Assembly (NCBI GenBank): GCA_036925085.1
Contig: JAUPFP010000015.1
Location: 457,001-521,000 of the forward strand
DNA: 64,000 bases
Source: Brachycybe producta
Taxonomy: Eukaryota; Arthropoda; Diplopoda; Playtdesmida; Andrognathidae
Reading direction: 5' to 3'
Below are positions 1-64,000 of this stretch, in pieces. The notes below the pieces were generated by a model. That model made no database searches, was not told the DNA's origin, and saw only the letters and a list, made by a program, of their open reading frames with translations. The position numbers and the translations under genes were made by a program. Position 1 is the stretch's first letter. Each line of letters starts with the position of its first letter.

Positions 1-409
1 CAGAAGTTACAACCGAATATAACTTTAACAAAAGACACTAACTTTATTTTTTACTTCACCGGCTTTTTTTTTCTCTCCACAACTACTTACTTATTAGTTG
101 GTAAAACAAGTGCTAAACTGAATAAACGTCCAAATTCTTCTTTGTTTTTTTTTGTTGGGACAAATGCCAACAATTTCTTCAAACTATGACTGAAATACAG
201 AAAATACTTTTCCAAAAATATGACGTTTTTTTTAACCACAACTTAACAACATAACTAATCAACCTGTTAAATACTGTGTTTTTAGTACACCTGTCAGGGA
301 GTCAATGAGGAACTTAAACTAAATTATGTTTCAGTGTTTGTATTATTTTTTTTTGTGTATTTTGTGTCTGTGTTTGTATTAAAATATTTCTACATTTTTG
401 TGTTTGTGT
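1..409. other. AT-rich sequence, no gene seen
   Basis: T- and A-rich sequence with homopolymer runs. From about 325 it becomes a degenerate TGTTTGTATT-like low-complexity tract. No exon-like open frame was recognised. Confidence 0.6.
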
Positions 410-510
410 CAGGGCCGTCTTTAAGTCTTTTGTGGCCCCTGGCACAACATTTATTTGAGGCTCCCCCCAACCATGCCTTACAAATAAACTCATTTCCCCC
501 CCCCCCCAAG
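410..510 (+). mobile_element. hAT-like element end fragment (CAGGGCCGTC)
   Basis: Begins CAGGGCCGTCTTTAAG, close to the end of the intact hAT-like element at 31890-32158 (CAGGGCCGTCATTT). It is followed by a 12-base C run. No matching opposite end was found, so this is treated as a fragment. Confidence 0.4.
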
Positions 511-784
511 AAACCAGTGTTCTATATATAAAAAGTATTGATGATTCCATGATGATTTCCATTGTATATATTGGAACAGGACTTTTATGAAGTAAATCAC
601 ATAAGTGAATAATAGGCCTATTTTTTAAAATAGTAAAATGTTTTTCATGTCGGATAAATTGAAATTAAAGATTTAACAAGGGATTCAAGGAACCCTATAG
701 ACCTCCATTGCTTTAATATACGCTTTCATATATCAAACAACCAATTTTCTTTCATTGATACATGCGTATGCACATGGTACACGC
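511..784. other. AT-rich sequence, no gene seen
   Basis: No gene, terminal repeat or RNA motif recognised. Confidence 0.5.
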
Positions 785-970
785 ATGTTCGCCAAATTTT
801 TTAACGAATGTTCGCCAAATTTTGACGAATGTTCGCCAAATTTTGAAGAATGTTCGCCAAATTTTTGACGAATGTTCGACAAATATTTGACGAATGTTCG
901 ACAAATATTTGACGAATGTTCGCCAAATTTTGACGAATGTTTGCCAAATTTTTGACGAATGTTCGCCAGT
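785..970. repeat. 21-23-bp minisatellite, about 9 units
   Basis: Tandem units of the form TGTTCGCCAAATTTTTGACG plus AA, 21-23 bp long; eight are full and the last breaks off at 970. Two adjacent units share a CGACAAATA variant, which suggests recent unit duplication. The minus strand is open across the array in all three frames, giving periodic peptides in each, so the open frames come from periodicity rather than coding. Confidence 0.9.
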
Positions 971-1159
971 TGGAACAAACACCAAACAGAAGAAGCGCGA
1001 AATTGAACAACATCTAAATAAATAAAAAACGGAAATAAAATAAGCACTAACTGCAACACACTGAAAAACGCCAAACTGAAGAAGCGCCAAAATGAATAAA
1101 AAAAAAAACTAATGAAATAAATTCTAATTGGAACAGAATTGTTCCAATTCCCCCCATTA

Positions 1160-1490
1160 AGATGGGCACTGGTTTGTGTTCTGTTTTATTCTACAGTATT
1201 ATGTTCTGCATTTTGTGGGTATTTGTTATGTTCTTTAATTTTGTATGTTCTGTTCATTTCGTAAATACGTTTCTATATTTTCTTTTAAAATGTGTTGTTG
1301 TTTTTTTGATTTTGTGTGTGTCTGTATGTGGAAGTGCGTTTTTAAATTGTGTACATGTTATTCTTTTGTGTCTGTAATGTTGTTAACTTGTTATGTTTTG
1401 TTATGTTTTTTATGTCCTGTTTGCATTCTTTGCTTTGAATGCATATTTGTGTGCGTTTCTACTATTATGAATGAAATACCACATTAATGA
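1160..1490. repeat. Degenerate GT/T-rich low-complexity tract
   Basis: TGTTTTGTATGT-like sequence without clean periodicity, resembling the GTGTCACTGTGTGTATTTG tracts at 35.5-36.7 kb and 46.5-46.9 kb. The short Cys/Val/Phe-rich open frames here are composition artefacts. Confidence 0.6.
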
Positions 1491-1544
1491 AAATCAATAA
1501 ATGATAATCTTATACGAGAAACGTTTTTTTTTTTCTTTCTTTCA

Positions 1545-1800
1545 GAACGTCACATGTCCAGTTACTCAAATCTTTCAGGAAACGCAAAAAATCGTCTCCT
1601 TTTCTACATGTACAAAGATAGAAAACCTGAATTTGGAGTGGCTTTTACTATGAGATATGTTCTACTTTGGTAACAAACTAAAAAAAGTATTACATATATC
1701 GAAATCAGCTCAGAAAACTGATTCCAAAACTGTAATAAAATGGGTTAGACCAAAATATGGACATGTGCCTTTTTGAAAGAAAGAAAAAAAGAAACTCCTC
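1545..1800. mobile_element. Dispersed repeat, family CC copy 1
   Basis: Shares long blocks with 31389-31580: GTCACATGTCC near one end, TTTCAGGAAACGCA, GAAAACTGATTCCAAAA, CAAAATATGGACAT near the other. The ends are inverted (CACATGTCC against GGACATGTG), as in a small inverted-repeat element. Confidence 0.6.
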
Positions 1801-1990
1801 CTTGAGAATGACACCTCTGCCGCATGACTTTCGAGCTGATTACAGTTCTACTGAGTTGAATTACATTTAATTACGTGACAAATTAAGAGCAAAATGTCTT
1901 GGAACTGTCAAAATGCCCAAAACATGCTCCACACAACAAAATGCATAGACTGTCTAAACTGTCTAAATTGAAAATTTCATTCTAAGTTAG

Positions 1991-3037
1991 TTACATGTAC
2001 ACAAATGTTGTACCGTCATTCTCAGCCGAAACAGTTGTAGTTTCATTCTTAGGTGATGATGGTGGCACTACATTTATGGTTTTTTCTTCAAGAGACTCCG
2101 AAGAAGACACTGGAGCTGTTTTATTCTTCGAAGACGAAGACAACGATGAAGAAGAAACCGGTTTCTTCGAAGACATTTGTTTAATCTTCGAAGACGAAGC
2201 CGAAGAAGCTGATTTCTTTGGAGATGTTTTACTAATAATTTTCGAAGATGTTTCTTTCAGTAATTTGCGTCCAAGTGCCGGACTATTGGCTGGACTAACA
2301 TTGAGAAGATAATCTCGATAAGGTGCATCGACACGACTTCGAGGTGCTTTCGATCGAATACGAATAACCTGACGGCCACGATGCAAAGCATGTGAGGCAT
2401 GTGGACTAGAAGAAGCCGAGGCAGAAGATTCAGTATTTGCAACATGATTTCTTCTTGTCAAATTCGGTTTTTTATAATTAAAACGAGAGAGATCCTTAAT
2501 TATAGGTCTGGATGAGTTAATGGTTGGAAAAGCAGATCGGATTGCGGAAGATTGTGAGAGTGACGGCGGCGGTGGCGAAGACAACGACGACAAACTCGAT
2601 GAGGCCGAAGAACCGGACGATGGCAAGTAGTAAGAATTATCATGAATGACACTAAACGGACGTCTCGTGTCTCTAGAACCTCGTGACATTACCGATGACA
2701 TCGATGTTGGTGACGAAGTCGAACTGGACGAAAACTCACCCGATGACGATAATGAGATCGGATTAAGTGGCATCGGTGGTGGCCGTCGTCTTGAAAACGA
2801 CAAATCTCCTCCTCCTCCTCCTCTGCCGGACATCCAAGTTGTCGACGAATAATTTAAATCGGACGTCGATCCGTAAAGAATTCTGTCTACTGAATAGGAA
2901 GACGACGACATCGGAGTTCCAAAAGATAAATTACTGACATAAGATGTAGGAAAATCAAATGACATTCCACCCATGTTCATTCTAGGTGAAAATGTTGTTG
3001 TATCGGAATTAATAAATCCACTTCTTCGAAACAACAT
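1991..3037 (-). CDS. Ser-rich basic disordered protein, single open exon, function unknown
   Basis: A 348-residue open frame on the minus strand. The frame extends six codons upstream only through a TTG, so the ATG at 3037 (MLFRRSGF) is chosen. It reads as low-complexity but not simple-repeat protein: very high Ser throughout, a Gly run (SGRGGGGG) at about residue 70, a proline-rich patch (RRRPPPMPLNP), a further SPPPPSLS stretch, a basic segment (RGRQVIRIRSKAPRSR) followed by DAPYRDYLLNVSP, and a Lys/Ser C-terminus (SPKKSASSASSSKIKQ). No signal peptide or membrane segment is visible, so a cytoplasmic or nuclear, largely unstructured protein is inferred. A codon-varied frame of more than 1 kb in AT-rich DNA is unlikely by chance. 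It may be one exon of a longer gene, since the last codons before the stop could be intronic. I do not recognise the family. Confidence 0.65.
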   Translation of the reverse strand: MLFRRSGFINSDTTTFSPRMNMGGMSFDFPTSYVSNLSFGTPMSSSSYSVDRILYGSTSDLNYSSTTWMSGRGGGGGDLSFSRRRPPPMPLNPISLSSSGEFSSSSTSSPTSMSSVMSRGSRDTRRPFSVIHDNSYYLPSSGSSASSSLSSLSSPPPPSLSQSSAIRSAFPTINSSRPIIKDLSRFNYKKPNLTRRNHVANTESSASASSSPHASHALHRGRQVIRIRSKAPRSRVDAPYRDYLLNVSPANSPALGRKLLKETSSKIISKTSPKKSASSASSSKIKQMSSKKPVSSSSLSSSSKNKTAPVSSSESLEEKTINVVPPSSPKNETTTVSAENDGTTFVYM

Positions 3038-3039
3038 TT

Positions 3040-3410
3040 TGAAAAAAATTAACAATTGTTTTTGTTTTTTTGTAGATTTTTGTTTTGTTTTGTTTTTTTA
3101 AACAAAAAAATTGCAATTCGAGTGAAACAAAAACACAAAAAAGTGTCGAGAAATTCAAAAGAGAGAGAGAGAGAGAGATAGCTTGCTTCTGGTTAAATGT
3201 TAAACCACTGAAGGAAGTTTGGAAATATATAAACTTTTCTTTTCGTGTAAAAAAAAAAGAAATGTGACGTCACATACTAAAATACCCTTTACGTTTTTTT
3301 TTTCGGGTCTTCTTCAACAACAACAAAAAAATTCCTACTTGTCTTCTATAACGATAAATATACACTATGCCTCAAAAATAACAATGCTCCAGTCTTATTA
3401 TCAACGTATT
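3040..3410. other. 5' flank of the Ser-rich gene
   Basis: AT-rich sequence upstream of the minus-strand ATG. It contains a (GA)n run at about 3161-3178 and a TATATATT-like stretch at about 3226-3236 that could serve as a TATA box in either direction. No promoter is claimed. Confidence 0.35.
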
Positions 3411-3721
3411 CTTATACCCTCGACACACATGCACAGTTAAATGCATTTAAATATTAAACACGTTCTACAGAGCCCCCTGTGAAGGTCCAATGGACAATAT
3501 GTCAAATGCAATTTATTCAGTTAATAATCTTAAAAATATTCAGTTAATACTTAAATATAATAAAGTATTGACAAAATATTGATTTAGTATTTCAATTTTA
3601 AAATATTAATAATATAGTCAATTTTTATTTGGTGCTCATGTCCTTAACTGGATTCCGTATAATTCACCTAAACACATTTAATTTGAATTCATTTAACTCA
3701 TGTGTGTCGAAGGTATTAGGT
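3411..3721. mobile_element. Inverted-repeat element, family H copy 1
   Basis: Left end TACCCTCGACACACATG and right end CATGTGTGTCGAAGGTA form terminal inverted repeats of roughly 28 bp. The interior (AAATGCATTTAAATA, TTCTACAGAGCCC, TTTATTCAGTTAATAATCT, CATGTCCTTAACT, CCGTATAATTCACCTAAAC) recurs in the same order at 37563-37852. No coding capacity, so a MITE-like element. Confidence 0.8.
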
Positions 3722-4084
3722 GACAAAAGTCTATTTTTTTTAAATTAAATATCTCAAAAATAAATAAAAGCTACACATTTATAACTTAAAGTAAATAAGT
3801 CATGTGTAGCTTTAATTGTTTTTGATATTAATTGGTATTTAATTAAAAAATAAATTATGGCATTTTTTTAAAGAATAAATTATAATTAAATTTAATTTTT
3901 GTAAAAAAAAAACTTTCTTTCAAACAACAAGAAAATATAATTTAAACTTCAGTTTAACTTAAAAAGTTATCGAATTAAAAAAAAAATACTTGAAGTTATT
4001 ATAATTATAGTTAAATTTATATAAGTTTAAATTATATAAATTATTTACTCCAATTTGAAGTTGTTTAGATAAAAAACAGCTGAT
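3722..4084. other. Very AT-rich spacer with a small stem
   Basis: Contains an 11-bp inverted pair, AAGCTACACAT and ATGTGTAGCTT (about 3767-3812). Otherwise A/T homopolymer-rich with no gene seen. Confidence 0.5.
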
Positions 4085-4400
4085 TTTCGAACTCTGGTTA
4101 TTTTCTGCATTTCAGAAACAATACTAAAGAGAAAACTGAAAGTGTGTTAGAAACTAGAACGGTAGCTATGGATCACTTAGTAATATTTTTATGTTGATAT
4201 ATTTCAAAATAAACTTTTTATAGACCCACAATTTAAAAAAAATAGGCCTCCCTATTCCCAAATCGTATCAAAAGTTTCATTTTAAAAGATATCAAACATG
4301 AAAATATCCTTAAATGATTTAGCTACCCTTCTAGTTTTTAAAACACTTTCAAGTTGTCTCTTTATTTTGCACCTGAAGGACAGAATAACGAGAATTTAAA
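4085..4400. mobile_element. TTAA-type fold-back element, family D
   Basis: A copy of the most abundant family in the window. Hallmarks in order: TTTTCGAACTCTGGTTAT, TTAGAAACTAGAACGGTAGC, TCAAAATAAACTTTTTATAG, TTTTAAAAGATATCAA, AGCTACCCTTCTAGTTTTT, TTTTGCACCTGAAGG. The second half is roughly the reverse complement of the first, giving a fold-back of about 300 bp. See 26150-26525 for the best-bounded copy. Confidence 0.75.
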
Positions 4401-4410
4401 GAGAGTGTTT

Positions 4411-4559
4411 AAGAATGCAAGTAGATCCATTTATTTTTTACGTGTAGCTTTAGATGGCGCCACTAGCCCTCCTCTCATAGAAATGTACTGCAGACACTCT
4501 TCTTCCTTTTTATTTCCACGTGGCAAACTTTTAATTGCGTCATGGCTATTTCTACACGT

Positions 4560-4614
<55 letters not shown>

Positions 4615-4806
4615 ACTTATATTGTGTTCTGGGTGTAAGTTTGTCCACGTGCTGATACTGTAATTAAGGTTGTTTTGGACGCTTTTAGAGCTAAAAGGTC
4701 TGCATTTGATTTCAACTAATTGGCACGAGTGTAGTTTGCCACCTATGGAGGAACTGCAGGCGCCATCTACCTTACATTTATACAAGTATTTTTCTATGGA
4801 GCCTGG
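4411..4806 (+). mobile_element. CACGTG-rich repeat, family A copy 1
   Basis: Starts AAGAATGCAAGTAGAT, then AGATGGCGCCACTAGCCC. Carries CACGTG hexamers in CCACGTGGC, ACACGTGCT and CCACGTGCT contexts and ends GGCGCCATCTACC followed by ATACAAGTATTTTTCTATGG. The sub-terminal AGATGGCGCC / GGCGCCATCT blocks are inverted. An expanded (CT)n run replaces the short CTCTCT of other copies. Seven copies occur in the window; the class is uncertain. Confidence 0.85.
4559..4612. repeat. (CT)n microsatellite inside family A copy 1
   Basis: About 54 bases of pure CT. Other copies of the repeat have only 3-8 CT units at this position, so this is a copy-specific expansion. Confidence 0.9.
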
Positions 4807-5527
4807 AATTTTATAATTTCTAAGATATTCAATTTTAAACGATTTTAGTTGCACTACTTTGATACAAGGTTCTGATACATACTGTATACAGTATATGCAT
4901 ATATATCTTTTGGTATAGAGATAGATAAACATTTGGAAAACACACATACACATGGGACATTTAGTGAAAAAGTCCTGGAACTTTGCCTAAGATACATGCT
5001 CCTCATCAACATCATCACCATACAATACTATAGTATTTTCTTTGCCAGTTCCAAGTAAAAAAAAAGTAATCTCAAGTCAGAAGAACCCAAGGTACAAAAA
5101 AAAAACCATCAGACGTCGTGGCAGCTGTTTTAAAAACAACTATATACTAAAAACACAACACCAAGCAATTTTCTTTTTTCTTCTTTTGACATTCCTTTCA
5201 AATCTTAAAGAGATTTTTCTAAAAGCGTGTGTGTGTGTGTGTGGTACTCAAGATAATTACAATGTGGGCCCCATTTCAGATAGATATATACAAAAAAAAA
5301 GTATACAGGACACTCTGAGACACACAAGGAACGAAGCCTCAAAGGACCACTTAGAAATAAGATAACAGTATTAGAAGGAGGAGAGGAGATCCTCTTGTTG
5401 TATTTTGGAAGAAATAACATTAAACCCTTTTGAAATCCAAAAAGAAAACCGGCTTTTTAACCGGTTGTATCTCGAATGTGACATTCTAGGAATCAAGGCC
5501 CACAAGAGTCAACATGAGCAATCAAGA
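4807..5527. other. AT-rich spacer
   Basis: No gene seen. Holds a short (GT)n run near 5228-5242 and A-runs. Confidence 0.5.
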
Positions 5528-5700
5528 ATTAAACTTCGCACTTGAACTTCAATTTGACTCCTCAGAACAGATTTCCAGCACAGAAAATCCCTATTTTATG
5601 GAGTACAGTTAAGAAAAAAAAAAAAAGGTTTTTCTATGTTGGAACCTTGTTCAGAGAGTTCAAGTTGACGTTTAAGTGTCAAGTTGAAATTGTGAATTTC
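5528..5700. repeat. Fold-back repeat, family DD
   Basis: The arms AACTTCGCACTTGAACTTC... and ...GAGTTCAAGTTGACGTTTAA are imperfect inverted copies. Related pieces occur near 7882-7945, 8078-8150, 18950-19010, 19895-19990, 24476-24500 and 24555-24640, all with a TTCAAGTTGAAGTTCAAG-like core. Confidence 0.55.
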
Positions 5701-5788
5701 GGGCTAATTTGTCTAAATTAATGGACTGAAGCAATTCTTGACAACTAAAACAACAAAAAAAATTATTCTTTGTGCAATAAAAAAAGGC

Positions 5789-5878
5789 TGACCAGAGGTT
5801 AGAAAAGAATAAACCTAAAACCCTTGAGGAGGCCCAGTTTTATCCTAATTCTAGGACAACTCTAGCCTCTAACCAGTC
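5789..5878. repeat. Small inverted repeat
   Basis: GCTGACCAGAGGTTAG on the left is an imperfect inverse of CTAGCCTCTAACCAGTC on the right. A similar CTAGCCTCTAATCAGCC occurs near 45720, so this is probably a tiny transposon relic. Confidence 0.45.
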
Positions 5879-5915
5879 TTTTTTTTATTACAAAACGCAT
5901 ATTTATTTTTTGGCT

Positions 5916-6112
5916 TAACACGTCTTAAAGTAGTAGGCAATATTCAAACTGCCATAAAACACTATCATGAAATTCTTTTTTATGTGATTGAAGTTAATAA
6001 TTAATTTGTCGTTGTCATAATGAGAAATTATTAACTTCAATCACATAAAAAAGAATTTCATGATAGTGTTTTACGGCAGTTTGAATATTGCCTACTACTT
6101 TAAGACGTGTTA
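5916..6112. mobile_element. Near-perfect 87-bp-arm palindrome, family I
   Basis: Left arm 5916-6002 and right arm 6026-6112 are reverse complements with one visible mismatch (GCCATAAAAC against GCCGTAAAAC), separated by 23 bases. No other copy was noticed in the window. Such long young palindromes are typical of recently inserted fold-back MITEs; class unknown. Confidence 0.9.
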
Positions 6113-6395
6113 TTGTAAGCAGTCATTGTATTAATAATAAATAAAACTCATGATTATTTTGCACTGAAATCTTTTTTTTGTTTTAGAAACTAGATGAGCA
6201 AATATGACTTTGTTAATCGATTCGAAATTTCAACCTCAAGTTTGGACACAATACATCGAAACAAATAATTTTCTAATAATTAAAAACGTATTTTTTTTTG
6301 GTTATTTTAATGATTATTTATATATTTTTTGTCCTTGTTTTTATAATTTATTTATTCGTTATCATTTTGTGGTCTTATTTTATGGTATTTTCTAG
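6113..6395. other. AT-rich spacer
   Basis: No gene recognised. The 63-residue open frame here is Phe/Tyr-rich and looks compositional. Confidence 0.5.
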
Positions 6396-6790
6396 AGGTG
6401 GGACGAATCTTAAATTTTCTCGAATCCGAATCCTAAAAGGTTATCGAATCCCTCGAATCCTTCATATATGAATCCTGTATTATTCATTAAGAAGATACAA
6501 ATAAATGAATAATAATTTATTAATAATAAAAAACACAGTGTTGCACTCAGGGTCGCCACAAGGTGCTAGTGGTGATCCGTGTTGCAACAATTGCCGGGTT
6601 TTTGTTGTTAGTGAACGCTTCTGTTGGACGTCAATAGAGTTAAAACTAATTTTACCAAAGTTTTTAACAGCTTTTTTAAGGTTAGGATTCGAAAGATTCC
6701 AAAGACGAAAAAATTGCGAAGATTCGAGTTTTCGAATCTCGAATATTTTTTCAAGATTCGCGGGGGATTCCAACAGCCCATCCCAAGTAT
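6396..6790. mobile_element. Inverted-repeat element, family U copy 1
   Basis: Left part AGAGGTGGGACGAATCTTA, CGAATCCGAATCC. Right part CGAATCTCGAATATT, GATTCGCGGGGGATTCC, CAGCCCATCCC. The two ends are degenerate inverted repeats of GGGACGAATC-type sequence. A fragment with GGATTCGTCCCAC lies near 58865-58890. No transposase frame. Confidence 0.55.
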
Positions 6791-7956
6791 TTTCTAACAA
6801 ACCTTCAATTTCTAATGGAGAAAAAAAATCACATTTAATTTAGCAATAATAATAATAAATAAATATATTTACCTAGGGTCAATTTTTGTTTTAATTTGTT
6901 GACAATTACTTTATTAATTTATAAAATAACAAAACTTTAAAGGGGGCCATACTTTCAATTATACAGTAGGTGCCCATAGCCCTGATTTAGCCCCGAGTTG
7001 TTTCTCAGATCCCTTGGAGACTGGAATATATAAAACTCACTGAGAAACAAGAGAAAAAAAAGTTTGAGAGTAAAACCTATTTTCTTCTTCTCTTTCTTCA
7101 AAGCTGAACTTGGAGAAGAAAATGTAATTAGACAAATCTCAAATCTCAAGACTCATCTATCCCCATTCTGTTATTTATCAAGATGAAAGTTAAGGCCAGA
7201 AATTACATGTCGTAATAGTTGTATAGGTCTTACTACACCCTCCTTCAACCCTTCTTCCAATAGACTTCAATGGAAAAAAGATGAAGAAATTTGAAACGTG
7301 TTTTGTTTTAGCTTACGAATGCTGATGTCAGCACAAAAAAAACCTCCACCACCATTCCCCATTTCATCCTATTCCTTCCTCTAACCTCCATTCTTTCAAT
7401 TCATCTTCTCTCTGTCCTAAAATAAATTACATACACAATCAACTGCCAACTCACTTAAAAGAGGATAAAGCATCAATATTATGACGTCATATAACAAGCA
7501 ATAAACAACAACAGAACACACCTATGATTACTTAACCATAAACCATATGACACTAGAAACATAAACATAGTCATTTCATGATCAATTAAGTAACCAAAAA
7601 AAAAAGGGGGGGGGAGTGTTCAGAAATTCTACGTAAGCAGCAGATTGCTATAAATATTTTCCTAACTTGAGAGTAGGAATGAATATGAACATAGGTTAGG
7701 AAGGCCAAGGTCCCACATGCAGAAAAAAATCTACAAATCTAATCTAAATTTCTGTAATATATGTGAGAACCCCTTTAAATACGAAGGAAAACAGAAATGT
7801 CGCTGAAATTTCATTCTGATTTCTATTTTTTTTTTTTTTTTTTTTGCTTTTTTTCACTCATGTGGGATCCAGCCTTAAGCCCGAAATTCAAGAAAAAAAC
7901 TTGGTACTTTAACTTAAAACTTTAACCTAAACCCTCTTGAACACTGTTCTTTACAA
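6791..7956. other. AT-rich spacer with poly-T tract
   Basis: No gene seen. Contains a poly-T tract at about 7827-7844 and a family DD fragment near 7882-7945. Confidence 0.5.
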
Positions 7957-8056
7957 TTATAATTACAATTAGTACTCTGCTAGCAGCCAAATAAGCCTAT
8001 GACAGAGGGACATAAAAGTAAACATGCAGCATTAAGCATTGTCAATATATATACAA
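7957..8056 (-). mobile_element. LINE 3'-tail fragment, family E copy 3
   Basis: Reverse-complement match to the 3' tails of the LINE fragments at 11194-11575 and 22066-22527: ATTAGTACTCTGCTAGCAG, AGCCTATGACAGAGGGACAT, CATGCAGCATTAAGCATTG. Severely 5'-truncated, as expected of target-primed retrotransposition. Confidence 0.75.
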
Positions 8057-8269
8057 AAAATCTTTATTGATCACTATTGAGCAAGTTTTCTTCGGGTTGA
8101 AACCCTCCTCATAGGGTTCAAAGTTGAAGTTCAAGGGCCAAGTATAAATTTAGTTCTAATTGGTTAATTTGTAGTTAAATCAATAGTGATGTAAATGTGT
8201 AGGCTGTATAAATTGAACCTAAACTTGCTTTAGAAACACAACATGAAGAAAAAATTTAAAAAAAATCTT

Positions 8270-8640
8270 GTTAAAAACTAGAATAGTAGCTAAATGTGTA
8301 ATAATGTTTTCATGATGATTGATAATTCTTTAAAAAATAAAATAAACATGTTATCTAAGTTTGGAATTCTGAAATTTCAAGTTGGTCCAAAAACGTGAAA
8401 ATTGGTTTCTCTTTGAAAATGAATCATATTTTTTTTGTTACCTTTACTATTCTACTTTCTAACAAATGCCTTCAATTTCTTCTTAAAATTGCTATTTTTT
8501 TTTAAAAAAAAGGTAGAATTTATTTTTAAAGAAGAAAACAAAGGTGAAATTCTTAAAAAAATTATTTTAAAAGATATTTTCATGAAAAATAAAACTTTTA
8601 GCACATTCGCTTACTAGTCTAGTTTCTAGATATTCTACAT
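8270..8640. mobile_element. Divergent family D fold-back
   Basis: TTAAAAACTAGAATAGTAGC on the left and AAGATATTTTCATGAAAA ... GTCTAGTTTCTAG on the right match the two halves of family D, but divergence is high. An old copy. Confidence 0.5.
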
Positions 8641-9677
8641 TAAGAATAGAACGTCTACTTTAATAATTAATTATATGTCTAAAGTTTTTTTTTAGAAAAA
8701 AAAAAAACTTCGGAAATTTACTTGTGGAGCTGCTACTTTAAATGTTTCATTGGATTTTTTTTTCCAGGCTCACATTCATTTGCAATTCTAAATTATCCAA
8801 AGAAAAGCGGAAATAAGCAAAAATTTCCTTAGAAAAACGTTCAGTTTCTATATTTATAAAAGTAAAGAGAGAAAAAAGAGGTTCAAAGACCCAATTCTCC
8901 AACAAAAATATATTATGTTCAGTTTAGAAGTTTTGTCATTCTTTAAAAAAAACAAGGCGTCAAACTAATTGACACCTTTTTTTTCTGAGTTTTTCGCAGA
9001 TTTAAATGTCTCGAAACAAGTTTTTTAAAAAAAGCCGATTTCGCCATTTTAAAAAAGTTAAAAAGTAATAACCTCAAAATAGGAAATTCCTAAGGCGAGG
9101 ACAGGCAAGACGATTCTCCTCCCCAAAAAAAAAACGAACCCAGAAACTTTCACAATAAAACCACAAATAATTTGTTTGTTTTGTCTAACTTTACAAAATT
9201 ATCTTAAATTGGAAAACATAAAAACCAAATTTAGCCAGTTAAATTAATTTTTTTTTAAAAAAAATATGCAAATTAGCAGGCCAAAAAGAAATAAGATTAA
9301 TTAAAATTTCAATTTGTCTTAATGACTAATTTGCAATTTACTTTTTTTTTTCAAGGAACTGACTCAAAATTGAATGAAACAGAGATAATTATTCAATTAG
9401 AATATACCAAACTCAATTATTCTAGTTTTTTATTTTTTGATAAATTATATTTTTGGGTTTTGTTGTTTCTTCTACTTTAGGTTTATGAATATTTTCCAGA
9501 CTTATTTAGTTAATGCTCATTCATTATTATTTTAATAGGAAGAGTGTTTTTTATGACGCCTGATAGGCGGCAATCAGTCATAGCATTCAGAAGAAAAGAA
9601 AAATTCAAACAATGAAAAATTGAAGTTATAATTAGTTAGAATTCGTAATTTAAAAAGGTATTGATTAATTCATTATA

Positions 9678-9708
<31 letters not shown>

Positions 9709-9830
9709 TACAATGCATTAGGAATTATACATCACAAATCAGCATGTCATGTTTTAACATAAATTAAACATAGTATGTGTGCGTGTGGTTCGTTGTTACG
9801 TGTTTCTGCGTTTTATAAATTTATGTTATT
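8641..9830. other. AT-rich spacer with (AT)n
   Basis: No gene recognised. (AT)n microsatellite at about 9680-9708. Several A/T runs. Confidence 0.5.
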
Positions 9831-9960
9831 GTCAATCCACGCAATCAGTCAATCTGCAGATTGCCTAGACAATCTGCAAAACAAACCAGTCTGCTGCTAG
9901 TGAATCTGCAAAATTCAACACCTAAAATGTATTGAATTTTGCAGATTCAGCTAGCAGTCA
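9831..9960. mobile_element. Family F fold-back, incomplete copy
   Basis: Shares GTCAATCTGCAGATTGCCTA, CTAGTGAATCTGCAAAATT, CACCTAAAATGTATT and TTTTGCAGATTCA with the complete copy at 17252-17437, but lacks the last ~55 bp. Confidence 0.7.
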
Positions 9961-10177
9961 CACCCGTATTGATCTTTGTTTCTAAAACTGTGGTTCGCAG
10001 ACCACCAGTGTTTCGTGGTGGTGTGTCAGCTGGTTCATAGAACGGAAGTTACAAAAATAACATAATCCACTAAGTCAACAGTAACTCACTGTGCTCTAAT
10101 ATGATTAGAACGGACTGTGCCCCCCATTAGGGCCATTACTGACACATATGGCTACTTGCACCAGTCTATGTGACACT
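9961..10177. other. Unassigned spacer
   Basis: Contains a local inverted repeat around CAGACCACCAGTGTTTCGTG. No gene seen. Confidence 0.4.
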
Positions 10178-10366
10178 CATTTAGAAAACGGGACGAACAG
10201 AAGTTGGCTCCGCCCTTTTTATGGCTTTTAATTGGTTGGTTACGTAGTCTGACATCACATGCTCCGCTCTTTTCAATGTCGAACCACACAACAAACCAAT
10301 CAGAAGTTGCCGTTTGTCGTAAAAAGGGCGGAGCCAACTTCTGTTCGTCCCTTTTTCTAAATGCCT
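10178..10366. mobile_element. Snap-back element, family B copy 1
   Basis: Fold-back with arms GACGAACAGAAGTTGGCTCC and GGAGCCAACTTCTGTTCGTC, with inner inverted copies around CATGCTCCGCTC. Flanked by GTCTATGTG at about 10164-10172 and again at about 10369-10377, a possible target duplication. Related copies: 38714-38914 and 63643-63844, with a variant at 53179-53316. Confidence 0.85.
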
Positions 10367-10825
10367 TTGTCTATGTGTAGTACGCCATTTTGAGAAAAAG
10401 TTAGAAAAATATGAATACAGTATATATTATTTATAGCCCCTTTGGTTAAAGAAAACTCAAGACAGAAAATGAGGTCGCCTCACAGTTCGCTCGATATTTG
10501 TAGCCACAGTACAGAGGCCCGCAAGACCACATGTGGTCGTACATGTTATACAAGTTTAGAACCGGTACTGTTAGAAGAGCACTGTACTGAAAATGCGTGT
10601 CATTAATCGCATGTGCCTCTGAGTATAGTCACATGGAAGCATGAAAATCTATACGATGAGAGCAACATGTTTATGACACAATGACATATGTCTTATTTCA
10701 CAATATGTAAATGCTTGTATAGAATATATATTTGTGTGTCATTTATCACAGCATGTGTGGTACTGTTACAGTAATAGGCCCTATGTATATATGCGTGTGT
10801 ATGATATGTTTGATGTATTTCGTAT
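10367..10825. other. Unassigned spacer
   Basis: No repeat partner or exon recognised. Contains ATATATTTGTGTG-like low complexity near 10730. Confidence 0.4.
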
Positions 10826-10930
10826 AGAGTGGAAACCGTTTAACACGAAAGGGCAGAGACCAGAATATATTTTCGTGTTAAAAAAAGAATTTTTATGCTA
10901 TACATTACGCGACCAAATCGACAACAATAG

Positions 10931-11111
10931 CTGACGCCCGGATGGCTTATTGTGCTGCTGGGAGAGAATGGGTTTGAATCCCGGTTGAGGCATGGTTATT
11001 GTGTTTGTCTTTCATAATTTCTCCTTAATTGTTGAGTTGACGTACGACTACGAAGGACAGCCAGGTCATAAAAACACATTTTTCGCCAAATCCGACTCGT
11101 ATGTCGCATCT

Positions 11112-11143
<32 letters not shown>

Positions 11144-11145
11144 TT
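10931..11145 (+). mobile_element. tRNA-derived SINE candidate
   Basis: The head has a pol III B-box-like T-arm, GGGTTTGAATCCCGG (near GGTTCGANNCC), at about 10970-10984, with TGGCTTATTGTGCTGCTGGG about 40 bp upstream in the A-box position. After a ~125-bp body it ends in a (TCA)n run at about 11113-11143. A tRNA-like head, a short body and a simple-repeat tail are the usual SINE plan. Only one copy is visible in this window, so this is a proposal. Confidence 0.55.
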
Positions 11146-11193
11146 GAGCAACTCTGCTCCATGTGGGGGACGTGGATCAGAGAAATAAGAAGG

Positions 11194-11575
11194 CAGGGCT
11201 GAGTTAAGTTTGAAATTGTTTGGAAAAATTACACGTGGTGATTGTCCTAAACCACAGTCAAGTGATATTCACAAAGCCACTATACATGGGCAGGGCTGAC
11301 CACTCTTAAGAAAAATTAGGAGATTTTTGCTAAAGACAGATTCATATTATTGGTCTTCCCCCCCCCCCCTAGAGTTATAAGACAATGGAACTCTTTTCTT
11401 CCTGAGGAAGAAGTGGTGAAGGGGATAATTTTGTTTTCTGGGATTGACATTTGTATATTCATTTTGTTTTTTATATATGTGCATTGTCAAAATGCTTAAT
11501 GCTGCATGTGGACTTTTATGTCCCTCTGCCATAGGCCTATTTGGCTGCTAGCAGAGTACTAATTGTAATTTGTAA
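11194..11575 (+). mobile_element. LINE 3'-end fragment, family E copy 1
   Basis: Nearly identical to 22142-22515: AGGGCTGAGTTAAGTTTGAA, CAGATTCATATTATTGGTCT, a C-run, GTTATAAGACAATGGAACTC, AGGAAGAAGTGGTGAA, ATAGGCCTATTTG, CTAGCAGAGTACTAATTGTA. The conceptual translation contains the W-N-S-x-P-E-E-x-V remnant common at the C-terminus of non-LTR reverse transcriptases. Frame broken; inactive. Confidence 0.8.
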
Positions 11576-11645
11576 GAGACCGAATCGAAAACATATTTCG
11601 TGTTATCCGATTTTGTTTGTTTGTTTTAAACGGTTCTCACTGTCC

Positions 11646-12681
11646 TTTGGTCTCCTATATTTGTGACATATGACTGTGTCACAAATAAAATGATAAAGCA
11701 GAATATATATAGTGCCTATTTTTCATTTTTCTGTGACAATACACAAATGTTGTGACCAGAGGGGCTGTTTTGTATCTTGTCTAAAGCATTTTTTTTATAT
11801 AACCGGAAGTATGCACAGATATGCAAACATTTCCATTTTAAAAAATAAATAATGCTCATTCGTTTTCAAGATGAAAAAACACTCTTTATTTGAAGCTACA
11901 AATAAATGTGTGGGGAGAGAAGCAAAGAAAACGAAATCATTTCAAAGAAAATTTCGTAGTAAAACTTTTTTTTTAAAAAAAGAAAACAACTTATGAATGA
12001 ATGTCATATATTTTAAGGAGAAAAAAAAATTGCATAATTTTCAAACATTTCAACAAAATTCAAACAAGTGACGTTGATGAGGATGATGATGAAATTGCAG
12101 ATGTTTTTCATACAAGAAACCATATTAATGTTTATATAATTTGAATTGCGAGAAGCAAAAAAATAAAATAAAGGATATATTCTTCAAACGAAGCAGAAAG
12201 CATAAAATAAGGAAGAAAAATCTTCTAGTTTATTTGATGATGAATTTCAACAAGGATTTTTTTTTGGTAAAAAAAAAAAAAAACTTCAAGAGAAAAATCC
12301 ATCATCTTATTTATATAAAAAGAAATCCTTAGATTTTTTTTAAGTTTCCCCCCCAATTCATTCATTTTTTTTTTCTTTTTCTTTTCGGTTTGTTTGCAAA
12401 CTTTGAAATCCATGATGAAATGTTATATTCTGCTACTTTGTTCAAAAGTACTACTACTACTATTACTACTACTATGTATATATACAATGACAACAAGGGA
12501 TGATTTACACAAAAGATGAAAGCGAGAATTCGATTAAGCCACTGTGAAATGAAATATTGTCATATACTGAAATAGTTTCTCACCAAAAAGGATTCTCAAT
12601 GCATGAGATGTCATGGGCTCAGTCCCATATCCAAATGGTGCATGTAAAAAGTCTTAAATTTTCAAGCAAACTTAAAGAGAG
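11646..12681. other. AT-rich spacer
   Basis: No gene seen. Holds A-runs, a (TAC/ACT)n run near 12450-12475, and T-rich stretches that create Lys/Asn-rich spurious frames. Confidence 0.5.
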
Positions 12682-12972
12682 CTATCCATAGAAGAAGAAG
12701 AAAAAAAAATACTTGTGCAAATGCAAGGTAGATGGCGCATGCAACCCCCTCCATAGTTGGCAACCTACACTCGTCGCCAATTAGTTGAAATAGAATACAG
12801 CCTCCTTTTAGCTCTAAAAGCGTCCAAAATAACCTTAATTATCAGCACGTGACAAACTTACCCTCAGAACATAATATAAGTGAAGAGAGAGCACGTGTAG
12901 AAATAGCGATGACGCAATTAAAAAGTTTGCCACGTGGAAAAAAAGGAAGATGTGTCAGTACATTTCTATGGA
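12682..12972 (-). mobile_element. CACGTG-rich repeat, family A copy 2 (inverted, truncated)
   Basis: Reverse-complement copy: GGTAGATGGCGCATGCAAC, CACTCGTCGCCAATTAGTTG, AGCTCTAAAAGCGTCCAAAA, then CACGTG three times, ending at TACATTTCTATGG. The distal GGCGCCACTAG end is missing. Confidence 0.85.
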
Positions 12973-14445
12973 AACATGGATAACATTTTATCACATACTA
13001 GATTCTATATCAAATTCGTCATCTGCAAACAGGAAATTCAGTTGAAAGGCTGCATTAGTACACATGCCCCCGATTGCCCAAATAATACTATGAATTCCCC
13101 CTACCCCAAATTATAAGTTTTCTCATGCACAAAAACCTCTGAAAGTAAATTCCATTGTCAAATTACCCTAGGTATACCTCTAGGTTATACTTCTATGTAA
13201 GCTAAACATTTTACATTTTACAGGTACATATCCTTTCAAACCCTGCTGACTAAACCTCGACATAGCCGTTGAAATATGTTCTATGTGAAGCTTGAAGCTT
13301 CAATGAAAGTTTATTGGTAAAACTTCAATTTCAAATATTTAAAATGTTTTAGTCCAGAAAAAAAGCCAAAGAAGGCCTCAATGGACCAAAGATGTGTCCA
13401 AAGATGTTAAAAGAAGAAAAAGATTCAAGAATTTTTAAAATTAAAAAAAAGCAAAAAATAATAATAATTACTCTAAAAACACCTGAAAATGCTTCTGAAA
13501 CACAAAATTAGCCATAATTCTACATATATTATACTGTTTTTATTTGCATATCGCAAAATAGTTTAAAATGGACGTTTTACTTGCGCCACCTTGCAACAAA
13601 AGTTTTATTTTAATAATGTATAAAACCGACATCAAACACCTAAAATTACTTTTGTACTGATGCTCCTTCTCTCTTTACGTTTAAATTCTAATCTAAACAC
13701 CATTTCTTTGAATTATTTATATTTTTTTGTTGGAAAAAAAAAAGACAAGACTTGTTTTTGTTGTTAATAAATTGGGCCCTTGATTGTAAATTAATTGAGA
13801 AACTGTGTCTCGTGATGTGAAATGAAGTGGAGATTACTAACGTTAGAATTTTAACACCGAAACCAGAGAACAACAGAATGCATTCAACACAACATTATAT
13901 AGAGAAGTGGGTTTGGGGGTGGGGGGAGGGGACAAAAATAAAACAACCATCATCATTCATGTCAAAAAATGGTTTGTGACGTCATCAGAATCACTTTCAA
14001 AGTGGGATAACCAATGATATTATGTGTCTGTGTGCGTCTAAATTTAATCTCATACCAAGAATCAACAATATAATTTTATATAAAAATATTTATTAAAAAA
14101 AAAAGTGGTGGGTGGAAATTCAATTTCAGGTGGGGTATTTTTTTCTTCTTATTTGGTTACTTTTTTATGTCTGATAAGAAAGGATTATAAAAAAAAACAC
14201 ACAAAAGAAACAATTTCAGATATTAATCCGCCTCCCTCACATAGAAAATAACGCTTTAATTTAAAGCTAAGCTTAAAATGTCATAAAACACAAAACCTAC
14301 CTTAGTTAAAGTCTATGAATAGTTTTAAAAATTAACGGCAGCTAAATCATTTCCGGATATAGACACTTACCCTAAAGCCAATTTGCCCTAATGCCTATTG
14401 CCCTAAAGGGATGATTGTCCTAAATCCACACACCCAATCATTTCA
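12973..14445. other. AT-rich spacer
   Basis: No gene seen. A G-rich patch (GGGGGTGGGGGGAGGGG) lies at about 13914-13931. Three CCCTAA-like words at about 14372-14416 are irregularly spaced and not telomeric. Confidence 0.5.
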
Positions 14446-14448
14446 TGT

Positions 14449-14610
14449 TGATATCTTTCAAAATAAACTTTTTTATAAACAAAAAAATTAAATAAAATCG
14501 TTACAAAATATAAGTCATTTTGAAACTGACATAAAAAGCTTATTAACATGAAAATACCATTAAATAACTAAACTACCCCTTCTAGTTTCTAAAACACTTT
14601 CAAGTTTTTT
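14449..14610. mobile_element. Family D fragment
   Basis: Interior and right half of the family: TTGATATCTTTCAAAATAAA, TCATTTTGAAACTGACATAA, TACCCCTTCTAGTTTCTAAA, ACACTTTCAAG. Confidence 0.7.
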
Positions 14611-14674
14611 TTTAATACAAAAGTTAATATTTATTAAATGTTACAAAATAAGTTGCCATTTTACAAATATGAAC

Positions 14675-15000
14675 AGCTGATTTTCAAACTTTGGTTATTC
14701 TGCATTTGCTGAGCAACAGTGACTTTTGAGAGTGTGTTAGAAACTAGAATGGCAGGCTGGATCACGTACAATGTAATAGTATATCTTCACGTTGATTATT
14801 TTCAAAATTAACTTTTTATAGACAAAAATTTCAAAAAAATATTATCTGCATAAATTTAGATCATTTTCAAACTCAAAAAGTATATTTTAAAAGATATCAA
14901 CACGAAAATAAACGGAAGTGACTGAGATGCCTTTCTAGTATATAAACTTCAAAAGTACTTTTAAGTTTCTCTCTTTCGTTTGGCGAGAAGATACATGAAG
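14675..15000. mobile_element. Family D fold-back, near-complete
   Basis: CAGCTGATTTTCAAACTTTG, GTGTTAGAAACTAGAATGGC, TTTCAAAATTAACTTTTTAT, TTTTAAAAGATATCAACACG, CCTTTCTAGTATATAAACTT, TTTAAGTTTCTCTCTTTCG. Sits 3' of the Frizzled-type gene. Confidence 0.7.
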
Positions 15001-15159
15001 AATAAACATAGGAGTTTATTCATGGTATTGGCCATGGCTTATTTGTTTGACCCAGAATCCATCCACCATCCAAATTTGCTTATATTTTCATTATTCTGAA
15101 TAGATGCTTCCTTGCAAAGCAACAAAGGCCTTAAAAAACCTACCAAGTTTAATGTTTCT

Positions 15160-15280
15160 AACAATACTGAAAGATACTGTAAAATAGTATGTTAAATTCC
15201 GTTAAGCAACTCATTTACTGTTCTAATTTCTAAAACACTTTTAATTGCACCCTGAATGTTGTTTTTCAAATAGGCCTACA
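15160..15280. mobile_element. Family D right-end fragment
   Basis: Only the TACTGTTCTAATTTCTAAAA ... TTAATTGCACCCTGAA end is recognisable. Confidence 0.5.
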
Positions 15281-15539
15281 TTCTTCTAACCAGAAATTCT
15301 ATATAACATCCTTCATCATTATTTGCAAATTTAAAAATGTTTTCACATAAAATTTACATATTTTTCTAGTTATTACACTGAACAAAACCCTGAAGGTATC
15401 AACTGAAAGTGAAGTTGTTTTAAAGTTCCACTTATCACCTTTGAGATGATTAAATTAGTTAACATCATAAAGAATGAAACACAAAACTGAAGAATATCAA
15501 ACATTACAAATTGACAATTTACGAGTGTTTGTTAAAACG
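15281..15539. other. 3' flank or intron of the Frizzled-type gene
   Basis: AT-rich. No polyadenylation signal close to the stop on the minus strand was identified with confidence. Confidence 0.4.
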
Positions 15540-16637
15540 TCACCACCATTTACCACAAGGTATGTGGCAGTAACTCGAAATATTGGAAAACCACCACCAC
15601 CAAGCATTAGGAGCATTCTTAAATTTATGTTCGTAAAATGTCAACAGGTCATATGAGAAACAAATTAACCTTCTAACAAAGGCGGGATATTCGTGTTGGA
15701 CAACGGTCATCTCATTCTCTTTAGGAGGTTTTATTACCGGAGCGCTCTCTCCAATGCAGATGTCAACTCCGCCGGCCTCTGGAAATTTATTGCAGTCTAA
15801 ACTTTCAGGCCATCGGAATCCGAACTTATTCATAAGGGGTTCGCAACCGTTCCGAGCCGAAAGACAGAGCGATCGGCATGGTGGAAGAGCACGACCGAAG
15901 GTTGTGCACATAGGTGCATACACAGAGCAGATGAAGTGCTGTAAGTCTGGACTACACTGCACTTTAACAAGTGGAAAGAAATGGTGGGCTTCTAGGCCGG
16001 CAACATCCTGGCTCTCGTGGTTCAGTAAATTGGGCATGATAGTCTTGTTGTAATGCAGGTCTTTGCATAAGGGGATCGTTATACTCTGGCAGTTGTCACC
16101 ATAGCGTGAAGACCCGTTAGAGTCGAACACAGGTGATGGCACGAGCTGATGATTACGGTCGTGTGGCTGCTCCTTTCTTCCAGACTGTTCCTGTTCCTGA
16201 GTTGAACTAATGCAGATGTCAAGTCCACCGGCCTCTGGAAATTTATTGCAGTCTAAACTTTCAGGCCATCGGAATCCGAATTTATTCATAAGGGGTTCGC
16301 AACCGTTCCGAGCCGAAAGACAGAGCGATCGGCATGGTGGAAGAGCACAGCCGATGTTGGTGCAAATAGGTGCATACACAGAGCAGAGAAAGTGCTGTAA
16401 GTCTGGACTACACTGCACTTTAACAAGTGGAAAGAACTGGTGGGCTTCCAGGCCGGCAACATCCTGGCTCTCGTGGTTCAGTAAATTTGGCATAATAGTC
16501 TTGTTGTAATGCAGGTCTTTGCATAAGGGGATAGTTATAACCTCACATTTACCATGATGAGCTACGTCCACCTGACTGGCAAAAATTACAATCACAACTA
16601 ATAACAAAATAATATTTGAAGAAAAACAAGTAGCCAT
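15540..16637 (-). CDS. Secreted protein with two tandem Frizzled cysteine-rich domains
   Basis: Frizzled CRDs bind Wnt ligands, and secreted CRD proteins usually modulate Wnt signalling outside the cell. The frame opens at a GTG (16649), but the first ATG is at 16637 (MATCFSSN), giving 365 residues. Residues 9-20 are a hydrophobic signal-peptide core. CRD1 spans C31-C142 and CRD2 C183-C294. Both show the family pattern, with [35 protein letters not shown], a CxxxC pair after PP, and [14 protein letters not shown]2 has the canonical ten Cys; CRD1 has an eleventh (GCALPP, where CRD2 has GRALPP). The two domains are almost identical, at an offset of exactly 152 codons. No seven-pass membrane region or netrin domain follows. 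The last ~45 residues (ending in a WWWW stretch) look like intron read-through, and a weak donor (AAG|GTTAAT, near 15669) could end the exon, so the true C-terminus is uncertain. It could be a first exon of a two-CRD Frizzled or sFRP-like gene. Confidence 0.85.
15754..16078. repeat. Tandem CRD duplication, unit encoding CRD2
   Basis: Nearly identical to 16210-16534 at an offset of 456 bp, including synonymous positions. Differences cluster around the GRALPP/GCALPP site and a few single bases. Confidence 0.9.
16210..16534. repeat. Tandem CRD duplication, unit encoding CRD1
   Basis: Partner of the unit 456 bp to the left. The intervening linker (residues 143-182, rich in Gln, Glu, Ser and His) is not duplicated. 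Confidence 0.9.
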
Positions 16638-16667
16638 TTTTTGAGCCACGATAAAAAAAATCTCTAC

Positions 16668-16707
16668 TTTTTAGCTCAATGAATATCCGAATTCATTGAG
16701 CTAAAAA
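16668..16707. promoter_or_regulatory. 17-bp perfect hairpin just upstream of the Frizzled-type ATG
   Basis: Arms TTTTTAGCTCAATGAAT (16668-16684) and ATTCATTGAGCTAAAAA (16691-16707) with a 6-base loop, 31-70 bases upstream of the ATG on the gene's strand. Such placement would put it in the 5' leader or core promoter. Function is inference only; the structure is directly visible. Confidence 0.6.
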
Positions 16708-17251
16708 ACAGAATGTGATCGCAAGTCACTAAATTCATTTTTGACTTTTGCACCGAATCCAATGAGTCTAATGGGGGTCGTGATATCTAACTATACAAAA
16801 TACCAATTGCATTATGGATGTTTGTGATTCTCTACAAATTTACTCCATAAATAATGTATATTTTTAAACTGTTACTTAGTATAACGAATCCAAAATTAGG
16901 CACTTCATAAGTAGTAATTAATACATGTAATTTAATATGAACAGATAATAATCATCAAGTGCAGTGCAAAGAGCACAATGCTTTGTGAAAAAAAAATTAT
17001 ATTTCAAACTCTGGATAGTCACCATTTTCAAAACAACTTTTAAGTTTAGACTTTAAAAAGTTTAACTTTAATTCAACAAAGTAACTGAAGCAAGTTAAGC
17101 TGATATCTTTAAAAAAAATAAGCTTTTTATAGCATTATCTTGCTTTTGTTTATGAACAACTTACAATAGAAGCCAAAAACACAGCAAAAAATGCGATTGT
17201 CTTGCTTGCATGATGATGCAGTTACTGTAGACCTACAGTATATATGTTACT
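16708..17251. other. Upstream AT-rich spacer
   Basis: No exon seen. Possible family D remnant (TTTCAAACTCTGGATAGTCA) near 17002. Confidence 0.45.
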
Positions 17252-17437
17252 GTCAATCTGCAGAATCAGTCAATTTGCAGATTGCCTAAAACAATCTGAA
17301 AAACCAACCAACCTGCTAGTGAATCTGCAAAATTAAACACCTAAAATGTATTAAATTTTGCAGATTCACTAGCAGTTTGGTGGTTTTGCAAATTGCCTAG
17401 GTAATCTGCAGATTGACTGATTCCGCAGATTGACTGT
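17252..17437. mobile_element. Family F fold-back, complete copy
   Basis: Begins GTCAATCTGCAGAATCAGTC and ends GACTGATTCCGCAGATTGAC. Internal inverted pairs GCTAGTGAATCTGCAAAATT and AATTTTGCAGATTCACTAGC. A nearly full palindrome with no coding potential. Confidence 0.85.
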
Positions 17438-17798
17438 AATATAATATAAAGAAATTAAAAGTAATGCTGTTCAGAATTTTTAAAGAAATCACAACCATAT
17501 TGAAGAGTCATGTACTGAATGGCATCTATAGTTAAATAGTAAATCCTTTTTATTTAGAATGGGATTGCAATATATACTACGCTTTCCAAAATACTGTATA
17601 TGCTTCGGAAGTTACATAGTTTATAACGAAATTAGGAAGTAAAGCCAATCAAAAACTGCCATTTTCTACTGCAAACATTAAAATATTATTAAGTAGAAAA
17701 TGTAAATGAGTTTTGTTATGTCACCGGCCTTATTACACTTCTATGTTAGAATACTCTTCACTAATTTTCAAACATCCTGTGATATGCATATTTTAGTG
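17438..17798. other. AT-rich spacer
   Basis: No gene or repeat partner recognised. Confidence 0.4.
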
Positions 17799-18245
17799 CT
17801 GCCTCGGATAGTAAATTTTACTATCCGTGGATAACAGACATCAGATTTTATTTTTCTGTCTGATAACCGGATATCCGTTGGGATAATAAACTACAAATAG
17901 AGAGCCCTAAAAATCTTTTTATTTCATTTAGCATTGTGGGAAGTAAATTGATAAAAATTGATGAACTTAACGACACTTCAAACTTCGAAAATTCATTGCA
18001 CACAAAGCGGAAGAGCGGGAACGGAAATACTAAATGCATTAAATTCCCAGCGAAGTCTGGCAAGACAAGAATGTCTTCAATTTCTGAGTGCTGTGCGCGC
18101 TTCAAAAGTTAGGCCAATTCAGAATGGACGGAAATCCGAATTTCTCATTAATTGCCTATCAAAAAAAAGCGACTAATATCCTTTCGGATAGTGCCCTGTA
18201 TCTGATGGGATATCCATTATATGTCCGCGGCATCTCTAGCATATT
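17799..18245. mobile_element. Inverted-repeat element, family T
   Basis: Left end AGTGCTGCCTCGGATAGT, with GGATATCCGTTGGGATA further in. Right end CTTTCGGATAGTGCCCTG, GGGATATCCATTATATG, CCGCGGCATCTCTAGCA. The ends are degenerate inverted repeats of GATGCCGCGGATA-type sequence, seen in hAT-like MITEs. The interior contains no transposase. Confidence 0.5.
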
Positions 18246-18949
18246 TTTGGTTAATTCTTCCCAAATATACATATTTACGCTAAGAATTTCACCTCCAAAT
18301 GGACAGTTCTGTCTTAGGACAATTTCAACTTAATGATGATGTCGAAACTTTATTGTCTAAATGGTCACAATTTATGATTGGAAGTTAACCTTAACCTTGC
18401 TAAAATGGCTCCTAAGCAGATTGCAGGAGTAATTGAGTGCAATTACAATGAATTTCTTGTTATATATACATGTAACTTCATGCAATTTGGCAGTTACTCT
18501 CTCCTCCCATCATCCTCACATAACATAGTTCATTTTAGCTGTTACTCTCAGAAGAAAAAAAGTGATTAGCTCTTATTCCATTTAATACTTAATCAACTTA
18601 CAAAATTACATTGCTGAAAATGATTTGAAAGAAGAGGAAAAAGAGAGAGAGAAAGAGAGAGCGAGAGAAGCATAAAATCCCTCCATTATTTTGTAACTGA
18701 AAAAGAACAACGCCCAAAAATCCTCACCAACTGTTCGAAACACATGGGGGGAAAACACATATACGAGGCTCGTATATAAAGAGGAATACCAAGAGAATTT
18801 GGGCAGATGTTACAAAAATATCTAAACAGAAGCTAATTTGCAAAAATATCTGGCGAAAATATAGAACAAAACAAAAAAAACGTGCTAATTACATCACTGA
18901 TTAATAAAAAGCTCACTTTTAAAAGATAAAAATACTAAAAACCCTAAAT
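18246..18949. other. AT-rich spacer with GA tract
   Basis: Polypurine (GAGA) tract at about 18633-18668. No exon seen. Confidence 0.45.
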
Positions 18950-19010
18950 TCAAGAAGAAAACTTGGAACTTTTAACTTCCAACTTAAACCCTCCGGCCAA
19001 GGAGACACCT
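18950..19010. repeat. Family DD fragment
   Basis: CCTAAATTCAAGAAGAAAAC, TTGGAACTTTTAACTTCC, TTAAACCCTC; compare 7882-7945. Confidence 0.5.
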
Positions 19011-19450
19011 GTTTTATTAAGTAGAGTTATGAACAAAATGTTTTTTTTTTTAAGTAGAGGCCTGCCTGCACAACATATGGCCCACTAGATCTTACCATAC
19101 TACCCACAACGAATTTTGGAAATAACTATAATTTTATTATGAATTTTAAAAATTATATGTGAAAGTTGAAATGTTATTGAAAATTGATTTTTAAAAAATG
19201 ATTCCATAAACACATTTAGGTTTCAGTATTTCGCGAAGCCCATTGGTGCCCACAGATACTGTCGAGGGCCGCTTGTCCCCTTTCAAAAGCCAAATTGCTT
19301 ATTTTAAAATAAATTAAAATGCCATTGTTGTCTGTGCTATTAAAAATACCATTAGCCTTTATGGCTCGCTTCGCTCGCCAGTATTTATAAAGCATAAATT
19401 TTTTTTATATTTTTGCTCGCTGCGCTCGCCAGGGTCAATTATTTTTGTTT
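19011..19450. other. Unassigned, with a repeated GCTCGC motif
   Basis: GCTCGCTTCGCTCGCCAG (about 19365-19382) recurs as GCTCGCTGCGCTCGCCAG (about 19415-19432), a direct repeat of a near-palindrome in otherwise AT-rich DNA. Possibly transposon-derived. Confidence 0.4.
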
Positions 19451-19816
19451 AAGAATGCAAGTAGATCATATATTTTGTGTGTGTAGTATTAGATGGCGCC
19501 ACTAGCCCTCCGCCAATAGAAATGTACTGCAGGCATTCTTCAACTCTTGACATTTACCTTCTTCATTTTTTTTCTGCACGTGGCAAACTTTTAATTGCGT
19601 CATCGCTATTTCTACACGTGCTTTATTCACTTATATTGTGTTCTTGGTATAAGTTTGTCACGTGCTGATAATTAAGGTTGTTTTGGACGCTTTTAGAGCT
19701 AAAAGACTGCATTCGATTTCAACCAATTGGCGAATCTAGTTTGCCACCTATGGAGGGGTTGCAGGCGCCATCTACCTTGCATTTACACAAGTATTTTTCT
19801 GTGAAGCCCTCTTAAT
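19451..19816 (+). mobile_element. CACGTG-rich repeat, family A copy 3 (full length)
   Basis: Bounded by TTAAGAATGCAAGTAG and AGCCCTCTTAA. Contains AGATGGCGCCACTAGCCC, GCACGTGGC, ACACGTGCT, TCACGTGCT and GGCGCCATCTACC. TTAA at both ends hints at a TTAA target site. Confidence 0.85.
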
Positions 19817-20739
19817 TAAAGTATCTATCACCTGCAAACTTACACTTGTGTGTGACCTGTGACGAATTGTTTTGTAGGTAATATGGCCCTCTCACCTTCA
19901 ACCGAGTTGTGCAGGATGGTTCACAGTGTTAGATGGTTCAAGTTGAAGTTCATTTGCCAAGTTTCCTCTTCTTGAATTTCAGACTAAAAATAACTAACTT
20001 CCCAAAAGGCAACCTTTCTTTATAGAAATTTTTATATAATTTATAGTGAGAAAGAAAAGAATATTTAAAGACAACAATGAAGCTAATTGTTTAGTAGAGA
20101 CATTTCTCTTTAGAAAAGAGAAAAAGAAAGCCAATAATGAGGTTGGTTTTTTTTTTCTAAATGGAAGCAGCAATTACTAAAAAAGCAGCAGCATAATAAT
20201 AATAATAAAAGGGTTAAAACCTTAAAGGCAAAAAGAAGACTACTAAATAAATGCCATTGCCAACTCTATATAAGAAAAATAATTTTCAGATAGAAAAAGC
20301 TGTTTTTTTTTCTTCTTTCTCTTCTTTACTTTGATAAACTGATCTTCTCTGAAAACAAATTTCGAAATTCCTTTGGCTTACAGTCAACATACTAAAATTA
20401 AAAAGAAAAATACGGAGAAAAAAAAAAGAAATCTTCTCCATTCTCAAGAGAGGAATGCCTTCCTAGGTTGCCATGGAAACAACCAAGTATAAAGTGTTCC
20501 AATCAAAAAAACATACATATCCCACCCTCCCTCCCTCCCTCCCCACACCAAACATACATACAAGGAACATTTACTGCGATTAAGTTTATCTGTATTAGTT
20601 TCAAATGTGAACATGAGTGAGTCATTTTATATTTCAGCACTTAAAACTTGTGTTTGGCAGCCTTTTAAAAGTCTAGAACTTCCTTCCTTGTTTCGGCTTT
20701 TTCTTTGTATTTTGTTAAAAAAAAAATAAGAATTTGAAA
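19817..20739. other. AT-rich spacer
   Basis: Includes a family DD fragment (19895-19990) and a CCCTCCCTCCCTCCC run near 20525. No gene seen. Confidence 0.45.
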
Positions 20740-21080
20740 GTATAATAGAGAGTAGAAGGGTTAAGAAAGAGACTAAGCGTTTTTTCATGTTGATATCTTT
20801 AAAAATAAACTTTCTATGGCTTTTTGAAAATCACTGACTCTCTTTGATGTCAAAAAGGATTCAATGAAATGGCAGAATTTTGTCCAAAGTGTCCAGTTGT
20901 TTGATCAGTTTTTTTTTTCCAAAGCAACTTTAAGAAGAAATTGTATGTTAGAAACTAGAAAAGTAAAGAATGAAGCTAAAGGTTCTTTCTTTTATGTTCA
21001 TGATGATTTTAGATTAATATTAATTTTTAAATATTTCATAATAATTCAGCCACTTCCTTTATTCTTCTACTTTCTAATAG
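20740..21080. mobile_element. Family D fold-back, divergent
   Basis: GTTGATATCTTTAAAAATAA, ATGTTAGAAACTAGAAAAGT and TCTTCTACTTTCTAATAGG are recognisable family D words in a partly rearranged order. Confidence 0.5.
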
Positions 21081-21192
21081 GTACCACTTATCATTCACAA
21101 TAAATGAATAAAATTCAAATTAATGTTTCATTTTCAAAATATCATATAAAGATATCAACATTAAAAACCATTATATACACTGTATATTGTAT

Positions 21193-21334
21193 CTGTCGCA
21201 TCCATTTGGTGTAATTGTCCATTACACGAAATGTCTGTCCATTTTATGAAATGAAACATAAATTGGCGTGACGCAAAACGCGAAATGGACATACTTTTCG
21301 TGTAATGAACAATTACACCAAATGAATGCGACAC
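21193..21334. mobile_element. Family G fold-back copy 1
   Basis: Arms TTTGGTGTAATTGTCCATTA and GAACAATTACACCAAA, with inner CACGAAATG / TTTCGTGTAAT inverted words. The second copy is at 48280-48416. Confidence 0.8.
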
Positions 21335-21423
21335 AATGTATACAAACAATGAGCAAAATAAATCTAGCTAAACGCGTTTAAAAAATATTTTATATTTATA
21401 TTTATAGCTTTGTCTGTCTGTGT

Positions 21424-21667
21424 ATAACGCTGTACAAACACGGACAAAAACTTTTAAGCACGTCGGAATTTATTTAAATTTAAATAAACCGGTTTTTATT
21501 TTCATGGTCAACTTTATATTGCGCTCTCCCGAACCAAGAACCAAAACAATATTAAGGTGTTTATACAAAAAATTCAAGCGGTCAAGGCGAATTACTTCAT
21601 GACACCCGGACATTCACACAAAATTAAACTAGATGCTCCCGTCATTTATGACGATTTACCCCACTAG
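21424..21667 (+). mobile_element. Family C element copy 3, internally deleted
   Basis: Shares GCTGTACAAACA, GACAAAAAC, CACGTCGGAATTTAT and ATGGTCAACTT with 52826-53355 at the left, and GCTCCCGT plus TTTATGACGA and TTACCCCACTA at the right. The centre is missing. Confidence 0.7.
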
Positions 21668-21954
21668 TATTACAATATTTACATTAAATTTATTTAATAT
21701 CATGCCGTGTACACACATGGCTGTTTTGAAAGCAATGACGCTTGTTCCAGTGGGTGTCATTATCTGATGCACGAGCACTTCATTGTCTTGTCATATTTTA
21801 TTAGTTTCTGTTTGAAATTTCCCATGATGCGTTTCCAGACATCCACACACACACTCACACAATGCAATTAATGCAGAACTGTAATGAATTAGGTGTACAT
21901 ATATCAACTACGTACACACACATATCCACACATACCGAAATTAAAGCTTAATTC
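21668..21954. other. Unassigned spacer
   Basis: ACACAC-rich patch near 21850. No gene seen. Confidence 0.4.
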
Positions 21955-22700
21955 TTAAGGTGGTTTTTTTCTCAAACTCTTGATCATTCTGTCTTTCAGT
22001 TTCAAAATAAAGAAAAACTAGAAAGCGGTTTTAGAAACTAGAAAGGCAGCTCAGTTACTCATGTTGTTTGTGGCAGGCACAAATTTACAGATAGTGTCAC
22101 TGAGATGCTGTCAGTGCTACAATGGCATAGTTTGGCACATCGCAGGGCTGAGTTAAGTTTGAAATTGTTTGGAAAAATTACACGTGGTGATTGTTCTAAA
22201 CTGCAGTCCAGTGACATTCATAAAGCACATGGACAGGGCTGACCACTCTTAAGACAAATTAGGAAGATTTTTGCTCTAGGACAGATTCATATTATTGGTC
22301 TTCCCCCCCCCCCCCCCCTAGAGTTATAAGACAATGGAACTCTTCTTCCTGAGGAAGAAGTGGTGAATGGGGATAATTTTGTTTTGTGGGATTGACATTT
22401 GTATATTCATTTTGTTTTTTATATATGTGCTTGACAATACTTAATGCTGCATATGGACTTTTATGTCCCCCTTGTCATAGGCCTATTTGCCTGCTAGCAG
22501 AGTACTAATTGTAGTTGTAATTGTAATTGTTGATAATCTTTCAAAATAAGCTTTTTTTACCAGTTTAAAAAATATTTCAACTTTTTAATGTTTATTTATA
22601 AAAAGTTTATTTTGGAAGATATCAACATAAAAATGCCCTTAAATTATGCATATTTGCAAAAAGTACTACTTCCTTCACTCTTCTACATTATATTACACTT
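21955..22700. mobile_element. Family D fold-back split by a LINE insertion
   Basis: Starts TTAAGGTGGTTTTTTTCTCA, with TTAGAAACTAGAAAGGCAGC. It is interrupted after CATGTTG at about 22065 and resumes at TTGATAATCTTTCAAAATAA near 22527. The LINE piece between (22066-22527) is therefore younger. Confidence 0.75.
22066..22527 (+). mobile_element. LINE 3' fragment, family E copy 2, with reverse-transcriptase C-terminus relic
   Basis: The plus-strand frame from about 22090 reads DSVTEMLSVLQWHSLAHRR followed by AELSLKLFGKITRG, then one stop in about 80 codons, and further on a broken W-N-S...P-E-E-x-V block. This is the usual ending of CR1/L2/Jockey-like non-LTR reverse transcriptases (family knowledge; clade not resolved). 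The 3' end is a TTGTAATTGTAATTGT tail. 5'-truncated and inactive. Confidence 0.8.
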
Positions 22701-22910
22701 TTTAAAAAATTACAAAAATTATAGAAAAATATATTTAAAAAAAGCTCAAACAAGGAAGGAAGTTCTCGACTTAAAAAAAATACTGCCAAATATTCTCAAA
22801 AAATATATATCCCCTTTTCCTGTTTTGCCTTTTATATTTTATAGAATAATATATTTAAGTAAATAATAAAAAAAATACAAATAAATCTTGGAAGGTTGTT
22901 TTTTTCTTAC

Positions 22911-23040
22911 CTTCACACTTGAGTCCCTGTCGAAAAAGGCCGTAAAGAAGGGAACCGCAGTGGTCACAGAAAGTTGGGCTCATGTAATTGTGCACTTTAA
23001 ATCGATGTGGTACATCAATTTTAAATCGTTCTCGAAGATA
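22911..23040 (-). CDS. PKC coding exon 8 (C1B domain, last exon found)
   Basis: 130 bp. Acceptor TTTCTTCTTCAG, donor GAAG|GTAAGAAA. Encodes [40 protein letters not shown] and KCE. The residue after SLL is Tyr, where vertebrate novel PKCs have Trp. The expected continuation (C-x2-C-x4-H-x2-C) is not in the next 22.9 kb by eye. Confidence 0.96.
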
Positions 23041-26000
23041 CTGAAGAAGAAAAAGACAAGAAAAGAAAACAAATTCTCTCTCTTCTTCTTTTTTGTATCT
23101 AATATTGGCAGAGGGAATTTTTTTTAAAGTTTTCAATTTTCAATAAATGTAAAAATATCTCTAGAAATATTTATTTATATAACTTGAGTGCTTGTTGTAT
23201 ATGTTTGAAATATTACTCGTATTATTATTTTATTTCTAGACAAAAAAAGATATTATAAAAAATTCCATTTTTACATTAACATTTAAGAATCTATTCCTTA
23301 TATAATATTGCACTCGAATAAACATTAAAGAAGAAAATGGTTTGTTATTTCAGGTTATTTTAGGTCACCAGTCTTGCATTTTGCAAACAACTTTGATAAA
23401 CTTAAAAAAATGTTATAGAAACTAGAAAAGTAACTCAATCATGTACATATATTTACATACCATGTACAAGTCGCTATCTTTTTTTTTAAAAAAAAAATAA
23501 GCTTTTAAAGCTTGCCGCAAACGGGAAAACACGATTCCGATCGAATCGGATCGGAACAATTAGGAATACTTTGATAACAAGCATTTAAATAGAGCCCCGC
23601 AGACGTCGCGTTTTTCATCCGAACCAAGCTAGTGTGCAGCGCTCCATTGAAATCTTTGCTATCATGATATTCCGATCCGATATAATGGACGGCAAGCATT
23701 TTGAGTTTCAAAATGGCCAAATTTCTAAGTTTTTAAATGTTTTCTTCGGTTTTGAAGTGAAACAAAAATTGCGACTTTGAAACTATCATAAATTAAAATG
23801 TTCTTCCAGTTTCTATTCTAGTTTCTAAAATACTTTAAACTTCTTCTTAATGCATTCGCAGACGAGCGATTTTTAGTGGTCAAGATAGACTGTACAAACT
23901 GGTTGGTGTGTGCCCAAAACTGACCACTTGAGTAGACTCTATACGAACACTTTTGACGTTCGTTCAACGACACTAGGAACACTTTTCCAACCACTGGCAG
24001 TCTACAGGATTTCGACCACACGTCGACCACTTTTTGTAGTCCATCTCGATCACTAAAATTCGCTCGTCTGTGAACGACATTAATGTTGCTTAAAAATGCA
24101 GAATAATCAGTTTTATTCCATTTTTTCTTCTCTTACATTTGCATATTTAGCAACGGATACTTTTAAAACGTCTTCAAAATTAGATTTTTTTTGTTAAAAA
24201 GTAATTGAATATTTTTTAAAAGCATAAAAACCTTTCAATTTTTTAAAACATTTTCATAATAATAATAATAATAATAATAATTTAATAAAAGATCTACAGA
24301 CACATTTATTTTTTTCATTTAACTTTTTATATTCTTAATGGAAAATGAACTACAAAATATAAATGTGTTAAAATAAAATGAGTAAAGTAACGCAATGTTT
24401 CAATTTTTCTGGTAGCAGCTACTGGCACTTACGAGTCCTGACTGAGGCCCATATTCAATAATGAAACTTATCACATGAGAGCTTGAACTTGAACCCTTAG
24501 AACACGGATCAAACATAATGTTAACCCTCTTTTTTTTTTTAAAAATAATCTATAAAAGAGGATTTTTCTATGTTGAAGCTCTGGTCAGAGGGTTCAACTT
24601 GACGTTCAAGTACTAAGGTTGTTTTTTCTCTTGAATTCGTGCCGAAAGCCTACCATTATTGATACTATTTTTTATGGAAACCACAATCAATTTTCATTTT
24701 TACCTGAGTGGACTGAGATTCTTTTCCAGATCCAGGACATTTGCCCAAAAATTTATCATGACACCTTTTATGGACGGCACATTGACATTCTAGAAAAATA
24801 TATTAAAATATTAAGATAAAATAATTACAATTATCAAATTTCAGACTTAGAAGTTAATTTACCTTGGCACTGATATCCCTGTTTTCCAAAACCCCTGAAG
24901 AAAAAAAAAATCAATCAATTTACACAATTGTAATTTGAATGAAATTCAAATTACTTTGATTGAATTGTAAAATTATTAAATATAGATTTAAAATAGATTC
25001 AAAATATTTAGAATTTTAATTTTATTGTTTTGAATAAATTATAAAACAAAGGATTGTGATAAAACATTAAATTAAATAAATAACTAATTTAAATTGTATC
25101 ACTTTTGAATACACCTTACCATAGAAATTCTCGACAAAAGGCGCAGAAAGTTGGTTGGCGAAAAAATTTGGCAACAAATTTGTGACCTTTGACCGCATGA
25201 ACTTTCTGGTGTTTGATGGCTCCTCTTCTTCTTGTGATTCCTCCAGTTGACCCCTTCAGGTCATCACTCAATGTAGGAACTAAGAATTACAAAATGACAT
25301 TTGCAACTGAAAGTGGACAATGAAATTGAAGTCTAGATTGAAGTGTTTTTAGAAACTAGAAGCGTAACTTGTATCACTTATGGTTATTTTCATGTTGAAA
25401 TCTTCTAATTTCATTTTTCACTTAAAAAAAATCGCACAAAAACGATTTAAGAGTTGGAACACACAGGCGACTTTAAGTGTAGGGCCACGGTTGTGTTCTG
25501 GTCGCGCGACAGGTCGCAATGCTGTGTGTTACATGGATTCTAATGTAGATGACCACGGTTGTCACAGGTCGCAAACATGGCCATCTACACATTAGACTCT
25601 ATGGAACATAGCATTCCGACCAGAACGCAAGCATGGACAAAATGAGGTCGAAAGGTCGCTGAGCTGTCGTCGCAATGTATTTTTTTTATGTAAATACGAC
25701 ATCAACTTTGGGACACAGTTAAAAGTCGCCTGTGTTCCAAAGTTGCCGTTCTTCCACGTGTTCTCTGTCATTTTTGTGACAAGACATTACTATTACATTG
25801 TTAGAACATTGATAAAATTACATTATCACTGATGTCGCGTTTATAGGCGGTTTCCTTTTCACAATTTTTGTGTGCATTTTAAATGCATAAAATTGCAATT
25901 CACATAAATCCGAGAAAACTTGACCACAGAATATGCCTATCGGTACTATAAACGCTTCATCATATCATACATTAAACGACACAAACAATACAAGTAAAAA

Positions 26001-27947
26001 TAATAAAAATCACTTTGCACACCTTCACCATCACGGAAGTGACGTACTTGTACCTGTAAACGTCCACTGGGACGTAATTTCAACTATAAAAAAACAAAAA
26101 AAAAATATATAACATGAATAAGAAAAATTTGAATAACACATGAAAATGCTTAAGGTGTGGCTTTAAAATCTAAACGTCTCTCGACTTCTTGATTATTATG
26201 TCTTTCATGTTGTATAATTAAGAGAAACTTGAATGTGTTTTAGAAACTAGAAGAGTAGTTCAATCACTTAAAGAGCATTTTCGCGTAGATATCTTTCAAA
26301 ATAATCTTTTTATAGTCTAAAATGTTAAAAAAATATCGTCTGCTTAAAATTGGATAATTTTCAAACTGACACAAAATGCTTATTTTATAAAATTACCCTT
26401 AAGTGATTGAACTACCCTTCTAGTTTCTAAAACGCGTTCACCTTTCTACTTCATTTTGCACCTGAAAGAACAAAATAATTAAAAAATTTGAGAGGCGTTG
26501 TTTATACCTTTAAAAACCACCTTAAATGTGTTTAGAAACTTTTAAGATAAACATCATTAAAGAAAAAAATCCATAAATTTAATTTATAAAATTAGTTTGT
26601 AGTAAATATATCTGCCTCATCGTAATAAAAAGATTGTGACGTCAGAGGGGTTGTTCTTAAAAATTTAAGATTATGTCATTAATCTGATAGGAAATGGATA
26701 ATATATCAATAGTTTAGACAAAAAGGGTTGCCTGTATTCATTTATTACCAAATTTTTCATCAGATAAAATGACACAAACTTAAATTTTTCGTCAACTCCT
26801 TCTGACGTCACAAGCTTCTTCTTTACAATGAGGAAGGTATATTTATTGTACAAACTAATAATATACAAAAAAACAAACAAACCACTGGAGTTTTTCTCTC
26901 ATGTTTGACATTTATCTAAAAATATGTTATTTATACAATAAAAAAACACAATAAATTATGATGTTATTTTAACAAAACATAACAAAAATCAATAAAATGT
27001 ATATGAAGAAAAGTGGGAGGGATGAGGAGAGAAAAATAACCTAGGTAAAATAAAACAATTGAAATAAACTTCCACGAATTTTTTTTTTTACTGTTCTAGT
27101 CTTACACATTTCTTATTTTGTTACCTTATCAGTATGTTTACTGGCAATTCGCCGTTGACTCGTAAACAACATTTAGAAGAAAACAATAAAAATAATTGAG
27201 ATATAAATATAATAATAGAAAGAAAAAAATAACAACAAAAACGTGGGAAAAAGTTTTTCTCATCCAAATAAAATAATAATTTAAGAGGCAAGACACACAG
27301 ACACACAAAAAAGTGTTAAAAAAAAAGGAACTTAAGAAGAAGAAAGTAGAATAATAAGAAACAGTAATGGAAGTAAAAACGGAAAAGGAATTTCATTTGT
27401 TCAATTGAGTCACATGACAGGAAATGAGGGGTTTTTAAAGAATGTCAAATATCTTCTTAAATCTCTCCTCATCTTTTACCCCCCAGGACCCACTTCTTCT
27501 CTTTTAAATAACAAACTTTTTTGAAAACTATTTTTAGAAACTTTTCAACTTTCATTGACTTGAAAAACGTTTTTTAGTTTTAAACTCTCCGCCCACAAAA
27601 AACTTTCTCTATCTTTCTCTCATTTTCTCTCTTTTCTCTCTCTATCTTTCTCTCATTTTCTCTCTTTCTCTATCTTTTCTCACTTTCTCTCTCCAGCTCT
27701 CTATCCATCTCACTGTCTACCTCTCTCTCTCTGTCTCACACATTCATTCATTCTCTTTCATTACCTCTCACTTTTTCTCCATATCTCACACTCTCCAGCT
27801 CTCTATTTCATCTCTCTAACTCTCTTTGTCTCACATTCATTCTATAACTATCTTTCATTCTCTCTGTCTCCGTCTCATACTTATTCATTCTCTCACTCTT
27901 TCATCCTCTCTCTCTCTCTCTCTACTTCCATCTCACTCTTAATCAGT

Positions 27948-28003
<56 letters not shown>

Positions 28004-31000
28004 CTCATACTTATTAATTCTATCACTCTTTCATCCCCCCTCTCTCTCACTCTCTCTCTACTTCCATCTCACTCTTAATCATTCTCATTCTCATTCTCTC
28101 TCACACTATGTTTATGATGACGTCATCATAAAGTTGCCCATTTTCAGAATTTATTTTAAAAGTTAACTTTTATTTTAGTCCCTTGAAGTACTTTTCCAGG
28201 CATTCATGAATGTGAATTGATGCAATTCTAAAAAAGATGAAGCAGTTCAAATACAACTTTAATAATTAACTTACTCGTGGTTTTAAATAAACTAATTTTG
28301 CTAGAAATAGTTTTCAGAGAAAATATTTTATAAAATGAAACTAAACTCTTTAAAAAAATTATAAACTAGAATAGAGAGTGAATGTGTATTAATAAAAATA
28401 ATACCACTAAAATATAATTTATGCAAATTTTTTTATGAGAAGTTCAAAGTGAAAATAAAACAAAAATTAATATTTTGAAATTGTCATAATTTTTATAATT
28501 ATCATCAAAACAATTAGGAAAGATTTCATATAAAAAAATAGAAACTAGAATAGTAGAGTGTATCTTTTAATCTAAACTACTTATGACAATTTTTTTATTA
28601 AAAAAATCAAATATATCTTTAAAATTCTTAAATTAGTTAAAGAATTTCGTAAATTTTCATAAAACTTCATTTCTGAATATATCAATATTATAATGCTCTT
28701 ATAACATTTACTGTTCTAGTTTTTAATACAGTTCAGATTGCTTCTTAAATTTCCTTCTAAAAGTAAACAAATTAATATTTAAAACCATAAAATTGAAGTG
28801 AAGCTAAAAAAAAACTCATTTTTGAGTATATTTAAATTATGAAATTAACTTCCTAAACAAATTCCTCTTTAACTAATTAACTTGAACGTCAGTCACGCTT
28901 AATATGGGCGTCTTAAAACTAAGTAAAACTGGGTGGAGTTTACGCAAAATCTCAAATCCTGAATGTAACAAAAATCTAATTACTATTTTTAGACTAAAGC
29001 GAATTTCCATTTTATAAAAAAACACTAGGTGGCGCTGTAGTACAAAGAAAAAATTAAAATAAACATCCTCTTACATGTAAATTACAAAACCCGGAATATA
29101 GTTTAGAAATTAATTAAGGATAATTATGTTATGTACAATTAAGTAATTAGAACTAATCGAATTATTCTTAATTTAAGGAATATGATTAGAAGATGAAAAC
29201 AAGAAAATAATGAAAAATAACCCAATAGCTGCCCCTTGAGGAATGGCAATCACACAAGACATCAATTTTAACGTCCATTTTTTTAAAAAAAATACATAGA
29301 AAAACAATTATAAAAATAATTACAATTATTAAAGAAGAAATGGAAAGTGTTTTTAGAAACTATAAGAATTAATGAGCCACTTGAACTGGTTTTAACTGTG
29401 TTTTTTTTAGAAACTAGAAGGGTAGCTCAATCAATTAAGCGTATTTTGATACATTTTTAAATAAACTTTTTATGTTTATATTAAGCAATTTAGCTACCAT
29501 TCTAGTTTCTAACACAATATAGAAAAACCAGTATGAAAATCAATTGTTCATAATGAAATCTTTCAAACATTTTATCTCTAATTCTTAGTCTTTCATTTAA
29601 ATATGGCCAGATATTGATTTAGAAGTGAATAAAAAACACAAAATAATATCCGAGATATAAACCAAATTAATTTAAAAACTAGAATAGTTGAGGTGACGAA
29701 GACAAAAGTTTTTTTTTTCTGTTGTTGTTCCTGAAAAAAACTTTAAAAACCGTAAATCTTAAACTTTAATCCTAATATAGATAATCTATGAAGATGTGAT
29801 TTTAGAACTCTGGTTATTCTACACTTCAGAATTGCAAAACTAAGAACAAATTAAAAGTGTTAGAAACTAGAATGGTACCTCAATCACTTAATAGTATTTT
29901 CATGTTGATATCTTTAAAAAATAAACTTTTTTTTATAGAAAAACTGCTCAAAGTTTGGTCCATTTTTAAACTCACATAAAAAGTTTATTTTAAACAATAT
30001 CAACAGAAAAACACTCTGAAGTGATTGAGCTACCTTTCTAGTTTTTAAAACACACTCAAATTTCTCTTAATTTTTGCTCCTTGAAAACCAGAATAATTTT
30101 TACTTTAAAACCACATTTAAGTTGAACAAAAATGGGTCACATTTGGCCATTTTCAAACTGCTGTAAAAAGTTTACTTTTAACGATATCAACACGACAAAG
30201 GTTGGGAAAGGTCATTACTATGTAACCAATAATCATTTTTTTTAATTGCTTTTCCTCCTCTTCCCGTGTTTCGCCCACTCAAGTTTTAAAACACGCAAAA
30301 GATAAAAGCAATTATGGCAGTTACTGACCCAGGTAGTGACCACTTCGTCATCTCGACACTTGTCCATTAAAACATGACTTCCGACCAAAAGATCAGCCAA
30401 CGTCTTTTTATTGACGCGATCCAGAACCAAAACGTGAACCAAAGCTCCTTAAAATACATAAAAGATAAAAAAACAACAATAGAAGAAAATTAGTTCTTTT
30501 TTTTTGGTTAAAATAAAAACTTATCAAACTGTAAAACAATTTGATGCACTTTTCTCTGTCTCTCATTCACTCTTTTGTCACACATTCAAATTCAATAGAT
30601 CTTATAAAATCCAGTTTAATTAATTTCTCTAAATAGAACTTGAAACACCATAAAATGAAATGAGTTTTATTCATTGTAATTAAAGTAAAAAGAAAAAGAA
30701 AGGAGAGAAGAAGAAGAAAAAAATTATTGAAGTGATTTTCATCGATTTTTCTCTCTTTCTCTCTCTCTTGTGACGAGATCAACATTTCTCCCTTTCTCTC
30801 TATATTAAGAGGTCACATGTGATTAAATATAAAGAAGTTTCAAATTGTAACATACACTTATAAACACACATATACAAAGAGAGAGCGAGAGAGAGAGCGC
30901 GAGAGAAAGAAAGAGAGAGAGAGAGAGAGAGAGCCAACTCAAAAGCAGTGGTCACTTTCACTGGACACACAATAGAATGAAGCTTTTAACGAGATTATTT

Positions 31001-34000
31001 GATAAGATTTTTTTTCTTCTCCTCAGAAATACAATAGAATTTTTAGTAGAAATAAATATAAAATATAAATAGAACAAAACAAAACACAAACCCATTTTTT
31101 TTCTTTATTCTGAAATTAAAAATGTATTCCACAGAAGAATGGAAAATCTCGAAAGTTATTTTTTTTATAAACTAGAATAGTAAAAATGTGTTGCTGCAAA
31201 TTTGGATTTTTATTCCTTTGCCACAGGTCTTTTTTGCTGCTTGCAGAGTTATTTTTCAAATTCAAATAACATAATATGCTCGTATACTGTATATCAATCC
31301 ACGAATGGCCCTTAAGGAAAATTATTAAACTGTGACAATTTCAACGGAAATTAAAACAGAAAATAATCCATACCCAAAAAGATCAAAACGTCACATGTCC
31401 TGTTGCTCAAAGTTTTCAGGAAACGCACAAAAACCTGATTGAAAACCTGAATTTCGAGTAGCTTTCACTATTTTTATTACAGAAATCGATTCAGCTCTGA
31501 AAACTGATTCCAAAATTGCAGTAAAATAGGTTAGGCCAAAATATGGACATATGCCGTTTTGAAAAAAAAAACCCCTCCTCAATTCAACTAGTTGAAATCT
31601 TTAAATTTGTGTTACGTGTTGTGTCCCCCCGCCCCCAGTTTAAAACGCATTTTCGTCCTTATTTTAAAGTCGTGTAGAAAAAAGAACCTTAAATCCTCTG
31701 ACATAAAAAAGGTTATTTTAATATATTGTCAACCTGAAAATTACTCTGAAGTGATTAAGCTACCCTTCTAGTTTCTAAAACACTTTCAAAACCAACTTAA
31801 TCGACCACATTTTTATGCGTAACAGCGTAACATCCTCTGATTAACATAAAAGGAATTGTTATGCCTGCAAGACTAGTGATGCCACACATCAGGGCCGTCA
31901 TTTCAGTTTTTTTCAGGGTGGTGGGGGGCAAAACTTGACCGACTTGCTAATTTGTGTATATAAGCAGGCCAGTGCTGCAATATGTGTGCATATTGCCACT
32001 TAATATACATTAGGTTTTGATGGATTTTTATTTATATTTGCAAGAAATTTGAAAAAAAATATACACAAACTGCAGTTATGACTTACTGTATGTACATACT
32101 AATTATAATAACACAATAGTTATTGGGGGCAAATGCACCCCCAAATGACATCCCTCTGCCACACATTCGCAATAATAATCTTTTATAAAAATGAGTTTAA
32201 TATTAATGTGTATAAAAATTATATAAAATTTTCGTGACACCGAAAAAGTAATTTAAGAAATAAAAAGTCTCCACTTTTTTTTTGGGAGGTGTTTTTTTTT
32301 TTTTTTGAAGAGTAGTTTTGACAAATGCGAAATGTGGCGATGGTGGTTCCGAATTATTTCAAAAAGCAAATGTAATTCTAAATAGTGTTATTTCAATTCC
32401 GAGCACATACACAGTTGATTATGTCTTACAACTTTTTCATTTAACTTTAATCCAAATAGAAGATACTTTTTTTCTGTTTCTGATGAGATGGAAAAAGGTA
32501 CAAAAAATAGTAAAGAAACACCAAACCTCCAACGTCATTGCTACATTTAGAAGAAAAAAAGAAAACTGTACTCGTATATTGGGTCCATAATATACAGTAT
32601 GTACACTGTTGTACAGTAACAAAACCAATAACATCCTTAGAAAAATATGGAACCAATGGGAGTTGTTCCACTCACTATACAGTACATACTTTATTGCTTG
32701 TTTCACATGTACTCATATTTTAAATCATTGGGCACACGGATCACTTTTAAGTGGTCCTAGTCGAGTTCGACAGCAAAATGTTGTCGTAGGTGGCTGGGCT
32801 ATGTAGTTGACACTGTACAGTTATTGCTATGGAAATATGACGAACCTCTGCACACGGGCAGCAACTGACGTCGAAAACGATCCCCTGCGTTAAGGCTGTG
32901 GTTGGAATGTATTGATATATGGAAAAAATAACCCCCGAAATGCTTGAAAATCTGTCAGCAATGCAACTAACCGATTTGAAATTTTACTTTGACACTACAG
33001 GGAGAGGGGCATATTGTAGAAAGTAATATAAATTATTACATTATATAAATTATTACTTTCTATTATTTCTTTAATCAAGCTGACAAAATACAAACGAAAG
33101 AGAAACGCAGTGTTTCTAGTCCAAATTGGCGACAATTCTAGAACATTTCAGCGACTTTTGTGTTTTGTTAGCAAACTTCACAATATATCAATCCACTTTT
33201 GGATGAAGGTCTTGTCAATGATTTTCTAAAGTCGCCTGTCTTCTGCGACTCTCATCCATGTTTGCCCAGCCATCCTGCACGATTTTTTCACCTTGTCTAA
33301 TGTCCATCGTAGAGCCTCTATGCGATTCATTTCCGTGTCCATCTTGTGTCCCGATATCTCGATATGTGATATGCCCACCTCCATTTCGATCTTTTAGCAT
33401 GTTCTACCAAGTCAATGACTTTAGCCTGAGAACGTATCCAACAATGTGTCCTTATATGTTTCTTAAGAGTGATACTGAAATCCACTATTTCGCCACACAC
33501 AAAAAAAACCGCAAGAACTTTTGGAACGTTTTCTACTTTGGTAATAGATTGTGGTGTTGGCATTGAGACATTCTGTATAAGAAACTTTTAAATTTAAAGC
33601 AATTGTCCTTTTTTTTCCCCTTTCTTTTTCTTCTGACAGATGATGATGAATCGTTCTTATATTTACTTAATACATTGCATATAAAATGCTAAACAAAATA
33701 AAAGAATCACTTTTCTTTAAGAGAAGAAGTCCATTTGTGGTGGTGGTGATGATCAACAAAACGAATGGATATTTGGCTTGAATGCAGTCACAAAATAATC
33801 ACACTGACACCTTGCACTTAAGATAAATCACACACACTTTCACTTTACAACAAACACTTCATCACACACACACACACATGTATTAAATGACATGAACACA
33901 CACATACTGAAATAAAACAAACATTGTGACAAACATACATATTAACACACACACGCGCATGTCACAAATAGTGACAAATACTTGACAACTTTACCACACA

Positions 34001-37000
34001 CACACACAACCAATTGAGATTGTTACAAACACGCAAAAAAACATTCTCTCTTCCATATGTTGTCCACAATTGAACTACACTCTTTGACTGACTGACATCC
34101 AATGAAAACATTCAGAAATTTACAAAAATCAGACAGGAGATATGACAAGAGGCAAGAAGAAAAAAAAAACACACACACAAAAGTAACACAAATCTTTCAA
34201 AAAAAATGATACCAACTTACAGTCACACACACAATTGTGTTATCTTATAAAAGACCAATACGAATGCACTAAATGTTTAGACATTGACAGAAGAATGACA
34301 CATGTCTTAACATTTTTTTTTATCTCTCTCCTCTCTCTTTCTCTCCCTCCTTCTCTCTCTTTCTCTCTCTCTCCTCTCTCTTTCTCTCCCTCCTTCCCTC
34401 TCTTTCTCTCCCTCCTTCTCTCTCTTTCTCTCTCCTCTCTCTCTTTCTCTCCCTCCTTCCCTCTCTTTCTCTCCCTCCTTCTCTTTCTCTCTTTCTCTCC
34501 CTCCTTCTCTCTCTCCCTCCTTCTCTTTCTCTATCCCTCTCTCCTTCTCTATCCCTCTCTCCTTCTCTATCCCTCTCTCCTTCTCTATCCCTCTCTCTCT
34601 CCTTCTCTCTCTCCTCTATCCCTATCTCTCTCCCTCCTTCTCTCTCTCCCTCCTCTCTCTCTCTCTCCCTCCTTCTCTCTCTCTCTCCCTCTTACTCTCT
34701 CTCTCTCCTTCTATATTTCCAAATATACTAAAAATGGAAGCCTTTCTAACGAATGAAAAGACATTTTTCGATTCATAAAATTCACTTCTTGCAGTTCAAC
34801 AAACGCCCAAATCAATGCACAACAATCAATACACCTAAATACCTTGCACATATACAGTAATTTAAAAGAACCCGATACAAAAATATACAGAAATTAAAGC
34901 CTAACCCGTCGAATATCCGATGCAACTCTCTATTTGAAAGTGAGCATGTGTAATTTACTTAGTTAAGTATAACTAACTGGTCATTTAACCATTCGTAAAC
35001 ATTTTTTTCTTCTGGTCGTTATCCCTTTAAAATTAAAGCCATTTAAGAAGATGTCATAAGTTAGTTAAACTTAAAATTCCATAATGTGACTGTGGTTATT
35101 TTAAAAGAAATATTTCAAAAGTTCAGACACGTAACTTTTGTTTTATTATTATTATTGATGATACTTGAAAGACGTGACAAACAAAATAATGTATATACGA
35201 CCAGATTTTTTTTTTGTTTAAAACAAAAAATAATCTATGTCTAACCAATACCAAAAGAAGGAAGTCAGCAAATTGTCTGTATTCATGCGGCTAATGGCAG
35301 CTACATTTCAGGGGGAGCATCTTTTCCATTCTCATTCTCTCACAATATATTGTATTATATGTTCACTCTTGTTTACGTGTGCGTTCTGTCTACAAACGTA
35401 TTTATTATTTATTAATGTTTTTTTCGGGGGGTGTGTCCTCTTACATATTTATATATGATATGATGATACCTGGGAAGGAGCGAGATGTCTATTTTTATGT
35501 GCTTTGAGTTAGTAGTGAATATCTCTCTAGCTTTTCAGTTCATTTAATATTTGCGGTCTGTGTGTCTCTTGTATCTTTGTGTCACCACATAGTTTATGGA
35601 TTATTTGTTTCTTGTGTCGTTGTATTTGTCTTTCCATATATCTTGTAGGTATTTATGGTTCAAGTGTGTGGCTGTGTATCACTGTGTGTCATTGTGTATT
35701 TGTTTGTCACTGTGTTTATTTGTGTGTTGCCAAGTGTCACTGTGCATATTTGTGTTTCAGTGTAGCTGTGTCGTTTTACAATTGTTGTTTAGGATGTGTC
35801 TCTGTGTCAGTGTCTTGCAATTATAATTACCATCCACTAAATAATAGGTCAATTGCACCAAAAATGTGTACCTAACCAGATCTACGATTGGAGCAGCTCA
35901 CCCACTGAAGAGGCAAGACAAAGCCTTTTAGACATACCTCTCCTGGTTCAACATGAACGTATTGTCCCAAAGGAATCAAAAAATGTTATGCATATTTTAT
36001 GGTGAAACTGTGCTCATCTTATTCTTACAACCTTTCCTCTATTGCGTCATGTTTTAAGCTTTGCTTTATTTTAAGTAACATTTTAGAATGCGGTCGTTAG
36101 TTTCAATAGTTACTTTGTGTATTTGTGGAACTGTGTACCTGTGTCACTGACTCACTGAGTGTAGAGCTCTGTGCTTTGAGTGTTTTAATCAGAGCCGGAT
36201 TAAGATATACGCATACCCCTGGGCAAAAAAAAAACAAATATGCCCACGATAAACGGTTAGGGCTTACTGACTTATGGTGCATTTATATTATAGAATATAC
36301 CCCCCTTTTTCAATATGCGCCTGGCATTTGACCTTTCCACCCATGCCATAGTTCCGCCCTGATTTTAATAATTTCACTGTGTATAATTTGCGATTTCTGT
36401 GTGTATTTCTTTTCTGTTACTTGGTGAAGAAGTTGTGCTTCTGTTTAAATTCTTGTGTCACTGTGTGTGTGTGTGTGTTTGTGGTTTCTGTATGCATCAC
36501 TCTTGTGTCACTATATGTATTTGTTTCTGTAAGTGTCAGCATTTATGTCTGTTGTTGTAGTTTGGCTTCTATGTATATATGTTAGACAACAACTGGATGT
36601 TATTTGTGTTTCAATAATGTGTGTGTGTATCACTTGTGTGTCACAAGACATGTATTTGTGGTTTTCATTATGCCCTTATGTGTATATATGTGTGTTTCTA
36701 TATGAGTGTTTCCCTTCAAAGTTCAAAACGCGTCTCTGAACTTTATTAAACCAATTTAAATAAATTATAACATACTTTCAAATGCAGATCGTGTCACAAC
36801 CAAAATAGCCCATTACTGTGTCCATTTGAAATGAACGACAATTTGTTGACACTCCTGCATAAATAATGTATAAAGTACTCTCGTACTACTACTACTACTA
36901 TTACTACCACCACCACCACCGGGTATTTGAGAGGTTTTCTTCTACTTTCTTTTTTTTTTTTTCAAAAATGTTTCTATCAAGAACAAAAAAATCGGAAACA

Positions 37001-40000
37001 ATCTCATGAATTCCACTTTCCTACTACTACTACTACTACTATTACTACAGTATTTATTGGAGTTTGGGGAGGAATGATTTATGGTGTTCAAACATACAAC
37101 AACAACAACAACAGAAAAAAACAAACAATCTTCTCACAAGAGAATTTCTTTTTTTTTTTCTTTCAAAAATTAAGTTTCCCTCAGAAGTGGATACTTGAGA
37201 ATTCATTATAGTTTTTCAAATTCACAAAAAAAAAACGAAAAATTTCATTTCCTCATTTGATTATACATTATATACTAGTATTTTTTTCATTATTATTTTT
37301 CGTATTAAAGTAGGTGAACATCATCACCAATTTGTATATAAAAATATAAAATAAAACTTTGTGTTTCATTGATTAATTTGAAACAAATATAAAATTCATT
37401 ATAGAAATGAGGACAAGAAAGACAAATCTAAAAACAAAATCTAAACCAGGGTTTCTCACATTTTTCAGCTAGCTTACCAATTTATTAGAATTTGGTGTGT
37501 TTTCGTAAATATTCTTAAAATTCTATAAGCATGCTAAATAATACCTAGTAAACACCTGATAATTTAAATGCATTTAAATAATAAACGTGTTCTACAGAGC
37601 CCTGTGAAGGACAAACAAACAATATGTCGTCGAATTCAATTTATTCAGTTAATAATCTCAAAATATTGAGTTAATTAACTAAATTATAATATATAAACTA
37701 TATAACAAAATATTGATTTAGTATTTCGATTTAAAATATTAATAATAAAGTCAATTTTTATTTGGGTTCATGTCCTTAACTAGATTCCGTATAATTCACC
37801 TAAACACGTTTAAAATGAATTTATTCAACGCATGTGTGTTCAAGGTATAAGGGAAGGTCGGAGGAGAGATTGGTCCACCTAATTTTTGTAGGATTCTAGT
37901 AAAATAAAAAGCTTTCCGATTACAATAGAGCGTCCACAGAGGCGTGCTGGGACTCGATTGGCAATATTTTTTGAAAAAAAGAACAACCGGCCCCATTGAA
38001 TACTGAACCTTCTGTCATTTGCCCGAGCTACCCCTTTGGCCAGCCCACTTCTGCGCGTCGATTATCGAAACTAATGGAGGACATGAGTAATTCCGATACT
38101 CAAAAGTGCATATAATCGAACTTACAATAAAAAAGTGGAGAAAATTAAGAAAATGCCAATTGTAAATAAAAAATTCTTATTTCCATAAATAGTATTTCCA
38201 TAAAATAATTAGTTCCGATAATTATCGACAGTTCGGATAACCGACGTTCACGACCGATAATCGACGCTCTGCTGTATATAAAAATGCATTTAATAATTTG
38301 ATTTAAAAATTTACTTCACAATAAAAAATATGGGGTATCATTATTATTGATCAAAGAAATAATAATTATAAAATTTAGTAATTTATAATATATTTCATAA
38401 ATATTTCAATTTAGAGTGTGGCAAGTGTTCCGCGTGTACCCTTTGATACCTTCTAATGTATCCCCTAGGGCAGTGATTCCCAACAAGGGTTCTCCAGAAC
38501 CTCAGAGTCCTGAGGTTCCAACTAGCCCGTGTCCGAGATTCTGCGAGAATTTTGCAAAAGTTTGCAAAAAAAATAGTAAATAGAAATAAGGCAATAAATA
38601 CTCTTGTAATATTTTATTCAAAATTACGAGTTAATTATTCTTTATTAATCCCATACTACTTTACACGTTTATTTTGGAATTTTACCCCTGTTTAACTTTA
38701 TATGTGTCAGCCACAGGCAATTAGAAATCGGGACAAACAGAAGTTGGCTCCGCCCTTTTCATGATGACCGGCAACTTCTAATTGGTTTGTTATGTGGTTC
38801 GACGTTGAAAAGGGCGGATCATGTGACGTCAAACTACATAACCAACCAATTAGAAGTTGTGTTCTTTATAAAAAGGGCGGAGCCAACTTCTGTTTGTCCC
38901 GATTTCTAATTGCCTATGTGTCAGCCAAGTAGGGAAAGTTCAAGAGTTCCTCCAAACAAAGGTTGGGAATCACTACCCTGAAGGGGGAGGGGGAGGAGAG
39001 GGGTACGGTGTACCCCAGTTTGAAAAACCCTAATCTAAAACCATAAACTGAAATAATTGAGTTTACTTTCTTTTTTTTTGTTATAAAAGATGAATTTGAA
39101 ATTAATTATAATCTAATCTTCCATATGTTATTGTTTTTGTTTGAAATTCCAGATAATAAACATGGAATTCAATGTAAGATCTAAATCAATAACAGATTAA
39201 ATAAAAGAAGTTCACTTTTATGATGATAATAATAATAATACAGTTCAGTTGCCATTTCCCAACCTCATTCATTGTAAGTAAATTCTCAGTGGGGTTCCCC
39301 CTTCCCAATGAAAAAAACATGAAGACAAAATTGTAAAAAAAAAAAAGTGTTCCTCAAAGTTATATGTTTTCACAATGATTGTGTTGCGTTTTGAGAGTTC
39401 ACTTTAAGAGATGATTTGTCATCTTATTTTCTCAAGAAAAAGTTATATATGAGGGAGGAGGAGGAGAGGAAATAGGGATAAAAAAGAGTGATTTAGAGGT
39501 GTTCTGAGAGAGAGAGAGAGAGATGTACTGATGAGTGATTTTCGAGATGTGTGTTCCTTGCTATGATCCAAAAGTGACAGAATAATAATATTTTTTGTTA
39601 AAATGGGTTTATGAACCAAGCTGATTTTCAAACTTTTGATTATTGTGTCAGTTTCAGGCGAGCAGCAGCAAAAAAAAAAATTCAAGCGAAATTAGAAAAT
39701 TATTTTAGAAACAGAAAGAAGAGTAAACTTAATCACTTAGAAAGTATTTTCATGTTGTTGTTATTTTTTCAAAATAAACATTTTATAGAGAAGAAATTAT
39801 TTAAAAAAAATACATCGTCTTACTTAAAAGTTGGACCATTTTCAAACTGACATAAAATATTTTATTTAAAAAAAATATCAAAAATGAAAATATCCTTTAA
39901 CCCTTCTAGTTTCTAAAACACTTTCTAGTTTTGCTCAGTTTTTGCAAATGAAAGACAGAATAATTAGAATTCGAGTCGCGTTTACACAGAAAAATCCAAA

Positions 40001-40603
40001 AGGTTACAACAAAGTTTCCTTCTTAAATTTAAGTCCTAATACGATTTTGTTATCAAAGTGATTTTTAATTTCAAGAATTGACCAACTCAATTAGTACGTC
40101 ATCAAAATAAAAAAATAACAATTTACTATTATTAATTAATTAATTTAAGCCTCTTTCTTCTTACCTCTGAATAGTGGAGCATCAAAGGCAGAATTCCATT
40201 CTGGATAAAGTGTCTTCGAACTTTGATTTAATTGAATTCCTTTTCCTGAAATATTTGCAAACAAACAAAATTAATTAATTTAATTTTTATGCACAAATTA
40301 TATGATTTAAGTAAGGGCTCAAGGTTCGAAATGCAGAAAAACCCAACTGAAAATGAGACAGGAATATAGAACACTTTCAAGTTTCTTGAAGTTCTCTCAA
40401 TCTACCAACAAGCATGGCAATGAAATTCTTAACATTCCATACAAAAAAAAATAAGGAGGTCTTTTCTTACCTGGCAATTCAGCTGCTTCCTTGATTCGTA
40501 CTGCACAATATGGGTCTCTGGGCCCCTCCGTCGTCTCATCGGACGAGGGGTCACCAAATTCCACCTGAAGTAATTTAACACGCACAAGTCCAGATGGCGC
40601 CAT
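22911..40603 (-). CDS. Novel (delta/theta-type) protein kinase C, N-terminal half, eight exons
   Basis: A diacylglycerol-responsive Ser/Thr kinase acting at membranes. The joined exons 40471-40603, 40165-40245, 30329-30447, 26023-26083, 25120-25279, 24863-24894, 24704-24789 and 22911-23040 give about 267 residues with consistent phases (1,1,0,1,2,1,0,1) and GT/AG borders. In order: a C2-like domain ([45 protein letters not shown]); a pseudosubstrate [12 protein letters not shown] with Ala at the phospho-acceptor position; a C1A zinc finger with the full H/Cys set from HKFVAKFF to [12 protein letters not shown]; and most of C1B ([19 protein letters not shown] to KCE). The C1A-type spacing and the [11 protein letters not shown] start are typical of PKC delta/theta. 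The rest of C1B, the hinge and the kinase domain were not found to the left, so the CDS is partial at the 3' side. Family assignment is secure; ortholog status is inference. Confidence 0.93.
23041..23384. other. PKC intron 7 sequence, AT-rich
   Basis: Intronic; no exon or repeat recognised. Confidence 0.6.
23385..23850. mobile_element. Family D fold-back interrupted by element R (PKC intron 7)
   Basis: Left part TTATAGAAACTAGAAAAGTA, right part TTCTATTCTAGTTTCTAAAA. The element at 23505-23712 splits it. Confidence 0.6.
23505..23712. mobile_element. Inverted-repeat element R
   Basis: Ends AAGCTTGCCGCAAACGG and ATGGACGGCAAGCATTTT are inverted. GATTCCGATCG and CCGATCCGATAT are the next inner inverted words. 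About 208 bp, GC-richer than its surroundings, non-coding. Confidence 0.65.
23856..24073. mobile_element. Inverted-repeat element S
   Basis: TIRs GCAGACGAGCGATTTTTAGT and ACTAAAATTCGCTCGTCTG (about 30 bp, imperfect). Inner pairs AGTGGTCA / TGACCACTT and AGTCTACAGG. A composition unlike the AT-rich intron around it; non-coding MITE. Confidence 0.75.
24074..24703. other. PKC intron 7 remainder
   Basis: (AAT)n microsatellite at about 24259-24282 and family DD fragments at 24476-24500 and 24555-24640. No other exon seen. Confidence 0.5.
24704..24789 (-). CDS. PKC coding exon 7 (end of C1A)
   Basis: 86 bp. Acceptor TTTTTCTAG, donor CTCAG|GTAAAA. Encodes [18 protein letters not shown], the last zinc ligands of C1A, then the linker [11 protein letters not shown]. 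Confidence 0.94.
24863..24894 (-). CDS. PKC coding exon 6 (C1A microexon)
   Basis: Only 32 bp: acceptor TTTCTTCAG, donor CAAG|GTAAAT. Completes [11 protein letters not shown]. Too short for ORF detection; found from the phase and the GKQGYxC motif. Confidence 0.93.
24895..25119. other. PKC intron 5
   Basis: A 225-bp AT-rich intron with no repeat recognised. Confidence 0.7.
25120..25279 (-). CDS. PKC coding exon 5 (pseudosubstrate and first half of C1A)
   Basis: 160 bp. Acceptor AATTCTTAG, donor CTATG|GTAAGG. Contains the autoinhibitory pseudosubstrate [13 protein letters not shown] and the C1A start [17 protein letters not shown]. Ends inside the Trp codon of EFLW. Confidence 0.95.
25335..25430. 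mobile_element. Family D left-end fragment (PKC intron 4)
   Basis: GTTTTTAGAAACTAGAAGCG and TTTTCATGTTGAAATCTTC. Confidence 0.55.
25453..25742. mobile_element. Inverted-repeat element Q (PKC intron 4)
   Basis: TIRs TTGGAACACACAGGCGACTT and AAGTCGCCTGTGTTCCAA. The interior repeats AGGTCGCAA and CATCTACA/TGTAGATG words. Non-coding, GC-richer than the intron. Confidence 0.8.
25743..26022. other. PKC intron 4 remainder
   Basis: No feature recognised. Confidence 0.5.
26023..26083 (-). CDS. PKC coding exon 4 (end of C2-like domain)
   Basis: 61 bp. Acceptor TTTTATAG, donor GAAG|GTGTGC. Encodes [20 protein letters not shown], equivalent to the final 'WLxLxPxGxLxVxVxyF' strand, with the W supplied by exon 3. 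Confidence 0.9.
26150..26525. mobile_element. Family D, best-bounded copy (TTAA ends), PKC intron 3
   Basis: Bounded by TTAAGGTGTGGCTTTAAAA and TTTAAAAACCACCTTAA, about 376 bp. The two halves are imperfect inverse copies: TTAGAAACTAGAAGAGTAG against CTACCCTTCTAGTTTCTAA, and GATATCTTTCAAAATAATC against the GCTTATTTTATAAAAT region. The TTAA ends fit piggyBac-like MITE behaviour (inference). No coding potential. Confidence 0.8.
26526..27603. other. PKC intron 3, AT-rich
   Basis: No exon or repeat partner recognised. Includes GTGACGTCAG near 26636, which could resemble a CRE-type word by chance. Confidence 0.5.
27604..28107. repeat. ~500-bp polypyrimidine tract (PKC intron 3)
   Basis: Almost purely C/T on the plus strand (purine on the PKC transcript), with a pure (CT)n core at about 27951-28001 and larger duplicated blocks around CTACTTCCATCTCACTCTTA and CGTCTCATACTTATT. 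Could form triplex DNA; that is inference. Confidence 0.9.
28290..28740. mobile_element. Divergent family D fold-back(s), PKC intron 3
   Basis: ATAAACTAGAATAGAGAGTG, then AAAAATAGAAACTAGAATAG (about 28537), and TTTACTGTTCTAGTTTTTAA near 28712. Old and rearranged. Confidence 0.45.
28741..29339. other. PKC intron 3, unassigned
   Basis: AT-rich with no feature recognised, apart from a CACTAGGTGGCGCTGTAG word near 29022. Confidence 0.4.
29340..29530. mobile_element. Family D, internally shortened (PKC intron 3)
   Basis: TTTTAGAAACTAGAAGGGTA and TAGCTACCATTCTAGTTTCT lie only about 90 bp apart, so the centre is deleted. Confidence 0.6.
29795..30130. mobile_element. Family D fold-back, near-complete (PKC intron 3)
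   Basis: TTAGAACTCTGGTTATTCTA, GTTAGAAACTAGAATGGTAC, TTGATATCTTTAAAAAATAA, GAGCTACCTTTCTAGTTTTT, TTTTTGCTCCTTGAAAACC. Confidence 0.7.
30329..30447 (-). CDS. PKC coding exon 3 (C2-like domain)
   Basis: 119 bp. Acceptor TATTTTAAG, donor TGG|GTCAGTAA. Encodes [20 protein letters not shown] and [10 protein letters not shown], matching the 'VTVGVSVLAERC' region of delta PKCs. The intron separating it from exon 2 is about 9.7 kb and filled with repeats and polypyrimidine tracts. Confidence 0.9.
30448..31388. other. PKC intron 2: AT-rich with GA/CT tracts
   Basis: Polypurine GAGAGAG tract at about 30880-30934 and a CT tract near 30745-30800. A LINE family E tail-like piece (TTGCCACAGGTC, GCTTGCAGAGTTA) near 31218-31255. 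No exon seen. Confidence 0.5.
31389..31580. mobile_element. Dispersed repeat, family CC copy 2 (PKC intron 2)
   Basis: Matches 1545-1800: TCACATGTCCTGTTGCTCAA, TTTTCAGGAAACGCA, CTGAAAACTGATTCCAAAA, GCCAAAATATGGACATATGC. About 40 bp shorter than copy 1. Confidence 0.65.
31735..31800. mobile_element. Family D right-end fragment
   Basis: GAAGTGATTAAGCTACCCTT and CTAGTTTCTAAAACACTTTC only. Confidence 0.6.
31890..32158. mobile_element. hAT-like non-autonomous element with perfect 8-bp target duplication
   Basis: Starts CAGGGCCGTCATTT and ends AAATGACATCCCTCTG, flanked by CCACACAT on both sides (31882-31889 and 32159-32166). The 269-bp element has no open frame. The 8-bp duplication and CAG...CTG ends are hAT hallmarks. 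Confidence 0.8.
32167..33190. other. PKC intron 2, unassigned
   Basis: Contains repeated TACAGTA/CTGTACAG words between about 32580 and 32820, perhaps a pogo-like relic, and a small AT palindrome around 33020-33060. No exon recognised. Confidence 0.4.
33190..33563 (-). mobile_element. LINE relic (RT C-terminal end), frameshifted
   Basis: The minus-strand frames read [20 protein letters not shown] then [15 protein letters not shown], and in a second frame [18 protein letters not shown]. This follows the K-W-x-W-A-G-H-I-x-R...R-W-T-x-K pattern found at the C-terminus of many RTE-like and related LINE polymerases. The frame change near 33330 marks it as dead. Confidence 0.65.
33564..34320. other. 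PKC intron 2: CA-rich low complexity
   Basis: (CA)n-type patches interspersed from about 33825 to 34030, and again near 34170 and 34222. No exon seen. Confidence 0.6.
34321..34712. repeat. ~390-bp polypyrimidine tract (PKC intron 2)
   Basis: CTCTCTTTCTCTCCCTCCTT-type units with higher-order repetition (four tandem TCCTTCTCTATCCCTCTC units near 34525-34600). The 173-residue Ser/Leu/Phe frame over it is an artefact. Confidence 0.9.
34713..35519. other. PKC intron 2, unassigned
   Basis: AT-rich; no feature recognised. Confidence 0.4.
35520..36720. repeat. Degenerate GTGTCACTGTGTGTATTTG minisatellite (two blocks)
   Basis: Irregular iterations at 35550-35815 and 36080-36715, split by other sequence and by the hAT-like element at 36190-36362. 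Similar blocks lie at 44820-45010 and 46020-46880. Confidence 0.6.
36190..36362. mobile_element. hAT-like non-autonomous element
   Basis: Starts CAGAGCCGGATTAAG and ends AGTTCCGCCCTG. Flanks GTTTTAAT and ATTTTAAT match at 7 of 8 bases, as expected of an aged 8-bp target duplication. 173 bp, non-coding. Confidence 0.6.
36721..37446. other. PKC intron 2: trinucleotide and T/A runs
   Basis: (ACT)n near 36884-36903, CACCACCACC near 36906-36919, (CTA)n near 37020-37040, (ACA)n near 37098-37112. No exon. Confidence 0.6.
37563..37852. mobile_element. Family H copy 2
   Basis: Matches 3411-3721 throughout (AAATGCATTTAAATAATAAA, TTCTACAGAGCCCTGTGAAG, CATGTCCTTAACTAGATTCC), but the left terminal repeat is lost and the right end keeps CATGTGTGTTCAAGGTAT. 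Confidence 0.8.
38045..38280. mobile_element. Family W element (CGATTATCGGAAC type), copy 1
   Basis: Left CGTCGATTATCGAAACTAAT, right CCGATAATCGACGCTCTGCT. Inner words TTCCGATAATTATCGACAG and CGGATAACCGACGTTC. Resembles pogo/Tigger-type MITE ends; class inferred. Confidence 0.6.
38471..38975. mobile_element. Inverted-repeat element X
   Basis: Ends CAGTGATTCCCAAC and GGTTGGGAATCACTA, hAT-like. A family B snap-back is inserted at 38714-38914. Confidence 0.65.
38714..38914. mobile_element. Snap-back element, family B copy 2
   Basis: Runs CAGGCAATTAGAAATCGGGA to GTCCCGATTTCTAATTGCC, 201 bp, with GTTGGCTCCGCCC / GGGCGGAGCCAAC arms. Flanked by direct repeats TATGTGTCAGCCA at 38701-38713 and 38915-38927, a 13-bp candidate target duplication. 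Confidence 0.9.
39033..39599. other. PKC intron 2 remainder
   Basis: (AAT)n near 39228-39240, (GA)n near 39505-39520. No exon. Confidence 0.5.
39600..39990. mobile_element. Family D fold-back, near-complete (PKC intron 2)
   Basis: GCTGATTTTCAAACTTTTGA, TTTTAGAAACAGAAAGAAGA, TTGGACCATTTTCAAACTGA, AACCCTTCTAGTTTCTAAAA, GAAAGACAGAATAATTAGAA. Lies 175 bp from exon 2. Confidence 0.7.
40165..40245 (-). CDS. PKC coding exon 2 (C2-like domain)
   Basis: 81 bp between ATATTTCAG and AGAG|GTAAGAAG. Encodes [16 protein letters not shown] and [10 protein letters not shown], the beta-strand region with the family TxYPEW motif. Enters and leaves in phase 1. Confidence 0.92.
40471..40603 (-). CDS. PKC coding exon 1 (start of C2-like domain)
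   Basis: 133 bp, 44 codons plus one base. The acceptor TTTTCTAG directly abuts ATGGCGCC, so the start codon is the first base of this exon and a non-coding upstream exon is expected. Donor CCAG|GTAAGAAA. Residues include the MAP start and CAVRIKEA, conserved in delta-type PKCs. Confidence 0.92.
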
Positions 40604-40741
40604 CTAGAAAAGAAAATAATAATTACAATAAACCAAGATTAATAATGAGGTTTTAGTAAAAATATATAAAAAAAAACATGTCAGAAAATAATAAATTTTA
40701 TGAATTTAATTAAGTGTAGAAATGTCGGTGGATCAAATCGA

Positions 40742-40784
40742 CCTGTTAACCGAAAGGTTGGTGGTTCGAGTCCACCCGGGGGCG
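40742..40784 (+). pseudogene. tRNA-Asn 3' half (truncated, array left edge)
   Basis: Only the anticodon loop onward is present (CTGTTAACCGAAAGGTTGG to GGGGGCG); the acceptor 5' strand and D-arm are replaced by unrelated sequence. Marks the left breakpoint of the array. Confidence 0.9.
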
Positions 40785-40872
40785 ACAGTTAAAGTTTTAC
40801 CTTTTTCTTTATAAAAAAAAAAGAAAGACACTTGACCCGGGCTAAAACAATTAGAAGACGTCACGTGCAACA

Positions 40873-40946
40873 GCCTCTGTGGCGCAATCGGTTAGCGCGT
40901 TTGGCTGTTAACCGAAAGGTTGGTGGTTCGAGTCCACCCGGGGGCG
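40873..40946 (+). tRNA. tRNA-Asn (GTT), copy 1
   Basis: 74 nt. Acceptor GCCTCTG pairs CGGGGGC; D-arm GGCGCAATCGGTTAGCGC contains the A box; anticodon GTT in CTGTTAA; T-arm GGTGGTTCGAGTCCACC is a good B box. No encoded CCA, as in eukaryotes. The anticodon stem carries a T (TTTGG) giving a G-U pair, unique among the copies. Confidence 0.95.
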
Positions 40947-41035
40947 AAAGTTAATATTTTACCATTTTCTTTATAAAAAAAAAGAAAAGGACACTTGACC
41001 CGGGCTAAAACAATTAGAAAACTTCACAAGCAACA

Positions 41036-41041
41036 GCCTCT

Positions 41042-41092
<51 letters not shown>

Positions 41093-41109
41093 GAGTCCAC
41101 CCGGGGGCG
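41036..41109 (+). tRNA. tRNA-Asn (GTT), copy 2
   Basis: 74 nt with the consensus sequence of the array and CCGGGGGCG 3' end. Preceded by CACAAGCAACA rather than CACGTGCAACA. Confidence 0.96.
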
Positions 41110-41197
41110 AAAGTTAAGGTTTTACCATTTTCTTTATAAAAAAAAAAGAAAGACACTTGACCCGGGCTAAAACAATTAGAACATTTCACGGACAACA

Positions 41198-41214
41198 GCC
41201 TCTGTGGCGCAATT

Positions 41215-41254
<40 letters not shown>

Positions 41255-41271
41255 GAGTCCACCCAGGGGCG
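41198..41271 (+). tRNA. tRNA-Asn (GTT), copy 3
   Basis: D-loop variant AATTGG and 3' strand CCAGGGGCG, which replaces one G-U acceptor pair with A-U. Otherwise consensus. Confidence 0.96.
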
Positions 41272-41360
41272 AAAGTAACCGTTTTACCATTTTCTTTATA
41301 AAAAAAAAGAAAAGGACACTTGACCCCGGCTAAAACAATTAGAAAACTTCAGGTGCAACA

Positions 41361-41366
41361 GCCTCT

Positions 41367-41417
<51 letters not shown>

Positions 41418-41434
41418 GAGTCCACCCGGGGGCG
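41361..41434 (+). tRNA. tRNA-Asn (GTT), copy 4
   Basis: Consensus gene body, 3' strand CCGGGGGCG. Followed by ACAGTTAAAG, the same spacer start as after the left truncated copy. Confidence 0.96.
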
Positions 41435-41522
41435 ACAGTTAAAGTTTTACCTTTTTCTTTATAAAAAAAAAAGAAAGACACTTGACCCGGGCTAAAACAA
41501 TTAGAAGACGTCACGTGCAACA

Positions 41523-41528
41523 GCCTCT

Positions 41529-41579
<51 letters not shown>

Positions 41580-41596
41580 GAGTCCACCCGGGGGCG
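41523..41596 (+). tRNA. tRNA-Asn (GTT), copy 5
   Basis: Consensus body. Exactly 650 bp after copy 1 and in the same spacer context, but lacking copy 1's anticodon-stem T. Confidence 0.96.
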
Positions 41597-41685
41597 AAAG
41601 TTAATATTTTACCATTTTCTTTATAAAAAAAAAGAAAAGGACACTTGACCCGGGCTAAAACAATTAGAAAACTTCACAAGCAACA

Positions 41686-41691
41686 GCCTCT

Positions 41692-41742
<51 letters not shown>

Positions 41743-41759
41743 GAGTCCACCCGGGGGCG
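41686..41759 (+). tRNA. tRNA-Asn (GTT), copy 6
   Basis: Consensus body. Counterpart of copy 2, 650 bp downstream of it, with the same CACAAGCAACA leader. Confidence 0.96.
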
Positions 41760-41847
41760 AAAGTTAAGGTTTTACCATTTTCTTTATAAAAAAAAAAGAA
41801 AGACACTTGACCCGGGCTAAAACAATTAGAACATTTCACAGACAACA

Positions 41848-41864
41848 GCCTCTGTGGCGCAATT

Positions 41865-41904
<40 letters not shown>

Positions 41905-41921
41905 GAGTCCACCCAGGGGCG
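41848..41921 (+). tRNA. tRNA-Asn (GTT), copy 7
   Basis: Same AATTGG D-loop and CCAGGGGCG end as copy 3; the leader differs by one base (CACAGACAACA against CACGGACAACA). Confidence 0.96.
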
Positions 41922-42010
41922 AAAGTAACCGTTTTACCATTTTCTTTATAAAAAAAAAGAAAAGGACACTTGACCCCGGCTAAAACAATTAGAAAACTTC
42001 ACGTGCAACA

Positions 42011-42016
42011 GCCTCT

Positions 42017-42067
<51 letters not shown>

Positions 42068-42084
42068 GAGTCCACCCAGGGGCG
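42011..42084 (+). tRNA. tRNA-Asn (GTT), copy 8
   Basis: Consensus D-loop combined with the CCAGGGGCG 3' end and the downstream spacer of the copy 3/7 type, so it looks recombinant between unit types. Confidence 0.96.
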
Positions 42085-42174
42085 AAAGTAACCGTTTTAC
42101 CATTTTCTTTATAAAAAAAAAAGAAAAGGACACTTGACCCGGGCTAAAACAATTAGAAAACTTCACGTGCAACA

Positions 42175-42180
42175 GCCTCT

Positions 42181-42231
<51 letters not shown>

Positions 42232-42248
42232 GAGTCCATCCGGGGGCG
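42175..42248 (+). tRNA. tRNA-Asn (GTT), copy 9
   Basis: T-stem has CCATC in place of CCACC, converting a G-C to a G-U pair; still foldable. Last complete copy of the array. Confidence 0.93.
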
Positions 42249-42337
42249 AAAGTCAACGTTTTACCATTTTCTTTATAAAAAAAAAAGAAAGGACACTTGA
42301 CCCGGGCTAAAACAATTAGAAGATTCCCCGTGCAACA

Positions 42338-42356
42338 GCCTCCGCGGCGCAATCGG
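42338..42356 (+). pseudogene. tRNA-Asn 5' stub (truncated, array right edge)
   Basis: GCCTCCGCGGCGCAATCGG resembles the first 19 bases of the gene with two changes, then leaves the repeat. The upstream spacer is intact. Confidence 0.85.
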
Positions 42357-45300
42357 AGGCGACATCAACTATGATTTGTTTTTCAGAAAAAAATGGAAAG
42401 AAATTTAACCCGGGTTAAAGTAAGTCGGGAACTTACTGTAGTAAACTTAATTTATGTTAATGCAAGGCAACATGCTCACAAACACATGACTAACAAAAAA
42501 AATAATATCAAAATTCAGATCACAACTAACGCCATGTAATAATATACATTGCTAGGTGTGATGTCATTTTGACGTCACCATTTCATATAGTCATAAGATA
42601 GTAACCAGAGCCTGAGCCAGTACAAAAGTCTTTCATTCCAACAGATTGGACAATTTCCATTTGACAAATTGATGTCTCTGAACTTTGTCTAAATGAAAAC
42701 TAATTATGATTGGAAGAGCTTTTCTTCTTTCGAGCTGATTTGTTGGATGTTTAACTGAATTAAACTGAATTAAGGCAGTAATATTACATATTAACCTTAA
42801 AGGTTGATAACAGCTGTAAAGCATATATGCTTCTTGTCCCTTTAAGATCTAAATTAAATTACAATAAATATGAAAGACAATGAACAAAGCTTGGACATAG
42901 CCTCACACACAAACACACAAAAATGCAACAAGTGTCACTCAATGTTTTTTTATTATTTATAAAACTGACTGGCGTAAAAGTAACAAAGCCAATTCAGTTG
43001 TTAAGAACAAGATAAAGAAGAATAAGTATTAAAAAAAATAGCAAAGAGTGCAAGAATTTGAGTTTAAGGAAAAGCAACCGTGCAGACTGGCACACAATTG
43101 AAAATTACATTAAGGGGGCTGCACTGACTATACTGACTGAAGCAGCAAATTGTCGAGGCTTTTTTTTCTTCTCTCCTTTCCTTTCCTCCTTGAAAGCAAA
43201 TATAAGATGAAGTGACGAATAAATGTGCAACTATAGAAGAAATGGTCTTAATACAAGTAAAATACCTACAGAGAAGGAGACATTATATATGTGGTAGAAA
43301 ATGTTGCTATCCAGGCTAATCTGCTATTTACTTCATCTCTTGCTCTGGGCAGCGAAGAGGTTTAAAAGTCGGTCACTGCCTTTATAACCAAATGTCCACC
43401 AATTCATAGTTTGAGATTCTCCATTATGGCTCACACTGTCTTGAAGCATGTACACTGAGGTGTGACACTACCCATGTATGTGCACCCAGAACACCCGCGT
43501 GAGTGACTTCGCATTCCTGGCCACCCTGATAGATGACACCCACTGTTACCCTGGTGGGTCTTAAAAATGTCGCAAAAAGAGTTTCTCATGGCCTGTGACA
43601 AATCTAAAAGTAATTACCTGGAGAAAATTGGAATTCTTTTTAATTTTCTCTAAGAAAATTAAAAATAATTCTTTTTGCTTTTCTCTTGGAAAATATTTTC
43701 CGAAATTATTTAATTATTCTAAGAAATTGGTTCCGAAAAAAGAAATGTTTTGTGACCAGGATCAATCATTGGTAAGTTTGACCTGTAATTTAGCCGTGGT
43801 TGACAGTGGCCCCTCTCAGGGGTCAAAAGAATAAAACTGGCTTGCAAGGTAAACTCCGGGAGTAGAGAGTCGCACTTTGACAAAGTTTTAAGTACAGTTA
43901 CTATGTTTGTGAAGTTTTAAGTTTAAGTCTTTTTAGACTTGGAGAATATTTCTGTCAGAGTTCGCATTAATGTATCACACTTCGGATTTGATCACATTCT
44001 GTGAAGTCGGTTTTATATACCAAGTGCTACATTCGCTGTGTAATCGGTCAATATAAAGAGTTTTTTTTAACCGGGAAGGAAAGTTGCATCATTATCCCTG
44101 TTTCAATAGGCATTTCAGATTCTGAAGAACAATAAGAACAAAAGTAAAAACACTGCCTGGATTTTCAAACCGAAGATCCAGGCATGTCACAGAGGCTAAC
44201 AATAAAGTTAAATAGCTAAACTCTCTGATAGCAGGATTTTCGACCACATATATAAAAAGCACGCGTTGGACTCTTCCAATGCGGAAAGTAAAAAAAAAAA
44301 AAAGATTGAAGAAGGTCCATTGTTGCAGTTCACATTTTTGTTAAAACATCTCTCTCTAAAAAAAAAAGCAACGCAGTTGTCGACACAACTTCACACATCA
44401 TAGCCCAATTTAGAATCCCCTTTAACTAACACTCACACTCACATTGAGTGGAAGGAAGTATATACTATATATAAAGAGGCTGGGTTCAAGCAAGTGCTAT
44501 ATAATATTGTATATACTTACTATAATAGAAAATGTAGCCCCAAATGGGATTGGGGCCACTTGTACTTAGAAAGCTACAAATAGCTTTATATCCTCTTTTT
44601 TATACGAAAGATCTGAGCACTGCAGTGTTGCTAACCACATAGAAATACATGTATTTATTATAAAATATAGATTCTCAACTCAGTTATAGTTTTTTTTTTT
44701 TTTTTTTTTTTTTTGCATTGATTAGTTGTTTTTTTTATTCTCGCAAAATTTTACATAACTGAGTTTTTTAGTTTTTTTTTCTGCTTGTATGTTTATTTGT
44801 TTGTTTTGTTTTGTTTTTAGTTTCACTCTTCTCTTTCTCTGTATGAGAAGAGAGATTGTAAATCTGTGTTTTGTCTGTTTTGTTATAAATTATATGTGTT
44901 GCTTACCATGTATCTTGTTTTGTCACTGACAATCTGACATGTGGTATGTTTTCATGTGATACCCCCGTGCGTACACATCAATGTGTGTATCTTGTTTCCA
45001 CATTTTGTGCTTCTGTATTTTCTCATGTTATCTTTATCTAGTTTTTGCGGTTGAGTTTTTTTTTCTCTTAACTATTTTAACATTGTAGAAAATCTCTGTA
45101 CAATGTTGGAGTGTTTTTAATAGAATTTTTTTTTACTTAGATAAATTAAATTAGAGAAAAAAAATTATTTGAAACTTCTAGAATTTTTTTCATAATTTGG
45201 TATATAATAAAATTTACGGAGCAAATGTTTCAATTTTAAAAAAAAATTCTTATTCAAATAATCGTGTTATGGTGGTTCTTTTTTTGTAATTGTCTTAGGA
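42357..45300. other. Unassigned region upstream of or within the 5' part of PKC
   Basis: No repeat partner recognised for most of it. 43290-43600 is less AT-rich than its surroundings and could hold a non-coding first exon, but no splice evidence was found. T-run of about 25 bases near 44690-44715. GT-rich low complexity from 44820 to 45010. Confidence 0.4.
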
Positions 45301-45302
45301 TC

Positions 45303-45337
45303 CTGATGAAGTAATTTAACTTCGAAACACGTTGGTC
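45303..45337 (+). ncRNA. Hammerhead-like core motif (probably incomplete)
   Basis: CTGATGA (45303-45309), a 5-bp stem GAAGT/ACTTC (45308-45312, 45319-45323), then GAAAC (45324-45328) and GTC at 45334-45336. These are the conserved core words of a hammerhead ribozyme in the right order, but helix I does not pair and helix II overlaps the core by two bases. May be only a conserved hairpin of a retroelement tail. Confidence 0.25.
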
Positions 45338-45546
45338 TACATTTTTTATGTAATTGTTTCGTGTTTCTGAAGGCCTGCATATGGTTGGACTTCTGAATAT
45401 TTTTGACCACATGGTTATTTTAAATATTTTTAAATTTTGCTTTATTGTTTCTGGTCAAGTTAATGTGTTTTCAGTTTGTATAATCAAAAAAGATTATAAT
45501 GCAACCCATGGACAACGTAAATATTATTGTAAATTATTCATAACTA

Positions 45547-45841
45547 GGGCTCGGATTTTTATGTAATATCAAGCAACTGTTTTCTCAATCTGTGGTCTAA
45601 GAACCAATTGTGAATTAATAATCCTGTTTAGATCCACCAACAATTATGTTGTTTTTTTCAATCAATAACAAACAGTTATTGGTAGCTAAAACTCTAGTTA
45701 ACTAATAGTAACCAGGCATCTAGCCTCTAATCAGCCCTTTTTATTATTAGCAAAAGCATAATTGCAATTGCTCTTCACAATTGGGCACTTGAGCCTCAAA
45801 TTGAGAAACAGTTGCTTGATATTGCATAAAAGTCCGAGCCC
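45547..45841. mobile_element. Inverted-repeat element AA
   Basis: Ends GGGCTCGGATTTTTATGTAA and TGCATAAAAGTCCGAGCCC, with the pairing continuing through TATCAAGCAACTGTTT / AACAGTTGCTTGATA for about 40 bp per arm. Non-coding. Confidence 0.85.
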
Positions 45842-46103
45842 AATTGATAACTTACACAAGCATCATTCATCGTGGAATTGCGTTTCTTTTTTTGAACACT
45901 TCGTATTAGGTCTACTTTAAAAATGAAATTTATTTTAAAATTTAAAATATTTGGTTTGAAAACAAAACAAAAATCAAGATTTAAATCAAATCTAATTTTA
46001 TTTAATTTTTTTTTTTGGTATTTTTTTTCACATGATTTTTTTGCATTTCTGTGTCACTGACATGTCACGTGTGTGCGCGTTTAACTGCTGCTAAGTTTCT
46101 TGT
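45842..46103. other. AT-rich spacer
   Basis: No gene recognised. Confidence 0.45.
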
Positions 46104-46495
46104 AATGGCGCATTCACACTAGGCTGGTTTCCCAGTTGCTGGCTGGTTGTAGCTCTCTAGCAGCATAGTGTGAACCAGCAGCATAGTGTGAACCAGCAGC
46201 TGCTTTCTCCAGCAGGCTAGTGATTTTAACAGCGGCTGGTGAAGTTGAACATGTCCAACTTTAGCAGCTACCAGCTGGTCATGTGCCTCCCTTCCTACTG
46301 CTACCCACTAGTCGGTAGTTGAAACTTCATTGCTGGGGTTGGTTGTTGTTAGAGTTTGTGTTTTTGCAAGATGGTGATTGGATGGCTTGCACTGCTAATG
46401 CCAGCAGTGACTGGACAAGTGTGAACCCAAAGCAGCAGCTGCTTGCTATTGCTGCTAATAGCCAGAAGCAACCAGCCTAGTGTGAATGCGCCTTA
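46104..46495. mobile_element. Inverted-repeat element P
   Basis: TIRs GGCGCATTCACACTAGGCTG and CAGCCTAGTGTGAATGCGCC, flanked by TAA on both sides (PIF/Harbinger-like target choice, inference). The interior is rich in CAGCAGCTGCT and TAGTGTGAA words. GC-rich against its surroundings; non-coding. Confidence 0.85.
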
Positions 46496-46539
46496 AGTGT
46501 ATTGTCAAGGCATTATTTTACAGCTTGTGTTTGTTTAAT

Positions 46540-46880
46540 GGTTTCAGCAATGTGTGTAATTTACATGTATCTATGTCACTTACATGTGTGTGTGTGTGTC
46601 ATATGTCTGTAAAAGTGAGTGTATTTTGTTTCGCATTGTGTGTATCTCTGTGTGTCACTGTGTGCATTGTGTCATTCTAAAACCTAATACATGTTTCTGT
46701 CTTTTGTATGTGTTTTTTTTTTCTTTTCTCAATCTTGTTTGTGTCTGTGTTGCATGTAGATGTATAACATATTCACATTCTGTTTGTGTCTGTGTCTCTC
46801 TGTAGGTTGTCTCTCTGTCTGTATGTACATTGGATGGATATATAATATAAGAGTATTTATTCCTCACTGTGTTTGTGGAT
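46540..46880. repeat. Degenerate GTGTCACTGTGTG tract
   Basis: Same kind of low-complexity sequence as 35.5-36.7 kb. Open frames across it are Cys/Val-rich artefacts. Confidence 0.6.
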
Positions 46881-46964
46881 GTGTGTAACACAAAACGAGC
46901 ATTAAAACCTATGGAGGAACTACATTGCTATATCAAGAATACATTTTTGGCTAAGACAAACTCG

Positions 46965-47449
<485 letters not shown>

Positions 47450-47760
47450 TGTCAATGGTTCGGAACCGGTTTGCTAATTACTGAAACTGATAGAACCAGT
47501 TCGCAAGTATAGGTCGAACTGATAAGAACTGGTTCGCAACCGAGTAGATTCGGTTCGGTTCGGTTCTACTCTGTGCCACCTCTAAAAACTAATGTGATGC
47601 GCAAATCTCCTAATGCATATTGGGCCCAAACCGGTTCTGATCAGTTCGTCAATCTTGACGAACCAGTTCAAACGCATTAGCAGATTTGTGCAGCACATAA
47701 GACTAATGTGCTGAACAAACCTACTAAATGTATATTGGGAACCGGGTTCGTCAAGTACTG
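47450..47760 (+). mobile_element. Family J element (GGTTCGGAACCGG), copy 1
   Basis: GAGATGTCAATGGTTCGGAA, CAGTTCGCAAGTATAGGTCG, GTAGATTCGGTTCGGTTCGG, TTCGTCAATCTTGACGAACC, GCAGATTTGTGCAGCACATA. The same blocks appear in reverse order and complement at 61490-61712, and a short piece near 59840-59890. Confidence 0.75.
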
Positions 47761-48279
47761 CTCAAGTACTTGCTCAAGTACTGCTCAACAAAAATAAAAC
47801 TTTCCTATTCTTTATAACACATACACAAACGTTGCAAAATGTTGTATTGCGTAACATTGCACTATACATTTCAATGTTGAGTTATATGAATCTTATCTTA
47901 AAAAGCACGTTCAGTTTCTAAGCGCTTTTGAAGAAGAATGAAGAACCTCCACATATACCTCGCAATTATGAAGTGCAATTTTATGTCAAAATGGCAGTAA
48001 TTGGACAAAAAAAATGAAATTATTAATATAAAATTTTGTTGTTTTTTTTTGTACAAAAATTTTCACCAAACTTTTCTCGAACAGCTCTTCAAAATTGCTT
48101 AGAAAATAAATGCATTTAGTTTTAAAACTAATCACAGATTGTCATGCTATTTGTAGGCAATTGTGCAGATTTACTGGATAAATTGATAAGTTTCGCATAT
48201 TGTCTATTAATTATGCAAAATAGCTGATTTTCCACTTTGGCTGAAACAAATATACAAATGTCTTTTGATATTTATATAT
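47761..48279. other. AT-rich spacer
   Basis: No gene recognised. Confidence 0.4.
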
Positions 48280-48416
48280 GTCGCATTCTATTAGCGTAAT
48301 TGTCCATTACACGGAATGTATGTTCATTTCGCGTTTTGCATCAGACTAATTTATGTTTCATTTCACGAAATGAACTTACATTTCGTGTAATGGAAAATTA
48401 CACCAAATGGATACAA
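48280..48416. mobile_element. Family G fold-back copy 2
   Basis: GTCGCATTCTATTAGCGTAA, TTGTCCATTACACGGAATG and TTTCGTGTAATGGAAAATTA; counterpart of 21193-21334. Confidence 0.8.
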
Positions 48417-49121
48417 TATATATATATACATATATACCATGTAATTTTTTAAAGATGCTTTTTTTCAAAGCAAAATTACATATCGCCTCTCTCTCACACA
48501 TCCAACACACACAAAAAAACAAAAGATAAAAGGAAATAAACCACATATGATTTGCATATCCGTGATTATCATCTTCTGCTAGATTTTTTTAGGCACACAT
48601 TAATGACAGAAAGAGAGAGAGAGATTTGTGTGAATAAAATAATATATTTCAAACCATTTCATCTTTTTTTTTTTAATTTCATCTTTGTAGAGAGACTTGA
48701 GTGGAGGTTTTTTTTGTATTTCCTATGACTCACAATATAAACCACTTTCTGTCAAGTGTTTTATTGCTTTTATTATAGATTTATGAAGAAGTCCAGAGAG
48801 ACAATATAAAACAATGTGGTCAATTTTTAGCTACACATAATATATATAATACATGTAATGGATACGCAAAAAAAAAATTGGTTCGATGACCGAAAAAAAT
48901 AACACACACAATGTAAATTCATTTGGCGCCAAAATAGAAAAATTGTCTAGCCATTTTTAGTTTTAAAAAACATAACAAAACATAAGAGAAATCAATTATC
49001 TTAACACAAAAAAAACCGCAAATTATTATTATTATTATAAGAACCCAATATCTACCTATCTATACCTCTCTCTCTGGAACGCTCTCACATAGAAGTTGGA
49101 AACCTCTGACGTTGTACGTCA
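48417..49121. other. AT-rich spacer
   Basis: No gene recognised. CT/CA patches near 48485-48515 and an ATT run near 49024. Confidence 0.4.
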
Positions 49122-49129
49122 GTGATAAC

Positions 49130-49733
49130 CAGGGCAAGGAGGTTCATGCACTTAAAAGCAACAAAATATGCATGTATTCATGCAACAAAAAACAACTAAA
49201 TATGCCATTAAATATGCACTATTAACAAATCTTATTCAAAATTTCACCCATGCAAATTGAAGAAAATGGCAACAAGCAACATTTTTAAAACTTCAAATTT
49301 CAAAACTTCATCGATTTTTTGTCAAAAAATTTTAATATTTAGAAAAAAATTTCTCTCAACATCAAAGGCTGTACTAGGAGTATAAGTGGTTCAGAGTATC
49401 ATTTGTATCAAGATCATCGTTAATTTCATTTATAAGATGAACCTGATTCTATGTCCCCCCCCCCTTATAAACAGTATATTTCCACAATTTTCCTGAAGTC
49501 AGAAAAATTCTGAGATGTATATTTTTTTTTTTGGAAAAAATTGCAAAAATTACAATTTATGCACTTTTTTGCCAATGGCATGCTTTGAAAAAAAAATGAC
49601 AAAATATGAAAAACATGCATTATAAAATTCATATATTTAGCTTCAGCATGATATGGATTATGTTCCTATCTCATTTAGCATGAATTCTGAGCCAGAATAC
49701 TAAACATGCATTTGCATGAACCTCCTTGCACTG
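49130..49733. mobile_element. hAT-like non-autonomous element BB with perfect 8-bp target duplication
   Basis: Begins CAGGGCAAGGAGGTTCATGC and ends GCATGAACCTCCTTGCACTG (20 of 21 TIR bases match). GTGATAAC flanks both sides (49122-49129 and 49734-49741). The 604-bp AT-rich interior contains ATGCATGTATTCATGCAACA-type words and no transposase. Confidence 0.88.
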
Positions 49734-49741
49734 GTGATAAC

Positions 49742-51002
49742 CTTTACGCCGCTAGATGGAGTTTGTAATAGCATTACTGCTATGACATGGAACTGCTGAA
49801 AAACAGTCGCTTAAAAATATAAATTTTCTTAATTTTTTAAGAAAAATTTGGGAGAAGAAAACATTCCTATAGAACATAACAGCCACTGCAGTGGCGCCAT
49901 CTGAGAAGACTAAAACAAAATAAATATCTATTCAGCTATCTTAAGTCATTTAAATCAATCTTTATATGTTTTAAATAACAACTTTTTAACACTTGCTTTT
50001 TAGAATAAGAAATTTTATTTCATTGCCGTTCTAATTTGGTTAAAAAGTTCCACAAATTATTTAGGAATGGACCCACTGGATCAATGGTTATTGTCATTCA
50101 TAACTGTGGTTTAACTTTAAATGACCAACCACGAGTGACCACACTTATGGATTATCAAATTTTCATCCAACAAATTCCTCTCTCGTTTATTATTTAATTT
50201 TATTATTAATTATTGTTGGATTTTAACACTCGGACACATTTGATCTTTTCAACTAACTTTATCACATTTTGACAACTCATTTACTAATTTCGCATTTTGA
50301 CAACTCATTTACTAATTTCGCATTAATGGTAATTGGAATGTCAAAATAAGATTAGCTAAAAGCTTGCATAATTTTCATTCAAAATACTAGAATGAATTAC
50401 TACTTGAGTAATTGAAAACTAGAAATTGGTCCATCCAATCTCATGATGTTACTTAACAAAAAAAACAAAAAACACTAGTACACATTTACAGCATCTGTTA
50501 CCATGACAACAAAACTGTAATGACGTCACAACGGTACGTGACTGTTTCGAACAAAAGGTGATCACTGATTATAACAATGGGTTGGAAAAATGTCCATCAA
50601 ACAACATTTTACAACACTAAGCTAACAATAGTTGCAATCATTATTCAACGAGCTATATCTATCCCCAATACACATTCGAGTTTCATGCGAAGAAGTTTTA
50701 TTGGATGACCAATGGTCAATATAAAGGCTGTGTTAGAAACAATAATAGAAAAATGCGACTTTTCTCGAAATAAAACAGAGAAAGGAGTGTCCGGCAACAA
50801 ATGCAATCAACACATGTATAAATGATCATGAGGAAATAAAATAGATTATGGCAGAATTTCAGTAGTGTGTGTGATGGTTAAGAATGTACAGTATGTTGAA
50901 AAACATGTATTCAAAATGGCCACCTTATATATGTTGGAGGTTTTGTAAGGCCTCTCTTATCAGAGGCTCTATAAAATCCCACAGCGCCTAACGGAGTCTT
51001 AT
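49742..51002. other. Unassigned spacer
   Basis: CACTGCAGTGGCGCCATCTG near 49885 resembles the family A end and the piece near 61955, probably an old relic. A short direct repeat (TTTTGACAACTCATTTACTA) occurs twice at about 50267-50315. Confidence 0.45.
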
Positions 51003-51362
51003 CCAAGTAATCATTTATTTTGTCTCTGTCGCGTTACATGGCGCCACTAGCCCTCCTCTCATAGAAATGTACTGACACTTTTTCAATGAACTCTTAACTC
51101 ACCTTTTCCTTGTTTTCCACGTGGCAAACGCGTCATCGCTATTTCTACACGTGCTATCTATCTTCACGTATATTGTGTTCTGGGGTGTAAGTTTGTCCGC
51201 GTGCTGATAATTAAGGTTGTTTTGGACGCGCTTTTAGAGGCTAAAAGGCTGCATTTTATTTCAACTAATTGGCGACGAGTGTAGTTTGCCACCTATGGAA
51301 GGAGTTGCAGGCGCCATCTACCTTGCAATTTACACAAGTCTTTTTCTATAGATCCCTTTTAA
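51003..51362 (+). mobile_element. CACGTG-rich repeat, family A copy 4
   Basis: CATGGCGCCACTAGCCC to GGCGCCATCTACC. One site is mutated (CCGCGTGCT for CCACGTGCT); CCACGTGGC and ACACGTGCT remain. The small ORF starting at 51269 begins inside it and is not credited. Confidence 0.85.
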
Positions 51363-52059
51363 CCGATATAAACGCGCCACTGGCCGCGCCTCTTCCTCAC
51401 ACCCTACAACAGCCAATCAATAATACAAATTGTCAATCAGTGTATTTCTCAAATATACCAACCAAAATTGCCACCAAAAAAGAAAAGATGGCGGTGAAAG
51501 AAAAAAAAAAGGAAAAGGCCAAAAGAAAAATTAAAGAGATTCTGATAAAATGACACATAAAGAAAGATAATTTCCCCACCAAAAATGGTGGTTGCCCTGT
51601 AGACCTATAGTAGGTCTACCATAGGTCAAAAATGTAATAAGAGAGATTCCATTACTCCCATTTTCAAAATATAGTTACAGGAAGGGCGTAATAAACATAT
51701 GAGAGCTTGACATCATCAAAGTTTTCTTTATTTCTTTGCTATTTAGATGATTGATAAATTTGGCCCCGCATTTCGTGACCTACATCCATCCATATTTGAA
51801 AAACAAAACAAAAAACCTGATAACTATCAGCAATTAATCGATTCTCATGGGATAAAAAGTGATATGAAATTTTCATCCAATGGCTATGAAATTATGATGA
51901 TACAGTGGCTGAGTGGCTCACGAACCACAACATCCTTATTCCTAATCCGAATGTAGTTGTAGAATGGCCTTCTTCTAAATTATAAAGACCTATATTGTCG
52001 ATGGTCACGACAGTACAGAACCCAATTTTGACATGATAGGCCACTTTCAGAAACCTTTA
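51363..52059. other. Unassigned spacer
   Basis: A 69-codon open frame at 51747-51956 lacks splice or homology support. No gene claimed. Confidence 0.35.
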
Positions 52060-52412
52060 CGAATACAGCAGAACGTCGGATATCAGAACCATCTATAATT
52101 ATCGGAACAAAATATCTTTTACTTATTCTTATGGAAATATTCTACTGTATTTCCACAAGAATAAGTAAAAAAAATTGTTTCTAATAATCGACAGTTCCAA
52201 TAACCGACGTTCCGATAATCGATGTCCTATTGCCTCTATTATCGGAACCGTCGATACTGGGAACCAATTTTTTCTTATGGAAATACTACTTATGGGAATA
52301 ATTTTTTTTTCTTCACTTTTTTTAATGGGAGTTCGATTAAATGAATTTTCGATTATCAGAACTAGTAGTCATGCTCGACATTAGTTCCGATAATCGACAT
52401 TCTACTGTACCA
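52060..52412. mobile_element. Family W element copy 2
   Basis: Left CAGCAGAACGTCGGATATCA, right GTTCCGATAATCGACATTCT. Inner TCTTATGGAAATA appears twice. Same word set as 38045-38280 (CGATAATCGA, TTCCGATAA). pogo/Tigger-like ends, inference. Confidence 0.6.
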
Positions 52413-52676
52413 TAAAAAGGCCTTAAATTTGTGTTCTTTGCCTTTCAATTATCTGATATCCACAATTTAGAGTTTAAATTATTTCTGAAAAGTTGAAACA
52501 AGAAACTTCTTAATTTATCTAATTTCTAACAAACTTTGAGTTTTATTCACTAAAAATATCACTTATAATATTAACAAAATTTTGACACTGGGTGCGCTGT
52601 ATAATGTAACTGAATGTAAAATTAAATTAACAACCAAAAGCGTCCTTTACATTCTACACGCTATCAGAGGAGGAGG

Positions 52677-52694
52677 GGGGGGGGGGGGCGGGTC
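52677..52694. repeat. G14 run
   Basis: GGAGG followed by an uninterrupted run of about 14 G, then CGGG. Potential quadruplex-forming site on the plus strand. Confidence 0.8.
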
Positions 52695-52825
52695 TATAAA
52701 AACAAAGAAATCCTAAACTCAGTAATATTGTAGCTGTGTTATTTTAACATTATATTATATATTAAGCCCCATATATTAAGCCCCGTCTATCCTTGATGTT
52801 TCCTTCCTTGCTTCCTTCTTTGAGT

Positions 52826-53355
52826 AACGCTGTACAAACAAGGACAAAAACCTTGAACCACGTCGGAATTTATATAAATTTAAATGAATAAACAGCTTTT
52901 TTTCTCAAGGTCAACTACAGTATATGTTGCACACTCCCAATCCAAGAACCCCATGATATTAAATTGAAGAGGGGAAAAGGTTGGAAAGTGTAGAAGGGGA
53001 GAGAGAGAAACGTGGAGGGAGGAAAAAAGGGGGAGGGGGAAACTGAAATTGAAATGAGTAAAAAAATAAACAAACGACGCGCATGCGCACACTGGAGAAA
53101 ATGAAAAGCTCATTTTCTCTTTCAAATATAAAAAAGGGGAGGGGATAATAGTAGCAAAATTAAACTACAGTTTATCACAGGCAATTGAGCCCAGCATTAG
53201 AATTTCTTTTCCTCCGCCCTTTTATGAACGTCATCAATTTATAATTGGTTTGTTACTTGGTCTGACGTCATAAAGGGCGGAGGAAAAGAAATTCTAATGC
53301 TGGGCACAATTGCCTATGAATTTTGCTCCCGTGTATTTATGACGAGTTACCCCAC
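52826..53355 (+). mobile_element. Family C element copy 1
   Basis: Starts ACGCTGTACAAACAAGGAC, CACGTCGGAATTTATATAAA, CCAAGAACCCCATGATATTA, GACGCGCATGCGCACACTGG and ends GCTCCCGTGTATTTATGACG, TTACCCCACTA. A snap-back B-type element (53179-53316) sits near its right end. Other copies: 58965-59405, 21424-21667. Confidence 0.75.
53179..53316. mobile_element. Snap-back element, family B variant
   Basis: Arms GGCAATTGAGCCCAGCATTA and TAATGCTGGGCACAATTGCC; inner CCTCCGCCCTTTTATGA / CATAAAGGGCGGAGG. Shares the GGCAATT ends and CCGCCCTTTT core with family B but has different intervening sequence. 59369-59410 retains its left half only. Confidence 0.8.
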
Positions 53356-53362
53356 TATAGTT

Positions 53363-54104
53363 CTTATATATTAGAGGAGAAAAACATAGCAAATGACGAG
53401 TCAAGAACCAATAAACATTTCTGAACATTTAGGTTTTTCTATCTGGTCAAAATCTAATTAATTGAAGCTTCCAAATGTAACCACCACAATGTCATTAATT
53501 ACCAAAAGATAGAGGGAGTGATGATGGCGAAATTGGACAAAAGAGATAAGAAGAAGAAGAAATAAAAGAGAAAACAGAAAAAGAACAAACAACATTCGAA
53601 GTCTATTGTTGAATTGACCAATTCCTATCAGTTGGAATACAATTTTACTACAATGTACAAGAGAGAGAGAGGGTATATATAAAGTAGGTAGGAGGAGGCT
53701 ATACCTCCCTAATATTCCTGTAGAATGGATGATATGTCACCATTGAAAATCGGACCAAACTCAATCTTCTTTTCTTGTGTCCATAAAAAAAGAGAACAAC
53801 AAAGTGTGTTCAATTGATGATATATACAAAATACAATTCCTGTTTGTGTTTTATTGTTCTTTTTTATCTCTGTTCCAATATCAACAAAATAACAATTGTC
53901 ACAAAATTGTTATCCATCATAGCATTAAATTACAACTTAGAATTTTGTCTAGTTTAAGAGACATAAAAAATACCGCAATTTATAACATGTGACATGATGG
54001 ATTGGAGGTAGACAAAGTGGAAAATATAGGATTTAAAAAAAAAAATGTGCCAAATGTCACCATCTGGTTTTAGAATTACAAATTCACATTATTTAAAAAA
54101 AATT
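53363..54104. other. AT-rich spacer
   Basis: No gene recognised. (GA) patch near 53660-53672. Confidence 0.4.
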
Positions 54105-54240
54105 GTTAAAGTGTAAACGCTCCTTTTTCTGGTGCAAAATGAAAAGAGAGATTTGAATGTGTTTTATAAACTAGAAGAGTAGCTCAATTACTTGAAGTGT
54201 ATTTTCATATTGATATCTTTCAAAATAAGCTTTTTTATTT
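54105..54240. mobile_element. Family D left half
   Basis: TTATAAACTAGAAGAGTAGC, TTGATATCTTTCAAAATAAG. The right half is absent. Confidence 0.65.
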
Positions 54241-54284
54241 GAGTTTGTTCTCAATAGGAAAGTGTCTTTCAGACATAATACTCT

Positions 54285-54651
54285 TTAAGAGGGCTGGCTT
54301 CATCGAAAAATGTTAATGTAAATGCAAAGTAGATGGCGCCTGCAGCACCTCCATAGGTGGCAAACTACACTCGTCGCCAATTTAGTTCAAATAGAATGCA
54401 GCCTTTTAGCCTCTAAAAGCGTCCAAAACAACCTTAATTATCAGAGCACGTGACAAACTTACACCTCAGAACACAATATAAGTGAAGAGAGAGCACGTGT
54501 AGAGAAATAGCGATGACGCAATTAAGTTTGTAACGTGAAAAAAGGGAGAAGGTGAATCAGAGTTGAAGAGTATCAGTACATTTGTATGGGAGGGCTAGTG
54601 GCGCCATCTAATGATACAGGTACAAAATAAATGATCTATTTGCATTCTTAA
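54285..54651 (-). mobile_element. CACGTG-rich repeat, family A copy 5 (inverted, full length)
   Basis: Bounded by CTTTAAGAGGGCTGG and GCATTCTTAAGCC. AGTAGATGGCGCCTGCAG to AGTGGCGCCATCTAATG. Contains GCACGTGAC and GCACGTGTAG; the third site has decayed to AACGTGA. Confidence 0.85.
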
Positions 54652-55175
54652 GCCTCTATCATGCTAGCAACTTTTGATGAAACTTTGATACAATGCAACT
54701 TGCAATGTGACATGCAACTTCTTTCTTTATAGTTTGATATGACATGCAACTTGATAAAACTTTCTTTTCAATTAAATGTGAGACTCAGTCTCATTGAGTT
54801 GCACAATGCACATGCTCAACTTCTGAGAAACTTTTTTATGAAATTTCAGGTTTGAAAACTTGATTGAAACTAGGTTGTAAAACTAGTTTTATGTGTGATA
54901 TAGAAGGGGACAGGCTAATCGTAGGTCACTAGGTGACTTACACTTTAGAACTGTACATTACTCATTAGTCTCATTGACCTACACTAGAACTACTTGTAGG
55001 TCACTGAGTGAAATACAGTTCTAAAGTGTAGGTCACCTAGTGACCTACTATTATTCTATCCCTATAGAAGTTTATTACAAAATTCTAGTTGCAATTGCAT
55101 TAAAAGTTACTAGTGTGATGGTTTTTATGGTTTTTCTTTCTGATTTTTTTAGACATGTGAGATCTAGGCTTTAAT
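54650..55175. mobile_element. Family K element copy 1, carrying an inserted element L
   Basis: ATGCTAGCAACTTTTGATG, TGACATGCAACTT, GAGACTCAGTCTCA, then GATATAGAAG interrupted by L, resuming AAGTTTATTACAAAATTCTA and ending in AAGTTACTAGTGTGATGG. Copy 2 at 59907-60547 has the uninterrupted sequence. Confidence 0.75.
54907..55062. mobile_element. 156-bp MITE (element L) with 8-bp target duplication
   Basis: Arms GTAGGTCACTAGGTGACTTA... and ...AGGTCACCTAGTGACCTAC, about 49 bp with roughly five mismatches. Flanked by TATAGAAG at 54899-54906 and 55063-55070. The matching empty site, a single TATAGAAG, is at 60448-60455 in family K copy 2. 8-bp duplications fit hAT- or P-like transposases. Confidence 0.92.
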
Positions 55176-56110
55176 GTTACTAATGAAAACATAAGAGTAA
55201 TTAATAGTTCTATTCTATTGTTATTTTTTTTTTAATTTGCATATATTACAACATTAGCTATTTAAATTTTATTTTTCTCTGCAAAAGTTACTTTTTAAAA
55301 AAAATTGGAAATTTGTAATTCAAAACCTGTATGTGTGTCTCTACACCACAAACACAGGTATAATATTAAATTATCCTTTTTTACACCACGGGTTCAAAAA
55401 ACCTTTCCCTTTTTTTTTTGTTAAAAAAAAAGCACGAAAAATTTTGATGAATTATGTATGACAAAAATTCGTTTCATATTTATTAAAATTAGAGATTCAA
55501 TTCCAAAGGTTTGTAGAGACAAGTGAAACTTAAAATAAAAAAAAAGTTGAAATACACAAGCACAATTTTCATTTTTATTTCTACCACAGAATATGATTTC
55601 CATATTGAAATTTCAAATGTTATTTTACGTTATTAAAGTTACAATACAAACTCATATATTAATAAATATAAAGAGAGAGAAGAGAAGAAAAACAAGCTTC
55701 GAAATATTATTACAAGGAGTGAATAAAAGGAATGTTAACCTATTTTCTTTGTTATATATAACTTCAATTATTTTAACAAAAAAATCCCTCGAAATCTAAA
55801 AAAAATGGAGAACAAAACTTTAACGAAATTATTGTTTGAAGAAAAAACCCCCGAAAATATCAAAAACAAAATTTCTAAACTAATAATAAAAATCTTTTTA
55901 TTATTGTTATTCTTTGAATAGCAAAAAAAAATGTTCAACGAATGTTGGAGACAAAAAAAAAACAATTCAAAATTGATTCAATTTAATAAAAATCTGTGAG
56001 ATGTAATTTTACTCATTTAAATGTTTGGAGAAAAAAAATATCAATTCACTGAAAACCATTTTGGAAACAAACTTTAAAAAAATTCATAAAACTATAAAAA
56101 AGTACTAATT
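55176..56110. other. AT-rich spacer
   Basis: No gene recognised; long A/T runs. Confidence 0.5.
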
Positions 56111-56497
56111 TAAGAATGCAAGTAGATCATTTATTTTGTCCCTGTAGTGTAAGGTGGCGCCACTAGCCCTCCTCCCATAGAACTGTACCGACACTTCTTC
56201 AACTCTATGACTCACCTTCTTCCTTTTTTCTGCACGTGGCAAACTTTTAATTGCGTCATCGCTATTTCTCTACACGTGCTCTTTCTCTCTCTCTCTTCAC
56301 TTATATTATGTGTTCTGGGTGTAAGTTTGTCCACGTGCTGATAATTAAGGTTGTTTTGGACGCTTTTAGAGGCTAAAAGGAGGCTGCATTCGATTTCAAC
56401 TAATTGGCGACGAGTGTAGTTTGCCACCTATGTGGGGGTTGCATGCGCCATCTATCTTGCATTTATACAAGTATTTTTCTATGAAAAGCCCTCTTAA
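56111..56497 (+). mobile_element. CACGTG-rich repeat, family A copy 6 (full length)
   Basis: TTAAGAATGCAAGTAGATC ... GCCCTCTTAA. GGTGGCGCCACTAGCCC at the left, GCACGTGGC, ACACGTGCT, CCACGTGCT inside, GCGCCATCTATC at the right. Confidence 0.88.
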
Positions 56498-56998
56498 TTT
56501 TGCTTCTGAAAAAATATATAATAACCAATATACCGATTATCGTTTACATTTTAAAACAATTTGAAGTTGTTCCACTTTATATAAAATTTACAAAACACGT
56601 ACATCAGTGCCAATTGCAAAAAGCACTAAACTTTTTTAAAAAAAAAGAAATTCCTGCATCAAATCCGATCCTGCACCAACTTCAATACAATTTTATGTGG
56701 TATTAATTAAAACCCATTTAATTACTTTAAAACACAACAACAATATTTGTAGTTAAAACTAGCTTCAAAATTGAATCAAATTAGCCTCAATTTGTCATCC
56801 AAAACAGAAATTTTTCAAATTCTCTCACAAGTTTACCCTCCGCTTCCCCCCCCCCCCAAAAAAAAGCTACAATAAAATGAAACCAACAACAACAACAACA
56901 ACAAAAAAATGCAAACGAGACCAGAAAGAAGATGACATAAGCCGACAATAAATAGTTCGTTCGGTAAAGCCACACTTTCACTGTCTCTCTCTCTCTCT

Positions 56999-57047
<49 letters not shown>

Positions 57048-57932
57048 TAGCGTATGTTTTACATTTTGAACAGCGAAAAAGGATGGTGATGATGATCAGT
57101 ATCCCGATAGGGGGAAGTTTTATCCGGAAAATTTATACCCCCTTTTACAAGATGCATTTAATAGAAAGAAGGGGGGGAATGTAGGCCTATATGAGAAGGG
57201 TGAGAGGGGGGTTGTGGGATATGTGTCCTTCGGGAACCAAGCCAAATGTCATTTCAAATGTTAATGGATAAGACAAAAAGCTCATTTCATAGGCTCCTTT
57301 TTCTCTTGTTCCACAAAATTCTGGTGTTGAAACAACTTTTTCTTTTGTTTTACCCCCCCCCCCCCCCTCCCCAAAAAAAAACCCACCTCTAAACACCTTA
57401 GTTAAACCACCTTTCTAATCCTTCTTCCTATGTTTTCAATGTCTAAATGAAGAAGAATATTCAGCGTATTTTTTTAGCTCCTTGTAATTTAACCATCATT
57501 AAGCAACGAAAATGAGGTGACCACTCTAATTGTACTGTATATACTGGTCATTGGTCACTTCATGCATGTACAATGTATGTATTGGTGGTCACTTATGAGT
57601 CTCTTGATAATTTTCCACATTTTCAAATTACTTTTCTCCTTTTTTTTTTCTTTATATATAGAAATTCAGCAATTAGTTTAATTAATCCCAGAAGGATAAT
57701 TTCATCTACATGTTTCACATATTATAACAAGAAACCCTTCTTTTTAATGATTTAGTGAAAGCTTTTCTTTTTTTAAAAAAAGAATTCAATTTCTGGTTGC
57801 GACTAGAAATGATTTTTTTTTTTAAAAAAGATTTACATATGAAGTCATCATTTTGAGATTGCTCGTTTAAAAACTTTTTAGACAAAACATGTTCAAATTA
57901 TTGGCACAAACCCAGTTATTGGCAATCTATGC
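56498..57932. other. AT-rich spacer with (CT)n and C-runs
   Basis: (CT)n at about 56983-57045; C-runs near 56847 and 57353-57367; GGGGGGAAT near 57173. No gene recognised. Confidence 0.5.
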
Positions 57933-58583
57933 TTAAGAGGCTACAAAGCAAAATCACTTCGAAAAATCTCCACAAAGAGCGCTAGCATCGTTTTTTCTAT
58001 TGAGCCCTTACACAAGATTTTAAAGAAAAACTGTTAATTTTTAAAATACACAGCAGTCGCGGCGGCAATATGTTTATTTTTCATATTTAAATTTGTCCAA
58101 TTTTGATGGTTCAAAGTGCAATGTGCACCTTAAATATATGCTGATCTACTGATAGAATGACAAAAAATTGGTAAGTGCGGTTCTATTTTTAAAAACTATT
58201 TCAAAATTGCGAATTTCTAACTCTTATGTTAAACTCCACTGAGTACGCGCACTCATAAGCAAAAAAACATCCATTAAAATGCTCGTAAAAATACCTAATA
58301 ATAATTTTTAAAAACCACAATTAAATCACAGTGAAGCCAACACATTGGCGCAAGTTCTGGTATTTTAAAATTATTTTTCCTTATTTTTACGAGCATTTTA
58401 ATGGTTTTTTTTGCTTACGAGCACGTACTCAATGGAGATTAACATAAAAGTTAGAAATTCGCAATATTGAAATAGTTTTTAAAAATAGAACCGCACTTAC
58501 CAATTTTTTGTCATTCTATCACTAGATCAGCATATATTTAAGGTGCAGATTGCACGAAGTAATTTTGCGATATAGCCTCTTAA
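57933..58583. mobile_element. 650-bp TTAA-bounded fold-back, family N
   Basis: Ends TTAAGAGGCTACAAAGCAAA and TTTGCGATATAGCCTCTTAA. Arms of at least 160 bp pair through GCACCTTAAATATATGCTGA, TTGGTAAGTGCGGTTCTATT, GCGAATTTCTAAC and CATTAAAATGCTCGTAAAAA. The left arm has an insertion or the right a deletion of about 120 bp. Non-coding. Confidence 0.85.
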
Positions 58584-58769
58584 AGTGTGTATTAAAAACG
58601 ACAATCACTGGAATACTTTTTTTTTTCTCTCACAAGCTTTTAAGTTGACATTGACTGAAGCCCCTGAAATGCGGCAATCACTGCAAGCATAACGTTTTAA
58701 GGGCTTCCTTTTGTTCAGGATTATTTATATTTGGAAATGGTTGAAAGGTTGTTTTAAAGTGTAAAAGGG

Positions 58770-58850
58770 GCCTCTCAAACTCTGATCATTCCATCTTTTG
58801 AGAAACAAAATTAAGATAAACCTAAAAGTGTGTGTTAGAAACTAGAACTC
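58770..58850. mobile_element. Family D left-end fragment next to a family U fragment
   Basis: TCTCAAACTCTGATCATTCC and TGTTAGAAACTAGAACTC, followed at 58851-58890 by TTTAGGATTCGTCCCACAAC, the family U end. Confidence 0.55.
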
Positions 58851-58964
58851 AGACTCGGGAAAAATTTAGGATTCGTCCCACAACTAATATTTTTCTATAC
58901 ATGGAGGAGGCCTCTTAAATCGAAAAAAAAATATGTATATTAAGCCAGGTCTGTGATTCTATGA

Positions 58965-59405
58965 TTAACGGCTGTACAAACAATTAAGGACAAAAACCTT
59001 GAACCACGTCGGAATTTATATAAATTTAAATGAATAAATGAACCGCTTTTTTTCTCAAGTTTAATATCGTGGGGTTCTTGGATGGGGAGAGTGCAACATA
59101 TAGTTGATATGTTGCACTCTCCCCATCCAAGAACCCCACGATATTAAACTGGAGAGGGGGAAAGGTTGGAAAGTGTAGAGGGGGAAGAGAGAGAAACGTG
59201 GAGGGGGAAAAAGTAGGACGGGGTGACTGAAATTGAAATGAAAAGAGTAAAAAAAGGAACAAACAACGCGCATGCGCACACCAGAGAAAATGAAAACCTC
59301 ATTTTCTCTTTCAAATATAAAAAGGGGAGGGGATAATAGTAGCAAAATTAAACTACAGTTTATCACAGGCAGCTGTGCCCAGCATTAGAATTTCTTTTGC
59401 TCAGC
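58965..59405 (+). mobile_element. Family C element copy 2, containing a 44-bp perfect hairpin
   Basis: GGCTGTACAAACAATTAAGG, CACGTCGGAATTTATATAAA, GGAAAGTGTAGAGGGGGAAG, ACGCGCATGCGCACACCAGA, TTATCACAGGCAGCTG. Ends with the left half of a B-variant. Differs from copy 1 by an inverted duplication near its centre. Confidence 0.8.
59058..59150. repeat. Perfect 44-bp-arm palindrome with 5-base loop
   Basis: Arms 59058-59101 and 59107-59150 are exact reverse complements around the loop AGTTG. In the family C copy at 52.9 kb only the right arm sequence (CCAAGAACCCCATGATATTA) exists, so the left arm arose by inverted copying. Confidence 0.96.
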
Positions 59406-59906
59406 CCTTTTATATTTTTCGTTATACGAACAGAATTTTTTTTGTAAAAAAAAATATTTTAACATTATCTCTTATTTAATTCATACATAAGAAGAAGAAA
59501 AATAATTAAGGTTTCAATAATAGAAAATCTAAAAAAAACATTCCCAACAAAATGAAATAAAAACAGAAAGCAAAAAACTGCTATCTAGAAATTTATCTAT
59601 TAAAAACAGGAAAAGCGGAAAAAAATTCCTTCTTTTGAAAGAAAAAAAGATAAAAATTTCTATTACTTTCATGTTAAATATAAACAGAAAACCGCAACAA
59701 AAAAAATCACCGAAAAAAAAATAAACCCTGACTGCCACTCATGTTACAGTGAAAGCAAAAAATCAGTCATTCCTCAAAGTCACAAGTCAAAAAACCTAAA
59801 AGTTGACTAGCATCGAAGGCAATGTGCACAATACCTAACGGTTTAAATCGGTTCCAAACCGAGTAGAAACGGTTCGGGGTTCCCACCCGTTGCCTCCTCT
59901 AACTTA

Positions 59907-60547
59907 AGCCCCTATTATCACACTAGCAACTTTTGATGCAATAAAACGTGCAATGTGACATTGCAACTTCAATGTTTATAGTGTGATATGACATGCAACT
60001 TGATAAAATTTTCCTTTTAACTTGTGTGAGACTCAGTCTCACCTGGTTCAACTTTGAGAGACTTTTCAAGTAAACTTTCAGACAAACAACCAATCAGGCC
60101 GTTTGCCGGAAATGACATATGTAACATTGAACGAATTCTCGGTTTCATGACTTTCGGTTTATGAACTTCCTGTTAGTTGATGACAATATGGACACACAAA
60201 CCAAGGGGGCAGACACTGAACAGAAAATAATGTACGATTTTCACTACGATTACCAGCCCCGTCTGGATGGAAAGTCATTTTACTTTTTAGCTGCATTTTA
60301 CTTGGATAATCCAGAATAGAATTGAAATTTCAAAATTCAGTAAAACGCGGATTAAAAGTAAAATGGCTTCCGGAATACCGTACGAGATTCACCCAAATGT
60401 GTCGGCCCCTTAACATTGATTGGCAACTATAGGTTGCCATAGTGTGATATAGAAGTTTATTACAAAGTTCTAGTTGCAAGTCACATCACAGGTTGCCATT
60501 GCAAGTTGAATTGCATTGGAGGTTGCTAGTGTGTAATACCGGCTTTA
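59907..60547. mobile_element. Family K element copy 2 (uninterrupted, longer interior)
   Basis: Left TATTATCACACTAGCAACTT and right GAGGTTGCTAGTGTGTAATA are inverted ends. Shares GAGACTCAGTCTCA and GTGTGATATAGAAGTTTATT with copy 1. A GC-richer ~280-bp interior (60110-60420) is absent from copy 1 and holds a 43-codon open frame (60188-60319). Confidence 0.75.
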
Positions 60548-61489
60548 GCAGTCATTAAGAATACGACTTTAATTTTCTTTATCAATCTAAAACTTTTACT
60601 CAATGTGCAGACTTACAACCAAATTAGTGGTTTCTGAAATTGACTAGTAACTTTATAGAATAACTCATTTTCCTTCACTTTGCCACTTTTTTTTTCTTCT
60701 ATAAAGTTATAATAATAAAAATAACTAAAAAAAAGCATCATTCCTTTGAAGTTAACATTTACTTAGTATGATTTATAAATTAAGAAGAAAAAAAGTAAAC
60801 CACAAATTGATTTATTGCGACTTTTTTTTTACCCTAAAACTCTCTCTCTTCCTCTCCGTCTTCCTGCATTTAACCCCCGCCGGCCCTCTTTCTTACAAAC
60901 ATCCTCAAAAGTTTACATGTCATTTTGATCCTAATAAAACAGTAGCAAACACAACTAAAGTTATCTTAACACAAAAAAAAAATAACCACAAACGCCCAAC
61001 TCCACCCAGATCTTCTTCTATCCTAAGTGAACCCTGAGTGAACCGAACTCCAAACCCCCTCCCCCTCTAATAAAAAAACTCCTCCAAAGCTAAATAGTTA
61101 CTGACGTAATTGTCGCAGCAAATAATTACACAAGCAGCAGATGGTGCCACACCACCAACACTATTGAAAAAGAATGCGATGATGGATCACATTGAAACCG
61201 ATCTCCTTCCTCACATTTCGAACTCTTAAAAACGCCCACAACCATCAAACCCCCCCCCCCACCCCCATTTACCCTAGGCTACACCACCCTGACTCCTCGG
61301 TTGTTAGCTGTGTGTTTTTTGCTTCCTTCTTTTATATATATCACAAATTCGATTTACTTATTACAATAATAGACATTGAATAGAAAAGCAAAGATAACAC
61401 ACAATGTATAAATTACATTTCGTGTTTTCCACATTATTACAGGGTGTTTCATCATAAATGTTTTAAAAAGAAACTTTAGGTGTTTTAAA
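60548..61489. other. AT-rich spacer with C-rich patch
   Basis: C-runs at about 61251-61266. No gene recognised. Confidence 0.4.
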
Positions 61490-61712
61490 TCGGTTCGCGA
61501 TTTTTTTTTCTCTTCCAAAACCGGTTTTGATCCGTTCGTCTATCTAGACGAACTGGTTCGAACCGGGTACCAATGTGCATTGAGCAGATTTGCGCAGCAC
61601 ATTAGTTAGAGGTAGAACCGAACCGAATCTACTTGGTTCGGAACCAATTCTTTTCAGTTCGACCTATACTGGCGAATCAGTTCTATCAGTTCCAAACCGT
61701 TGACATCTCTAG
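61490..61712 (-). mobile_element. Family J element copy 2 (inverted)
   Basis: TTCGTCTATCTAGACGAACT, GCAGATTTGCGCAGCACATT, CCGAACCGAATCTACTTGG, CAAACCGTTGACATCTCTAG: reverse complement of the order seen at 47450-47760. Confidence 0.75.
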
Positions 61713-61744
61713 TGTTTTTTTTGTTGTTGTTGCGAATTTTGAAG

Positions 61745-61920
61745 TGAAAATGTGTTTCGAGCTCGGACTAGTCTTGTCTTTCAGGTGCAAAAATGAAGCG
61801 AAACATTAATTTATGTTTTAGAAACTATTGAGCTTTAGAAATGACTGAGTTACCCCCTTCTAGTTTCTAAAACACTTTCTAGTTTCTCTTAATTTTGCTT
61901 CATATAATGCAGAATACTTA
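61745..61920. mobile_element. Family D, internally deleted
   Basis: TTTCAGGTGCAAAAATGAAG, TTTAGAAACTATTGAGC, CCCTTCTAGTTTCTAAAAC and TCTCTTAATTTTGCTTCAT within 175 bp. Confidence 0.65.
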
Positions 61921-62014
61921 ATAGCTATTTATTTTGCTTTTGTCCCACTGGACGGCACCACTGCAGTGGCTAATGCCATGCTCTATAGACGTTTTTTTTT
62001 AATTTGGACGCAAA

Positions 62015-62300
62015 AACGTTTTTAGAAACAACATTACAAAAAAATTCAAATTGTTTTCCAAACAGAATAGTAGTAAATTATGCCAAAAGTTTTTTCATGG
62101 CAATATCTTAACAAAATAAACGATTTTATAATTCAGTTTGAAAATGATCTGATTTTTGAATTTTTCATTGACATTTCATGAAAAATTGTTATAAAAAGTT
62201 TATTTTAAAAAATATCATCATAAAAAAACTTTTAACATTATCAATAATTATTCTAGCTTCTAAAACACTTTGATTTTTTTCGTATTGTTGCTCCTGAAAA
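62015..62300. mobile_element. Divergent family D fold-back
   Basis: AACGTTTTTAGAAACAACAT on the left and TTATTCTAGCTTCTAAAACA on the right, with a TATTTTAAAAAATATCATCA core. Confidence 0.5.
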
Positions 62301-62549
62301 ACGTTCGCTTGAAAAATTATAATTTTGTTCTCCAAATCGCCTGTGGATTGAAGGGGCATCCTATAGAACATAATAGCTACACAAGCTTTGGGCCATCCAG
62401 AGGGGGGGGGGACAAAAACAAAATAAAAATCTATTCAGCCACCATAAGACTTAAAATGTAAATAAATGCTCGTAGCTAAAAAAAATGTGCTGAAAGATTT
62501 GAAAGATATGGTCTTAACAATCAACATTTCCAAATACGCTCTGATTTTC

Positions 62550-62914
62550 CTTTATTTTGGGCGTGTAGCGTTAGGTGGCGCCACTTGTTCTCCCAGAAAT
62601 GTACTGCAGACACTCTTCAACTCTTGACACTCACCTTCTTCCTTTTTTTTTTTTCAAGTGGCAAACTTTTTAATTTGCGTCATTGCTATTTCTCTACACG
62701 TGCTCTCTCTTCACTTATATTGTGTTTTGGGGGTAAGTTTGTCCACGTGCTCTGATAATTAAGGTTGTTTTGGACGCGCTTTTATAGCTAAAAAGGAGGC
62801 TGCATTCGATTTCACCTAATTGGCGACGCGTGTAGTTTGCCACCTAGGTAGGGGTTGCAGGCGCCATCTACCTTGCTATTTAAACAAGTATTTTTCTATG
62901 GAGCCCTCCTCTTA
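62550..62914 (+). mobile_element. CACGTG-rich repeat, family A copy 7
   Basis: TTAGGTGGCGCCACTTGT to GGCGCCATCTACC, GAGCCCTCCTCTTAA. One site lost (TTCAAGTGGC for CCACGTGGC); ACACGTGCT and CCACGTGCT kept. Confidence 0.85.
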
Positions 62915-63470
62915 AACACACTGAAAACGAGTACAATTTAAACTCTGAAGACAACAAAAAACAAACGCAATGTGATAACAGAATAAAACCAAATCGTTTT
63001 TTCTTCTCATTTGTTAAGTGAGTTTCAGTTACACCTTAAAACGTTGTTGGAAGTTGATTTTGGGCGGAATGTTTTCAATCATCAAGAACACTGTGTGTCT
63101 TTTTTTTTTTGCTATTGGTGCAAAAAACGTCGTGGACCATAACCTGTTTTTTATGTTTTGTTAAAAATACCGTTTACCACATCAACAAATTACTCATTTG
63201 GTTTATATATCGTAATGTAGATCGGAATGCATTGCAATGGTTTCGAATGGAGTATCCCCCCCCCCCCAAGTTGTTAGAAAACATCATCAAACACCGTATA
63301 ACAATTGCATGAGGCTAAATAGCCTCCTCCTATGTGAGAAAAACACATAATAAGGCTCTTACTATTTCTATATGACTACTTGACCAGTCTATTGTTTTCT
63401 ACTGATTTGAATGTCCAATTAGAAAGTATTTTAATGCAGTTAGATAACCAAGGTTCTTCTTATATAGTGA
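62915..63470. other. AT-rich spacer
   Basis: C-run near 63256. No gene recognised. At 63471 the family V end GTGAAAACCGTTTAACACGA begins. Confidence 0.4.
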
Positions 63471-63642
63471 AAACCGTTTAACACGAAATTGAATAACGTC
63501 AAATATCAGATAACACGAAACACATTTTCAGTCCTGTACTTCAGTATAGGATTTTCCATATATATTGTTTTTAAAAAAAAACGGATCAAGGCCGTCTCAC
63601 ACACGTTCCGGTAAACCTGTCAGGTATGCATGCCCAGGTAAC

Positions 63643-63844
63643 AGGCAATTAGAAATCGGGACACACAGAAGTTGGCTCCGCCCTTTTTATGACGACCGGC
63701 AACTTCTAGTTGGTTTGTTGGGTGGTTCGAGGTTGAAAAGGGCGGAGCATGTGACGTCAGACTACATAACCAACCAATTAGAAGTTGCCGGTCGTCATAA
63801 AAAGGGCGGAGCCAACTTCTGTATGTCCCGATTTCTAATTGCCT
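63643..63844. mobile_element. Snap-back element, family B copy 3
   Basis: CAGGCAATTAGAAATCGGGA ... TCCCGATTTCTAATTGCCTG. Outer arms GAAGTTGGCTCCGCCC / GGGCGGAGCCAACTTC and a second inverted pair GACCGGCAACTTCTA / TAGAAGTTGCCGGTC. Nearly a full palindrome and the best-preserved copy. Confidence 0.9.
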
Positions 63845-64000
63845 GTCATTTTTAATAATTGTATTAATTGTAGCTAAACAAATATAACAAATTACGCGAA
63901 TGCAACAAACAATTATTGTTATTTATATTAGAAATTTTAAAAAAAATTACATTTTGTAGAAATACGCTTCTAGGTTCACCTAATGCCCTGTTTATAGCAA

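Follow-up and report, generated by a model that had tools for sequence, protein, structure and literature searches.

A single open frame in the DNA analysed here encodes two Frizzled CRDs in tandem, both of which group with the Fz1/2/7 receptor encoded in the same genome. The reading that we favour, at a probability of about 0.55, is that of one gene that would descend from a duplicate of Fz1/2/7, without the seven-pass part and with the CRD doubled later, and whose product is predicted to be a secreted Wnt modulator. The window, i.e., the whole stretch of 64,000 nucleotides that was analysed, corresponds to positions 457001-521000 of contig C15 in a genome of 295 Mb and 442 contigs. The frame lies on the minus strand, with an ATG at 16637 (A at -3, G at +4), 365 codons, and a stop at 15542-15540 (Table 1). 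The Pfam Fz profile (PF01392) matches it in two stretches and scores 224.3 bits, the cut-off being 32.1 (E 3.6e-67), which rules out a chance frame, and Fz CRDs are the only Pfam domains recognised in it. Hydropathy is maximal at the very N-terminus (2.53, residues 1-19). After residue 40, the highest value of the scan is 1.22 and falls within CRD1, so that, judged by hydropathy, the frame shows no membrane-spanning stretch. Structure prediction from the single sequence was uninformative (mean pLDDT 39.9). Just upstream of the start codon there is an inverted repeat of 22 nt (16663-16684 and 16691-16712, the arms being 91% complementary and separated by 6 nt).

Table 1. Features of the double-CRD frame (positions in the window).
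Feature	Position	Strand	Extent and basis
Double-CRD protein frame	15540..16637	-	365 aa plus stop; 3' end provisional
Signal-peptide-like N-terminus	16560..16637	-	residues 1 to about 26; hydropathy and start context
CRD1	16209..16547	-	residues 31-143; Pfam Fz; matched by FZD7 chains, best E 1.6e-52
Linker	16092..16208	-	residues 144-182 (39 residues); unrepeated; contains an NGS sequon
CRD2	15753..16091	-	residues 183-295; Pfam Fz
Tail	15543..15752	-	residues 296-365; outside the Fz matches; no recognised domain

The two CRDs agree at 104 of 113 residues and at 319 of 339 bases. An independent detection of DNA repeats recovered two copies of 300 nt, 95% identical, with a spacing of 456 bp, a multiple of three. 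Outside the edges of the CRDs, the copies match at only 5 to 12 bases per 30-base bin. CRD2 has exactly the ten conserved cysteines, and CRD1 has these ten and an extra one. Both carry an N-x-T sequon after the second cysteine, a feature that PMC4669655 gives as common to Frizzled receptors. These results bear out the preliminary description, made from the letters alone, of two near-identical CRDs in tandem within one frame that opens like a signal peptide and shows no transmembrane domain. That description had named an assembly duplication of one CRD as one finding that would undo it. Such an artefact is unlikely: the repeat unit is the CRD alone, 20 of the 339 bases differ, the linker and the flanks are single, and, when the genome was searched with the complete protein, six places came up among the best candidates scored, with a full-length match at this locus only. 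The two long plus-strand frames opposite the CRDs were discarded as the antisense of the repeat; one of them was scanned and gave only a match below the Pfam cut-off.

We inferred a tree of 12 CRDs (the two described here, five others from the same genome, and five from solved structures, with no sFRP3/4 row), in which three of the nine inner branches are strongly supported and for which the program issued a long-branch warning concerning Sizzled and Fz9/10. CRD1 and CRD2 are sisters (support 100/99), and the pair joins the Fz1/2/7 of the same genome (97/98); FZD7 is not a member of this group and sits in an unresolved part of the tree. A phylogeny of both CRDs had been proposed in the preliminary description, which matched the domains to Fz1/2/7-like and 5/8-like motifs: the tree and the FZD7 matches uphold the first part of this assignment but not the second, since both CRDs group with Fz1/2/7 and with each other and not with Fz5/8. 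Neither CRD falls on the sFRP side of this tree, where Sizzled, on a long branch, groups with a CRD on contig C34 (93/94); we call the C34 domain sFRP-like because Sizzled is its closest relative. The identity to the CRD of Fz1/2/7 (contig C1) is 91/113 for CRD1 and 89/113 for CRD2, and the identity to FZD7 is 73/113 and 72/113, respectively. The match to Fz1/2/7 begins at residue 21, ten residues N-terminal of CRD1, so CRD1 seems to retain the ancestral N-side of Fz1/2/7. The N-flank of CRD2 differs from that of CRD1. Both observations fit an internal duplication in which CRD1 holds the old N-side.

Among the best candidates scored, the search of the genome for Fz CRDs gave 10 places, two of them at this locus. 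The search for the seven-pass part of Frizzled (PF01534; 12 of 12 candidates scored) gave nine places, on C1, C16, C14, C127, C4, and C2, and none on C15. Four receptors have a CRD and the seven-pass part in one frame: Fz1/2/7 on C1 and, named by their closest solved relatives, Fz5/8 on C16, Fz4 on C127, and Fz9/10 on C14. The matches on C2 are two weak places, and the three on C4 are pieces of one gene split into exons, which we take to be Smoothened; the search thus detected a seven-pass gene in exon-split form. The absence of any seven-pass match on C15 agrees with the preliminary description, which had seen no such domain, and leaves the possibility of a 5' exon of a Frizzled receptor without support. 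Potential ligands are represented by 39 Wnt matches, found exon by exon on seven contigs; the Frizzled and Wnt genes mark the genome as that of an animal. A brachiopod is reported in PMC11414264 to have the same set of four Frizzleds, along with one sFRP.

The divergence between the domains provides information on the order of events. Between CRD1 and CRD2, dN is 0.039 and dS 0.152 by NG86, and 0.040 and 0.137 by YN00, i.e., nonsynonymous change is about a quarter of synonymous change. Between the CRDs and Fz1/2/7, dS is 1.3-1.4 by YN00, 2.2-2.7 by maximum likelihood (ML), and undefined, hence saturated, by NG86; for CRD2 it is 1.84 by LWL85. Unless gene conversion kept the copies similar, these values place the split from Fz1/2/7 long before the doubling of the CRD. 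We found no sign of recent conversion between CRD1 and CRD2, as their ten synonymous changes are scattered along the domain. Four of the nine residue changes lie within 7 residues, a weak clustering that was reached by 729 of 20,000 random draws. With Fz1/2/7 as the outgroup, three of the nine are derived in CRD2, one is derived in CRD1, and five are unpolarised. Taken at the level of sequence, this suggests an early split from Fz1/2/7, a later internal duplication of the CRD, and purifying selection between the copies. The same data bear on whether the locus is a relic left by a duplicated Fz1/2/7, of which a CRD fragment was doubled internally and never made a working protein. The lack of a recognised domain in the tail would fit a relic, as would the longer branch leading to the two CRDs in the tree (0.22 versus 0 for Fz1/2/7). 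We consider it improbable, since the frame has stayed open despite the long divergence from Fz1/2/7, the ten cysteines and the eight groove residues discussed below are retained, and the ratio of nonsynonymous to synonymous change between the copies is low.

The most serious alternative concerns the 3' end: the frame could belong to a longer gene as its first large exon, with a tail that splices to distant exons for a netrin or other module; the product would then be an sFRP with two CRDs or a protein of mosaic type. We regard this as possible, with appreciably lower odds than a self-contained gene. The coding signal (G+C and codon usage) is weak over the last 45-65 residues, from about residue 301, as judged with a codon model that was trained on four Frizzled frames only and discriminates weakly, several blocks within the CRDs also being near zero. 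Because of this drop, the true 3' end may lie elsewhere than at the stop at 15540, and the tail holds two candidate splice donors (AAG/GTTAAT near 15669 and CCG/GTAATA near 15737). The three coding-strand frames were scanned over 24.8 kb downstream (positions 742-15540 of the window, which omits its first 741 bases, and the 10 kb past the window). This stretch gave weak sub-threshold matches only and none above the Pfam cut-off, which speaks against a longer gene, although short exons were possibly missed. Genome-wide searches likewise gave neither a netrin (NTR) nor a Frizzled seven-pass match on C15, and no NTR was found in the 24.8 kb. The same searches found no NTR within 9.9 kb of the sFRP-like CRD on C34 either. 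The NTR search is therefore one without a positive control, and netrin exons in this genome can be distant or missed, a point in favour of the longer gene. An sFRP in particular is disfavoured by the CRDs themselves, which are Fz1/2/7-like and not sFRP-like. Among the frames scored downstream, the highest coding score belongs to a serine-rich frame of 368 aa at 1991-3097 (minus strand), which has no Pfam match and is probably a separate gene.

The residues that line the ligand groove have been conserved in both domains. The eight acyl-groove residues that PMC6333880 names for FZD7 are identical in CRD1 (8/8) and in CRD2 (8/8), and the tyrosine aligned with Tyr-106 of that source is unchanged in both. 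A difference lies at the entrance of the groove, at position 85 in FZD7 numbering, which the adjacent Phe aligns with Gln-75 of FZD2 in PMC6333880: the residue is Gln in Fz1/2/7, FZD7, and CRD1, and His in CRD2, where it might weaken the domain. The extra cysteine of CRD1 is another point against the reading that we favour.

If the locus is a self-contained gene, its history would have had two steps. The genome's own Fz1/2/7 would have been duplicated and the copy would have lost the seven-pass part; later, a second CRD would have been gained through an in-frame internal duplication. The product, most likely secreted, would bind the lipid-modified Wnts of Fz1/2/7 and keep them in solution. At high dose it would be predicted to antagonise signalling, and at low dose it might carry Wnts or enhance their effect. 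Two linked CRDs should offer greater avidity or serve as a ready-made CRD pair; the preliminary description had suggested that such a protein could act as a bivalent Wnt trap. A more specific proposal, which we hold to be rather doubtful, takes up the crystal dimers described in PMC6333880, where the CRDs of FZD5, 7, and 8 form a helical dimer whose two grooves join as one U-shaped cavity. Both CRDs would fold together in this manner and take one Wnt acyl chain through the joined groove, asymmetrically, with CRD1 at the head of the chain and CRD2, with His for Gln, at its tail. Such a protein would be a natural sequestering unit of one Wnt to two CRDs and would make the CRD-dimer model testable. 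More generally, because its two CRDs are naturally joined, the protein is a tool for asking how many Frizzled CRDs, one or two, a single Wnt engages, which the structural review PMC6333880 leaves open.

Binding to Wnts is not the sole function on record for these domains. PMC6747125 states that CRDs can serve lipid-mediated dimerisation instead, which counts against a Wnt ligand here. The protein could also be secreted and act on something else, as a carrier of free fatty acids, which CRDs bind according to PMC6333880, or as a protease inhibitor like Sizzled, an sFRP for which PMC9437010 reports inhibition of BMP-1; we give this little credence, as the two CRDs are near kin of Fz1/2/7, itself a Wnt receptor, and have the same groove residues, and it is the C34 domain that groups with Sizzled.

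Secreted CRD-only and multi-CRD proteins are already known. As far as the literature search reaches, what is new is a two-CRD protein of Fz1/2/7 origin without another recognised domain: the open-licence text of PubMed Central yielded, among the matches listed, no secreted protein made of two Fz1/2/7-type CRDs alone, which is weak evidence. The Fz1/2/7 receptors (FZD7 and the gene on C1) share the CRD sequence, the ten cysteines, and the groove residues, but have one CRD and a seven-pass part where this frame has two CRDs and no seven-pass part was found. FzCRD-1 of Platynereis is described in PMC4669655 as having a signal peptide, a well-conserved CRD, and no complete netrin domain, and its authors speculate that it binds Wnts; it differs in having one CRD, related to sFRP3/4. 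PMC5778778 presents the sea urchin sFRP-1 with a signal sequence, tandem CRDs, and neither netrin nor transmembrane domain; together with Dkk1, this protein antagonises Fzl5/8-JNK signalling. It has four CRDs, related to sFRP3/4, and an Ig domain. Fz4-v1 of Xenopus and human (PMC4077065) is also a secreted CRD from a Frizzled receptor, with the difference that it has a single CRD and is a splice variant of the receptor itself; in Xenopus, the same source reports it as a biphasic Wnt modulator that both raises and lowers signalling. Fz4-v1 and the sea urchin sFRP-1 are precedents for the modulator reading. Corin has two Frizzled domains per protein, with complementary Wnt specificities predicted, but it is a serine protease anchored in the membrane that also carries LDLR repeats and a scavenger receptor domain (PMC9138375, PMC6747125). 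None of the domains of the Corin type (trypsin-like protease, LDLR, scavenger receptor, or anchor) is present in the frame, and none was found above the cut-off in the 24.8 kb downstream. A prawn protein with "two Frizzled domains" (PMC3555924) looks, from its description there, like an ordinary receptor with a CRD and a seven-pass part. The interest of the locus is that one genome shows how a Wnt receptor gene could have become an apparent soluble Wnt-binding protein, with the CRD alone kept and then doubled.

The window contains other elements besides this frame. The plus strand carries a head-to-tail array of nine tRNA-Asn (GTT) genes at 40873-42248, one every 162 bp or so, and the minus strand a partial phorbol-ester/diacylglycerol-binding C1 domain at 22858-23139. 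Translated stretches of the form RQLEIGT...WLRPFYD occur on both strands at 63550-63922; similar ones lie beside the sFRP-like gene on C34, and they look like a dispersed repeat. Elsewhere in the genome, there are several copies or pieces of COX1. The one on C442 has ten TGA and no TAA or TAG within its frame, the pattern expected of an animal mitochondrial code, and further pieces lie on C17. The families PF14830 and PF16915, typical of molluscs and annelids, matched neither this genome nor the control genomes and so carry no information on its group. The 22 Mb contig C1 holds, at 12697416-12698753, another COX1-like sequence, almost complete and with one TAA, which is probably mitochondrial DNA inserted into the nuclear genome.
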